This document shows, in pieces, positions 1 through 64,000 of a stretch of 64,000 bases of DNA. This stretch comes from Ascaphus truei (Eukaryota > Chordata > Amphibia > Anura > Ascaphidae). The position numbers and the translations under genes are program-made. The stretch lies in the NCBI GenBank assembly GCA_036426205.1, contig CM071568.1, positions 227,238,777 to 227,302,776 on the forward strand, given 5' to 3'. Numbering within the stretch: position 1 is the first letter of the stretch; every line of letters begins with the position of its first letter. Under the pieces are notes generated by a model. The model searched no databases, was not told where the DNA came from, and saw nothing but the letters and a program-made list of their open reading frames with translations.

Positions 1-780
1 GTATCCCCCTGAACAGGGCTTGAGGATGACAGCTGCTGTCTCTTAAAAAAGTATTACGAGAATTTGGTTTGCGGTAAAGAGTGGTTTGAATATTAACTGC
101 TGTATCAATGTATAGACATAAATCTAAATAGTGTATGTGTTGTAAATGATAAGAGTAAGTGAAAGAGAGATTGAACTCATTAGTGTTAAGTGCAGAAATA
201 AATTCAAGGAGTGTCGTGATGTCACCTTCCCAAATGAGAAGATCATCGATGTAGCGCCTATAAAATAAAATGTGCTCCCTATAATTGTTCATTTCTCCAA
301 ACACGTGGAACGACTCCCACCATCCCATAAAAAGATTAGAGTAGGATGGGGCAAAACTAGTCCCCATAGCCGTTCCACGTGTTTGGAAATAATGAACCCC
401 ATCAAAAAAAAAAAATTGTGTGTGAGAAGAAAGTGAATAGAATCCAAAATAAAAGTGATTGTGCAGGTGCCAAATCGACCGATGAAGAAAATGGTGAGCA
501 GCTGCCAGGCTGTGTTCATGGGAGATGACAGTATAGAGAAATGTGACATCAAGTGTCACCCACACCATATTGCACTTCCATTCAAAACACTCAAGGGTAG
601 TGAGTAAGTCACCACTATCCCGGATATAGGAAGGTAACTGTTGCACGAGGGTTTGGAGGAAATAATCCACATACTGTGAAACACCATCCTCCAAAAACTC
701 AATACTAGAAACAATCGGTCTCCCGGGAGGTGAGATCAACGTTTTATGAATCTTTGGGAGATGGTGAAACATGGCAGTGG
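1..780 (-). pseudogene. Penelope-like element reverse transcriptase, partial
   Basis: Read on the minus strand, one frame gives a reverse transcriptase. From its 5' end it carries PKIHK, then PGRPIVSSIEF, SQYVDYFLQTLV, a VTLDVTFLY palm motif, GTAMGTSFAPSYSNLFMG and the catalytic YIDDLLIW. It ends in LYRKPNSRNTFLRDSS. The GTAMG...NLF block followed by YIDD is typical of the reverse transcriptase of Penelope-like retroelements, which copy element RNA at nicked or telomeric DNA. The coding match begins abruptly near 780, beside a TA-rich tract, so the 5' part is lost. The 3' part, including any GIY-YIG domain, lies beyond the left edge. No stop codon was seen in the blocks I read, but an A-run near 407-417 could hide an indel. 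It is a fragment, not a working gene. The family call is firm; the subfamily is not assigned. Confidence 0.82.
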
Positions 781-1730
781 TAGTCTATTATATATTATAT
801 ATAGACTGGTGGTCTATTTCCAGGGGACTCTTCTGTCTGCAGATGTTATATTACTGGACAATATCACAGCAATCAGGAACAAATAAAATGACCCTCAGCT
901 CAGGAAAATTAAATCTACCGTAATTTAAAACCGTAATTTAACTGAAACTTTCAACTGGTAATTTAGGAATTGTAAATTAACAACGTTACGAACTGAACGT
1001 AAATGGATGGGCTAGAGTTGACTCTTCCCTACTAGTGCTGTCATAGAATTAAAAGGGAATGAAATGGGCCAAAAAGATGGTGCATTATCATCACCTACTG
1101 TATATAAAAGTGTAACCCCTTAGTAACCAACCAGAGAGGTATGTTACAGTACATATAAAATGTATTTTGGAAGTATTTATTTTCCGTTTTGCTCTATAGC
1201 AAATTAAGAGATATACACATAAAGCGTGCTCATTCACTTGTTCCTATAACGAGAGCCTTGTAAAGGCTCCTAAATTTGTTGTTGTTCAAAGGCAGGTAAT
1301 GTACAATAGCCATACTTTCCATCTCTACGTGCACATACTGTTTGAAATTACATTAAATACTGGAAAGACAACAATTTGCCTTTTAAAGCCAAAAACAACA
1401 GAAGAGATGTTGTAATGGCACATTTCTGCTGATATACTGTAGGCTCATTAAGAATTTTCTGTGGATAAGTATGTTATCATAAGCTTTGATTTGTTTTAGG
1501 CCTGAACTCTGTTAACTTCTAGACACCATACAGTTCTCGTGCTGGCATTTTAATAATCTTGCACAAGCCAATAATTTAACAATGCACTGCAGTGAGATGT
1601 GAAACGAAATAAGGTCATATATAACATACTGTTTCCTTTACATAACTTTGCTACAAAACAGTATTTGCATTATACAGATGCAGCAGCCTTTATCTGACCA
1701 CATCTCGTTTTAGATTCTGGCAAATTCGCC
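781..1730. other. Unassigned AT-rich noncoding DNA
   Basis: The stretch begins with a short TA-rich tract (about 786-805). No coding, RNA or clear repeat signature was recognised in the rest. Confidence 0.5.
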
Positions 1731-1734
1731 AAAT

Positions 1735-2415
1735 ACCACGCCTGGTACTCTGCGACAGACTAATGGCCCATCAGATTAACACAGCGGGGTCCCTGCAGTG
1801 TTAATCCTACCGGGTTCTACCTGTCTGCAAGAGATGCGCAGTAAGAGATAGACTGAATCAGTCACTCTCCCTGCGCGCCTCTAACAGGCGATCACGGGGG
1901 TTTTATTTAATTTTAATACTACAGTATTGTAGCAGTGAGTCTCCGGAGCCGAACTGCATTGATTTAAGGTCCGGGGACCCCCTACTTCCTGAGATACAGG
2001 CACCAGTATATGGGGCCTGTATCCCTGCCATGTTCAAGTCCTGTGGGTCACATGGGATTGAAATTTTGCAGAGGAATACCGGCACCCCGTAACAGGGCCT
2101 GTATCTCTGGAAGTAGGGGGTCCCCAAGGCTGAAATCAATATGGTTACGCTCAGAAGGCCCCCTGCTCCCGCACACTAGTATTAAAAATAAAATTTAAGC
2201 AGCTTCGTTACCTTAGTGGCTACCCGCTACGTAATGATTTTTATTTATTTTTTGTTTTTGATACTAGTGTGCGGGAGCCGGGGGTCTTCTGAGCTGAACC
2301 GCATTGTTTTCAGCCTCGGGGACACCCTCTGTCCCTAGGTACAGGCCCCGTTATGGAGTGACGGTATCCCTCTGCAGAATTTAAATCCCACGTGACCCAC
2401 AGGATTATGGGTGTT
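1735..2415. repeat. Interspersed repeat with three alternating inverted copies
   Basis: A GC-rich module with the words 'gagctgaa', 'ggaccccctac' and 'tacaggc' occurs three times here. Copy one (about 1915-2030) reads forward, copy two (about 2035-2190) reads in reverse, and copy three (about 2252-2405) reads forward. Copies two and three form an imperfect snap-back with arms of roughly 155 bases and a loop of roughly 60. The bases next to the loop, CTCCCGCACACTAGTAT and its complement, match best. The leading part (1735-1870) recurs near 7665-7760. Family unknown; the layout fits a foldback or MITE-like repeat. Confidence 0.6.
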
Positions 2416-2419
2416 GTTT

Positions 2420-3230
2420 TATTTTTTTCCCTTTAATATGTGCATCAATATAATCCACACAATGATAAGTAATTAGCTAAAGTTGCCAATCGATCCATTC
2501 TCCTGTGATCGATTGGCGAAGATTCGGCTCGGGATTCACTAAATGGCTGTAGCAGATAAGGACAAAAGATGCAAAGTTCTGTGCGGAAGATCATGTGACC
2601 AGGCAGTCACTGATACAATTGGTGCTCTGCTAGAGAGAGGGCTGGGCTCAAAAAAGGGCGTGTACCAGAGCTTGTTTCAGGAGAGGAAGGGGATGTGACT
2701 TTGTAAATGATTGCAATAGAAATAAAAAATGCCTTACAGTTGAATACATTAAACATGTAATTCAGAGTTTTAAAAAAAATAATAATAAATGCTACAAGTA
2801 CTTTCTGATAGTACAGAACTGATATTTTTTTTTTTTTTTTTTTTTAAACACATGTAGGATATTGCTTAGTCTGCAGCTTTAAATTGTTAGCAGTGGCAAT
2901 CTACAGCAAGGGAATAGTGAGAAGCCAATAATCAACCAGAGGAAGCTGAAGAAGAAGAATACGGGCCAGGGTGAATGCTGTCATACCCAGTAAACATGAA
3001 CTTTCAAAAGTTGTGCAATACATTTAGAAAGTGTATTGTATAGTGGAAAGCCAAAAATGAACCTTTTGAATTAAAGTTAAAACCACATTTTTTTTCACTT
3101 ATGGTTTTAGGGTAATTTCCAAAGAACAAGATAATTGTGATGGATATTGTGACACATTTTTTTCCTATATCTGTTTAATATTTTGGAAGAGAAATCCTAA
3201 CATCTTCTCTCCGAACTCTGTAGAAACACA
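2420..3230. other. Unassigned noncoding DNA with a T-run
   Basis: It contains a poly-T tract near 2826-2845 and otherwise AT-rich sequence. Nothing else was recognised. Confidence 0.5.
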
Positions 3231-3239
3231 ATGGTTTTA

Positions 3240-3365
3240 TTATTATTTTTATACCGTCCCCAGTATGTTTCTCGGGAAGCAAGCAGCCCCCCCGAGCTGA
3301 AATTAACGAGGTTCAACTCCAGTGACCTGCTGCTTTCCACCCATATTAAAAATAGGGGGGTGGTA
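3240..3365 (-). repeat. Fragment of the same module as at 1.7-2.4 kb
   Basis: The segment has 'gagctgaaatt', a diverged 'ctgctgctttccaccc' and 'tattaaaaatag' in the same order as the reverse copy at 2035-2195. It is a diverged single copy. Confidence 0.4.
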
Positions 3366-3628
3366 GAATTCTGTAGTGGGAACTCCTCATTTAAGGTAAG
3401 ATTATATACATATATGTTTATAGTGGGCTTCTGTTCTGGAAAATAAATGTTCTAGGGGTATTTATAAATAACACCCACATTGTTTTTTGTTTTTTTTTAA
3501 AGTTTCCATTATTATACAGACACAAATATGGATGTACAGTGGGCTCAAATATAGTTTGAATATTTTCTTCTCCAAACCCAAACCCATATCAAAAAGCTTA
3601 TCCAATACAGGATAAAGATACTCATAAT

Positions 3629-3959
3629 GATTTAGGGCAGGGGTGTGCAAACTATTGGAACTGCGCCCCCTGTGCTTGCTCCCTCTGGGGCTCTCGCCGC
3701 CCTTACCTCGTTTTCCAGCTTCAAATGACACCACAGGGTCATGTGATGTCACGTCGTGACCCCGCAGCGTCATTTGACGCCGTGTTGCCATGGCGACATG
3801 TCACACCAAGCATTTGAATCCCGGTAAGTGAGTTACAGAGGCCTCATGCGATCACCTGGCATTTAATTTAAATGCCTTGGGGAAGAGCGCGGGGTCTGGA
3901 ACCACCTGCGCCCCCCCCCCAGGAATTTCTCCCCCCAGTCTGCGCACTCCGGATCTAGG
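3629..3959. mobile_element. Small hAT-type MITE with 8-base target duplication
   Basis: The element runs from about 3637 to 3951. It begins with (G)CAGGGGTGTGCAAACT and ends with AGTCTGCGCACTCCG, an imperfect inverted repeat of the start. Flanking octamers GATTTAGG (3629-3636) and GATCTAGG (3952-3959) match at 7 of 8 positions. Eight-base target duplications and CAGGG..GCAAACT-type termini are characteristic of hAT transposons. There is no transposase, so the copy is non-autonomous. Confidence 0.65.
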
Positions 3960-4254
3960 TAATGGCCGCATGAGTTTGCAGCTATACCCACACACACCAG
4001 ACAATGTAGTTACAACGGCCCAATAGGCAAAAACGTAATCCTTCAAATAGATCGGCGGTGCGCAAACTGGGGGGCGCACCTCCCTGGGGCAGCGCAAGAT
4101 TGTTTATGGGGGGCGAAGGTGGCGGTGGCGATTTTGCCAGAAGCCGAGAGAAAAGCAGCCAGTAGCTGCAATTTCTCCTGCAGCCATTAGGTGGCGCTGT
4201 GCTGCACAGCTCATGCAGCACAGGCTTTGCTTTGCTGAACATAGCGCATGAGGT

Positions 4255-5990
4255 GAGAGTGTGTGTGAGAGTGTGTGTGAGAGAGTGTGTGTGTGAGAGA
4301 GTGTGTGTGAGAGTGTGACAAAGAGAGACATGGAGAGGTGGGAGACATATTGAGGGGAGGGGGAAAGAAAGAGAAACATGTAGAGGTGGGAGACATATTG
4401 GGGGGAGGGGGAGAGAGACAGACATGGAGAAATGGGTGACATATTGGGGGGAGAGAGAGACATGGAGAGGTGGGAGACATATTGGGTGGGGGGGGGGGGA
4501 GAAAAAGAGACATTGAGAGGTGGGAGACATATTGGGGGGAGGGGGAGAGAGAGACAGACATGGAGAGATGGGTGACATATTGGGGGGAGAGAGACATGGA
4601 GAGGTGGGAGACATATTGAGGGGGGAGAAAGAGAGACATTGAGAGGTGGGAGACATATTGGGGGAGGGGGAGAGAGAGACAGACATGGAGAGGTGGGAGA
4701 CATATTGGGGGGGAGGGGGAGAGAAAGACACTGGGGGAAGGTGAGAGAGAGAGAGACACTGGGGGTTGGAGAGACACGGGGAAGGTGAGAGAGAAATACA
4801 CTGGGGGAAGGTGAAAGAGAGACACTGGGGGGCGGTTAGTAACAGACACTGGGGGGAGGTGAGAGCGAAAGACACTGGGGGGAGGCGAGAGAGAAAGACA
4901 CTGGGGGAGGTGAGAGAGAAAGACACTGGGGGGATGTGAGAGAGAAAGACACTGGGGGAAGGCGAGAGAGACTCTGGGGGAAGGTGAGGGAGAGACACTG
5001 GGGGGAGGTGAGAGAGAAAGACACTGGGGGGAGGGGGAGAGAAAGACACTGGGGGAGGGGGAGAGAAAGACACTGGGGGAGGTGAGAGAAAAAGACACTG
5101 GGGGGAGGGGGAGAGAAAGACTTTGGGGGGGAGGGGGATAGAAAGATACTGGGAAGGCGAGAGAGAAAGACACTGGGTAGAGGTGAGAGAAAGGCACTGG
5201 GGAAGTGGGAGAGAAAGACACTGGGGAGGGCGAGAGAAAGACACTGGGGGGAGGTGAGAGAAAAAGACACTGGGGGAGGGGGAGAGAAAGACATTGGGGG
5301 GAGGGGGATAGAAAGATACTGGGGGAAGGTGAGAGAAAGACACTGGGGGAAGGTGAGAGAAACACTGGGGGAAGGTGAGAGAGAGAGACACTGGGGGAAG
5401 GTGAGAGAGAAAGACACTGGATGGAGGTGAGAGAGACCTTGGGGGAAGGTGAGAGAGAAAGACACTGGGGGAAGGTGAGAGAGAAAGACACTTTTTGAAG
5501 GTATCGAGAGAAAGACAAAAACTTTATTGATGTGAAGATACCTACTGGTTACTTTGATCATATAAGACCACTTTGGTTCATGTGCAGAGAAAGACCACTG
5601 GGGGAAGGTGAGAGAGAAATGACTGGGGGAGAGTGAGAAGAACCTGGGGGAAGGTGAGAGAGAAAGACACTGGTGGAAGGTGAGAGAGAAGACTTGGGGG
5701 GAAGGTGAGAGAGAAAGACACTGGGGGAAGGTGAGAGAGAAAGACACAGGGGGAAGGTGAGAGAGAAAGACACTGGAGGGAGGTGAGAGAGAGACACGGG
5801 GAAGGTGAGAGAGAAAGACACTGGCTGGAGGGAGAGACACAATGGCTGGAGGGAGGGAGGAAAGAGGGGGGGAGAGAGAGAGAGAGACACACACACTGGG
5901 GGGGAGGAAGAGGGAGAGTGGGGGGAGGGATAGAGAGACACTGGAGAGGGAGTGAGAAACACTGGGAGAGGCTGGGGGAGAGGAGAGTGA
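4255..5990. repeat. GA-rich minisatellite, two unit types
   Basis: The plus strand is almost pure purine. From about 4321 to 4725 the unit contains 'gaggtgggagacatattg' followed by a G/A tract. From about 4726 to 5960 a unit of about 26-27 bases, 'gggggaaggtgagagag' plus 'aaagacact', dominates. A non-repeat interruption at about 5515-5590 separates two blocks. The long S/P/L/C-rich open frames on the minus strand come from the repeat and are not genes. Such tracts can form triplex DNA and are length-unstable. Confidence 0.9.
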
Positions 5991-6129
5991 GACTGTGGAA
6001 GAGGGGAGAGAAGTCCTGATGTGGTGGGGAGAAAGAGATTAATAATAGAGCATAAATGGGGACGCTATTAAACAAATATCATAATATTTATTTTTAAGTG
6101 ATTTAATTTGTGTTGACTTTTGAAAATCT

Positions 6130-6640
6130 TTTCACCCTAGCTGGCGGCCAGCATCATGGTGCACGCGGGGGCTGCGGAGGTATGGCGGCTGAAGAAAAAT
6201 GGCTCCAAAGAGGCCAGGGGAGGAGCACGCCCCAGCGCAGGGACATCAAACGCGCTGCAGGTCTGGCCGGAACCGTGGAGTGATTGATGTTCCAGCTGCA
6301 GCTGCATGCTTTGCTGTGTCTGCTGCTGCGGGGGAGAGGGGAGAGGAGGGAAATTCTGGCGGGGGAGAAGGTGGTTCCCCTTTCAGACCAATGAGCTGCA
6401 CACCCACTGTAGCAGGGCCTTGCAGCACCTGGAGGAGCCGGAGCAGCCCCCTGCCTCATGATCACCTATCCCCAGGGAGCTCCAGCAGGACCAGGAAGAG
6501 ATCAACGAAGTGCCCCCCCCACACCACCAGCTAAACAGAGGGATGAAGGTCAGGCAGAGATGGCAGAATTGAGGGGCTTGGAAGGAGGATGTTTTGAGGG
6601 GCTGAGGGTTATTCTTTGGGTCAGGGGGGTCACTTGGGAG
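6130..6640. other. GC-rich interior of the hAT-type element
   Basis: A CpG-containing stretch with 'atggcggctgaagaaaaatggc' near 6182. Several short open frames overlap but none resembles a known protein. It may be captured genomic sequence inside the element. Confidence 0.3.
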
Positions 6641-7029
6641 TATTGATCAGCAGGGGAGATCCATCAGTACCCCCCTTGAATTTGGTTATGTGGATCACTG
6701 ATCCCTGGGCAGCATTTAAAACGGGAATAAATAAATAATACATAATACCGGTAGGTAGGAGTGGATGACACTGGGGAAATCAAATGGGAGAAGGACAAAA
6801 GGGAAGGGAAGGTGGGGTGGAGAGGGGGAAGGGAGGTGGCAAAGAGGTGGATGAATGCCCCCTCAAATGGATTGCCTTTGTGCACCCGAAAAAAACATAT
6901 TACCAGGTGCCAGCAAACAATAAAATAAACAGTGATCCAATACTAGTATACTGCCTGCGCGCACGCCTGCAGCCCAAGCGATTTGTGAACTTGGCTGCAG
7001 GAGATTGTAGACGCAAGGTGGACGCATCA

Positions 7030-7085
7030 CAAAGCTGGTTCACCCTCATTGGCTGAACCAGCTCACGTGCACTGACGTCATGTGA
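7030..7085. promoter_or_regulatory. Stem-loop with CCAAT box and CRE palindrome
   Basis: GCTGGTTCA and TGAACCAGC pair around a loop holding ATTGG (an inverted CCAAT box). The perfect CRE palindrome TGACGTCA follows at 7073-7080. Related modules occur near 17225 and 55555. Binding by CREB/ATF or NF-Y is an inference from the motifs. Confidence 0.4.
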
Positions 7086-7176
7086 TTTTGATTACATCAG
7101 GCAGGGGGGGCCCGAGAAATTTCATGGATGAAAAGGGGGGCTCGGCATAAAAAGTTTGCTCACCCCTGAAATAGAT

Positions 7177-7660
7177 TATCCTAACCCACAACATTGAAGG
7201 CAGTGGCTATGCACATCTTTAGTAGAATAGCAGACCAAGCAGAACCTCAAGAGCATGGTACCCCCCTCGCGGATGCCCCGAATCAGACTCAGAGCCCAGG
7301 CTATAACCACCAACTTATACTAGTGAGTGTATCTGACCTACTGAGGGTCTGTGATTACGATAGGATACACACATTTATAAGGCTATATACGCATCAATGT
7401 GTCTGCATATTTATGCATTCACCAAGCAGTGTTCATTACCTCAGGAATTTATACATATTGCTTAATCTTTTAAACTATATGTGTAATTGTATTTACTATG
7501 CTATTAAAATTTGATTTTAGACCGTTTATGCAGTTTACATCTGACCATTGAAATTATTACTTACAATTTGGTCAGTAGTGCACCACTATAGGATTTCTTC
7601 ATGTGGAGTGTGTATTCTTTACATACCCCATCAACTACCTGGTACAGTGGTACCTGCTAC
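7177..7660. other. Unassigned AT-rich noncoding DNA
   Basis: No coding or recognised repeat signature was seen. Confidence 0.45.
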
Positions 7661-7664
7661 TACC

Positions 7665-7960
7665 TGGTGAAGACTAAAGGCGCCTCGGACTAACACAGCA
7701 GGGGGGAGTGCTTCCGGGTCTGCCTGTCTGTAATAGACGTGCGATCGCGGGGCTTTTATTAAAATTCTAACATTGCAGTTATGTAGCAGGGGGTCTCCGG
7801 AGCTGAACAAAGTTGATTTCAGCCTCAGGGACCCCCTACTTGCCGAGTTACAGGCTACGGTATAGGGTGCCGGTATCCCCATGTTAAAATCCATGTGAGA
7901 CGTATACAAAATAACTGCAACTGACCATCTCGGTTCCACCATGCGGCGTGGCACGCGATG
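7665..7960 (+). repeat. Copy of the 1.7-2.4 kb interspersed repeat
   Basis: It shares 'taacacagc', 'cctgtctg', 'gcgatcgcggggcttttatt', 'gtctccggagctgaac' and 'cagggaccccctactt' in the same order as 1770-2010. Here only the forward copy is present. Confidence 0.6.
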
Positions 7961-7964
7961 TACC

Positions 7965-9860
7965 CAGTAAATGTTCGAATAACGGCCGCTGGATCTGTAT
8001 AGTAGCTCAGTGATGCTTAGTATGTAGTCACTCCATTATGTATATGTAATGGCTAGTAATATGGGATTTTGAACATAAAGTCAGCCTTGCAGGGGTTAAT
8101 GGTGTTGTAGCCACTAGTATGGTCTAGATTTAGACTTATTATCCCCCTGTGACTTTTGTGCCGATGTTAAGTGAGGCAGAATATAATGAACCAATCCCTG
8201 ACCGGTACTTAGCCCGAAATGTCCTGGAACTCAAATCGGCATGAAATTCAAGACGCCACCGCTCTATTCTCTTCTGTAGGACTTGGTTGCAAAAAGTAGG
8301 ACTTAGAAAATATTCTGGGCAGACTTTGCTGAAGCCAGTGCCTTGCTATTCGTGCAAAAGCACTTTTGAAAAGCCGCCCGCTCTCTTTCTTGCTGGAGAC
8401 TGGAGACACAAATCTGATGGGTGCATGGATTCGTATAGTATTTCTGACTCCATTCACAAAATACTACAGCCCCATCCGAAGCGTGAGAACTTTCTCAGCA
8501 GCAAATCAGAGACAAGCCAGTAGAAAAAACAGGGTTAGCTGGAAATCTGAATGAACCAAGGGGCATGTGCAACTCTGTCCCTAGTTCCCTCAATGCCACC
8601 TGCGGTGACAGGCTCCTCCAAGTCTGTCAGAACAACTGGCTGACTGGACTTGGGTGCTCAGATTTTCCTGCTGCCCTTTTGCTTCTCACACCTCTCTAAC
8701 CTCTGGCTGCTTTGAACTCCGATGTCTCCCAGACACCTAACCTGGTAGCCCTGGCAGTCTCTGGGACATTGGTTCTGAAAGCCCACTAACTTACAGTGCA
8801 CAACACTACACTTCATTACATTACATGTACTGTATTAATAAAATAAACCTTTAATACATCCCTAAGTCCTGGGTATGGGGAATAGAATAGAAACATGTAC
8901 TTTTATTCCTATCAGCCTATATTCCCCATACACTAACTATAGGACTTTGCTGACTCTGAGAGTCCCCCCACAACTTTATCTACGGTTGGGGATACCCATG
9001 AACCCAATACTGGTTCTGGGCTACCTGGCACTAACTGGGGTACCCCTATGTAAGCTAGGAATCCCCGCAGCTACAGGAACACATTTCATCCCTGTGCCTC
9101 ATTTTACCTTTCTGGCTGTGCTGAAGCAGGGAACCCCAGTGGTGAGTCGCGCACGCGTTTTCAAGGCAAGATGTTACCGGGACAATGTGCCTACATGTAT
9201 ACGAGAATCAATTCCCGGGTACCTTTTTTCGGTATCCATCAACTCTGGACCCAACTACCTAGGCACATTCTGACAACAATTCCCCCACAAAATCCCGCTT
9301 GAAACTCATGCCCCAGCAATCCCTTCTCTCTGACCTGCCCGGAAAGATAAAAACACAAAAAATATCTTGATTAGATTTCATGCATTGTTAAGATACATTG
9401 TTACTGGGCTCAAGAGCTAACCCTCTTGAACCCATATATTCGGATCAGGGATAACCATTCATGGGCTTGACATTTATTGAGAGCCTGGTTAACCCTTTAC
9501 CGTCACAGTTATATATAGGGTATTATACCTCTGTCTACACAGTATGGACTGAATACCAGTAACCTTTCCGTCTGTGGTTATAAGTATTTTATATCATTCG
9601 GCATTGTAGAGGTTAATAAAGACGTAATTCACACTCTGGGCCAGCAATACATGATTGCACACTAAAACTTGATTTAATTTGTTTTTAACTGTAGGATATT
9701 TTTCCTACTTTAAAATTTGAGCAGTCTCCATTAGTTTGTATGATCGGGATCCTGAATACAACATCGATACTAGAATATGAATCATACTCACCTCTCCAGC
9801 TGAGTTGGGTTGCTATGACAACCCCGACGGATAAAGGTCTGAGAGTAGCAAAGACCCGCC
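7965..9860. other. Unassigned repeat-derived noncoding DNA
   Basis: A segment near 8280-8350 ('ggacttagaaaatattctg') resembles sequence near 50180-50210, suggesting a shared repeat. The rest, including a pyrimidine-rich stretch at 8570-8760 and 8870-9270, was not assigned to a family. Confidence 0.35.
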
Positions 9861-9905
9861 CACTCCCGAAGAAGTTTGTGCAAGAACGAAACGCGCGTCG
9901 GGTTG
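9861..9905 (+). ncRNA. Hammerhead-ribozyme-like motif, degenerate
   Basis: The order is CCGAAGA (from 9866; canonical CUGANGA), a short pairing GTT/AAC as helix II, then GAAAC (9888-9892), CGCGCGTC and GGG. Helix I can form 4 pairs between CTC-side bases and GGGT. Two core bases deviate, so activity is unlikely. The pattern matches tails of Penelope-like elements, which are known to carry hammerhead motifs. Confidence 0.4.
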
Positions 9906-10415
9906 TGATGACGTCACAGTCATCAGTTCAGTAGCGCTTGTGAGTGGAAAAAAGTGCGCAACTAAAATCAATTCGAATAGGGATAGTTAACCCATGTGGA
10001 TGTGACCACGGGAAAGTGCACAAAAACAAAAGAGGTTTTGTGATCCTATACAGTCAATGGAGCGTCTGCAGCCGCGGACACAAGGGGTGGCTCAACACCA
10101 CTGAGGCTATAACAGATAAAACACAAAAAAACAGCGCACAACGCTCATAGTGTAGTAAATAAAAATATAATATAGAACACAACGGTTAGGTGAGTATTCT
10201 GCGTACATCAATGTAAGATAAAATACAGCATTCATGGGATATATGTTCAGTAGCGCGGCTGCAACATAGGTTGCGGCCTTAGACTGACAGCTGTAATATA
10301 CGAATCACGAGGTAGCCACTAGCAGAGAGAGATAACATCATTCGTTTCCATAACAAGAATACGAGCTCTCATTATATACTGCTACAACTGTTTCCATTTA
10401 AGCTGCATTACTTTG
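9906..10415. other. Unassigned noncoding DNA with CRE palindrome
   Basis: A perfect TGACGTCA lies at 9909-9916, just after the hammerhead-like motif. No coding or other repeat feature was recognised. Confidence 0.4.
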
Positions 10416-10419
10416 AAGC

Positions 10420-10660
10420 TTAAGGCTGTGTCCACGCTGCCACTGAGCGCGCTGAGTTCAATAAATCTCAATGTGTCCGGCCACGCTCACGCGGTGAGCG
10501 CTCATGCCCGTACGCTCACGGGCGCTACGTGCTCGGAGAGACAGATGAAAATGATTTCCAGGTGTGCTGAAGGGTCACATGACCTTCAGCAACCAATCAG
10601 CGGCCGTCCCTGCTCGGCCACGCCCCCGGCCACGCCCCCCGCTCGCACTTGATAAAAAGG
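10420..10660. mobile_element. GC-rich MITE fragment
   Basis: It starts TTAAGGCTGTGTCCACGCTG and is CpG-rich with tandem 'ccacgcccc' words at its right side. The left end resembles Harbinger-like MITE ends, but no matching inverted right end was found, so it may be truncated. Confidence 0.35.
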
Positions 10661-10889
10661 GCTCTTTTGTTTTAGGTTTTAATAGTGTTTCTTATGTTTC
10701 TATCTAGATCATTAAAGTATTATTTCATGTAATTAGTGGAGGTGGAGTTCATCCTACAGGGTACTCCATCTCTTTCCAGTAAATGATCAAACTTCCTCAT
10801 TATAGCGGAGGTTGAGTGCATTGCGAAGGGATCCCCTTTTTCTCTTTTTTGCCATTCTCAAATAAGTAACTTTTATAGTAAGTAAAATT

Positions 10890-11170
10890 TCCTTAGGCAA
10901 TTCCAATCTGGCGTTTGCCCAAATCCCTCCACAGTAATGACTCTCTTAAAAATGTGCCATGAGATCCAATGTGGGATGGATCATGGACAGTTGACTGGTA
11001 CAATTATCCTTGATTTTGCAAAAGCTTTCGATACTGTTGGCCACACAATTATGATAAACAAGTACTCTGGTATTAGATCAGATGCTTTAAGCTGCTGTAA
11101 CTATTATTTATCAGAAAGATTCCAATATGTGATCTTAGTTTTTTAAACTTCTTTATAAATGACCTAACAA
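10890..11170 (+). pseudogene. LINE reverse transcriptase fragment (L2/CR1/Rex1-like)
   Basis: In the plus frame starting near 10937 the translation has an RT palm block, ILDFAKAFDTVGHTIMINK, followed by GIRSDAL, NYYLSERFQYV and, after a break, FFINDLT. DFAKAFDTV..H is the A-motif context of non-LTR retrotransposon reverse transcriptases, and YLSERFQ follows it in L2/CR1/Rex-type elements. The YADD catalytic block and everything downstream are missing: the sequence runs into other DNA and the GT microsatellite at 11.3 kb. At least one frameshift lies near 11140. A dead fragment; the clade is uncertain. Confidence 0.7.
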
Positions 11171-11302
11171 AGAAATGGTTCCCCCCGGAGCAGGATGTGT
11201 TGTCAGTCAAAGAATCTGAAGAGGTAATTCCCCTGAAAATAGAACCAGACTCTTCTCTTGTACAGTTATCAGGAAACAGTTAATATGTTCTGCCAGGGGA
11301 CA

Positions 11303-11353
11303 CACAGTGTGTGTGTGTGTGTGTGTGTGTGTTGTGTGGTGTTGTGTGTGTTG

Positions 11354-11391
<38 letters not shown>
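11303..11391. repeat. GT microsatellite at duplication breakpoint
   Basis: An interrupted (GT)n tract. A degraded version at about 20437-20510 precedes the second copy of the downstream sequence, so one edge of the large duplication falls in this tract. Confidence 0.85.
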
Positions 11392-11393
<2 letters not shown>

Positions 11394-13750
11394 ACATATT
11401 TATTATGCACGGAAACCAGGAATAACACTCACAAATAGTATGTATATTATTATTATTAAAATTATATTATTGTAAAGTAATATTTCTGGGGACTTTTTTT
11501 TAAAAATAGCCACCTTTATTATTTCCTTAGTAATGCTTTTTAACGCAACCATGAGAGGTTTGCTATTATTATTATTATCATTATTATTATCATTATTAAT
11601 ATGCTTTTTGGTCGTCAATACAAATACTGTACTTAGTCTGTAACCTTGACCTCCCAAGAAACCTTCATCAAATGTATGAAGTGTAATAAATAAGGTCCTT
11701 GCATTTGCAACAATGATAAAGGACAAAATAATATTTGACCTCACATATTAGATGCTGATAACACAGTTATCAGAGTGTGTTTGGTACATACAGGGTTATT
11801 AATTAAGATGCAATAGTGCCAATCGGGGCCCTATCGCAAGCAAACTCCCATTAAATGAATGAATGAATGAATGAATGAATGAATGAATTAATTAATTAAA
11901 TTGCAGCTTGGATAACTAACCTCCGTAGAGCAAGAACGGGTTTAAACAAAACAAAAAAACCAAATGTTGTTCATAATCAAATTGTCTTTACTTTATTAGT
12001 TTTCATTCTGATAACATGTTACATTAAGAAAGCAGACATGTGTTTTAATGCATAATTCTTTTGCAGGTGTTTTTTTTTTTTTACATATACTTTATTTGTC
12101 TACCATAAACTATGCGATATTTCCCTTTAGCTACTGTAGGTATACACATATTTGAACACAATCAGTAGTAATGGTATGACTTGTTGCATCTATGCATTTA
12201 CAGTATGCACTGATGTAAATTGCTGCATAAGCCTCTGTGTTAAAGAACTTACCATCTCATTTTGCTGCAAGAAATACAGGAAGATACACCAGGTTTATCT
12301 GCTTTAAATACCTCACAGTAACATTACCACTAACCTACAGTGCCAGCCTTCCTGTTATGTACAGTATTTAGAAAGTATATTACATGTATAAATCTTTTAA
12401 ACATGTCTTATATTGTTAAGCTAGCATGGACAATGTGTTAGATGGTTGAGGGCTTTTATTTTGTCTGCCTCCCAATGTATGTTTTTAAGTAGGACTGCAC
12501 CATTAAAATATGCCACTCAAACTGCCAATACTGTAAATCAATTAAATGAAATTCTAGAGAATCATCTTTTATAGCTCATGGGAAAAGGTATTCTGGGAGG
12601 AGTTTTACTGTAAAGCTATTCTGCAGTGGGAGGGATCTGAGCCTTGTTTTAAATGAGACACTTCATGATCTGGTTTTAACATTTGCAAGAGTCACTCAGA
12701 AGGGTCTGATATTTGTGTTTGACGGCATGAGCTTCTCTTCTTGTGAGTAAATCCACTATGTTTTCACTTGCCTACTTAGCTAGCAGAATTAAGTATTTTT
12801 TAAAAAGTCCAAATATATTATAAAATGTGTATGTAAATAGTGTAGGATAATACATGAATATTATAAGCAAGGAGAATACATATATAAACAGGTGAATTTA
12901 GCCTCAGTTTTGAAATGACAAATGCAGCAGTAATAGCATAATTTGCACTTTATCATGGTGAAAGATAAGTGCAAAATGATTGTGTTTTAGTGTTAAATTG
13001 TTAAAACATTCCATGTGAAAAAAATGAATGAATCTGCAATGTGCAAACAATGTAACTTAATCATTTGCCATATTGCTTTGAATTGCTATAATTGTTAGGG
13101 CTAAGTTATACCTACTAAATTGATTTGTGCATCACCATTCATTTCTGTTGGTGCAGAGATAGCAAAATAAAACAAAACAGTGGGACATTAATGATGCCAG
13201 TGGTAAAATGCAACTGTGACATTAAAAGTTTTATAAGACCCAATTATTATTATTTAACAGAAACCGTGCTACAGATATTTTCTAACTATGTCTTGCACAC
13301 TTGTGTATGATTAATAGTTGTACTTAGAATATAGTGTATTGTGTGACCTTTGTTGCCAGAGAGGATTGCAAAGCATTACTCAGATGTGTAATATATTGCA
13401 CTTTTACTTTGCTACCTGCCTCTGCCAGCAAACACTGTACAGTACATTGATTAAAGTCAGGCTGTAAAAATAACCCCGATAAATTCTTACACACGCAGTT
13501 TCTGCTCATTCATTGCTGAATATGAATTCTTTCAGGGGTTTGTCATGCGGATTGGAGAATAGGTTCCTTAAGATAAGTGTTGAAGCTCTCAACTCATTGT
13601 CTATAGACATCAGCTCCAAAACAAGCTCTTCTAAAGCCTTATTATGCATACGCTGCAACAACAACAAAAAGGCGATATGGGCAAACATACTCAAAAGACA
13701 CGGTGGGCTTGGAAGTCATGCTAGCCATAGAATTTCAAAAGCACTGTGCT
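11392..13750. other. AT-rich noncoding DNA with short microsatellites
   Basis: Contains TTA-rich tracts (11440-11600), (TGAA)n at about 11855-11887 and AT-rich unique-looking sequence. A 'cttcttgtgagtaaat' near 12740 resembles a splice donor but has no supported exon. Confidence 0.5.
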
Positions 13751-13765
13751 TGGAATATCTACAAC

Positions 13766-14420
13766 ATCCCTGTAAGCCCAGGTATAATACTATATCCCTG
13801 TAAGCCCAGGTATAGTACAATATCCCTGTAAGCCCAGGTATAATACTATATCCCTGTAAGCCCAGGAATAATACAATAACCCTGTAAGAACAGGTATAAT
13901 ACTATATCCCTGTAAGCCCAGGAATAACACAATATCCCTGTAAGCCCATGTATAGTACAATATCCCTGTAAACCCAGGTATAGTACAATATCCCTGTAAG
14001 ACCAGGTAAAATACAATATCCCTGTAAGCCCAGGTATAGTACAATATCCCTGTAAGACCAGGTAAAATACAATATCCCTGTAAGCCCAGGTATAGTACTA
14101 TATCCCTGTAAGTCCAGGTATAGTACAATATCCCTGTAACCCCAAGTATAGTACAATATCCCTGTAAGCCCAGGTATAATACAATATCCCTGTAAGCCCA
14201 GGTATAATACAATATCCCTGTAAGCCCAGGTATAATACAATATCCCTGTAAACCCAGGTATAATACTATATCCCTGTAAGCCCAGGTATAATACAATATC
14301 CCTGTAAGCCCAGGTATAATACTATATCCCTGTAAGCCCAGGTATAATACAATATCCCTGGAGTTAAGATATATAGAACAATTTCCCTGTAAACCCAGGT
14401 ATAGTCAATATCCATGGGAG
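13766..14420. repeat. 28-base minisatellite
   Basis: Contiguous units of about 28 bases, 'atccctgtaagcccagg' plus 'tataatacaat', repeated more than twenty times with point variants; the last units are degenerate. Because 28 is not a multiple of 3, reading frames cycle, which produces GLQGYC / YRDIV-like peptides that are not a protein. No spacers, so not a CRISPR array. Confidence 0.93.
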
Positions 14421-14716
14421 TTCAGATATATTTTGTAGCGTGCAGTAGCCACAGAATCTGTGGACACTCACATATGCTGCCCTTGGAAATCATAGAATAG
14501 TCATGTTATGGCAGCTAACCAATCTGAATTTCATGTAGAGATACAGTACTTGTAACACCTGCCCAGCTTAAAATGTGGGACGTGCAGACCCACAGTATAT
14601 AAAAGGCTTTTATCAATGGTGTCCCCTAAATAGAAGAGGTTTAGTTTAAATAATTATTTTACTTTAATACATTTTGATATCTGCTTTACAAGCATTATAG
14701 TGCTTTTGTTAATATG

Positions 14717-14921
14717 CTGTATTGCAGGGGTAGCCAACTCCAGTCTATATGAGCTATCAACAGGTCAAGTTTTAAGGATACCCTGCTTAGCACAGGGGAC
14801 ATAATCAGTGGCTCCGTTGAAGACTGACATATACAGCCCTCTGTGCTGAAGCAGGGATATACTGAAAGCCTGACCTGTTCATAGCTCTTGAGGACTGGAG
14901 TTGACTACCCCTGCTATACCG
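14717..14921. mobile_element. hAT-type MITE
   Basis: The element (14725-14913) begins CAGGGGTAGCCAACTCCAGT and ends with its near-perfect complement, ACTGGAGTTGACTACCCCTG. Flanking octamers CTGTATTG and CTATACCG agree at 5 of 8 positions, a decayed hAT-style target duplication. No transposase. A noisy copy lies at about 24038-24235. Confidence 0.7.
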
Positions 14922-16426
14922 TATATAAAGCATGATCAGCCTTTTAACAAACCTTTTTATCCTTTAAATAATAATTGCAACCTTCATGTTTGCTTTTTAA
15001 GTAAGCAAGTGTGTAATGATTGCTAGTAATAGCAAAGTTTCTGGGGAGCACAAACACTTTCTATAGCACGTACATCACACAAAAGTTTCTTCACAAAAAT
15101 GAAGCAAAGTTCATCATATCCCTGTATGTATTTAAATAACTCTTTAGCTATTGACAAATGAACCCAACAATTTGGTTTGCTTCCATGCTTCTTTACAGAG
15201 CTAAAGCATTATTGCTGCAGTACATGATGTAACCAGCCAGTAGAGGACTCTCGAAGCTTCATTAACAACGGCATCTACAGTAACAGTGGAAAATATTCTG
15301 AACTCGCAAAGAAAAGCTTAAATTTCTTGATAAGGTCCCTGGGAAGATGGACTTGGGTTATCAAAAATGGACGAGTCATCAGAATAGAATGTCTTAGCCT
15401 GGCTGTTCTGAGCATCATAAAGTGCAGAATGCAGGGCTTCAAACAAGACCTCCGTACAGTATAATACTGTATGCTACTTAATGTATGGATAAGAAGCAAA
15501 GAGTGACACACAGTGAATGCTCATTTGCATGTCGTTACCCAGAATCCCTGGCTGTAGAGTATGCATTGTTTGCTAATCACACATTTTGAATTTAAACCCT
15601 AAAATAGGGATTTTTGCTGTTAGAGAGAGAGAAAATCTACAGTAAGTGGAGAGATAGTCAGGCCCGCCAACAGGGGGGTCTGCTGGGGTTGGCATCCCGG
15701 GCCCGGTGACTCGGGGGGCCCATGTCTGGTGTTCCAAACAAAAGTGGGCAAATTACATCCGTTTTTTTTCCACCTCCATATATATTAAAATTGATATGAT
15801 TTAGAGGCAAACAAAACCATGTTTGGGAAATAGGAATCTTACATTCCAAATTCAAAACCCTTCCAACTTTGATAACCAAAACCAGAACACAAGGCTAAGT
15901 GCCCATCTCTACCGTGGAGTTGAAAACTTGTTTCTCGCCAAATCTTTTGTCTTTATTTTGAGTTTTTCCCATAATGTGGTAGAAATCAGAAAACCAACAA
16001 ATCAAACTAGAGCCACACCCAAAACACGAAAAATGTTTAGCGCTAAAACCAAAATGTGAGTGAGTGCCGATCCTAACCTCTTCTATTTCTTCTTTCTTTG
16101 ACCCCATATCCTGTGTGGTACAGTATATTGGTGCATCACCTCCACAGACTCCAATAGTATAATCTCCTTTAATAAATGCATCCAATGTCCAGGATCAATG
16201 TGTATAGAATGAACTCAATTGACCTCCCAGGGTGATGACCGGGACTTGTTGGTGCCCACACGGCTAACCAAACCACGTCTCCAATGGATATAAACTCACT
16301 CCTGGGGCAATAACAAAGAACAGTCCAGTAACGGAGGTAAAAAACGATGGGCTATGCCCTTTACCTTCCTTCCTTGGTATCCAGGTGAGAGGATTCTCCG
16401 GCGTGCAGCCCTCAATGGGTAGATTC
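14922..16426. other. Unassigned noncoding DNA
   Basis: AT-rich. A G/C-rich patch at 15658-15730 ('ggcccgccaacagg') and an 'accaaaaccagaacac' segment near 15880 look repeat-derived but were not classified. Confidence 0.4.
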
Positions 16427-17084
16427 AGAACAGCAGAGAGGAAGAGGGGCACAGCTCACAGCGAAAGCGTCAGCGAACGCAAGTAATGAGGGCAACTCCA
16501 AATGTGGGTAAAAATATATACTGCACCGACACACTTTATTCGAGCAAATACCCGGTATGTACCTGGCAGATACCTGGAATGCGCCACTCCTAACCTCTGA
16601 CAAGCCCCGTTGCATTTGCCTTCCCAGCCTGGGTTCATGCCTGGCTGACGGGCGGCTAATCTGTTAAATGATAATGATTAGGATTTAATAGGCTGCAATG
16701 CTTCGCGTGTCTACCAGATGGCATAAATTCATGAATTGTAATGCAGTTTATATATATATAATGTGCAGTATTGCAGCCAGCGGGAATAAAATGCTTCAAT
16801 CCCTGCTTGGAAAATAACTCAATGTACTCGGGCAGAAAACAGTCACAAACCTCAATACACCCGGGTATACCCGAATTCGTGGGACTAGCCAAGCTCGAAT
16901 TCGCCAAGTGTATACAGCTTATGGTCAGTACAGAGATAGGACCACGCACCAACGCGTGGTCCTATCTCTGTACTGACTATTAAAGCTTTATATATATTTT
17001 TACTCACATTTGGAGTTGCCTTCATTACTTGCGTTCGCTGACGCTTTCGCTGTGAGCTGTGCCCCTCTTCCTCTCTGCTGTTCT
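16427..17084. mobile_element. Element with 94-base inverted terminal arms and an inner hairpin
   Basis: Left arm 16427-16520 and right arm 16991-17084 are near-perfect reverse complements (three or so mismatches by eye), beginning AGAACAGCAGAG and containing 'cgaaagcgtcagcgaacgc'. Between them lies a perfect hairpin, with 24-base arms at 16924-16947 and 16954-16977 around a 6-base loop. No open frame of note and no clear target duplication. This could be a foldback transposon or an inverted pair of PLE terminal repeats. Confidence 0.65.
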
Positions 17085-17440
17085 GTTTCACCCCATATCG
17101 ACTGCAAATGGGAAAATAATTAATGCTGTCATGACTGTGACATGCGCGCCCGGCGGTCTGAGGGGAGAGAGGGAGCTTGCGACGAAAGGGGGCGTGGTCG
17201 GGGATTTGCGGGGGCATGGCCATCACGTCACGCGGCTGGTTCGCCCTCATTGGGTGAACCGCCGGTGGGGGCGTGGCCACGCCTCCGTCGCTAGGAGTAA
17301 ACTCAATTGCCCCTGCCTCCCTGAAAAGCTGTCGTGCAGAGCAGGAGGAAATTGCGCGTCAGGGTAGCAACTGGGACCAGAGGTACTGGGGGGCGGAGTT
17401 TAATCGCACAGCGCACGCTGACGTGCGCTGTAGTAATTAC
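17085..17440. repeat. GC-rich MITE-like segment
   Basis: CpG-rich, with 'ggggcgtggtc', 'catcacgtcacgcg' and a stem-loop pairing GGTTCGCC-side bases with GGGTGAACC around an ATTGG box (about 17237-17262). The stem-loop module is shared, in whole or in part, with 7030-7085 and 55550-55595. Ends not defined. Confidence 0.4.
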
Positions 17441-17630
17441 TGGGACCGCAGCCTAAGGATCAATCCAGACAAACCAATGTGTCTGATAGAGGGGAAAATT
17501 CCACCAGAGGAACAGAGTATGGGGTAAATGGGAGGAAGTAATGCCGTCTTACCCCTCCATGTAAACCCTGTGTCAATGTCTTAGTTCCACCGTCTGTGAT
17601 AGTGCAGAGTACTCCTCACTCTCACTCCTT

Positions 17631-17670
17631 GAGAAAGTGCATATTCTACGTGAAACACATGGGAGAACTA
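17631..17670 (+). ncRNA. Hammerhead-like motif, strongly degenerate
   Basis: CTTGAGA, then a possible AGTGC..ACGT helix II, then GAAAC and ACATGGG. It has the order of the hammerhead-type tails elsewhere in the window but lacks the canonical core. Noisy copy near 27053-27085. Confidence 0.3.
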
Positions 17671-17699
17671 GTTTGTTCACCACTTCTGCATGTCGTAAA

Positions 17700-18510
17700 T
17701 AAAGCCTTACCATTTGTCACTATTTTGGGGACCCCATTTTTTCATATTGCCAGCGGACCATCCAGATCTTGCTCGAGTGCCTCGGAGCAACCTCCACTGC
17801 TATTGCTATGGCACAGATATCCTGCACTAACTGTTTCTAATCCTTCCAGGTGCGCTATGGTTTAGTACTTTTCACTAAGCCCCGACCTACAACTCAGCCA
17901 ATTATATTCCACTTGGACTTGTGAGCTTGATATATAAACTCCCTATTACTTTTTTTGGTTAGCTAACAATAACCATCCTGCACCAGATGGGCAATTTAGC
18001 TCTGTTTTTTTTACACATGTAATTGTTTGGCTCAAACTATAACATGTTACAGCTCACTCTAGGATTTGTTTGCATTTTGCCAGTATAGTGTAGTTTCATT
18101 GCAGGCAGATATTTTGACAGTGTACATGTCATTGCTATGTGCTGCAGTATATCAAAAACATAAAAACATATTTCTCTGGCTTTCTTACAGATCATTAAGG
18201 AGAATGCTGTAATGGGTTGGCAGAAACCCGGCTCTTTCTGTGAGGTGAGGAGATCATCACGCTCTGTTATTTTTTTCTTTTCTTTCCTGGATTGAATTCA
18301 AACAAATCATGTGTATAACAGTTGGAAAAATGTGTATTTCTTTGGGTCAATATCCTTCTGTGTGTGTGTGTTAGTATATAGTATACAGTTTATATATATA
18401 CATATATATTATATATATATATGTATATATATTTTATATAAAAACAAACATCACAGCTTGCACTCAATGTACTGGTTCATATAGACAGGTGCTAGTCTCA
18501 AATAATAGAA
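17700..18510. other. Noncoding DNA flanking a candidate exon
   Basis: AT-rich sequence with microsatellite-like TATA tracts at 18390-18440. Apart from the candidate exon at 18191-18244 nothing was recognised. Confidence 0.4.
18191..18244 (+). CDS. Candidate internal exon, unrecognised
   Basis: A 54-base segment is preceded by a pyrimidine-rich acceptor (TTTCTCTGGCTTTCTTACAG, ending at 18190) and followed by GTGAGG, a reasonable donor. It is open in the frame that starts at its first base: 18 codons beginning IIKENAV and ending GSFCE, with no stop. I do not recognise the peptide. In the noisy second copy (about 27612-27664) one base is missing, breaking the frame, as expected of sequencing error. 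No partner exons were found in the window. Splice-like signals of this quality also arise by chance, so this is only a candidate for a host gene running through the region. Confidence 0.25.
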
Positions 18511-18780
18511 AAACAACATTACCATTCTCTCGTCCGGTAAAGAAAAACTGCACTCGGTTCAGTAATAATGAAAAACTGTATTGGGCATCTGAATAGAAAA
18601 GATAAGTCACCCAATCCGACGTTTCGGTCCTGGAATCCCTTGAAGAAAGTCCTATTACCAGGACCGCAACGTCGGATGGGGTGACTTATCTTTTCTATTC
18701 GAATGCCCAATACAGTTTTTCATTATTTCTGAACCGAGTGCATCTTTCTTTACCGGACGAGAGAATGGTAAATGTTGTTT
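18511..18780. repeat. Long palindrome of two inverted PLE-like tails with hammerhead-like centre
   Basis: Left arm about 18511-18633 and right arm about 18658-18780 are reverse complements with few mismatches; both hold 'gtattgggcat', 'gataagtcac' and 'ctctcgtccggtaaag'. The centre carries a hammerhead-like fold. A noisy copy is at about 27930-28190. Confidence 0.8.
18634..18680 (+). ncRNA. Hammerhead-ribozyme-like motif at palindrome centre
   Basis: Helix I pairs ATCC (18635-18638) with GGAT (18674-18677). The core reads CTTGAAGA in place of CUGANGA. Helix II pairs GTCCT (18649-18653) with AGGAC (18660-18664). GCAA stands in place of GAAA, followed by the self-complementary ACGT that would be helix III, and C before GGAT. 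The minus-strand reading of the left arm keeps GAAACGTCGGA intact. The architecture is right but core bases are changed, so it is probably inactive. Confidence 0.5.
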
Positions 18781-18789
18781 TTTTTATAT

Positions 18790-19440
18790 ATTTTATATAT
18801 ATATACAAATGATCTGCAATATAGAAGATCTAAGTATTGAAAAATAAAATAAAATTTTGATCAAGTTATAGTTAGTAAATACATGTCACTCTGCATAAAA
18901 TAAAGTTTACGGAGAACTTTATTATACTACGTAAGTTTTATATCAGTAAGTAACAATTACTATCTACATGGGATCACTTCATTAAACCATCTGTATTTAG
19001 ATACTAAGGACAACTGATCATTATTAAATGGTTTTGCATCTAGCATGGCTTCTCACCTGGTTTGCCTGCCATGATGTCCCGCTGACCCTTCGCCAACTTT
19101 CATCATGCTCCTCCCCCCCCCCCCCCCTTCCTGTGGGAGGGATCAGGTGGCACTGTAAACACTGACTGGAGCTTGTCCCCATGCTCGTTATTTTTAGAGC
19201 ATTGGTCATGGTGCATTAAATATTTCTTCCCCAGAACTAGGGTGAAGCAGAGGAGCAGGGAAGATATAATCCAATATACTGACATGAATGAACAAAACCA
19301 TAGGTGGCGCCAAGTGGGGGAGATTGTGTCTGATCGTACAAAGGGGTGGAGATTACTTGAGTGTTGTAGACAGGCAGAGCATGAGCTGGTGTCGAGGGTT
19401 CATTGTGCGTCTCCCCTCCCCTTCCCAACTAATATTCACC
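18790..19440. other. Unassigned AT-rich DNA with a C-run
   Basis: A poly-C tract near 19112-19127 differs in length from copy 2. Nothing coding was seen. Confidence 0.4.
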
Positions 19441-20416
19441 CTCTTTAACATCTCCCTCTCGGGAAGAGAGAGAATCGCCCCTCACCGCGGGCGGGCGGAG
19501 GGACGGGGGGGGGGGGGGGCAGATAGCCACGCGGGGTATAAGGTGTGGGGGCCCCACAACCTTAATACTTCAGCTGGCTGTCAGACTGGCCATATTCCCT
19601 ACCTGAGCCCACCATTCCTCAATGAGCAGACCCAAATTTACATTACCTTCTTGTTCAACATTGTTTCTCATTCCTTTTAGGAGGATGTCAGAAGAGCATT
19701 GCGTCACGGATACTTCTGAGGGTTGCCGGGCGGGTGGGGGGGGAGTACAAACGTGGGGGGAGGGGGGAGAGAGGGGGGAGGGGGGGTCGCGCCCCGCGCG
19801 GGGGGGAGGCGAACTCTCTTTATAGCTCTTTTCTGCATGTTTCGTCTGCTGGCACGTTCAACCTTCCCCGCCTCTCACGACGGATCGGTGCCGGGGGCGG
19901 TCGCGAACTACGTAGGCAATCCACTTCGTGTGCGGGGGGGAGAGCGGTCGGGCGTATGCTGAGGTACAGCATGCACTGACTAGCGGGTCGGGGGTTAGCG
20001 TTGGAGGATCAGACAGTCTCAGTGGTTGCGATCCGCCCAGTGTCTGTAGGAAGTACCGACTCGCGCGCTTTGCGTGTGCGCGTTGCGGAAGAGGGGTGCG
20101 GCCGAGGGGCGGAGCGGTGGCCACCTCAATTCTCCTCCTCACTTTTAAGCTTTACACTCTTCTCTCTTCTGCCCCTCCTTACATCCAGCCTAATTTCTCT
20201 CTATGTGCACCATCCCGACTCTTGCGTTCTGTTTAAGGATGTCTTCTCTGTCCCACCCTTTTTATCTACCGCTCTCCCACCTTAAACCTGTCTCACTACT
20301 ACCCCACACCTGTAATGCCCTCACTGTCAATACCCAACTAGCATCCCTCCAATACCCGACTGCAACCTCTCTAACCCACTTTAGACCCCCACCTTAAGAC
20401 CCTTGCTTAGACTAGG
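19441..20416 (+). pseudogene. L2-type LINE 3' region, interrupted
   Basis: The part at about 20125-20240 translates to SILLLTFK..., a short gap, then APPYIQPNFSLCAPSRLLRS, which resembles the end of L2-clade reverse transcriptase ORFs (LLLTFKAL..LAPPY). It is followed by the pyrimidine-rich 3' region. Between about 19490 and 20110 the sequence is G-rich and unlike copy 2, where the same LINE region (29700-30250) is continuous. That G-rich block is either an insertion or sequencing noise. The LINE's 3' tail is cut at the duplication junction near 20416. Confidence 0.5.
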
Positions 20417-23022
20417 GTGATGTCGCTGGCCCTGTGTGTGGTGTGGTGTGGGGGTTGGTGTGTGCTGTGTGGTGTGCTGTGATGCCGCTGGTGTGTGTGG
20501 GTGTGTGTTTACATATTATTATGCACTGAAGAACCCAGGACAATAACACTCCAACATAGTATGTATATGATTATTCTAGTTAAAGGATAGTATTGTAAAG
20601 TAATCATTTCCTGGGCCGACTTCTTTTTAAAAATCAGCCACCGTTATTATTTCCTTAGTACATGCTTTTTAACGAACAGGAGAGCGTTGTGCTATATTAT
20701 TATTTAAATAATTATTATTATCCTTATTAATATGCTTTTTGGTCCGTCAATACAAATACATGCTAATTAGTTCTGTCACCTTGACCTCCCAAGAACCTTC
20801 CTCAAATGTATGAAGTGTAAAAAATAAAGGTCTGTGCATTGGCAACAATGATTAAAGACACAATAATGATGACCTCACATATTAGATGACTGAGAAAAAC
20901 AGTTATCAAGAGTTGTGTTTGGTACATAAAGGGTTATTAATTAATGCAATAGCTGCCAAGCGGGCCCTATCGCAACGCAAACTCCCTCCCATTAAATAGA
21001 ATGAATCGAATGAATGAATGCATGAATGAATTAAGGTAATTAAATTAGACGCTTCGGATAACTAACCTCCGGTATAGTAGCAAGAACGCAGGTTTAACAC
21101 AAAACAAAAAAACAATGTGTTCATAATCAAATTTCTTCTTACTTTATTAGTTTCATTCTGATACATGTTACATTAGAAAGCAGCAAATGTGTTTTAATGC
21201 ATAATCTTTTGCAGTGTTTTTTTTTTTTTACATATACTTTATTGTCTACCATAAACTAGGCCCCCCGAATTTCCCGTCTAGCTACTGTAGGTATACACAT
21301 ATTTGCAAACAACAATCAGTAGTAATGGTATGACTTGACTTGCATCTAGAAATTTCCAGTATCGACATATTTAGTAAATTGCTGCATAAGCCTCTCGTGT
21401 GAAAGAACTTACCATCCTCTTTTGCTGCAAGAAAATACAGGAAGATACACCAGGTTTATCCTGCTTTAAATACCCTCACAGTTAACAGTACCACCTAACC
21501 TACAGTGCCAGCACTCCTGTATGTACAGTCTTGTAGAACAGTAATATTTACAGTATAAATCTTTTAAACATGTATTATATTGTAAGCTAGCCTGGCAATG
21601 TGCTTTGATTAGCATGCGTTGAGGGCTTTTATTTTGTCTGTCCTCACAATGGATGTTTTTACAGTGGACTGCACAATTGAAAATATGCCACTTCAAACTG
21701 CCAATACTGTAAATCAATTAAATGAAATTCTAGAGAATAATCTTTTTATAGCTCATGGGGAAAAGGCCTAATTCTGAAGGAGCGAGTTTTACTGTTAAAA
21801 AAAGCTATTCGCAGCCTGGAGGGGATCTGAAGCCTTGTTTTGAAATGAGACACTTCATGATACTGGTTTTACATTTGACCCAATGAGGTCACTCAGAAGG
21901 TCTGATATTTGTAGATTGACGCATTGAGTCTCTCTTGTGAGCAAATCAACTAGTCGTTTCACTTTGGCCTACTTAGCTAGCAGAATTAAGTATTTTTAAA
22001 GTAGTACCAAATTATATTATAAAATGGGTATGTAAATAGTGTAGGATAAGACATGAATATCTATAAGCAAGGAGAGGACTACATATATAAACAAGGCATG
22101 AATTAGCATCAGTTTTGAAAAAGGGACAAATGCAGCAGTAATAGCATAATTTGCCACTTCTATTCATGGTGAATGATGAAGATAAGTGCAAAATGATATG
22201 TTGTCTTTAAGTGTTAAATTGTTTTAAAATCATTCCCATGTGAAAAAAATGAAATGAAGTCTCAATGTGCCAAACCAATGTAACTTAATCATATGGCCAT
22301 CTATTGCTTTGAATTGCTATTCATTGTTAGGGCTAAGTTATACTTACTAAATGAGATTTGTGCATCACATTATGTCTGTTGAGGCAGAGATAGCAAATAA
22401 ACCAAACCGATGGCGACATTAATGATGCCAGTGGATAAACATGCAACTGCTGACATTAAAAGTTTTATAAGGAACAATTATATATTATTTAACAGAACCC
22501 CCGTGCCTCAAAAGAATATTTTCTAACTATGATCTTGCCACACTTGCTGTATGATTAATAGTTGGTACATTAGAATATAGTGTATTGTGTGCACCTTTGT
22601 TAGCCCAGAGATGGAATTAGCAAAGCATTACTAAGAGTGTCAATATATTCGACACTTACTTTGGCTTACCTGCCTCGCCAGCAAACACTCGTACCAGTAC
22701 CTGATTAAAGTCAGGCTGTAAAATAACCCCGAAAATCCTTATCACACGCAGTTATGCTCATTCATTGCTGAAATGAATTCTTTCGGGGTTGTCATGCGAT
22801 TGGAGAAGAGGTATCCTTAAGATAAGCTGTGAAAGCTCTCTCAACTCATTGTCCTATAGACACAGCTCCAAAACAAGATATTCTAAATAGACCTTATTAT
22901 GATTACGCTGCCAACAACAACAAAAAAGGCGAATATGGGCCAACATACTCAAAAGACCGGCTGGCGCTGGGAATCATGTAGCCATCAGAATTTCAAAAGC
23001 ACTAGTGCTTGGCAATTCTACA

Positions 23023-23700
23023 ACATCCCTGTATAGCCCCGTATAACTACTATATCCCTGTAGCCCAGCTATAGTACAATATCCCCCATGTAAGCAGGTA
23101 TACATACTATATCCCTGTAAGCCCAGGAATAATACAATAACCCTGTAAGAACAGGTATATACTATATCCCTGTAAGCCCAGGAAGAACACAATATCCTAA
23201 GATTAAGCCCAATGGATAGTACAATATCCCTGTAAAACCCAGGCTATAGGACACTATCCCTGTAAGACCAGGATAAAATACAATATCCATGTAGCCCAGG
23301 ATATAGCTACAATATCCCTGTTAAGACAGGTAAAAGACAATATCCATGCACTAAGCCCAGTATAGAAAGTACATAGATCCTGTAAGTCCAGCGGTATGAG
23401 CTTACAATATCCCTGTAACCCCAAATGTATAGTACAATATCCCTGTGTAAGCCAGGTATATACAATATCCCTGTAAGCCCAGCGCCCCCCCGCTATAATA
23501 CAACTATCCCTGTAAGACCCAGTATAATACAATATCACTGCCGAAACCATGAGTATAATACTATATCCTGTAATGCCCCAGGTATAATACAATATATGTA
23601 AGCCCAGGTATAATACTATATCCCTGTAGCCAGGTATAATCAATATCCCCTGGATGTAAGATCATAAGAAACAATTCCCTCGTAACCCAGCGTATAAGAT
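23023..23700. repeat. 28-base minisatellite, noisy copy
   Basis: The same array as 13766-14420, with many unit-breaking indels and C-run insertions. Confidence 0.9.
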
Positions 23701-24037
23701 CAATATCCATGGGAGTCAGATATATTTTGTAGGCGTGCAGTAGCCACAGAATCTGTGGACACTAACATAATGCTGCCCTTGGAATCATAGACATAGTCAT
23801 GATTAACTGGGCAGCCGACTAACCAATCGTGAATTGCATGTAGAGATACAGTACTGTAACACTATTCCCAGCTTATTTAAAATGTGGGAACGTGCAGCCC
23901 ACCGTATATAAAAGGCTTTTATCAATGCGTGAGTCCTAATAGCAAGAGCCGTTAGTTTAAATAATTATTTTCACTTTAATAACTGTTGATATCTGCTTAC
24001 AAGCATATCTAGGTGCTTGGTTAATATGCTGATTGCA

Positions 24038-24237
24038 GGGGTAGACCAACTACCAGTCTATATGAGCTATAACAGGATCAAGTTTTAAGGATATACCCTG
24101 CTTAAGCACAGGGGACATAATGCAGGGTCTGTCCGTTGGAAGACTGACATTATACAGCCCGTGTGCGAAGCAGGGATATACTGAAAGCCTGACCTGTTCA
24201 TAGCTCTGAGAGGGATGGAGTTGACCTACCCCGCCAG
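24038..24237. mobile_element. hAT-type MITE, noisy copy
   Basis: Corresponds to 14725-14913; termini are recognisable but carry small indels. Confidence 0.6.
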
Positions 24238-25849
24238 GCAGTGACGATAGACAGCTGATCACTCTTTTAACAATACCTTGTATCCTTTAACTATATAATT
24301 GCAACCTTCAATGTTTCTGTTTTTAAGGTAAGGCAAGAGTGTAATGATTGCTTTAAATGCAAAAGTTTTGGGGGAGCACAAACACTTTCTAGAGACACGG
24401 TACATCATCACACAAAGTTTCTTCACAAAATAGAGTACAAAAAGCATTCATCAATTCCCTGTATGTATTAAATAACTCTTAGCTAATGACAAATGACCCA
24501 CAATTTGGTTTCTCCCATCTTCTTTACAGCAGACTTAAAGCATTTTAGCTTGCAGTACATGATGTAACCAGCCAGTGATAGGACTCTCGCAAGCTTCATC
24601 TTAACAACGGCATCTATACAGTAACAGTGGAAAATATTCTGAACTCGCTAAAGAAAAGCCTTAAATTTCTGATAAGGTCCCTGGAGAGAATGGACTTGTG
24701 TTATCAAAAATGACGAGTCACTCAGAATGAGAAATGTCTTAGCCTGGTCTGATTCTGAGGCATCATAAGTGACCCGAAGCAGGGTCTTCAAACAAAGACC
24801 TCCGTCCAGGTATAATAATGTATGCTACTTAATGATTGGTAAGAAGCAAAGATGACACCCATTGGAACTGCTCATTTGCATGTCGTTTACCAACCAGAAT
24901 CCCCCCGCCCCCCCCATGGTGTACTAGTATGCATGTGTTTGCTAATCACACATTTTTGAATTTAAACCCTAAAATCTGGATTTTTGACTGTTAGAGAGGA
25001 GAAACTCATCACAGTAAGTGGAGAGATAGGTCAGCCCGCCAACAGGGGGGTCCTGCTCGAGGGGTTGCACCTGACCGGGCCGGTATGACTCGGGGGGCCC
25101 ATGTCTGGTGTTCCAAAACAAAGTGGGCCACAAATTACATCCTGTTTTTTTTCCACACCCATATAGCTATTATAAATTGATATGCATTTAGAGCAACAGA
25201 AAACCTTTTGCCGGAAATAGGAATCTTGCCATTCCACATCAAAACCTTCCAACGTTAGACAAAAAACCAAAACCTAGAACACAAGGCCTAAGCTGACCCA
25301 TTCCTCCTACCGTGAGTGGGGAAAACTATGTGTGGCCGGCACCAAACCTTTGTCTTTGATGTGGAGCTTGTATTCCCATGAATGTGGTGAGGAAATCAGA
25401 AAACCAACAAAATCAAACTGAGCACCAACACCCAAAACACGAAAAATGTGATTATGGCGCTGTCATAACACAAAAGTGAGTGAGAGCCGATCCATAACCT
25501 CTTCTATGTCTTGCCTTTCTTCTGACCCCATTCCTGTGGGTACAGTAGATTGGTGCATCCACCTCCACAGACTCCAAAGTATAATCTCTTTTAATAAATG
25601 CATCCAATGTCCAGGATCAATGTGTATAGAATGAACTCAATTGACCTCCATGGGTGATGACCGGGACTTGTTGGTGCCCACACGGCCTAACCAAACCACG
25701 TCTCCAATGGATATAAACTCACTCCTGGGGCAATACAAAGACCAGTCCAGCATTAACGGAGGTAAAAAAACGATGGGCGTATGCCCTTTACCTCCTCCTT
25801 GGTATCCAGGTGAGGATCTCCGGCGTGCACCGCCCAATGGGTAGATTCA

Positions 25850-26510
25850 GAACAGCAGAGAGGAAGAGGGGCACAGCTCACAGCGAAAGCGTCAGCGAAC
25901 GCAAGTAATGAGGTGGCACTCAAATGTGGGTAAAATATATACTACACCGACACACTTTATTCGAGGCAATACCCGTGTACCTGTCAGATACCTGGAATGG
26001 CGCCACTCCTAACCTCTGACAAGCCCCCGTTGCATTTGCCTTCCCAGCCATGGGTTCATGCCTGGCTGACGGGCGGCTATATGTTTAAATGATAATGATT
26101 AGGATATTAATAGGCTGCAATGCTTCGCGTGTCTACCAGATGGCATAATTCATGAATTGAATGCAGTTTATATATATATAATTGCCAGTATTGCAGCCAG
26201 CGGATATAAATGCTTCAATCCCTGCTTGGAAAATAACTCAATGTACTCGGGCAGAAAACAGTCACAAACCTCAATACAACCGGGATATACCCGAAATTCG
26301 TGGGACTAGCCAAGCTCGAATAAAGCTGTGTGTCGCCAAGTGATTAATAAAGCTTAATGGTCAGTACAGAGATAGGACCACGCACCAACGCGTGGTCCTC
26401 TCTGTACTGACCATTAAAGACTTTTATATATTTTTACTACATTGGGAGTTGCCTTCATACTTGCGTTCGCTGACGCTTTCGCTGTGAGCTGTGCCCCCTT
26501 CCTCTCTCTT
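25850..26510. mobile_element. Inverted-arm element, noisy copy
   Basis: Corresponds to 16427-17084. The inner hairpin is present near 26360-26415 but one arm has lost two bases. Confidence 0.65.
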
Positions 26511-27929
26511 CTGTATTTTCACCCCATAATCGACTGCAAATGGGAAAAATAATTAATGCTGTATGACTGTGACATGCGCGCCCGGCGGTCTGAGGGGAGA
26601 GAGGGAGCTTGCGACGAAAGGGGTGGGGTCGGGGATTTTGCGGGGCAATGGCCATCACGTCACGCGCTGGTTCGCCCTCATTGGGTGAACCGCGTGGTGG
26701 GCGTGGCACGCCTCGTCGCTAGGAGTAAACTCAATTGCCCCTGCCTCCGTGAAAAGCTGTCCGTGCAAGCAGGAGGAAATTGCGCGCAGGGTAGACAATG
26801 GACCAGACGGTATGGGGGCGGAGTTTAAATCGCACAGCGCACGCTGACGTGCGCGTAGTAATTATCTGGGACCAAAGCGCTACTAAGGATCAATCCACAA
26901 ACCAATGTGTCTGCAATAGAGGGGAAAATTCCACCAGAGGAACAGAGTATGGGGTAAATGGGAGAGTAATGCCGTCTTACCCCTCCATGTAAACCCTGTG
27001 TCAATGTCTTAGTTCCACCGTCTGTGATAGTGCAGAGTACTCCTCACTCTCATCCTTGAGAAGCATATTCTACGTGACACATGGAGAACTAGTTTGTTCA
27101 CCACTTCTGCATGTCGTAAATAAAGCCTTACCATTTGTCACTATTTTGGGGACCCCATTTTTCATATTGCCAAGCGCGACCATCCAGATCTTGCTCGAGT
27201 TGCCTCGGAGCAACCTCCACTGCTATTGCTATGGCACAGATATCCTGCACTAATGTTTAATTCCTTCCAGGGGCGCTATGGTTTAGTATTTTTCACTAGC
27301 CCCCCGACCTAAACTCAGCCAATATATTCCACTTGGACTTGTGAGCTTGATATATAAACTCCCTATTACGTTTTTTGGTTAGCTAACAATAACCATCCTG
27401 CACCAGATGGCAATTTAGCTCTGTTTTTTTTACACATGTATATTGTTTGGCTCAAACTATAACATGTTCAGCTCACTCTAGGCTATTTGTTTGCATTTTG
27501 CCAGATAGTGTAGTTAGGTTCATTGCAGGCAGATTTGACAGTGTACATGTCATTGCTATGTGCTGCAGTATATCAAAACAAAAAACAGATTTCTCTGGCT
27601 ATTCTTATCAGATCATTAAGAGAATGCTGTAATGGGTTGGCAGAAACCCGGCTCTTTCTGTGAGGTGAGGAGGGAGATCATACGCCTATGTTATTTTTTT
27701 TTTCTTTCCTGGATTGAATTCAAACAATCTATGTGTATAACAGTTGGAAAAATGTGTATTTCTTTGGGTCAATATCCTTCTGTTGTGTGGTAGTGTTAGT
27801 ATAAGTATACAGTTTATATATACATATATATTATATATCAATATATGTAATATATTTATATAAAAACAACATCACAGCTTGCACTCAATGTACATGGTTC
27901 ATATAGACAGGTGCTAGTCTCAAAATAAA

Positions 27930-28190
27930 GAAAAAACATTCATTCTCTCGTCCGTGTAAAGAAAACTGCACTCGGTTTTCAGTAATAATGAAAAAACTGT
28001 ATTGGGCATCTGAATAGAAAGATAAGTCACACCAATCCGACGTTTCGGTCCCCCTTGAGAAAGGTCCTATTCCAGGACCGAACGTCGGATTGGTGAAGGA
28101 CTATCTTTTCTATTCACGATGCCCAATACAGTTTTTCATATTTCTGAAACCGAGTGCAGTCTTTCTTTACGGACGAGAGAATGGTATGTG
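27930..28190. repeat. Palindrome of PLE-like tails, noisy copy
   Basis: Corresponds to 18511-18780 with small indels in both arms and at the centre. Confidence 0.7.
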
Positions 28191-28225
28191 TTTTTTTTAT
28201 ATATTTTATATATATATACAATGAT

Positions 28226-28280
28226 AGGGGGGAGGGAAAGAATACGTATTGAAAAGAAAATTGATAGTAATGAACAATGT

Positions 28281-28328
<48 letters not shown>

Positions 28329-28644
28329 GTAAGGGGTAAAGTTCGGAGAACTTAGGGGGGGGGTACAGGGTTTACATTAGACTCATGGGATCACCCCGAT
28401 CATAAAAGAAAACAACACAAAAACAAAAAAAAAAAAAAAGAAAAAACCCAAAACAAACAAAAAAAAAACAAAAAAAACTCCAAAAAAAAAAAAACAACTA
28501 CAAAAGCTCAAAACGACCACAACGCGCACTACTCCTTGAAAATACTTCAAAAAAAAAAAAAAAAGGTGGGGGGGGGGGGGGGGCGGGGGGGGGGGGGGGG
28601 GGGGGGCGGGGGGGGGGGCGGGGGGGGGGGGGGGGGGGGGAGGT

Positions 28645-28681
<37 letters not shown>

Positions 28682-28734
28682 GGGGGGGGGGGGGGGGAGG
28701 GGGGGGGGGGGGGGGACGACAGGGGGGGGGCAAA

Positions 28735-28765
<31 letters not shown>

Positions 28766-29135
28766 TTAAGAAACACTCCCCTAGCGACTCCGGCGCGCCC
28801 GCCCAGCAACGCCTACAAAAAAAAAACAAAAAAATAGGGGGGGGGGGGGGGGGGGGGGGGGGGGAATCAACCAAACCACAGTCACAATCGTCGTCGAAAG
28901 ACGCGCCGCCCCGTTTTTTTTTTTTTTTTCAAAGAAAAAAAAAAAAAAAAGAAAAAAAAAAAAAAAAATAAACAAAAAAAAAACAAAAAAACAAAAAAAA
29001 AAAAAAACAAAAAAAAACGAAACAAAAAAAAAAAACAAAAAAAAAAAAAAACCAAAACAAAAAACAACAAAAAAAAAAACAAAAACAAATCGTGAAAAAA
29101 GGGTGTTTTTAAAAACCCCTGATCGCTTTGACAAA
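28226..29135. other. Homopolymer block, likely sequencing or assembly artefact
   Basis: About 0.9 kb of long G-runs, A-runs and short C-punctuated A tracts. It replaces roughly 45 bases of ordinary sequence seen in copy 1 (about 18808-18855); the flanks on both sides align to copy 1. Poly-P/F/K/G open frames here are meaningless. Confidence 0.88.
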
Positions 29136-29639
29136 TAAAATAAATATTTGAATCAAGTATATAGTTAGTAAATAAAATGCACTGCATAAATAAAGTTTAC
29201 AGGAGAACTTTAGTTAAAATACTACGTAAGTTTCATCATAAGTAGTAACAATACATTCTACATGGATCACTTCATTAACAATCTGTATTAGGATACTAAG
29301 GACAATGATCATATTAAATGGTTTGCATAGATAGCCATGCGACCTATCTCACCATGGTTTGCCTACATGAGTGTCCGCTGACCCTTCGCCAACTTTCATA
29401 GCTCCCCCCCATTCCTGTGTGGAGGGAGTCAGGCGAGCACTTAAACCCCCTGACTGGAGCTTGTCCCCCCACATCGCGTATATTTTTAGAGCATGCGTCA
29501 TAGGGCATTAAATCATTCTTCCCCAGACTAGGGTGAAGCAGAGGAGCAGGGAAGATATAAATCAATATACTGACATGAATGCAACAAAACCATATACGGT
29601 GGCGCCAACGTAGCGGGAGATGTAACGTATTGTTTCTAA

Positions 29640-30690
29640 GCATATCAAAAATCATCTCAACTCCCCTTCCAACTAATATCTCACCCTCTTTAACCATCTC
29701 CTCTCCCCCCGCACCCCCCTACAAACCCTCTAATACCTTCAGCTGCGACTGTCAGACTGCGCCATATTATACTGAGCCACACCATATCCTAAATGAGAAG
29801 ACACATTAATATACTCTGGTTTCAAATTGTTTCTCATTCCTTTTTAAGAGTGTAGACTCTCACAAGCAGGCCTCACCAACCTCTTATAGCTGTTTGTGCC
29901 ATGTTTCTGCACCTGTTGACTCTTCCTGCCTCTCTACTGTATTCCCTACAATCTATCTTAAACGCTCGCTCGTCATGAATCATTACTCTTTCCTAGATCT
30001 GTCTCAGCGTAATCCCCTGCCGAAAGCCCTCTCATGGCTTCCTATCAAAATCCCGAATCTCACACTCAATTCTCCTCCTCACTTCTTAAATGCCTTTACC
30101 TCTTCAAGCCCCACTCCTTACATCTCAGCCCTAATTTATTCTCGATGCACCATACCGATCTCTGCGTTCTCTGTTAAGGATGTCTTCTCTAGCACTACCA
30201 CCTTTGTATCTAAATGAAAGTCTCCACCTTAAAACCTGTCTCACGTAACTACCAACACCGCTGTAATATGCCCTTCCACTCAATACCCAATAGCATACCC
30301 CCCATACCGACTAAGCACCTCTCACAACTGTAAGACCCCCCACCTTAAGACCCACTTGCTTAAAGAAGATACAGTATGAGCTAGCCCCACGCGCGATACT
30401 ATACACATGATACTTAGAAGCTGGCCCACTGCTAGACGCCAATTACCAGAATCCCTCCTACTGTACTCTGTACTGTCATCCTAACCCTTAACATTAGATT
30501 TATGTAAGATCTCTGCGAGCCCTGGGACTCCTCTTCCTTGAAATATTACTTTTATGTGCTGAAGCCCACTTATTCCCATGATCGATATATTCGATTATTT
30601 GTTAGTTATATGATGGTCAAGTGTATACTACTTTGAAACTCTATGTATATGAATTGCCGCTATGAAATAAATAAAGACATACATACGCTA
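29640..30690 (+). pseudogene. L2-type LINE 3' end with ACATAC tail
   Basis: This includes a decayed RT C-terminus (SWLPIKI, then frameshifted LLTF and SPTPYIS-like text). After a pyrimidine-rich 3' region it has 'ccctgggactcctcttcc', 'cttttatgtgctgaag', 'atgaaataaataaag' and a short ACATAC-type microsatellite. This is the layout of L2-like 3' ends in frogs, where the terminal repeat primes reverse transcription. Frameshifts are abundant, partly from the read noise of this copy. 30371-30690 lies beyond the duplicated part. Confidence 0.6.
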
Positions 30691-32110
30691 CATACAATGT
30701 CAACATTTAGTCCCCAAAAGCATCATGTTGTACCCTATCAGTGTGAAATAAAACTGTAGCACATACACACATATGTATAAATTTTAGTTTATGTAGCGTC
30801 AATAGTGAACAAAATGACAAAGTACAGGCAAAGTAAGTGCACACAGTGAGTATTATGAGCAGTCAATAAAATTTATAACAAGGCAAAAGGAGGCCATACC
30901 CAAAAAGCTTACAAATCTAAGTAAAATGTATCAGGTCAATAATGAATGCTTCACACAAAAAAGTGCTTGGGTGACTAGCAATCGCAACCTCCTCAGTCAG
31001 TGGTGGGATGCCTGGATTACCTCCGTTGCGGGGACTATTGAAAAGAGTCATGATGTGTGATCAACTAAACTGCACAGATGCTATTCTTTATAGTTATGTC
31101 TCGAACATTCTAAAGCGTGTTCATGGAAAGGATCAAAAGCAGTCTGTTTTTCTTAATCAGCCAAAGTTTTGCTTTATATTCATGGATAGGGCATGAGAGT
31201 TTTTTATTGAGGGTTCTGTTAAGGAAAAACTGGAAGGGAGCAGTCACAAATTGTAATTGGAATTATAAGGCATCCCACAGAATCAAAGCTCACTCCAGCT
31301 AGGCTTTCTTGGTGGAGTACCTGGTCTATGCCGCGTGTAGGCATATACATTGGGCATTGGCAGATCCCAGTAACTGTACCTTGTGTCACTTCCATACATA
31401 CACATTTTACCAGTGAACATGACAGCCTGGTTCCTATACCTAACGTTGTAGTTGGCATGGTTACCACACACTGAGTTCAGCTAAGTTTTAGGAGTGAGGC
31501 GGAAAAAGCTACTTTAATTCAAGTGAAAGGTACGCAGAAAGTTCATTGTTTCTAGCAAGGTCTCTCCAATGAATTTACAGTAATTAGTGGCCAGGATGTA
31601 AAAAAAAGTTTTTTTTTAAAATGTCAGCACAAGTGCACCTGGACCTAATGCATTTGATGGTACATTTCATGTCCAGCTGGAATACGATAAGACATGTGCT
31701 GTTGTTTTCGGGATCTCGCAGACTTGGCTGGGCAACTACATATAAAAGCCAGGCGTGAGGAAACGTGGAGAAAGATAAGAGAGGAACATTTGTCAAACCA
31801 ATAATACATATCGACGAATCAGATGTTGCCAATAATAGAATCTCACTGGCATGTTGCATCATGGGACATTACCAACAGCACAAGCGGGGGGCGAAGCTAT
31901 GTTCTGAAACAGCCACATCAACAAAGCCAGCAGTGCTAGGCCACATATCACACAGCGCTAGCACTGCTAGCAGACAAATAATGTTAGCGCCCTTTTATTA
32001 GGCGCGTTCACACTGGGGACATTCGCGACCATGTGGCGCGTGTGCGCGCCTGTCTGTGGGCAGATGTTTGATCATCCCCAGCAGATAGAATGATATAGAC
32101 CCAGGCGACA
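30691..32110. other. Unassigned noncoding DNA
   Basis: No recognised repeat or coding signature. A G/C-rich run begins near 31985 ('ttaggcgcgttcacac'), possibly a MITE end without a partner. Confidence 0.4.
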
Positions 32111-32127
32111 TCCGTGTCCCCGCACAT

Positions 32128-32312
32128 AGAGAAGCAGCCCTCAGCCCCAAAGCCGAGAGGCAGAACACCAGCCCCACAGCCAGAGAGGCAGCCACCAGCC
32201 CCACAGCCAGAGAGGCAGACACCAGCCCCACAGCCAGAGAGGCAGACACCAGCCCCACAGCCAGAGAGGCAGACACCAGCCCCACAGCCAGAGAGGCAGA
32301 CACCAGCAACTC
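32128..32312. repeat. 27-base VNTR
   Basis: About six units of 27 bases, 'cagagaggcagacacc' plus 'agccccacagc', the last five nearly identical. Because 27 is a multiple of 3, one plus frame encodes a repeated nonapeptide QPERQTPAP. No start context, splice signal or homology supports a gene. Confidence 0.85.
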
Positions 32313-33650
32313 TAAATGTTATTTTCTAAAAAAAATAAAAAATAAAAACTTTTTTTTTTTTTTTTTACACATTTCTAATTGAAAGTACTACCACAGTATC
32401 TGGCAGGCGCTACGATATTTTCCTTTCCCAGAATTGTCTGCTTTTGTAGTCCTCGCTGTTTTTGAGTCTCACATTCCAAGTAAGGGCAGTGACATAATTG
32501 GACTGGAGTTTAAGCTTCATCTGAGTCTATCTTCCATGTTGATCTCTCTTGGGTAGCAGTATTTTTTAAAGGGACTAGAAAGGATTGCAGTTTAAAATCC
32601 ATTGGGCATGCAAAAATAGGCATGAAGATAGTAAAGAATAGAAATAGAATATAATTTTTTTTTACTACCAGACATGTAATACACTAGTGATTCACTTTAT
32701 GGATTATCTTGATACATCACCCCTTACTCTGTAAGGTGTGATAAGTGCAGATGACGTGCTATTGTATGAAAAGCCCCGTTTAAGTTATTAGTACTTCTCC
32801 TGCAATAGCACATAATCTCCACTATCACACTGTACAGAATAAGGGCCATTAACTCAATGTTCTGCCCTCCACTTACCCCAGTGTTTTTCAGCAGGGGTTC
32901 CTAGGAATCCTTGAGTCCCCTTGGCATCCCTAAATGATTTAGATTGTGGTTGAGCAGATTATATATTTTTTCCGTCAGTGATATATCAGGTAGATTCCTT
33001 TTGGGATAACTATTATACCTCCTTTTGGTCAATTTCATCAATCAGTACAATTCTGCACAGTGTTTTAAAATCTGGCATAGCAGCCAAGTAATTCAGTTTG
33101 CCCGATCTGTAAAATGAACTTTTCATGGATAAACAGAACTCTTTTCCAATGCTCAGCTGTTAACCCCTTCACTATCCCGCGGGCCCCAGAGCAGTGCCAC
33201 ATGCCTTTTGTAATATGTGAAAAAACATAGAGGGATATATACAAGTAGCTAGTAAAAAGTGGTGCAAATTCTGCTGCAAAAAATCTACCCTGTATAGTAA
33301 GTATTATAAAAAATCCGATTGAAATGAATAGGAAGTTTGCTTTGATACATACAGTAGTTACATATTGTGAGGTTGAAAAATGACATATGTCTATTGATGC
33401 AGTTTCCTTTGCCCCAGAATTGCACAACTTTTGTTTTGATACTGCTGAAATGCTCCATAGTATTACTTTTTGCTATCTAATATTTACAAAACCAAGCAAA
33501 CGTGACTTTATATATTAGTGAACATGTTGCAGTTTGGGGAAAAAATATCTTTCACCGGACCATGTAAATAAATGTACCCCGAGTGAAATGCTGCTCACAG
33601 AGAGACTTTCCAAGAGGTCTCTAACCAAATTCCAGGACAAAATTGGAACG
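32313..33650. other. Unassigned noncoding DNA
   Basis: A hAT-like end (CAGTGTTTTTCAGCAGGGGT) lies at about 32879 without a matching partner. The rest is AT-rich and unassigned. Confidence 0.4.
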
Positions 33651-34084
33651 CAAAGAAGAAAAACAGAAAAAACTAAGTAGTGCAATAGGTTTCACAATGC
33701 TATAAGAGGCTTAAAAAATGGTCAAGGGTAGATGATTTTCAAGCTTTGAAATGTTGGGTAAACGTTGTAATTCTCCAGGTGCACCTCAACACATAAAGAA
33801 GAGATATACAGTGCAAAAACATTTACTATACAAATTCAGATCCGAGATTAAAAACACTCACAAACAGATGTGAATTTCAAGCATGTAGCTAATAAGCAAC
33901 GGAGCCGGATAACAGCAGTTTGTCCTCCAGTCGCATACTTTGGCGTCCCAGACCACCCACAGTCTGAGACGTCTCATCGGCATCTCTGTCGAGTTCGCGC
34001 AGTCACTGGCAGAGCAGATGATGTCACTTTCTGTCCCGGTCTCTGTATTCTCTTCTCTGCACTCTGGGTTCTGTTAGTCTCCCT

Positions 34085-34118
34085 ACGCGTTTCACTGCAC
34101 CAGCAGCTTCCTCAGGAA
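34085..34118 (-). ncRNA. Hammerhead ribozyme motif, near-canonical core
   Basis: Read on the minus strand: CTGAGGA (34115 to 34109) fits the CUGANGA consensus. Helix II is GCTGC/GCAGT with loop TGGT (five pairs, one G-U). Then comes GAAA (34093 to 34090), overlapping the self-complementary ACGCGT (34090 to 34085), then A and GGGA. Helix I can form about four pairs (TTTC with GGGA, including wobbles). One extra A sits between the core and helix II. The six-base palindrome as helix III is the dimer-type arrangement reported for PLE and newt hammerheads. Confidence 0.6.
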
Positions 34119-34609
34119 ATAATGTTGCACGTGTCCCAAAGAGTCAGCTACAGTATATTACCTGTAATCGGGCATCAGTGACATCTTATAAATGATATAA
34201 TAAAAATCGTTTATTCATCCAAACTTACAATTATATGATTGAATACAATCCCTTCTTCTTGGTACATATATATTAACTGACACACAACAAATAATTTCAT
34301 ATGGGAGAGAAGGTGAAAGAGAGAACTATCAATACACTCATATTTGATTCAGCAAAATACTTACAGTCTTCAGGGGATATATAATATACTGTATGTGTAG
34401 AGGAGAAAGCCCTCACCTATATACTGTACATCTCTGAACACAGACATATATAACTAAATCTAACACCTGTCATTTTAATTCATTCACATATATAAACAGG
34501 GGCTACTTCCCTGCACCAGACACAGAGTAATCACACACCCCAGTAATATATAGGTTTGGGCTGATCAAATGAGAGCTCCATCGAAACAACACACATAGAG
34601 ACAGAAAGT

Positions 34610-35023
34610 GCAGCGGTGCAGAGTCAGAAACTTTTTAGTCTTCCAAAAAGCAGTTCTAATCTATTGCTATATATAGCCCCTTGGGGTTTCAAGTTTTTAA
34701 TTTGAAAATCTAAAGTGTCTCTCTTTTGGACAGTGCTCTAATTCTATCCCCCCCCCCTCTTTTTTGGGGTTTAACGTGGTCAATCCCCATATGGATTAAC
34801 CCTTAGGGGTTCGAATTATGAAATTGTTTGAAATGATGGGAGACACTGTGTGACTTCAACCCTATCCGTATGTTGCTGTACTGTATGTGCTCCACTATCC
34901 TCGTCCACAGGGGTCTAGAGGTCTGAGCCACATATTGAAGGCTGTAGGAACACTGGATAACATACACAACATAGTCAGATTTACAGTTAATGAAGCAAGC
35001 TATATTAAAAGTGAGATGTGTGT
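34610..35023 (-). pseudogene. Penelope-like GIY-YIG endonuclease domain, degenerate
   Basis: From 34976 downward the minus frame reads DYVVYVIQC, then LQYVAQTSRPLWTRIVEH and SHSVSHHFKQFH. This matches the GIY-YIG endonuclease of PLEs: a YVI..C/QYVA strand pair, the conserved R and E of the R-x(3)-E-like helix and a S.S.HF..H block. Upstream, ...NIACFINCKS continues the same frame to 35023, where the inverted arm starts, so the ORF is cut there. A stop follows NSNP near 34810, and a C/G-run near 34750 shifts the frame; conserved text (LKPQG, LLFGRL) continues to about 34610. It would nick target DNA in a live element; here it is dead. Confidence 0.75.
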
Positions 35024-35492
35024 GACCAGAGGACGAGCTGCTGTTATCCGGCTCCGTTGCTTATTAGCTACATGCTTGAAAATCACATCTGTTTGTGTGT
35101 TTTTAATCCCTGATCTGAATTTGTATAATACATGTTTTTGCACTGTATATCTCTTCTTAATGTGTTGAGGAACATCTGGAGAATTTCAAAGTTTACCCAA
35201 CATCCCAAAGTTTGAAAATCACTTGTGAGTGTATTGTCAAATTTTTAAGTCTCTTATTATAAAATTTAGAAATATATTGCGCTTTTTAGTTTTTTCCTTT
35301 TTTCTTCTTTTTATATATAGATCCGAGAGAATATGCACTCCAATTGTGTTCTAAACCTGGAACCTTGATGAAACTTGAAGCTTTGAAGCTTCTCCATGTC
35401 AAGGATTCTGTGAGTTCCCTTCATTTGAATGGGGAAGTGGCTTCACAGCAAATTGAATAGGGGCAGCAGTGTCCCCAACATAACTTTCATCC

Positions 35493-35781
35493 TACAGCAA
35501 GGCCCCGCTTCTCGGTACCCCGCTTTACGGTGATCCGCTGATATGGCGGCACGGAAAAGGGGGCCGCCATGTCTGCCCAGAGGTCGCGTATGCGCAGAAC
35601 GGGCTGTTTCTGCCGGCGCGCTTGCGCAGAACGTAGAATGGTTAGTGCATGCGCACAAGGGGGGAAAATGCCGGTTTGTGCATGCGCTCAACTGAAAATC
35701 GCCGGTTCCGCTTTCTGACAATTTTCACTATACGGCGGGCCCTTAGAACGGAACCCGCCGTATGCCCGGGGCCCTGCTGTA
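35493..35781. mobile_element. pogo/Tigger-like MITE (CAGCARGGCCCCG family), copy 1
   Basis: The element (35495-35779) starts CAGCAAGGCCCCG and ends CGGGGCCCTGCTG, flanked by TA on both sides (35493-35494, 35780-35781), as expected for Tc1/mariner/pogo-type insertion. It is CpG-rich, with 'atgcgcagaacgg' repeats. A second copy in the opposite orientation lies at 48323-48605. Confidence 0.7.
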
Positions 35782-36084
35782 CATCATATTTGCATTAATA
35801 ACAACCTTTAATTAACTTCTAATTATTGGGCCCAAGCTGCTGATCCAGACCTTTTGCTAAACCTGGAAAAATAAAGAGAAGTCACTTACAATTTCTATTA
35901 AGATTCCTTGGGATTATTGCATAATATTATTGCAAAAGTTCTCTAAGTATCTAATGTAGTTCCCCAATTAAATGTTTTCAAGTATTTATGGATAGGGGAA
36001 TATTACAAGATTCTTGTAATCTCCCTGAAATTAACAATAACAATGGAAGGAATGCTAGGCATATTTTGTTTCACGGCTAGAGGG
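35782..36084. other. Unassigned AT-rich noncoding DNA
   Basis: Nothing recognised. Confidence 0.45.
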
Positions 36085-36331
36085 ACCAGCACCAGTGGTG
36101 GAACTACTGTATGGTGCAGCTGGTTTAGCTGCACTAGGGCCCACCACCATTAGGGCCACCCCGAATTCCGACACTTAGTTTAGCAGCTGGCACAGTGTTC
36201 CGCCATTCCTAAAAGCTCCCCTCTGTGCCCAAGTTTGTTCCAACTTTCCACAATCACTGCCTGGTTGGGCTCCCTCTGTCGCCGCCACCGTACCCGCTCC
36301 ATAGTTGCCTAGTTCTGCCACTGACCAGCAA
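36085..36331. mobile_element. hAT-type MITE with 7/8 target duplication
   Basis: The element (36093-36323) begins CAGTGGTGGAACTA and ends TAGTTCTGCCACTG, which pair with two mismatches. Flanks ACCAGCAC (36085-36092) and ACCAGCAA (36324-36331) agree at 7 of 8. No transposase. Confidence 0.75.
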
Positions 36332-36890
36332 TGAGAGGTTTAACTGCTGCAGATGAATGGAAATTAATATAAGGAAAAATTATTGCATCAGTGCACTGGT
36401 GTTTAAATAAAACAGATGGTCACAATGATGACTTTCTGTGACGTTATATATGTTTTGTAAATGGACAGAATTGGCACATTTTTAGTGAAAATTATTTCAC
36501 ATTTTTTACAAATAGGGCTCAATTTTAAAATCTCTTTAGATACCTAAAGAGAGAAAAAAAGGCTTTTGTAGACACTAGTTGGTATATCCACTGACCAATT
36601 ATGTAGTATCTGTATAAGAATATGTCAAAACAGCTGCTATAAGTGTTCTATTTGCATTTGTACTTCAGATTTGTCAGATTGGTTTCAATGCTTTTTCCTG
36701 GTGGTGTTTGTATAAGAGGAACAGCTTCTCAGGGAACTCTGTTCACATATGTTGATATACTGTATCCAGACGTTTTAACAGTGAATGCTGCATTGTCTGC
36801 ATGTTTAGAAGAACAGTAGGTACAGAGTGATATTAAAGTGTGAACAGTTGTTCAAAGAAATAACCAAGATAAGATATCAGATATCCCTAC
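36332..36890. other. Unassigned AT-rich noncoding DNA
   Basis: Nothing recognised. Confidence 0.45.
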
Positions 36891-36891
36891 T

Positions 36892-37058
36892 GTCTAGACC
36901 AGGGGTCTCAAACTCAGTCCTGCTTCAGAACAGGTGGCTCAGTCTTTGAGTCTTCGACTGAGCCACTGATTGAGCCACCTGTGCTGAAGCAGGGATATCC
37001 ATAAAAGCTGGCCTGTTGGTGGCCCTTGAGGACTGAGTTTGAGACCTCTGATCTTGAC
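36892..37058. mobile_element. hAT-type MITE
   Basis: The element (36900-37050) begins CAGGGGTCTCAAACTCAGTC and ends with the complement, GACTGAGTTTGAGACCTCTG, with one mismatch. Flanks GTCTAGAC and ATCTTGAC agree at 6 of 8. An inner hairpin, 'ggtggctcagt...actgagccac', is also visible. It resembles the element at 14725-14913. Confidence 0.72.
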
Positions 37059-39376
37059 GTATTTCTGATGTTTGTAAAATATGCCTTACTCTACTTCTAA
37101 TGTACTGTATGATGCTATGTAGTGATTTGGGCTTTCAATTTGCTCTTTTGTCCCTAGTGTAAATATTATTTTTTTTAAAAATAGATAAAAAATTAGATAT
37201 CATACATAATGCACAGTTTTATTATAGCTTGTGACAACCCGAGAGCCGTAGCAGTAAAGAAAGTAATGAAGTCATACTACAGAAATGGAAAGAGGGTAGA
37301 CCCCCAATCTCCTGTCTACAAAAATGTATATAGCTGATAAAAAACATCCATGCACGCCAGTTGAATATGGTGAAAAATCAGCATTGGCCGCATGAGCTCA
37401 TATTTATTGCCCCTTATAGGACAAAGCTCCATAGTTGTTATCCAGCGCGAATGCTGTATCTAGGGGCAGACTTTTTAGAACAAATACTCAAGTCATTCTT
37501 TGTCATTTGCCTTTTGAGTCTGTTTAATGCAAAACAAGAACCCACAGCATATTATGTAATGTTGTATATTATTCATGAAAAATATGATGTGCGCCTACAG
37601 GTGTCGCTAACACTATTGCTCCCATTAATGTGTCAGTGTTGTAAGAAAAAAAGAAAAAAAAGAAGCACATTAAATGATGTCCTGGGGTGCGTCATTACAA
37701 ATGGTGCGTTGAATGGCGCACCAGCTTTGACACACTGCATAGCGTTAACTGGAGTAATGATGTTCGTTACATCTGTACTGATTAATCACTGCAAGTTGCA
37801 GCAAAGGCCTGATGCTGTCTAGTCTATCAAGACCATAACTATAATTGGCATATGCACTATTTTATGCTTTTTAGGAAAAATAACTAAAATTATGAATGTT
37901 ATGTTATTCTCAATGCATTACTGCAAGTGAACAGCTAGCAATCTAAGTCCCATTAGTAGATTAGGCATTTAGGCCGTTATATATTGAACTGCGATGATGC
38001 CGATCTGGGCAGCATAGCCCAGAAACTCCTATTAAAGTCATTAGGAGTTTCTGTGCGAATCCGTCCCAATCGGCAGCTCATGGAATAACTTGCAGCTCAT
38101 GGAATAACTTTCTTATTATACTATACTATGCAGTTTCTTCTTTGTGCTAAAGAGTTAATCTCCATTTTAATAAATGGGAAAAATATATTGTCTAGTACAG
38201 GGAAGACAGCTTTGCAGCTTATTGAATAAGGGCTCTAGTTCTGCCAAGTGAACTTGAGTTGGGTCTTAGAAAGCCAATAGTGTGCATCTCTGGCAATCTT
38301 CTCTCTCACAACCCGAGTAGACACAATGTAAATAAAGCTATTGGATGACAATCAGTGAAGCCATGGAAAAGAAAAATATCTACTTTCCTTTTTGCACAAA
38401 ACCCCCCAGATTTTTGGAACGAGATCTGCTCCATTTTGTAGGGCGAATATTTGTTTTACTTTAAAAAGAGAAAGAAGAAAATGACATTATCGGATTTTGC
38501 CAAATGCAGGGAATTTCAGCTCATTGAAATCTGAAACAGACGTTCTCTCATTTGCCAAGTAGAGTGGTTTGTAACATGTAACAGAGTGTAAATCTTATAT
38601 CCAGTCCAATATTGGAAATCAATTGTTACCTGACTTAGTTTGAGGTCAAGTTACATGAGCTGTGTTTACGAAACCTTTAAGATTTATTATATTAGGTAGA
38701 CGATCTGACCATGAGATATTATCGATTTCTGAGAACCAAGAAATTCATGATCTATCAAAATACAGCCTAGCCGTGAAGATTAATTATGTGGAGCCATATT
38801 TAATAAGCATTGCTATTCCACAAGGCACCTCCCGGCACGGAAGGTACCCAGTGAATGGGTCATATTGTGTCTTCTCGCACTTTAGTTTGTTTTATCGAAT
38901 AACACAGTTGAGTACTGTAAATACAGACCCAAATCCCTTAATGCGATGTAGGAGTATACAAGAGTTCAAAAGAGCACGTTCCTTAAGGCTTTTTGAAAGG
39001 TTTGTTTATTAAACGATGTTGAGGATTGAGACAAGTTGGGAAATCAGTCAAAGGACTGATCAGCAATAAGGTCTCCCCCAATAGGATGACCTTTCCTATG
39101 AGCAGTAATAATAATAGGACAAATCTTATTGGAAAATAGATTCTCACGTTTGGTGGCATACAAACTCACAGTAGAAATTTCCTTAAGGTCGATTCCTCCT
39201 CCCTCTATTCCCTTCTCTCCTTTTCAGATTTATTAGATTCCATCTTAAAGGGAACTCGTGTGTTCATCATTATACTGTAGTGGCTACCTTTTTTTTTGTT
39301 GTGGATTTCCATGTGATAAAAAAAAAACATGTGCGAGAAATAATATTTAAATCTACTGTTGCTTTGTCTACCTTCC
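37059..39376. other. Unassigned noncoding DNA
   Basis: AT-rich with few features. An open frame of 153 codons at 37361-37822 has no recognisable domain, no splice or promoter context and looks like chance. Confidence 0.45.
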
Positions 39377-39710
39377 TTAGGCTGCGCTTCTAGTGCCGGC
39401 GGAGGCGACGCAACGTCACGCCAAAACAAATACATCGAATCCGTTTGCATGCGCTTATAGTAGACGCGACAGAGCGACCAAAAATTTGGAAGCCAGTATT
39501 ATTTGATTTTTGGAGAGACAGTCGCCACATGTGACTGTCTCTAAACCAATCACAGAGCGCCTATTGCACTCTGCCCTCCCCCTTGATGACTTCACTGGCC
39601 TTGTCGCCAGCGACATCGCTCAAACTAATGTTCAACTTTCGCCAGTGGCGATGGCGACGGGTGACGTCATCGGTCGCGTCGCCATCCCCGGCACTATAAA
39701 CGCGGCCTTA
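39377..39710. mobile_element. Harbinger-like MITE, copy 1
   Basis: The element (39380-39707) begins GGCTGCGCTTCTAGTGCC and ends GGCACTATAAACGCGGCC, its complement with a few mismatches. It is flanked by TTA on both sides (39377-39379, 39708-39710), the 3-base duplication typical of PIF/Harbinger. Inside are 'ccacatgtga', an ACCAATCA box and TGACGTCA at 39662-39669. Copy 2 is at 52134-52420. Confidence 0.75.
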
Positions 39711-40600
39711 AATGTTTCTTTTATCATGATTCTTTCTCCTCATGTATTTTTTCTATTCCATAAAGACAAGCCATTATTTTATTAGTGGTCTTAGACTGTC
39801 AGCATTTAGCGATATGTGTAATGCTGGCCATCAAAAAGTTCCACGTCTATACCGTGCTCTCCTATGGCCAGATCCAGAAAACTCTGTTAAGTGACTTAAC
39901 GGGGCGTTACCTACAGTAAGTTAACATCACGTGAAGCCTTAACGTGTATCTTCAAGCGCCAATAACATAACGTTAAGTCCGGTTTTCTCCCGGAAACTGC
40001 ATTGCATTAACGGATTGTGACAATTAAATACAAAAGATGCATTTACCTTAACAGCGCAATCAATCTATTCAGGGTAACGCAGTGACCTAACATTACATCA
40101 GTAAAGTCATAATTAAACTTGACATTATTTACATCTAGACCCTGAAAAAAAGGTTTATCTGTGGTGAAGGTGGATGCTAATTTAAATAATTTGAATATAA
40201 TTTGACTATTCAAATAAGTTTTTCCCAGTTATCTCAGTTGTGTTCATAAGTATCTCCCCACATGTTCTATAGAGGAGTGTTTTGGGAGGTACTGTATATA
40301 CTGTAAGTCAATATCTACTCTACTAAATAGTACCCTATTTCCTCGATTGTAAGACACCATCGATTCTAAGAGGTGATTTACAGTAATTAAAAAAAATTGG
40401 GGGGGAAATCCCATTATATTAAATGTGCAGATTTTTTTTTTTTTTTAACTAGCAGGGTCACATGATCCTTCAATAACCAATGGGGGGGGGGGGGAGAGAG
40501 AGAGAGAGAGTAGTCAGAGACTAAGATGTATTAGTCAGCACTCCCCAAAGTGGAGTTAGGTTCTTTGTTTATGTTTTGTTCCTGATTTGTATCTTGTAAA
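39711..40600. other. Unassigned noncoding DNA
   Basis: A segment near 40340-40380 ('ctcgattgtaagacacc', 'atcgattctaagagg') looks like a MITE end. A G-run followed by (GA)n lies at 40483-40510. Otherwise unassigned. Confidence 0.4.
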
Positions 40601-41509
40601 TGTAACCCAAATTCCCCCCCCCCCCCCCCCCCTAGACTCATCTGACATATCTAGGGTGTCTGAGGGCGGATTACATGTACTTAGTGGTGCGTACCTGTGT
40701 GGAACAGGAGGGCCTGAGTCTCCCGCGGTGGTGTGGGGGATCACAGGACCAGGCTTCTGGGGTAATAGCCTCCATGCTTTCAGTGGTGCAGCGCCTCCAT
40801 CCTCTATACTTCCAGGGATGTGGGATAGGACCTGTATAGAAGAGTGAACCCTGGTCCCAGGGTTGGATGCTCCAGAATCACACAACAGTTTTTGATATAA
40901 AAGGTAATGTCTCTCTTTATTGGCACAAGTGGCAACAAGCAGCCACAACAACAACAGCAATGTCCCGCTTATCACTCGACCCTCCGCTCTGTACAGGTCT
41001 TTCCTCCTCTCCTTCCCTCCAAGTTTACCCTCTGACAGGATGGACTGGGCTGGGGCGTCAATACCCCACTACCCACCTCAGAGGATATCCTCTGGGTGGG
41101 GGATGGATTCTCCCCATCACCCCAGCATCGGGGTGAGGGGCATTGGTCCACCTGGACTATGGTGCTATCAACTCTACTCAAGGTGGCTGAGTCTCTCCTC
41201 TCCTCTCACTTGCATGCTCCAAGCTCAGACTCTGCTTCAGCTCTCTCCAACTCCCTGCTTCAGCACCCTCCAACTCACTGCTTCAGCACTCTCCAACTTA
41301 CTGCTTCCACTCCCTCCAACTCACTAGACTCACAGGAGCAGCCCACTAAATAGAGACAGCCCCGCCTATCATGATGTCAGCAGGCCCCTCCCCTGTGTCT
41401 CTGCCTGCACACAGAGTCAGGTGGCCTACCTCCATCAATCAAGCCAGGGCTTGAAGCGGGGGAAACCCATGATCACTACTGGTGCCTGCCCTTAACAGGA
41501 CTTACCACA
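40601..41509 (+). mobile_element. LTR-like element, TGTAAC family, divergent copy
   Basis: It starts TGTAACCCAAATTCCCCC, matching the starts at 44093 and 60739, and contains the shared 'cagcgcctcca' and a 'ttattgg' segment in the same order. The proposed end, ...CTTACCACA, is tentative; the flanks (gtaaa / gtagg) match only partly. No coding capacity. Confidence 0.4.
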
Positions 41510-41639
41510 GTAGGAAGGAGATAGGTATAGCCGGTGCTGTTTACAGGGGGGCTATATAAATAAAACCCCTGTACACCAAACTCGAAGTTGCCTGCCTTTG
41601 ATCTGGGACTTAAGATCCTACGCTGTGACGGAGACATCA

Positions 41640-41872
41640 CAATACACATACACACGTATTTATACACATACACACACGTATTTATACACATACACACGTA
41701 TGTATACACACTTACGTATACACATACACACTTATGTATACACATACGTATACACACATACACATGCATGTATACAAATACACACACACACACACACACG
41801 TATGTATACACATGCACATGTATGTATACACACATACACACACACACATATGTATACACACAAACACATCTT
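41640..41872. repeat. ACACAT/ACGTAT microsatellite
   Basis: Interrupted 'cacatacacacgtatttata' units. Low complexity in both strands yields Y/T/H or C/V-rich frames that are not genes. Confidence 0.9.
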
Positions 41873-41912
41873 GACAAAGGTCTCAATGGGGACCGAAATA
41901 TCAATTACTACA
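41869..41912 (+). ncRNA. Hammerhead-like motif, degenerate
   Basis: CTTGACA, a GGTC/GACC helix II around TCAATGGG, then GAAA with the self-complementary ATAT, then C. It has the order of the PLE-tail hammerheads with a mutated core. Confidence 0.35.
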
Positions 41913-43610
41913 TTAAATATTTCTTGAATTAATCTTCCAAGAGTGCTGGATCTATTTTGTAATTGATGTACCTCTCCCACATCCGTGGCACCTGGGTGTA
42001 TCCTACAATACACATAGATATAATGTAAGTGAGCTCTTGTATATATACTGTACCAGAATATATATTATGTATATGCATACATACTATAGGGTATTTTTTT
42101 ACATTTATATTTAATTATTCAACATCTGGTTAGCTCGGCCTCCCCCTCACCTTGTCCCTTTCACTCCCAGCTACATCAATCAGCCCCGTCCCACCCTACA
42201 AATCCCCTTTCCCTCTCACCCCCCAAAACTTTCCCTTCTCTGGTGGGAAATTGCTGAAATAACCCACACAATTTACAGCTCAGTGATTCCCATACTCTGC
42301 CAAGAAAAAGCCACGACATCATTAGGAGATGATGTTGTGGAATTTCCTTCTTTCTATTGGTGACTGACTACCATCTTTGATTTGTCTTTACTGCACTTAC
42401 TGGCAAATGATAAAGTGAATCTAATGAACAAGGGGATGCAAGATCTATAAGCAGTGCAGCTGCAACCAGTATAGTACTTAAAAACACATTGGGGGGGGGG
42501 GGGGGATTACTGCTTTAGTTATAGTTCAATGGTTGAGATCTCATATAGTACAGCACATATACAGTATTCTCATACTAAGACCTGCTTAAACCTTAAGGTG
42601 GGCTTTTAACATTCACTAAAAGTACTGAGAGACGGTACTCCAGAAATCCTTATGCCTTTCAGGGAGCATCGTGTTATGATTGCTCATTTTCAAGAGTGGA
42701 GCCCACCCCTCTTCACTGGGGACTGGTTGCAACCACTTGATCGCTATCCCAAGCATGATCCTGGAAAACCAGCAGCAGACTCAGGGCCGGGCAGACTTCC
42801 AGCAGTGAAAGAGTCAATATTATTTATACATTTTCAGGATGGTAAAGAGCGTGAACATCATTTTGTGCAATGCCATTGACGTTAAAAAAAATTCAAATGA
42901 GATTTCGATGGTTGAAAAATACTGAAATGTGGAAATGTCCCGAATCCAACGTTTAAATGATTTTGGCAACCGTATTATTCTGGACTGAAATGCATTTCCA
43001 CATGGCTGTCACCTCATCACTACGTGAATCAAGTGCAGCATTTCCTGGCTCTCACTCCAGTTGGCTCACAATCGCCCCATCAATTTCCAGGGAAAAATCG
43101 AAAATTGAAAACAGGGTCTGAAAGCTGCATACCCCAGTTTACAAATCACCAGTATGTTATTCCCACCTCATAATCACGTCATTGTCTACTTTCTACCTTG
43201 AGGCCTATACTCAATAATATTGCGTACATGAGGCATCTCCATACTTCCGTAAGATGCAAATGAAGTTCGGGCGTCCACTACTCACTCTTTTTTGTACTCG
43301 GCAAATGGATGAGTTCCATTAAATTGGAAGCAGAGAAGGTAAAACATCACAGAAACCCCTTTTAAAATGACCCAGATTAAGGGCATATTGAGGCAATGGT
43401 CAACGTGTGGTATTACGAGGGAGTGCAAAGGACCACTACTATTTTATTTACAAAGCCACAAAGTGCATTTTATTTACATGCTTACAATGAGATTTTATTT
43501 TGAAATAAAAGAGATGCATTTTTTAATCAAAATTCTCACTCTGACTCTTCCAATGTTTATACTATACAGTACCTAAGACTTAAAGATTAAACAGATACAG
43601 GACCATTACC
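41913..43610. other. Unassigned noncoding DNA
   Basis: AT-rich, with a G-run at 42491-42506. No coding or repeat family recognised. Confidence 0.45.
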
Positions 43611-43611
43611 T

Positions 43612-43876
43612 TTAAAGCCATTTGACCACTATAATAATAATAACATGTTCTTGTATAGTGCTGCAAGCTTTACGTAGTGCTTTATAGAGACATTTTGCAG
43701 GCACAGGTCCCTGCCCCGTGGAACTTACAATCTGTTTTTGGTACCTGAGGCACAGGGAGATAAAGTGACTTGCCCAAGGTCACAAGGAGCCGACACCAGA
43801 AATTGAACCAGGTTCCCCTGCTCCAAACTCAGTGCTAATCAGTGTCTTTACTCACTGAGCCACTCCTTCTCACTTA
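43612..43876 (+). repeat. L2/MIR-type 3'-end repeat
   Basis: It contains 'gtgacttgcccaaggtcaca', then 'aattgaaccaggttcccc' and 'ctcactgagccactcc'. This is the vertebrate L2/MIR-type 3' end, with the 'CCAAGGTCACA' core. Whether it is a SINE or a truncated LINE cannot be told. Confidence 0.6.
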
Positions 43877-44092
43877 TATATATTTGTACTATAAGATACT
43901 TGTTAGTCAGTCTGCGTATTACATACAGAGAATGAAACATTCAAATATTTTTCACAAGTTAAATATACTGTAATTTACAAGGGTTCTTTTCTCCTACTAA
44001 TAACAAGACTGAGAAGCTTGACTGAATATGTTTGAATACTCCTTTAGCAACATACTTTTCAAGTAAAAATGCGTAGCCATGTTAAATATTAT

Positions 44093-45230
44093 TGTAACGG
44101 ATATTCCCTATTAATACAGACGCTACTACTGCTGTTTATACCTGTATGGCTCTCAGGAGCCTAAGCCTCCGCTCGGGGAGCCTGGGGTACATACATATAA
44201 ATATCTCGGGGTACAGCGCCTCCACCTGGGAGGGATTCCAACGGAGTGGGAGGAGGCCCTCACAAGAAACAATCACGATAAGCACACGGGTATAAAACAG
44301 TACTGGCTTTACTACACATATGCACATAACTTATCCGCTATACCAATCACATTCAATGTTAGCACTGCAGTAGGATATAATGTAATCACCCACTCCCACC
44401 ACCGTGTACCCCCACACAGTGTCCACAGTATAACCCCCCCTTTGTCCCGTGGTCAGCGTTGCCACTATGTGTGAGTACTCGTGTGGTGCATGTGCTTAAC
44501 GATACCTGCCCAGGGCGACGGCGCCTGAGCGTTCAACAGATCTTCGCAAAGGATCAGACGACTTCCGTGCGACGTCCGGTTCCTCCGGTGAGATGATCGG
44601 TCAGGGCGGTCCACCCTTGGTACAGTTCCGCTCTCTCTGCGGAGCAGGCTTGATCCCAAGCCTCTGGATGGGAAGCGCAGCGTTCGCTGTGTCCCTAACT
44701 AGCACTTAATAGTAAGGGGCAGGGTCCCTAACCTGGGGCCTGTCCCTGAAGCAACACAAGCTACTGGGTGGCTCAGGGCCAACTGGGGCCTAGGGGGCTG
44801 CTGGTCTAGTGCAGTGAGTCACTGACCCCTGCACCCTCACCTCCTTCCCCTAGCCTCTCCTGGGGCCGACTGGCGTGTCTACCAGCGCACGAAAAGTATC
44901 AATTACCCAGAGCAGGAAGATACTGTAGCCCTATTGGCTCCCTGGGGTCATGTGGGCCGCTCCTGAGGCTCATGGGACATGTAGTCCCTTCCAAGAGCCT
45001 TCCCTGGTTGGCTAGGGCTGCCCGCGCGATCACTGCGCATGCGCAAGCACTCTAGTGGCTGCACTGTCGGGCCGCCGCGGAATCTCCGGAGCACCGGAGC
45101 GCTCCCTGCTCGGCCCCCACCCTCCAGAAACTCCGGCGGGTCTGCCGCTTGACTCCGGCAGCACTCGCCATTGCTCCCGGCGCGGAGGTAACGAGAGGGG
45201 GGGTGCCAAGCAGAGGGGGACCCGGCTACA
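44093..45230 (+). mobile_element. LTR-like element, TGTAAC family
   Basis: It starts TGTAACGGATATTCCC and ends CCCGGCTACA; TGTA..TACA ends are LTR-like. It shares 'gcctccgct', 'agcctggggt', 'cagcgcctccacc', 'ggccctcac' and 'gggtccctaacc' with 60739-62201 in the same order. A perfect TGCGCATGCGCA lies at 45034-45045 in the GC-rich right part. No clear target duplication; no coding capacity. Probably a solo LTR; a long MITE is the alternative. Confidence 0.55.
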
Positions 45231-46227
45231 TCATTTTAAAGTTATTTAACAAAAAGACAAAGAAAACATCAACCAAAGGCTTTTGTAACGCAAAGTGTTG
45301 ACGTTGAAATGCTGTAAATAGTGTTAAGTGTTGGATTTCTTATTTATAGTTTGGATTTTGGCAACAAAAAAAAAAGATGTACTGTAATCACCCTAAAAGT
45401 AAAATTGTGACTTATTGGCTTCTTTAATATTTGTATTTTCTTATCTGGTATTTTTTGATCTTTCTTATTATCGCTTTAAACTAATTATGCTGCCTTCATG
45501 TAGCCAAACAAAACAACCGCATTGAAAAAGTCGGGATCAACAATTTACCTGCAACCCAACAGGTTGCAAATAGTATTCAAACTCACAAAAGAGATTTGAG
45601 ATAGATTGTAAGCTCATCTGGACAGGGACTGTGTCTGTAACATCCCCATGTGCTGCAGACTGCAATATTTTGAGTCCCATTGGGAGAAACACACTATATA
45701 AAATAAAGTTATTATTATTGCCTGTTAAACATACCACTGCCATTAGTGACTGCTCCTTTAAAAGACACTACAATAGCATCTGAGGGGTTAATAGACAATT
45801 CTAAGGCTAAACCATTTTTTGTGCAGTAAACTTGGGACAGCAGATATAAGAATCCATCTGGATGGAAACTTCAAAGCCTGAAAGCCATTCCAGAATCACA
45901 ATAGTATGCAGGTCGACATAGAAACCTTTATTAAACTAAGCCACACACAAAAGCAGCATCGCACAATACTACAATCCAATTTGTTTCATGTACACAACAC
46001 AGTAACCGTTTGGTAATACAGTAGAATTGGAAGAAAAGCCACAATTATTATAGGTATGCAAAAAGTGAAAAAGAAAAAAAACTCAGTGCTAATCTATATC
46101 TATGTGGGTATAAATGTATATTTATGGATATACACAGTGTGGGAAAGTGTTCTTTAAACATCTTGTACGTATTGAAATTATATACAGTAAACACCCTCAC
46201 GAAAGTGACTACTTGCATAAAAAGACA
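45231..46227. other. Noncoding DNA with an L2-like 3' end
   Basis: At 45604-45722, 'agattgtaagctcatctgga' leading to 'actatataaaataaag' and (TTA)n is the familiar vertebrate L2-type 3' end, plus orientation. The rest is unassigned. Confidence 0.45.
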
Positions 46228-46795
46228 TACAGGCGGTCCTCGGTTATCCAACAGAATCCATTCTGGAAGTAGCGTTGGATAGTGAAACCATTGTAAAGTG
46301 AGTCCCATGTTAATCAGTGGCGGTGAGCGTTGGATAACGCATTCAGGCATCGGATAACACATTCCGGCATCGAAAAACGTCCAATAGGGTTGTATTTTAA
46401 AGCGTTGGATATGCCATTCGTTGTGTACAGGCATACCCCGCATTAACGTATGCAATGGGACCAGAGCATGTATGTAAAGCAAAAATGTACTTAAAGTGAA
46501 GCACTACCTTTTTTTCCACTTATCAATGCATGTACTGTACTGCAATCATCATATACATGCATAACTGATTGCAACTTAATGCATTTGTAACAGGCTCTAT
46601 AGTCTCCCTGCTTGCGCACAGCTTCGGTACAGGTAGGGAGCTGGTATTGCTGTTCAGGACGTGCTGACAGGTGCATGCGTGACCTGCTGTTTGCCTACTG
46701 GGTGATATGTCCTTACTCGTGAGTGTACTTAAAGTGAGTGTCCTTAAAACGGAGTATGCCTGTAGTGAAAGTTTGGATAGCGAGGACTACCTGTA
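46228..46795. mobile_element. pogo/Tigger-like MITE, outer element of a nested pair
   Basis: The element (46230-46793) begins CAGGCGGTCCTCGGTTATCC and ends GGATAGCGAGGACTACCTG, near complements, flanked by TA at both sides. Ends of the type CAGGCAGTCCTCG with TA duplications fit pogo/Tigger. It is split by another MITE at 46428-46762. The same family is seen at 60472-62449. Confidence 0.7.
46426..46764. mobile_element. pogo/Tigger-like MITE, inner element
   Basis: The element (46428-46762) begins CAGGCATACCCCGCATTAA and ends TTAAAACGGAGTATGCCTG, near complements, flanked by TA on both sides. It lies wholly inside 46230-46793, so it inserted later. Confidence 0.7.
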
Positions 46796-47290
46796 CAATT
46801 AAAATGTAAATAAAAATACATAATATGTGCATAAAAAATAAATGAACAGTCCAAAGAAAGTCCAAACAAAAGACGTTGGGTGACAATAGTACGTGTATTG
46901 CGTGCCACGGAGAAGGAGCATGCTTGGCTTTGAGGACTAGTGGTCAGACAGAGGAATGATACATGTTTACCTTGTTTGACAATACCAGCTGTTCGAGCTT
47001 TATGATTTTATGATGTTTGTGAGTATTACTCCACAGAAGATCTATCTTGTATAGTAAATTAAGATGTTACATTATGGAGCTATGTGCGCCTCTCCTTGTT
47101 TCTTTTTCTTATATCCTTTCACAACTATGTATGCAGCTGTGACAGTACGGTATATGTCTACCATTAAGCATGTTCAACATATATACACTTAACACTTCAA
47201 CAAAGAAGTTTAGGAATTTGTTCAAGGGAAAGCCAATACATGTTTTTCAGCAGAAATTTGAAGTGTTTAATTAAATGAATGTTACCATGT
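46796..47290. other. Unassigned AT-rich noncoding DNA
   Basis: Nothing recognised. Confidence 0.45.
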
Positions 47291-47356
47291 TATACATGTA
47301 TATACAGCCACACACACACTGCCAGTAGGAGGTATAAGGCATTGAGAGGTTTCTTG

Positions 47357-47620
47357 AGTGTGAGTGTGTGTAAAGGCGTGTGTGTATAGGTGTGTGTTTA
47401 TATAGGTGTGTATGTGTATATAGGTGTGTATGTATTGGTGTTTGTATATAGGTGTGTGTAAGTGTATGTGTGTGTATAGGTGTGTGTGTATGTGTATATG
47501 TGTATAGGTGTGTGTGTGGATAGGTGTGTGTGTTTGTATATAGGTGTGTGTGTAGGGGTGTGTGTATAGGTGTTTGTGTGTATAGGTGTGTGTATGTGTA
47601 TAGGTGCGTGTATGTGGGTA
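47357..47620. repeat. TGTGTA/GGTG microsatellite
   Basis: Interrupted 'tataggtgtgtg' units. H/T/Y-rich minus-strand frames here are by-products. Confidence 0.9.
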
Positions 47621-47639
47621 TAACAGAACATTGTGCATT

Positions 47640-48060
47640 AGCTCAGTCTCTGTGGGTAATAGCGTGACATGGGTGACATCACGCCGTCCCCCTGACACTG
47701 TGTCCTCTGCAGTCACCAGTCGGGGATCAGCATGTCGGAGCAGCCACTCGGCATGGTGATGCTCCGCACATTCACATGCAGCTGCGGGCCGGTGGTGTAG
47801 GCAGTCAGACGAAGCAGTATTGTGCTCCTTCGGGTCGGCCCTTAGTCGTGCAGCTTCGGCACCGTGCAGGAACGCAGGTTCCGGGGGTGGGGGGGGAGGT
47901 GTCGTGTGTGTGTCCGTGACCTCGGCCCTGCTCCCAACTCACACCCTGGCCCAGGGAGACGGTTAAAGGCTGCTGCAATGCTCCCAGGCAGCCAGTCATA
48001 GGCAGCGGTACTGTGCTTCTGGTGAGCAAGTCAAATTCAGCACATGCGCAGTCCCTCACA
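47640..48060. other. GC-rich, CpG-containing segment
   Basis: It is clearly richer in GC than its surroundings and contains a G-run (47885-47900). Both strands have short open stretches. One minus frame ends ...VNVRSITMPSG...PDW-stop near 47713, but no homology or splice context was recognised. Either an unassigned repeat or a small CpG island. Confidence 0.3.
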
Positions 48061-48320
48061 TCCGTTTCTAAATTGTGTTACAACTCTGCCCATTTTACCC
48101 TATGAGAATTTTGTAAGACTCACCGTCAGATAAGAAATTTCACTTCAATAAGAATACATTGTAACTATAGATTTGAGTACTGGCGAAAATTCGAGAAAAG
48201 AGATAATATAAAAATGTGAAACCTTCCAAAGATTTGGTTTACCATGAAAACAATACAAATTTAAAAACCTTTCAAAATACTACTTCAACAAGTCTGCTTT
48301 AAAAAGAAGAAAGTGTCAAT

Positions 48321-48607
48321 TACAGCAGGGCCCCGGATATACGGCGGGTTCCGTTCCAGAGGCCCGCCGTATAGTGAAAATCGCCGGAAAGCGGATCCGA
48401 CGATTTTCACTTCTGCGCCTGCGTAAACCGGCATTTTTGCCGTTCTGCGCATGTGCAACCTATGGTACGCGCGCGCAATCTGCGGTCTGCGCATGCGCGC
48501 CGGGCGCACCGGCCCGTTCTGCGCATGCGCGATTTACAAACCAACATGGCGGCCCCCTTCTCGGTGCCGCCGTATCAGCGGATCGCCGAGAAGCGGGCCC
48601 TGCTGTA
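48321..48607. mobile_element. pogo/Tigger-like MITE (CAGCARGGCCCCG family), copy 2
   Basis: The element (48323-48605) begins CAGCAGGGCCCCGG and ends GCGGGCCCTGCTG, flanked by TA. It is opposite in orientation to 35495-35779. It holds two perfect GCGCATGCGC palindromes (48489-48498, 48521-48530) and a CAACATGGCGGC word near 48542. Confidence 0.72.
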
Positions 48608-49190
48608 CTTACATTTAACCTATTAAACATGCTACTATAATTCACTTAGTCCTAGGAGGGACAACACATGTAATTTAATATTATTGGCTGGAAACTGGTT
48701 GAAATCTCTTTTATTATGTCAAGCTCTTTGCCACTTTACCTCAGAGCCATGAGAATTACTGTAAATCTTGTAGCTGTAGCTCGTTTAGGACACATTACAT
48801 ATCATAGCTGTAGAACAGAATAGCCCGATGCAATATAATATTTCAGTACCTGAGGCAAAGGGCATTGACAAGTGAGGTTGCTCAATGTCCTAACTCATCC
48901 TATCACTTCAACGTCCCAAAAGAGAATTTATTTTACAGCAGCGTTATATGGTTTTACAATGAATTGGGAAATGATCTATTTTACTGTATACTTCTATGAA
49001 AATATTAGAGCCTTTTCATCCCATACAATTCTGTTTAACGTCTTGTAACTTTAAATGAAATAGGGAAATTGAATGGCTCAAAATATTGATGGTCAGCAGA
49101 GGTAATGCATGCACTCAAATAAAGTAGAGTAAGGGGTACTTAGCTGCCGGTGCACTGTGTCCAGGGAGTTCCTAAGATCCCAGTAGTAGT
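48608..49190. other. Unassigned AT-rich noncoding DNA
   Basis: Nothing recognised. Confidence 0.45.
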
Positions 49191-49195
49191 CAGTG

Positions 49196-49437
49196 AGCAA
49201 AAAAGGAGCAGGCACACGGTCTTAAGCAAAATGATTTAATGTGCCATGTGTCCGACGTTTCGGCAGTGCGATACTGTCTTTTACAAGGTAAGGGCTGAGT
49301 ACCAAGGTATAAATATGTTTTATTTACACAGTAGTGTATCCCTTACCTTGTAAAAGACAGTATCGCACTGCCGAAACGTCGTACACATGGCACATTAAAT
49401 CATTTTGCTTAAGACCGTGTGCCTGCTCCTTTCTTGC
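49196..49437. repeat. Palindromic pair of PLE-like tails with hammerhead-like motifs
   Basis: Left arm about 49196-49294 and right arm about 49340-49437 are almost perfect reverse complements, separated by about 45 bases. Each arm, read outward, has ACCTTGTAA, CAGT...CACTG, then GAAACGTCG and 'cacattaaatcattttgc'. The GAAACGTCG part and the stem match the hammerhead-type tail; the CUGANGA core is replaced by CUUGUAA. The near-identity of the arms suggests a fairly recent origin. Confidence 0.78.
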
Positions 49438-49439
49438 TT

Positions 49440-49870
49440 TCAAAATATTGATGAACATCTTTTTTGTCCTTCCAAACCTATTTGCAATGGCATTGGTAGG
49501 GAAAGAGGATTTGCAGGCACCTTCTCATGGACGCATCAAAGAGATTTATCCAATTAAAGATGCAGCTCAGCACTATAATTTCTAAGAATTATAGTTGCAC
49601 TATAGAAACCGTAATCAGGAGAGAAGTATATATTTGTAGCAAATATGTGAGACTAATCAATCATAACTACAGTAGACGTTGACGAACGCCTGTTATACTG
49701 TTCTGAGAGGTGAAAATACGAGTGAATATTCACAGGGCTCTTTTTTTTATATACTGTAACTGAAGTACGCCAGAACTGAGCTGCTGTCCATAGTGCTGGA
49801 GTTAATGCATAGCATGGAAAAACTTCATTAAGAATGGTATGAGGCCTCGCCCATTGTGCAACATACGGAG
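49440..49870. other. Unassigned AT-rich noncoding DNA
   Basis: Nothing recognised. Confidence 0.45.
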
Positions 49871-49879
49871 CGAGCTACA

Positions 49880-50210
49880 TAGCTCGCGCTGCAAACAAAG
49901 GGGGCTATGCACTAAGCAGTGATAAGTCGTTTTAAGAGCAGAAAGTGCTTTTAGAACGTGAAGTTCCGCCAAGCGCTATGCACTAAGCCGCGCAAACGGA
50001 CACTTTGCGCTCTAAAACGGGCTTTACCTTGAAAATTTTTCTAAGTCCAACTTTGATCGTACGATCAGCTGTTTGCGCTGAATCCTGCCCTTCTGCGGGA
50101 TTCACTAAGCAACGCAAACTGATCGTATGTTAAAGTTGCGCTGAATAAAGCTCACCAGCTAAAGGCAGGTGATAAAAAAAGCTGGACTTAGAAAAAATTC
50201 TTTGTTTACC
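49880..50210. repeat. Interspersed repeat with nested inverted segments
   Basis: The words 'ctatgcactaag' and 'attcactaagc' recur. 'aatttttctaagtccaac' (about 50035-50052) is inverted at about 50182-50199, and 'cgtacgatcagctgtttgcg' (50058-50077) is roughly inverted at 50115-50133. Foldback-like; family unknown. Confidence 0.5.
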
Positions 50211-50229
50211 TTTTTGCAGGCGCAAAACC

Positions 50230-50375
50230 AATACAACAGGCCGGCGGGTGTCCCCGGCTGACCCCGCAGGGGTCCCCGAGGGAGGCCGGGGGTCGCACGG
50301 GTGTCCCCGGCTGACCCCGCGGACGTCCCGGGTCCCCGCGGGAGTCCGATGGTACCCGCGGGCCTGCGGTACCAA
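50230..50375. repeat. Short GC-rich tandem repeat
   Basis: The unit 'tgtccccggctgaccccg' occurs twice intact, with related 'gtccccg' words around it. The R/G/P-rich frames are by-products. Confidence 0.6.
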
Positions 50376-50399
50376 TGTTGTGCCAACAAAAGTTTATTT

Positions 50400-52130
50400 C
50401 TAAACTAAACATTATTTCTAACTAAATACACCACCCTAACAAATACAGTACAATAATGTGCAAAATAACTATTATCCAGATATGGATAATAGATTATTTG
50501 CCCATTATTAAACACTGCATTAGCATACCTAAATAAAGTCAATAAAAACAGTAGCCAGCTAATCCAATCAATACAAGCAGTAACAACATCAACAATTATT
50601 TAATTAAACCATTAACCAATGAAACCAATTAATTCCTAAACCAACTCAAAATGAATAGTAACACTAACCAATCAAACCAATGAATTACAACAACATTAAT
50701 GAATGTAACATTAAAAGTCAAAGAAATACATTCAAACAATCTCTGAAAGAACCATAAAACGCATTAGCCAACATAATACAACATTAACTACAAACGAACA
50801 CCAATCGCAAACATTTTATTACATTAAGCAGGAAAAATACAAACAATTAAATCCACATAAGAAACTGACATTAAAAAAAACAACAGAAATACCAAGCCAG
50901 AAATGCCCCCAAATATTGTAATAATAATATATTAATCTGAACCCTAAAGTGGTACAGATTAATATATTATTAGTCAATGTGCCTCCCCCAAAAAATCAAA
51001 AATCACATCCAATGAAAAAACCTGTAAAAAGAGACATTTACAAACATTGAATATATTACTTACCATTAGAAGCGGTGGCCCTCCGACTCCCGGGGAAACA
51101 GGAAGCTCACGTACCTTGAAGGCCTCCAACAGCATCCGATGCCATCCGCCATGAAGATCCAGCTCAGGTACCCCAATCTTCTTTTTTCTTTCTTTAATCA
51201 CCTTCTTCTATCTTCATCTGTAACCACGCCGCTATAGGTATGTTTGCTTTAATTGTTTTTTTGTGTTTTGTTTTTTGGCCTCGCGGCATCACGCTACGCG
51301 ATGCTGCAGGCAATTTTCGGTATTATTACAACCCAAGAGATGTGCAAGCTTACTCAAATTTGCTTTGCTTAAGGACTGTGTGACAAATGGCTCCCGTTAT
51401 GTAGTTCTGCCGTTTGCCCAGGCTCTTCGCGACACAGTCTTCTAGGGTTTAATTTGTAGAAAAGGGAGACAAACACGTGTATACACACAAGGGGCACTCA
51501 GCCCTCAACCTTCATCGGTTTATTTCTCCATTAGTGACACTAAACTTATTAAACACCGTCACTTTAAGAACAATTGAAATCAGAAAAATAAACATCTACT
51601 CCTGTCAGGAGTCTAACTCACATGCATAGCCCTATCTGCAATGTTGGCTGGTTAAGCCAGTTATCAACTTTAAATAACACACAGAGAAAACATTGAGTCC
51701 TTAACTGTCAGATGGGAACAGCGTCCCAATAGATCCCCCGATGCTGCAACACATGGGGGTGCCATCTACCCCGAACTGTATCCTGGGGAGCACCAGTTTC
51801 CTCCCAGCCTCCAGGCTCTAAGAGAGAGACTGAAGCAGCCAACCTAACTGCAATATATTCCTGTTCCTCAATTAGGAGAGCAGGTGAGGGAAACCAGAAC
51901 CATTGTAAAGTTTGGTATGGATTTCCTATCCACCAGCCTAAGTGACTGTGAATCTGTGGGGTGGATCACATCCACACTATGTCTCCACTTTATTCTATAA
52001 ATCAGACAGAAAGCTGCCCACTATCCTGGGACTATGTCACAGTCTGCCTATAGTAGATCAGTGCCACCAGATCTCCGGCCTTTGTGGTCATGGGATCCCT
52101 TCTGCAGCGATCACATGGCTGCCACCATTA
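50400..52130. other. Unassigned noncoding DNA with one perfect hairpin
   Basis: An A/C-rich stretch with (AACCAAT)-like words runs 50400-50900. A perfect 18-base inverted repeat at 50922-50939 and 50955-50972 surrounds a 15-base loop. 51450-52120 has LTR-like text ('tcatcggtttatttctcc') but no defined ends. Confidence 0.45.
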
Positions 52131-52423
52131 CTAGGCTGCACTTATAGTGCCGGTAACACGACGTTGCGGCAAAACAAATGTATTGCCGCGGTCGCGTGCG
52201 CTTATAGTAAGCGCGGAGCGACGGGAGCGATGTGACGGCGCGAAATTTTGAAGCCGGTCAAATTTGATTTTTCAGAGGCTGTCGCCACATGTGACAGCCT
52301 CTGAACCAATCAATGGCCAGGTCGCTTGCGACGCTGCTGCAAAACGAAATACAACTTTCGCGCGTGGCGACGGGTGACGTCATCCGTCGCGTTGCCGTCG
52401 CGCACACTATTAGCGCAGCCCTA
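52131..52423. mobile_element. Harbinger-like MITE, copy 2
   Basis: The element (52134-52420) begins GGCTGCACTTATAGTGCC and ends CACTATTAGCGCAGCC, flanked by CTA on both sides. It shares the interior 'ctgtcgccacatgtgac' and TGACGTCA (52375-52382) with 39380-39707, in the same orientation. Confidence 0.75.
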
Positions 52424-52569
52424 GTCTTATGGTAATGGAAGTAAAAGGGTAACCACTTCTGTTTCAATCAGGTAGACTACTCCAACAGATCAGCCACTGG
52501 AAAACAAGCATTTCCCCAGGATGTATCTTGTATATCAAACAGCCTCCGGCATGTCAGAGACCATGATGT
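52424..52569. other. Unassigned noncoding DNA
   Basis: Short spacer between a MITE and a solo LTR. Confidence 0.4.
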
Positions 52570-53101
52570 GCCAATGTCACGGGAGACTCCTGTGGCGGGT
52601 AGGATCTCGGTGGCCGGAACAGCACGAGCATAGTAGGGGGTCACAAGCAGAGATCAGAGGCAGGCGGCAGATAGCGAAGTCAGGTAACAAGCAGGGGTCC
52701 GAGGCAGGCGGCAGGTAGCGAAGTCAGGTAACAAGCAGAGGTCGGCAACGAGGAGACTGGAACAGGACAGGCGGGGCAGGACAGGTCCGGGAGCAGGGAC
52801 TGAGACCGGGGAGCAAGGAACAAACAGGGACAAGCCAGATTACTAGCAAGGGCCTTTACTGTGAACAGACTCAAATACAGGTACAGGTACAGGAACAGAT
52901 CAGGATCAGAGACAGAGGCATGTGCATAGGAGTCTGACTTGAAGCAAAGGAAACAGACAGGAAACCGAACTATAAGACAGAGAAAGGAGCAACAAGAAGA
53001 CAGACAGACAGAGGAACCCAGAGCCAACAGAAGGCAGCAGCACACCCAGTGGACAAAGAAGCTATGGCTAGGCAGGAGGTCTAGGCGACCCTGACAGCCA
53101 A
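52570..53101 (-). mobile_element. Solo LTR with perfect 5-base target duplication
   Basis: The element (52575-53096) starts TGTCACGGGA and ends CGACCCTGACA, so both strands read TGTCA...TGACA. The pentamer GCCAA lies directly on both sides (52570-52574 and 53097-53101). Five-base duplications and TG..CA ends are those of Ty3-like (or ERV-like) LTRs. Strand is set by analogy with TGTCAGGG-starting LTRs. The interior has repeated 'gcggcaggtagcgaagtcag' words. No internal region remains. Confidence 0.75.
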
Positions 53102-54480
53102 GTATGTAATAAGAGGTTATGATCTAAAAGTTAAGTTTACCAGTTATATTATTTTACTTTCATATTTGTTTTTATAATTGTATGCTTAGTTTAAACCTTC
53201 TTTCACATGTTACGATCGTATTTTAGCATTTCCCTGCTTGTTTGGGGGTTTTACCATCATATTTGTAAAAAGCCAAAGCCAAAACAAATAAAGTTTTCAC
53301 CAAACCAAAAAAAAATAAAGTTTTCACCAAACCAAATCCGAACCATGAAAATGTTTACACAGATTTTGACAACCAAAACTAAAACCCCCAAAACATTTTT
53401 AGAACCAAAACACATAATTTTGCATCTAATAACTCTGAGACCCTGAAGCCATTTGAGAATTGCAGCACTGTTACTTGACGAAGATAAAACTATTTGGTTC
53501 CAGACAAAAGTTAGGAGCCCGTAGTCCCAGATCCACAAAAGGGTGCTAAGCTTGAGGATGTCTTTACTCCCCTTCATATGAACGGGGGCTGCGGCATGCT
53601 AAAGCTTAGCACCCTTTGTTGTCCTCGTCCTTAGTGATTTAAACCAGCCTTCTGCTGTGATCAAGGGGGTTTGTTTATTATTGTAAGCTACGTTAAACCT
53701 TATGGGTTTTTAAAACAAGACCTACAGTACCATACTTCATCTGTTACACCGTTTGGAGCCCCCCGTTAAATACACACAAGATTTCCTTTGCCTCCTAACA
53801 TTATCATCACATAATTTAATTTGCTGTCTTGCAAATATAAAAGATTTGTTCTGCTTAAGCACATTCCAGCTGTCAGACAGCAGAGACTCCTTCTTTGTCT
53901 AGAAGGTTTCCCAATGAGAGATATTCAAGAAAGTCAGCATACCGGACAGTTCAAGACAGCTCTATTCTGTCATATACAGTTGATATCAACAGCACAGATA
54001 GTAACCACTGGAGTACTTAGGCAGTGTCAAGAGAAATAAATATGATTTATATCTAGCTTTTATTTTTATAAATGATTTAAAAAAAGAACTATAGTATTTT
54101 TTGATCCAATGTTTCAGATGTTTTACCCAGATTTTTGTCTCGACAACAGTTTTGTCTCAATCATACAGTACCACCAGTTGGACCAATTATTTTCTGGTAA
54201 ATAAGTATTACAAATATATCATCTTTATTACATACATATAATTTTTCCACTTATGTCAGCTACTATCTATAATTTCCTGCATTATTGTTGTCACTTGTTT
54301 ATGAAGTACATTTCCCATCTGGTACATAAGATGTTTTTCACAATTCTTTGCAGAAGAAAATTGAATCCCTAACCTTTAGCATACTTCTTCTATACTGTCT
54401 AACCATAATTCTGATTTATCGTATATCTATTTATTGTTGCTAGTATCTTATCAAAGTATTTAGTTAGTATTTATATAGTA
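53102..54480. other. Unassigned noncoding DNA with a MITE-like hairpin
   Basis: AAAGGGTGCTAAGCTT (53538-53553) is perfectly inverted at 53602-53617. The 'aaaacaaataaagttttcac' segment (about 53281) is tandemly doubled. The rest is AT-rich and unassigned. Confidence 0.45.
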
Positions 54481-54487
54481 TGGTCAC

Positions 54488-55161
54488 TGTCAGGGTTGAC
54501 CGGGCTGCCAGGGAACATACAATCACTATACAGAATGCAAGAATTTAATAAACCGAAGTTTATTTAGCTGGGGCTAATAGCGAACACACAGAATAAAACA
54601 GCCATAGAAATACTTAACCACATACAGGGATATGGGAAAACTCCTAGCTGGCCATGTGGAGGGTGCTGCCAAAGCGAACTTATCCTCACTGTTCCTCCTG
54701 GATCCTCACAAGAAAAGCCATGATTCGGGACAAGACCAGAATGGGGTCAACACGCTAGTCTCAATGACCAAAACTAACTAAACTTACAGGGTCTAGACAC
54801 CGACCACTGCAACAAACAGTAACTGACAAAAATGAGACCCCAATGCCCTGAGCAGTGCAGGTGTATATACTCTTCCCCCACTCAGTGAGACGCTGACCAG
54901 CCTGGGAAAGAAAACAATAGCCGTGATCCAGGAACAGTAGTCTCTCACGGCGGGTAGCCAATTACCCTGGCCGTTGCACACAGCCCAGTCCCAGTGATGA
55001 AATTAACAGGACCATGGTGGTCCAATGGACATACGATGAGATGCCCAAACATGACCATCCCTATTTCCAGCATATTCCACCGGATGCAGGCCCTGGAAAC
55101 ACAGTAGCAAATGGGAACAGAAGTACCACAATACATGTATACAAATAACATTACACTGACA
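54488..55161 (+). mobile_element. Possible LTR (TGTCAGGGTT...ACTGACA)
   Basis: It begins TGTCAGGGTTGACCGG, resembling the reverse strand of the solo LTR at 52.6-53.1 kb, followed by 'gtttatttagctggggct'. A matching end CACTGACA at 55161 is proposed, but no target duplication was found. Confidence 0.35.
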
Positions 55162-55370
55162 ACTGGGAGTTCTTGTCCCATTGAAAGATGGCCTTTGTGT
55201 GCCCAGCCATCAATAGAGGGAGAGGGGAGGGACAAAGAAAGAGATAATGAATTAAATAGAATAGATAGGGATGGGAAAATAGAAAGGGTTCATGGAGGTA
55301 GTATGGGGACAAATGGGAGATGGGCAACCATTGGCAGGGAGACATCCATATTAAATACAGATAATACTAT

Positions 55371-55730
55371 AAGGCCTTGCCCCCACTGCCTGCTACAGCG
55401 TCCGCTGTGGCAGACGCTGCACTCACGAGAGCCCTCCCCGCAATGGCGCCGGGCCCGCTGCGAGGGGGGGCCGCAGCGCTCGCGCGAGAGCTACTCCTGC
55501 TCTCAATAGAATTGAGAGCAGGAACTCGCGTCGAGCGGCTAGGCACGCCCCCCGGCGGTTCAGCCAATGAGGGCGAACCTGCCGGGTGACGTCATGGCCG
55601 CGCCCCCGTCACTCCTCCGCCACGCCCCCCCGGTCTCTGCTCCTGCAGTGAGCTGCAGACCGGGGAATCGCCGGAACGCGCAGCCAAAAGCGCGGGCGCG
55701 CATTACAGCGCCGTGACCGGGGCCTTAGCC
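55371..55730. mobile_element. GC-rich MITE (TAAGGCC ends)
   Basis: It begins TAAGGCCTTGCCCCCAC and ends GTGACCGGGGCCTTA, approximate complements. CpG-rich, with an inner hairpin 'tgctctcaatag...attgagagca', a GGTTCAGCCAATGAGGG segment and TGACGTCA at 55587-55594. Probably Harbinger-like; target duplication unclear. Confidence 0.6.
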
Positions 55731-56755
55731 TAACACTTCTAAAGACTAAATCTAATTGGAATAGAAAGGCAGGAGCAGATAAGATAATAGTACAGACTGG
55801 AAAAACGTAAATGCATGCTTACTAAAGCAAGAAGCCTGACAGATATATGTATGTCTTTATATATATATATATATATATATATAGCGACAAAAGTGTACTC
55901 AGCGCTTCACAAAGAATACAGTACGGAGAATTATAATAATACAATAAACGCAGCCCAAGAGAGCTTACAATCTAAGTGGTATGTTGGGAGACTTACAGAG
56001 AAAGCAGGTGAGGGAATACGTGCAGTAGATGGCAGTGTTTGGCCACAATGGTTGGTAGGAGTGACTGTGGGTGTGGGACAATAGCCATGAGTGCAAACTA
56101 TTGGGATGCTTGATTTGTGAAGTGAGTTTTAAGGTTAGTCAGTATTAAATCAGATAGGTTAACACCATTTGCAAGGGAAGAGGTGGCAGTGAGAGCAGGT
56201 GTGTATATGGATGGGTCCAGGATTAGGAGAGATATCCCCGATAGCAGGAAGGAGTAGATAGAGGATGTGAATAGAGGATTTGTGGGGGTGCTTTTTATTG
56301 AGGGGTAAAGAAGTTGTTGGGAAAGAGGTGTATAAATAATGGTGCAATGTATGGGCACAGACATAGGTGGAGGTTAGGAGAGATGAAGAAATGCGGATAG
56401 AAGGGAAGTGGGGAAGTTGGAGAGAACAGAAAAGTTTACAAAGGAGTGAGGATACAGTCAACAGAAAAAGCAATAGGGAGGGCATAGTGAAATACAGGAG
56501 GAAATACTTCCCAGGTATTGGAGGATAGGAAGAGTAAAAATAATCAGAGCATTTAGAAAGTCAAGTTCTCACAGTTGTAGAGTTGTTGTTGTAGTACAGA
56601 GTCCAGATCTTCTTGTAGTCTTCACCTCCAATTGTAACTCCAGTATTAACTCCACAGACACTTTACACGTGACACTTAAGATGTTACACAGCCATGATCA
56701 GGAGCAGATAAGATAATAGTACAGACTAGAAAAAAACTTAAATGCATGCTTACTA
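55731..56755. other. Noncoding DNA with a reversed L2-like 3' end
   Basis: A (TA)n tract at about 55858-55882 is followed by 'cagcgcttcacaaag' and 'gagcttacaatctaa' (to about 55975), the complement of an L2-type 3' end. The segment 'caggagcagataagataata' occurs twice (about 55771 and 56700), a partial direct repeat. No gene. Confidence 0.45.
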
Positions 56756-57111
56756 AAGCAAGAAGCCTGACAGATAAAATGGGGAGCTTGAACTAATAGC
56801 TACAAGGGAGCAGTATGATGTTATAGACATTATTGAAACATGGGATGAAACACATGAATGGGTAGTTAATTTAGAGGGTTATTCCCTTTTTTGGAAGGAT
56901 CAAGCAAATAGAAGAGTAGGTGGAGTATGTTTCTAGGTTAAATTTATTATAATGGAAGATGTTTATGAAGGGTATGATGAAAATGTAGGGACCTTGTGGA
57001 TAGAAATTAGCAGTGGAAGTAAAATGTAAAAGAAAATGTTTGTAGAGATATGCTATAAACCACCAAATATCTGTGAGACTGAGGAAGCCAAAATACTTTT
57101 GCAAGTGGGTT

Positions 57112-57760
57112 TGTCCTGATACTTGCCAAGGTCTTGGAATGGAGAGGTCAGAATAGTCCAAGTCCGTTAAGCCGTGGTCTGGGGTTGGAGAGGTCAGAAT
57201 CGTGGAAGTCTGTATAGCCATGGTCTAGGTTGGAGAGGTCTGCAGAGTCGAGGGTAAGCCAGGGTCAATATCCAGAGGGGTTCAGAAGTCAAGCCGGGTC
57301 GGTAAACGTAGAATCAAACTGCAGGAAGGAACACAAGACAAGGAGCAAGGCACAACAGACACAGGAGCTCAAGGCTACAACAAGCTATGCTCAGCAAAGC
57401 AGGAAGGGGACTGCAGGGTATTTGTAGCACACGGGAACCAGTAGAAAGGGAGGCAGAGTGGAGGTGCGGCCTCAACGGAGGCAAGGATTGGCTGCAGGAG
57501 ACAAGTTGGCTAGATGAGTACTTGCCACACCGCTGGGGAGCAGTGCATGGCATCAGGTGTGAGCGCCGTGCATGAGAGAAGCGCGGCGCGTCTTAGGGGG
57601 CAGAGTTAAGCTCTTTCGCACTTTAGAAGAGCTGCACGTGCGCGCGCGCTCTGTAAGCTGAGCGGGGGTGCGCGTACGTGCTCGTGCCAGAGTGGAGGTC
57701 TGTGTGATGACAGGTAAGGAGGGAATGTGTCGCAAAGGACATGTTCCCCGATTCCTTACA
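57112..57760. mobile_element. LTR-like insertion in the CR1-like LINE
   Basis: It starts TGTCCTGATACTTGCC and ends CCGATTCCTTACA (TG..CA), and separates endonuclease and RT pieces of the LINE. The interior has repeated 'gttggagaggtcagaat' words and a CpG-rich right part, in the style of the solo LTR at 52.6 kb. No clear target duplication was found, so the ends may be off by a few bases. Confidence 0.45.
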
Positions 57761-58499
57761 TTTAGATACTTGAAGTCAGAAGGAACAGAGACATAATTTC
57801 AGAATTATAAGGAATGCAAGAAAAGTTGTAAAAGGGCAATCAAATTAGCAAAAATTGAAAATGAATAAGGATTACAACTGAAAGTAAGATAAACCCTAAA
57901 AAGTTATTTAAGTTCCTTAATAATCAAAAAATTTGAAAACAAATTATAGGACCTTTTAAGTGTGAGATGGGTAGGTAAATTATTGGAGATAAGGAAAAAG
58001 CAGATATATTAAAAAAAAAATATTTGCCTCTGTATTTACCATGAAAGAATCAATCACAATAGTAGTGCCACAGGAGTAAGCCACACCACTACTGTATATA
58101 AATGAACAATTGGTTCATATGCGGCTTGATAAAGTTAAAGTAAATAAGGCACCAGGCCGTGAGGGAATAGATCCAAGAGTTCTTAAGAAGCTAATTTCAG
58201 TAATAGCCAAACCATTACATTTAATACTCACGTTCTCCATTTCCACAGGCTCAATACCACAGGCTCAATAGATTGGCGTATGTGGTGCCTATATTTTATA
58301 AGGGAGCTCGACCATAACCAGGGAATTACAGACCTGTAAGCCTAACATTAATAGTCGGGAAGCTACTTGAAGGTTTAGTATGGGATAATATTCAGGAATA
58401 CCTAATGGGAAACAAAATTATTAGTAATACAGTTGCATGTATTTATGGAGGATAGGTTGTGTTAAACTAACCATATTAGTTTATTTGAGGAGGTAAGTA

Positions 58500-59640
58500 G
58501 GAATTGATATAGTATGAAAGTATGATAGTAGCTCCTCCTCTTGAAGAAGTGTGCTGCCACATGTGAAATGTACATCGGGTTTTATCGACATCACTGCAGT
58601 GACGTCAGTTGGTGAGGAGGGACGCTGAGGACTCTCACAGCAGAGCAGGTTGTATAGTGTTGATTCCGTTTATCTCCTATCACCACATTATTACAGAAGG
58701 CACTACCTAAGCCCACTACCAGTTCTGCAGCGACAGGCTGACGAGACGGAGGAGTTTTCATTATCAATGGAGATACATATATAGGGGTTCTGTTATGGTT
58801 GATTTTGTACTGTCCTCTACAATCTGATAGTTGTTTGTTGTCCCTGTAGCCTGCTGGCATACCCATAGGTACATATATCCACCTAAGTAGGCAAAATAAC
58901 TACACAACCTTGACAACAGCACAGATATGTCAGTACATGTGCATGTTTAACAAGTCATTGAACTGCCTTTTTATACCTAGAGACTCATGTATACATCTGA
59001 TATTGGTTAGGTTACTTATTAGCCTCTTGGCATTTGCATTTTCATACTATATCAATTTGAGTAGGTATTAACAACCACATTTCCAACCAGTACTTCATGC
59101 AAATTTGTGCATGATCTTTGTGGATAATAAGGTAGGCACCCATACTGCTATACCAAGAGACTTATTTAAATCTCCTTTACCTAGCCACCCCTTCTATAGG
59201 TGTTATCACCGTATTCATGCATTCACACCCATGTATATACATATGTATGGTATAACTCTAAGAGTTTGCATCCTAAGTGAACAACACCTATACACCTGAT
59301 TTTGATTTTCCAAGATCGATTATCCTCATAGGAACACACCTCACACAGCTAGTCCATTTCCAATGGTTTATGTGTTCTATTAAGTTACACACATGATAAT
59401 ATACAATATATTCACTGTATATTGAAGTATGCAAATACTGACTTTTGAGCTATATAGACGCTCCATTCACACCCCTACCTCACCGCTGGGAATTTTATAT
59501 TTCACTGTTAATATTTATGCACTGTGTTTGTAAATTACTTGTCAATAAAATGTCATTATTTTATATCCTTAATAGGAACTTTGCTGTAAGTGACTAATGA
59601 GTCTGTGACAATAGTACATTGATATTGTCATATAGGGTTA
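58500..59640 (+). mobile_element. PLE-tail-like insertion in the CR1-like LINE
   Basis: This block separates the RT start from the C-terminal part of the LINE. Its left part contains a hammerhead-like motif and TGACGTCA (58600-58607). It ends in 'caataaaatgtcattatttt', PLE-like tail sequence. No coding frame was recognised. Edges are approximate. Confidence 0.45.
58543..58582 (+). ncRNA. Hammerhead-like motif with 8-base palindromic helix III
   Basis: CTTGAAGA (core altered from CUGANGA), a GTG/CAC helix II, GAAA (58565-58568) and the self-complementary ATGTACAT (58568-58575), then C and GGG. The helix III palindrome would favour dimer formation. The altered core makes activity doubtful. Confidence 0.45.
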
Positions 59641-59693
59641 TTCATATAATGAGACCATTCGTTCTGTTTCTGCTGATTGTGTTCACATTGTAG

Positions 59694-60360
59694 ATGTGGG
59701 CAACTACAAGGGATCTTTTTTGTGACCCCCTCAGGGATCATTACAGTATATCAGACAGCTGGCTTAGCAATAGTGCCCAAAGTCATGCAGTAGCTGCAAA
59801 GGCAAATACGATCTTATCTTGCATTAAACGGCCAATGGATGGAAGGGAAGTGAACGTAATTATGCCCCTTTGTAAAGCATTAGCAAGACCACACCTTGAA
59901 TATGGTGTACCGTTTTTGACACCACTCCTTAGAAAAGACATTATAGAACTAGAAAAAGTGCATAGAAGAGCCACCAAATTAATAAAGGGGATGGATAAAT
60001 TTATTTATGAGGAGAGACTAGCTAAATTACATTTGTTTACATTAGAAAAGAAGCGTCTCAGAGGGGATATGTTAACTATACACAAATATATTCGGGGACA
60101 ATACTTGGAGCTTTCATCCCAAGGGCAGTACAAAGAACTCGGGCCATCCCTTAAGGTTGGAGGAAAAGAGATTTCACCAACAACAAAGGAAAGTCTTTAC
60201 AGTATGGCCAGTTAAAATGTGGAATTCATTACCCATGGAGAGTGTGATGGCAGATACAATAGATATCTTCAAAAAAAGGGTTGGACTTCTTTTTAGAAAG
60301 GGAAGGTATATAGGGATATACCTAATAAGTAAACATGGGAAGGATATTAATCCGGGAGTA
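59694..60360 (+). pseudogene. CR1-like LINE ORF2 C-terminal fragment
   Basis: The best-preserved part of the LINE. One frame from 59694 to 60212 is open, with the thumb/C-terminal motifs IMPLCKALARPHLEYG, KVHRRATKLIKGM, YEERLAKLHLF and KKRLRGDML. A +1 shift near 60160 moves the continuation (FTVWPVKMWNSLPM, DTIDIFKKRV) to a second frame until the stop at 60364. The N-terminal start codon of the open frame has no meaning, since the true ORF began several kilobases upstream. It is dead through truncation and the frameshift. Confidence 0.8.
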
Positions 60361-60578
60361 ATCTGATTGCCAATAATTCGAGTCAGGAAGGAATGAATTT
60401 GTTCCCTTATGAGATATCATTAGATGATATGTCACTGGGGTTTTTGGTTTGCTTTCCTCTGGATCAATATACAGGCAGTCCTCGTTTTACAACGCTTCGT
60501 TTTACAACGAATGGCTTATCCAATGCTATGCAATGCATACCTATGTTCATTTTTACAACGCCAAAACGGCTTATCCAA

Positions 60579-60672
60579 CGCTTACGACGCTTTGCAACGT
60601 TGTTTATGTGTATTTGTGTGTATATATATATATATACACACATACACAACGTTGCAAAGCGTCGTAAGAGCG
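60579..60672. repeat. Long hairpin in MITE
   Basis: CGCTTACGACGCTTTGCAAC and its complement (one AG insertion) surround a 'tgtgtatata' / 'tatatacaca' centre. Arms of about 45 bases overall, partly microsatellite. Confidence 0.7.
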
Positions 60673-60738
60673 TATATATATATATATATATCTATATAAT
60701 ATTATACTATATAATATTATATTATACTATATAATATA

Positions 60739-62201
60739 TGTAACGGGTATTCCCCCACCCAATCGCATATAGAGTGTATGTGAGGGGGAACCTATATGTT
60801 ACCAGGTGTGGTGCGTTATACCTGTCAGGCCAACAGGAGGTCTGAGCCTCCGCTAGTGAGAGCCTGGGGTGAATCTCTGGAACGTTTATTGTCAGCGCCT
60901 CCACCTATGTGAGATTCTAGGAGTGTAGAGTGGCCCTCACATAGGAACATCCATAAAGTAACCAGCCCACACCAAAGGTTATGGCTAAAAGGGTTTACTA
61001 TATGGCAAATAACACAACACACAACATACTTCAACAATATGACATTGACAGTGTCCCTCTATAACACTAATAGGCACAACTACCCGGTCACCACGCAGGG
61101 CTTTGTACCCCACATGTTATATCAATAGTCCCAAATGTACCACAATACCCCAAGTGAGTGACTGTTGGTAAAATTGGTGCACTTATAGATACCTGCCCGG
61201 GCACACATCCGTGCCCGGGTGTGAAGCTCTTCAAAAAGGGAACAGGAATCCGCCTCTGCATGAGGTGTCTTCCTCGTGGAGTGTCTCATCCACAGAATGT
61301 CTCTTGTAGTAGAGCCTGTCTGAGCCCAGACGCAGGCCGCGATCACCGCATGCAACTGGCACCGATGATATCACATAGAACTGAGTACTATAGAAAGCAA
61401 ACCCCCCTTGCACTAAAAGGGGCCTTTCCTGAAACTGTCAAACTAACTGCTGTGGCTGCACTGCAAGCCACATTGTCTCTTCTTGTCAGAGCACACAGCA
61501 CTGCATCTGTGTCACAGACAAGACTCCGACTCAGATAAGGGCAGGGTCCCTACCTAAGGGGCCTTCCCTATGAACTTACCCACTAAGCTAGTGGGGAGTG
61601 GGGCCTACCTTGGCCTGGGGTGTCTGGGGCCTAGTACAGCAGAGCACTGCAGCTGTGTACACTACCTTCCCCAATCGCTTCCTGGATCCAACTGACAAAA
61701 CCCTGTCTGCACACAACATTGTATCTTCTTTGCTGCAGGAGAAGCTGCCAGCTCTATTGGCTTCAATGCTGCCTGTGACCAGGGTGAAAGTGCAGTCCCC
61801 AGAGGCTGCTGGGAATTGTAGTTCTTGGTACAGCTCTTTCCTATGGGGACCGCGTGCGCGATCTTAACTGCGCATGTCTGAAGCTGTAATGGCCGCCGCT
61901 ACTCTTAACTGAGCATGCGCAACTTCCAAGAGCTCTTGCACACATGTAATGGCCACCTCTATGCTTGCCAACCTCTGTGCATTGCACGGCACAGGCGCGA
62001 ACTCCCGCGCCAACCTCAACATGGCCGCCGCGATTGCTCTGCTTCCGCGCAAGCCTCCGCACATGCGCGAACACATTAAACATGGCGGCGTCCTGCCGCA
62101 GCTGCCACCGGGAGCCCCCGGGAACGCGTTTGCCCCGCAGCAGCACACACGCAAGGGGGAAAAAAACCTGCAGACAGGGGGACCAGAGGGACCCTGGCTA
62201 C
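60739..62201 (+). mobile_element. LTR-like element, TGTAAC family, within the MITE
   Basis: It starts TGTAACGGGTATTCCCCC and ends CCCTGGCTACA. It shares 'ctgagcctccgct', 'agcctggggt', 'cagcgcctccacct', 'gtggccctcac' and 'gggtccctacc' with 44093-45230. The right third is CpG-rich with GCGCATG words and 'aacatggcggcg' near 62079. Its surroundings are TA-rich, so the target duplication is unreadable. No coding capacity. Confidence 0.55.
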
Positions 62202-62545
62202 AATTATAATATATAATGTTATATTATATATATATAATACAGTATATACACTATATAATTTATGTGTGTGCTGCATATCTTATTGCCTGCGTAAATTTTT
62301 TGGTGTGTTTTAGTGTTAAAAATGCCTTCAGGAACGAAACCTTTCATTTAAATAGTATTCCTATGGGAAAACGTGTTTCGCTATACAACGTTTCACTATC
62401 CAACGCCATTTTGAGTAACGCATTGTGTCGGATAACCAAGGACTGCCTGTACAGTAAGTACAAATATAAGATAAAGTATATTTCGTCTAAATACATAGGT
62501 TGAACTTGATGGATGTACTGTATGTCTATTTTAAACCTCATCTAC

Positions 62546-62935
62546 TATCAGATATAATTAGGAAATAGGGATCTTGTATTGATAAAAAATAAACAATTTT
62601 GGGGTTTTATACTGGAAACTAGATTTCCATTACACCTGAATTAACAAATTGAGATTTTACCTTTTTGAGAGATTGAAATGTTAGCAATTATTATCTTTTT
62701 TAATTAGGTTATTATATTGTATGGTGTAGTTGATTATTTTGGTGGTCGCTTTTCATGACACAATTTAGTTTAAGATGAATAAATAACACACTAGCACTCA
62801 ATAGTATCACAAATATACATATATTGTAGTTAATGTATGTATCTAATTAATTCACTCACGTTCACTATTTTTACTATTATCATTATTAGTTTAAAATGTA
62901 AGTAGAGTGTTTATACATCTCCCAAAAAGTCTCCA
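62546..62935. other. Unassigned AT-rich noncoding DNA
   Basis: Nothing recognised. Confidence 0.45.
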
Positions 62936-62939
62936 AAAC

Positions 62940-62985
62940 CTAACCCTGATGAAGCACTGGATGTGCGAAACGCATAGGTCTTGTT
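62940..62985 (+). ncRNA. Hammerhead ribozyme motif with intact CUGAUGA and GAAA
   Basis: CTGATGA (62946-62952), one extra A, helix II GCAC/GTGC (62954-62957, 62963-62966) with loop TGGAT, then GAAA (62967-62970), CGCAT, A and GGT. Helix I can form ACC/GGT (three pairs). Helix III should be ACGCGT but reads ACGCAT, so it pairs poorly. All invariant core bases are present. A reversed, more decayed partner (AAACGCGTC on the minus strand) lies at about 63048-63085. Confidence 0.6.
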
Positions 62986-64000
62986 TTTAAGACATTCCGT
63001 GTTCCTGTTGGTCTTGTGAGAGGACAATCTGTTTCCGTATCCAGTTTGACGCGTTTCCCCACTGCTTCACTCCACGGGGAAGACGCAGTCCACAGAGTGA
63101 ATATAGCATCTGTTTTGGACTCCCAGTGAATCATGCTTTGTCTAAATTATTGTTTTTACATTGCAAATTTGGCAATCTGCTCTTTTATTGTTTATAAGAA
63201 CCTGAAAACATACCTTGGTGCGCTCTGTATTCTTCTTGCTGCTCCTATATATTAATATTGTACCTGTTAGTCCTATATGTGTTTCTATATAGCTATTACT
63301 TTTGCTGATCTGGTTAGATATTTTAATAAAAAAATAATAACAATGTTAGCCTATGTTTCCTTTAAATTTGAATGAATACTTACTGTACTTTCTCCTAATT
63401 CAGAGTCCTAAACCAGCAACCATGTATTTCAAAATGCAGACATTAATATATATATTTATCCTTAGAAGAAGTTAACTTGTAATTTAAACGGGACTGGTTA
63501 TCTACAATTTTGTGCAAACAGTATTCAGTTCCTTTTTTCATCAAATTATCTCCAGAATTTTTTAGTGAAACTTCTGAGAAAAAAAACTATATTATAACAG
63601 AAAAATCAATTGCATATGTTGAACTCAAGAGTGGAATTACTGTATTTTAAACTGTGGAATAAAAACACCCTCCCACCCCCCTTCACTCCTGACAACAGAT
63701 ATGACAGATTTTACATGACCCCAACATTGTGTTTCCTTCTCAATAGCAAGAAAATTATCGGTCAAATCTCTTACATTTAATGCACCTGGTGGATTTTTTC
63801 TCTCACAAAAAAGGCCCCAATGCAGAATCTGCTAAAACTCATAGTAATATATGCATGAAATCCAAGATGCCTATCAGACAAAGGAATGCATTTAAACTTC
63901 CAAGAACAGTATCTGCCCAATTAGATTGTACCCAGCAGAGTATAATATTTGTAATAAGTGATTTAAATTGTAAACAGTTCTAATTCTTACTAGATTGTGA
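62986..64000. other. PLE-tail-like sequence, then unassigned DNA
   Basis: The inverted hammerhead-like remnant lies at about 63048-63085. From about 63130 to the right edge the sequence is AT-rich with no recognised coding or repeat signature. Confidence 0.4.

Follow-up and report, generated by a model that had tools for sequence, protein, structure and literature searches.

The nearest described counterparts of the case considered here are errors of assembly rather than features of genomes. Accounts from the VGP describe homotype false duplications, which occur near contig boundaries or through sequencing errors and are often about the length of a read (PMC8081667; PMC9516828), and the first of these accounts has PBJelly restricted to spanning reads 'to avoid greedy gap closures' (PMC8081667). 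As regards gap filling itself, the DENTIST paper gives mean identities of 88.6–95.2% for PBJelly fills in three simulated data sets, with some gaps being 'overfilled' (PMC8848313), and the mouse lemur paper has PBJelly extending into gaps from one or both ends (PMC5689209). A further report deals with frog assemblies, of which two used CLR reads together with PBJelly (PMC10794172); such a pipeline would fit what follows, yet no link from it to the present genome was found.

The window (the whole 64-kb stretch of Ascaphus truei DNA that was analysed) has a segment at about 11,307–20,430 that recurs head to tail at about 20,431–30,390, approximately 10,000 bases thus being present twice in a row. 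The presence of this duplicate in the assembly is confirmed. Most likely it belongs to a known class of assembly error and is not a biological feature: very probably two raw extensions were laid end to end rather than overlapped. In common with homotype false duplications, as the VGP accounts have them, it is a tandem of the same locus on one scaffold, with sequencing errors; its length may be that of a long read, and a contig end may lie nearby. Unlike them, no run of N separates the copies and one copy is nearly raw read; also, that class is defined by read depth and k-mers whereas the present case is read from the assembly sequence. An overfilled gap of the PBJelly type is similar in having inserted sequence at raw-read identity (85–92% here) and, as reported for PBJelly, in extension into a gap from one or both ends with too much sequence being filled in. 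A gap filler may well have written this stretch of the present assembly. The features are as follows.

11,307–11,391, unstranded: (GT)n tract bounding copy 1 on the left, with its copy 2 counterpart at about 20,431–20,510 (Tandem Repeats Finder, TRF, and sequence).
11,307–18,836, forward strand: copy 1, accurate part (the 11 comparisons within it assign 32.5 of 244 edits to copy 1).
13,760–14,413, unstranded: copy 1 28-bp minisatellite (35 substitutions and 5 indel events against its consensus).
18,500–18,793, unstranded: 294-bp palindrome just ahead of the apparent end of accurate sequence (5 substitutions and 7 indel events between its arms).
18,837–20,430, forward strand: copy 1 tail, read as an unpolished left extension, with clear noise from about 19,110 (17 private blocks).
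20,431–25,600, forward strand: noisiest stretch of copy 2 (alignment counts from 20,430).
23,019–23,708, unstranded: copy 2 minisatellite (42 substitutions and 58 indel events against the consensus).
25,601–28,260, forward strand: less noisy stretch of copy 2 (alignment counts up to 28,220).
28,261–29,127, unstranded: long G and A runs forming a block with no copy 1 counterpart (TRF and alignments).
29,128–30,390, forward strand: final shared part of copy 2, noisy (alignments).
30,391–30,690, forward strand: noisy single-copy continuation, the 3' part of a transposon-like repeat (genome search and six-copy comparison).

With blastn, 11,318–18,813 aligns to 20,433–28,225 at 87.7% over 8,017 columns (243 mismatches, 593 gap openings and 745 gap bases) and, in a second block, 18,837–19,324 pairs with 29,128–29,621; laxer scoring yields a further pair, 20,125–20,409 with 30,065–30,362, and two short pieces in between. 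All aligned blocks are collinear and in the same orientation, a global alignment spans the entire segment, and both the 28-bp minisatellite and the long palindrome (in copy 2 at 27,923–28,206) are common to the two copies, so that the head-to-tail arrangement with order and orientation kept, as claimed in a preliminary description of this DNA, is borne out. Copy 2 begins, on the left, in the counterpart of the copy 1 (GT)n tract, its start at about 20,431 being where the transposon match of the copy 1 tail stops in three of six comparisons (20,430–20,436; in the other three the match stops at 20,409). The right end of the shared sequence is at about 30,362 by alignment and perhaps at 30,390 by eye. 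The duplicate is about 10 kb long, and a contig boundary may lie near 18,837 in copy 1, placed there by the onset of noise. A search of the assembly (2.82 Gb, 19,235 contigs) with 20,417–22,500 returned, among the best 40 of 169 candidates scored, two long matches, namely itself and copy 1, with the remaining 43 of the 45 matches listed being of about 65–90 bases at the (GT)n start. No N runs were found within the 64-kb window. Well to the right of the duplicate, a 173-aa ORF at 59,694–60,215 has no Pfam match. Elsewhere in the genome, COX1 (L035, translated with code 2) scores best against a 601-member cluster that carries the label Hynobius (95%); after it, near the top of the best 120 of 7,999 scored, come chiefly frogs at 91–93%, interspersed with eels, other fish and a salamander, which points to an amphibian and probably to a frog.

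What distinguishes the copies from one another is chiefly a matter of indels, as the preliminary description had also claimed, and the counting check bears this out. The alignment over 20,430–28,220 comprises 7,208 pairs; of the 136 substitutions a mere 15 are transitions, and indel events number 648, made up of 405 insertions (583 bases) and 243 deletions (282 bases). These differences look like the errors of raw long reads. Errors of PacBio CLR reads are mainly insertions, and copy 2, in which inserted bases outnumber deleted ones, fits reads of that type, which would then have been the ones used. Blastn, applied to seven repeat pairs in two 60-kb windows elsewhere (all those listed as same-strand repeats passing set limits of length and distance), gave 157 mismatches to 24 gap openings, against the 243 to 593 that it gave for the two copies, which are in this respect unlike ordinary divergence; no pair resembling the two copies is among the seven listed. 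Similarly, six genomic copies of the repeat at 30.04–30.69 kb differ from one another, over all 15 pairs, by 650 substitutions (315 of them transitions) and 124 indel events, or 0.19 indel events per substitution. The spectrum is thus not that expected of natural divergence in a real tandem duplication, with the proviso that a real copy represented solely by raw reads would fare likewise. If natural changes are approximately half transitions, the 15 transitions in 7,208 pairs put real divergence at no more than about 0.4%. Counting against an artefact is that copy 2 is not alone in such a spectrum: the palindrome arms in copy 1 are also indel-rich, as is a tandem array in another stretch (L013:4056-5301; best pair with 50 mismatches and 57 gap openings), although raw sequence may make up that array as well.

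Which copy carries the errors? Comparisons with outside references, 11 in number and partly dependent, give 244 edits, of which copy 2 accounts for 211.5 and copy 1 for 32.5, so that inside 11.3–18.8 kb most errors are private to copy 2. The references used for polarising were a C3 transposon copy, terminal repeats, palindrome arms, related pieces and the minisatellite consensus. Their dependence stems from two palindrome-arm pairs and one terminal-repeat pair acting as mutual references, and from part of 14,709–14,929 being reused with a second reference; the weakest comparison, with one palindrome arm, stands at 12 to 7. Edit distances were preferred since three-way MAFFT recorded balanced indels as substitutions, and two MAFFT-only references overlapping the L028 comparison were left out, with private letters of copy 2 to copy 1 at 11:2 (L021) and 3:3 (L022). 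The even split of the latter, along with the partial dependence, is to be counted against the artefact reading. The minisatellite gives an illustration: against the same 28-bp consensus the two arrays have rather similar numbers of substitutions (35 in copy 1 and 42 in copy 2), with indel events going from 5 to 58, and Tandem Repeats Finder puts matches at 87% and indels at 1% in copy 1 and at 68% and 18% in copy 2. Together with the 648 indel events to 136 substitutions, the polarised edits indicate sequencing-type errors and not haplotype variants, as in homotype false duplications. The preliminary judgment that the duplication is probably false draws support from this spectrum and from the errors being mostly private to copy 2, which make falseness probable.

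Noise in copy 2 is patchy, with a sharp shift of level at about 25.6 kb. The noisier stretch, 20,430–25,600, has 4,688 aligned pairs, 122 substitutions, 483 bases inserted and 173 deleted; the other, 25,601–28,220, has 2,520 aligned pairs, 14 substitutions, 100 bases inserted and 109 deleted. Differing columns amount to 14.6% in the former versus 8.2% in the latter, i.e. identities to copy 1 of 85.4% and 91.8%, which are those of raw reads as in an overfilled gap. The differences are therefore densest at 20.4–25.6 kb, just where they had been said to be, and the stretch at 25.6–28.2 kb, described as clean, is cleaner but not clean. As to the patchy polishing proposed to account for it, the error rate is certainly uneven, but the better stretch still differs in approximately 8% of columns and the noisiness of the copy 1 tail had been missed. 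Small insertions in copy 2 within 20,530–25,600 comprise 256 of A or C versus 145 of G or T. Beyond the less noisy stretch, the approximately 860 bases at 28,261–29,127 consist of long runs of G and of A, and copy 1 is uninterrupted at the counterpart position.

The copy 1 tail is itself noisy, from an onset between 18,837 (18.84 kb) and about 19,110 (19.1 kb) up to 20,430, and thus both flanks of the junction at about 20,431 are noisy. The kind of noise is a different matter. In the copy 1 tail there are 17 private blocks of at least 8 bases, G-rich for the most part, and the corresponding stretch of copy 2 lacks any; to the right of the junction, in 20,530–25,600, copy 1 has no long private block and copy 2 has two. 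With 17 on the left versus none and two on the right, the texture of the errors changes at the junction. Compared with six repeat copies from outside, the copy 1 tail (20,122 to 20,409–20,436) has 1.35 indel events per substitution and 30,040–30,696 has 1.25, each ratio coming from a single sequence compared six times. Noise persists to at least 30,683–30,696, where the reference repeat family ends. A genome search with 30,040–30,760 gave 40 non-self matches (the best 40 of 4,174 candidates), every one of them shorter than the stretch of query that it matched (for example 597 bases matching 657 of query), from which it follows that the window carries private insertions there. The preliminary description was right in seeing a duplicate but needs amending: the noise goes beyond it to about 30,690, and the junk block lacks a counterpart in copy 1. 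Private letters in the tails divide between A/C and G/T as 61:17 in copy 2 and 30:24 in copy 1 (p = 0.007). That the two extensions lie on opposite strands does not follow from this, because deletions in copy 2 (79:87 in 20,530–25,600) would yield the second ratio as well.

How might such an arrangement have come about? Accurate sequence would stop at about 18,837, just past the palindrome at 18,500–18,793, and sequencing and assembly may well fail at such a place. From the left a raw long-read extension would then have contributed 18,837–20,430. Another raw extension, with its anchor to the right of about 30,690, would have crossed the gap and contributed 20,431–30,690; it would have retraced about 7.5 kb that the contig already contained, reaching the (GT)n tract at 11.3 kb, and brought with it the junk block directly after the same palindrome. 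The two extensions would share about 1.5 kb of real sequence, with the overlap being missed through the noise in both and the junk inserts, and a closing step would have set one directly behind the other at about 20,431. The result would be a false head-to-tail copy in the letters of uncorrected reads, with no second copy in the animal itself. In the middle of copy 2, the lower noise may reflect a contribution from more than one read. That the left edge of copy 2 is in a (GT)n tract would be a coincidence for a random read end, and this counts against an artefact.

The same edge speaks for a genuine and very recent tandem duplication of about 9 kb, whose nearly identical copies would have the (GT)n tract and the transposon-like 3' end as breakpoints, with short reads having collapsed into copy 1 and copy 2 being an unpolished long-read fill. 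A (GT)n tract is a plausible site for rearrangement, another explanation for the left breakpoint was not found, and the same noise would result. However, accurate sequence seems to pass the 11.3-kb edge and to give out at about 18.84 kb, within the segment; errors differ in texture on the two sides of the junction; and real divergence is limited to about 0.4% under the assumption given above. None of these points is decisive, and we regard such a duplication as improbable. Still slimmer are the prospects of a false duplication of other origin, in which a scaffolder, and not a gap filler, set the second haplotype or a separate noisy contig beside the first. The sharp borders of copy 2 and its mosaic of error rates would suit such an origin and the (GT)n left edge could be a contig end, but candidate allelic differences are few (the 15 transitions) and the window is without an N run. 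An old real duplication with natural decay of copy 2 would account for the 8–15% of columns that differ and can be virtually dismissed, given indels at nearly fivefold the substitutions, transitions at 15 of 136 in a manner foreign to the control pairs, and noise that reaches the copy 1 tail and the single-copy sequence to about 30,690.

On the reading of two raw extensions joined end to end, the false copy is a warning about quality. It inflates counts of repeats and of segmental duplications, and such a copy could be mistaken for a fast-decaying paralogue. Screening for tandem copies in which indels exceed substitutions, and for clusters of long G or C runs, looks worthwhile in the light of the frequency of such runs: 32 consecutive G find 17,971 forward matches across the assembly and 18,616 reverse ones, overlapping matches being counted, and both of two other places, picked from the first listed of these matches for their clustered runs, have comparable junk. 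The junk block of copy 2 thus need not reflect anything about this locus. At those two places blocks of long C or G runs adjoin minisatellite arrays, the best pairs of which have mismatches and gap openings of 73 and 78, 68 and 116, and also 49 and 28.

The left edge of copy 2, the second member of the noisy head-to-tail duplicate, falls just where a (GT)n tract begins (20,431-20,510; the counterpart in copy 1 is at 11,307-11,391), and it is seldom to be expected that a read would end by chance at just that point.

Elsewhere in the window there are two further repeats:

2,039-2,404, MITE-like inverted repeat (80% identity over 370 columns)
4,253-6,012, array of a GA-rich minisatellite whose units are about 26, 48 and 74 bases long

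The units of the GA-rich array differ among themselves by numerous indels; the array may be natural or may be raw sequence. Outside the window, gap openings are as numerous as mismatches in a tandem array at L013:4056-5301, and some 10 kb beyond it 48 N mark a gap still left in the assembly (L014:5189-5236).

Two other places in the assembly, both on C1, have stretches dominated by long runs of C or G that are similar to the junk block of copy 2 (28,261-29,127) and adjoin minisatellite arrays (L036:3650-4856 and L037:2875-3012). Within the window itself, G or C runs that stand alone and measure 13, 19 and 15 bases lie at 40,482-40,632 and 42,491-42,505; they may mark further raw sequence.

In the same assembly, COX1 is found at positions 8401-9744 of contig C15843 (G000; L035), which is 35,274 bases long; the usual vertebrate mitochondrial genome is about half that length. 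The COX1-bearing contig is possibly a doubled or mixed one.
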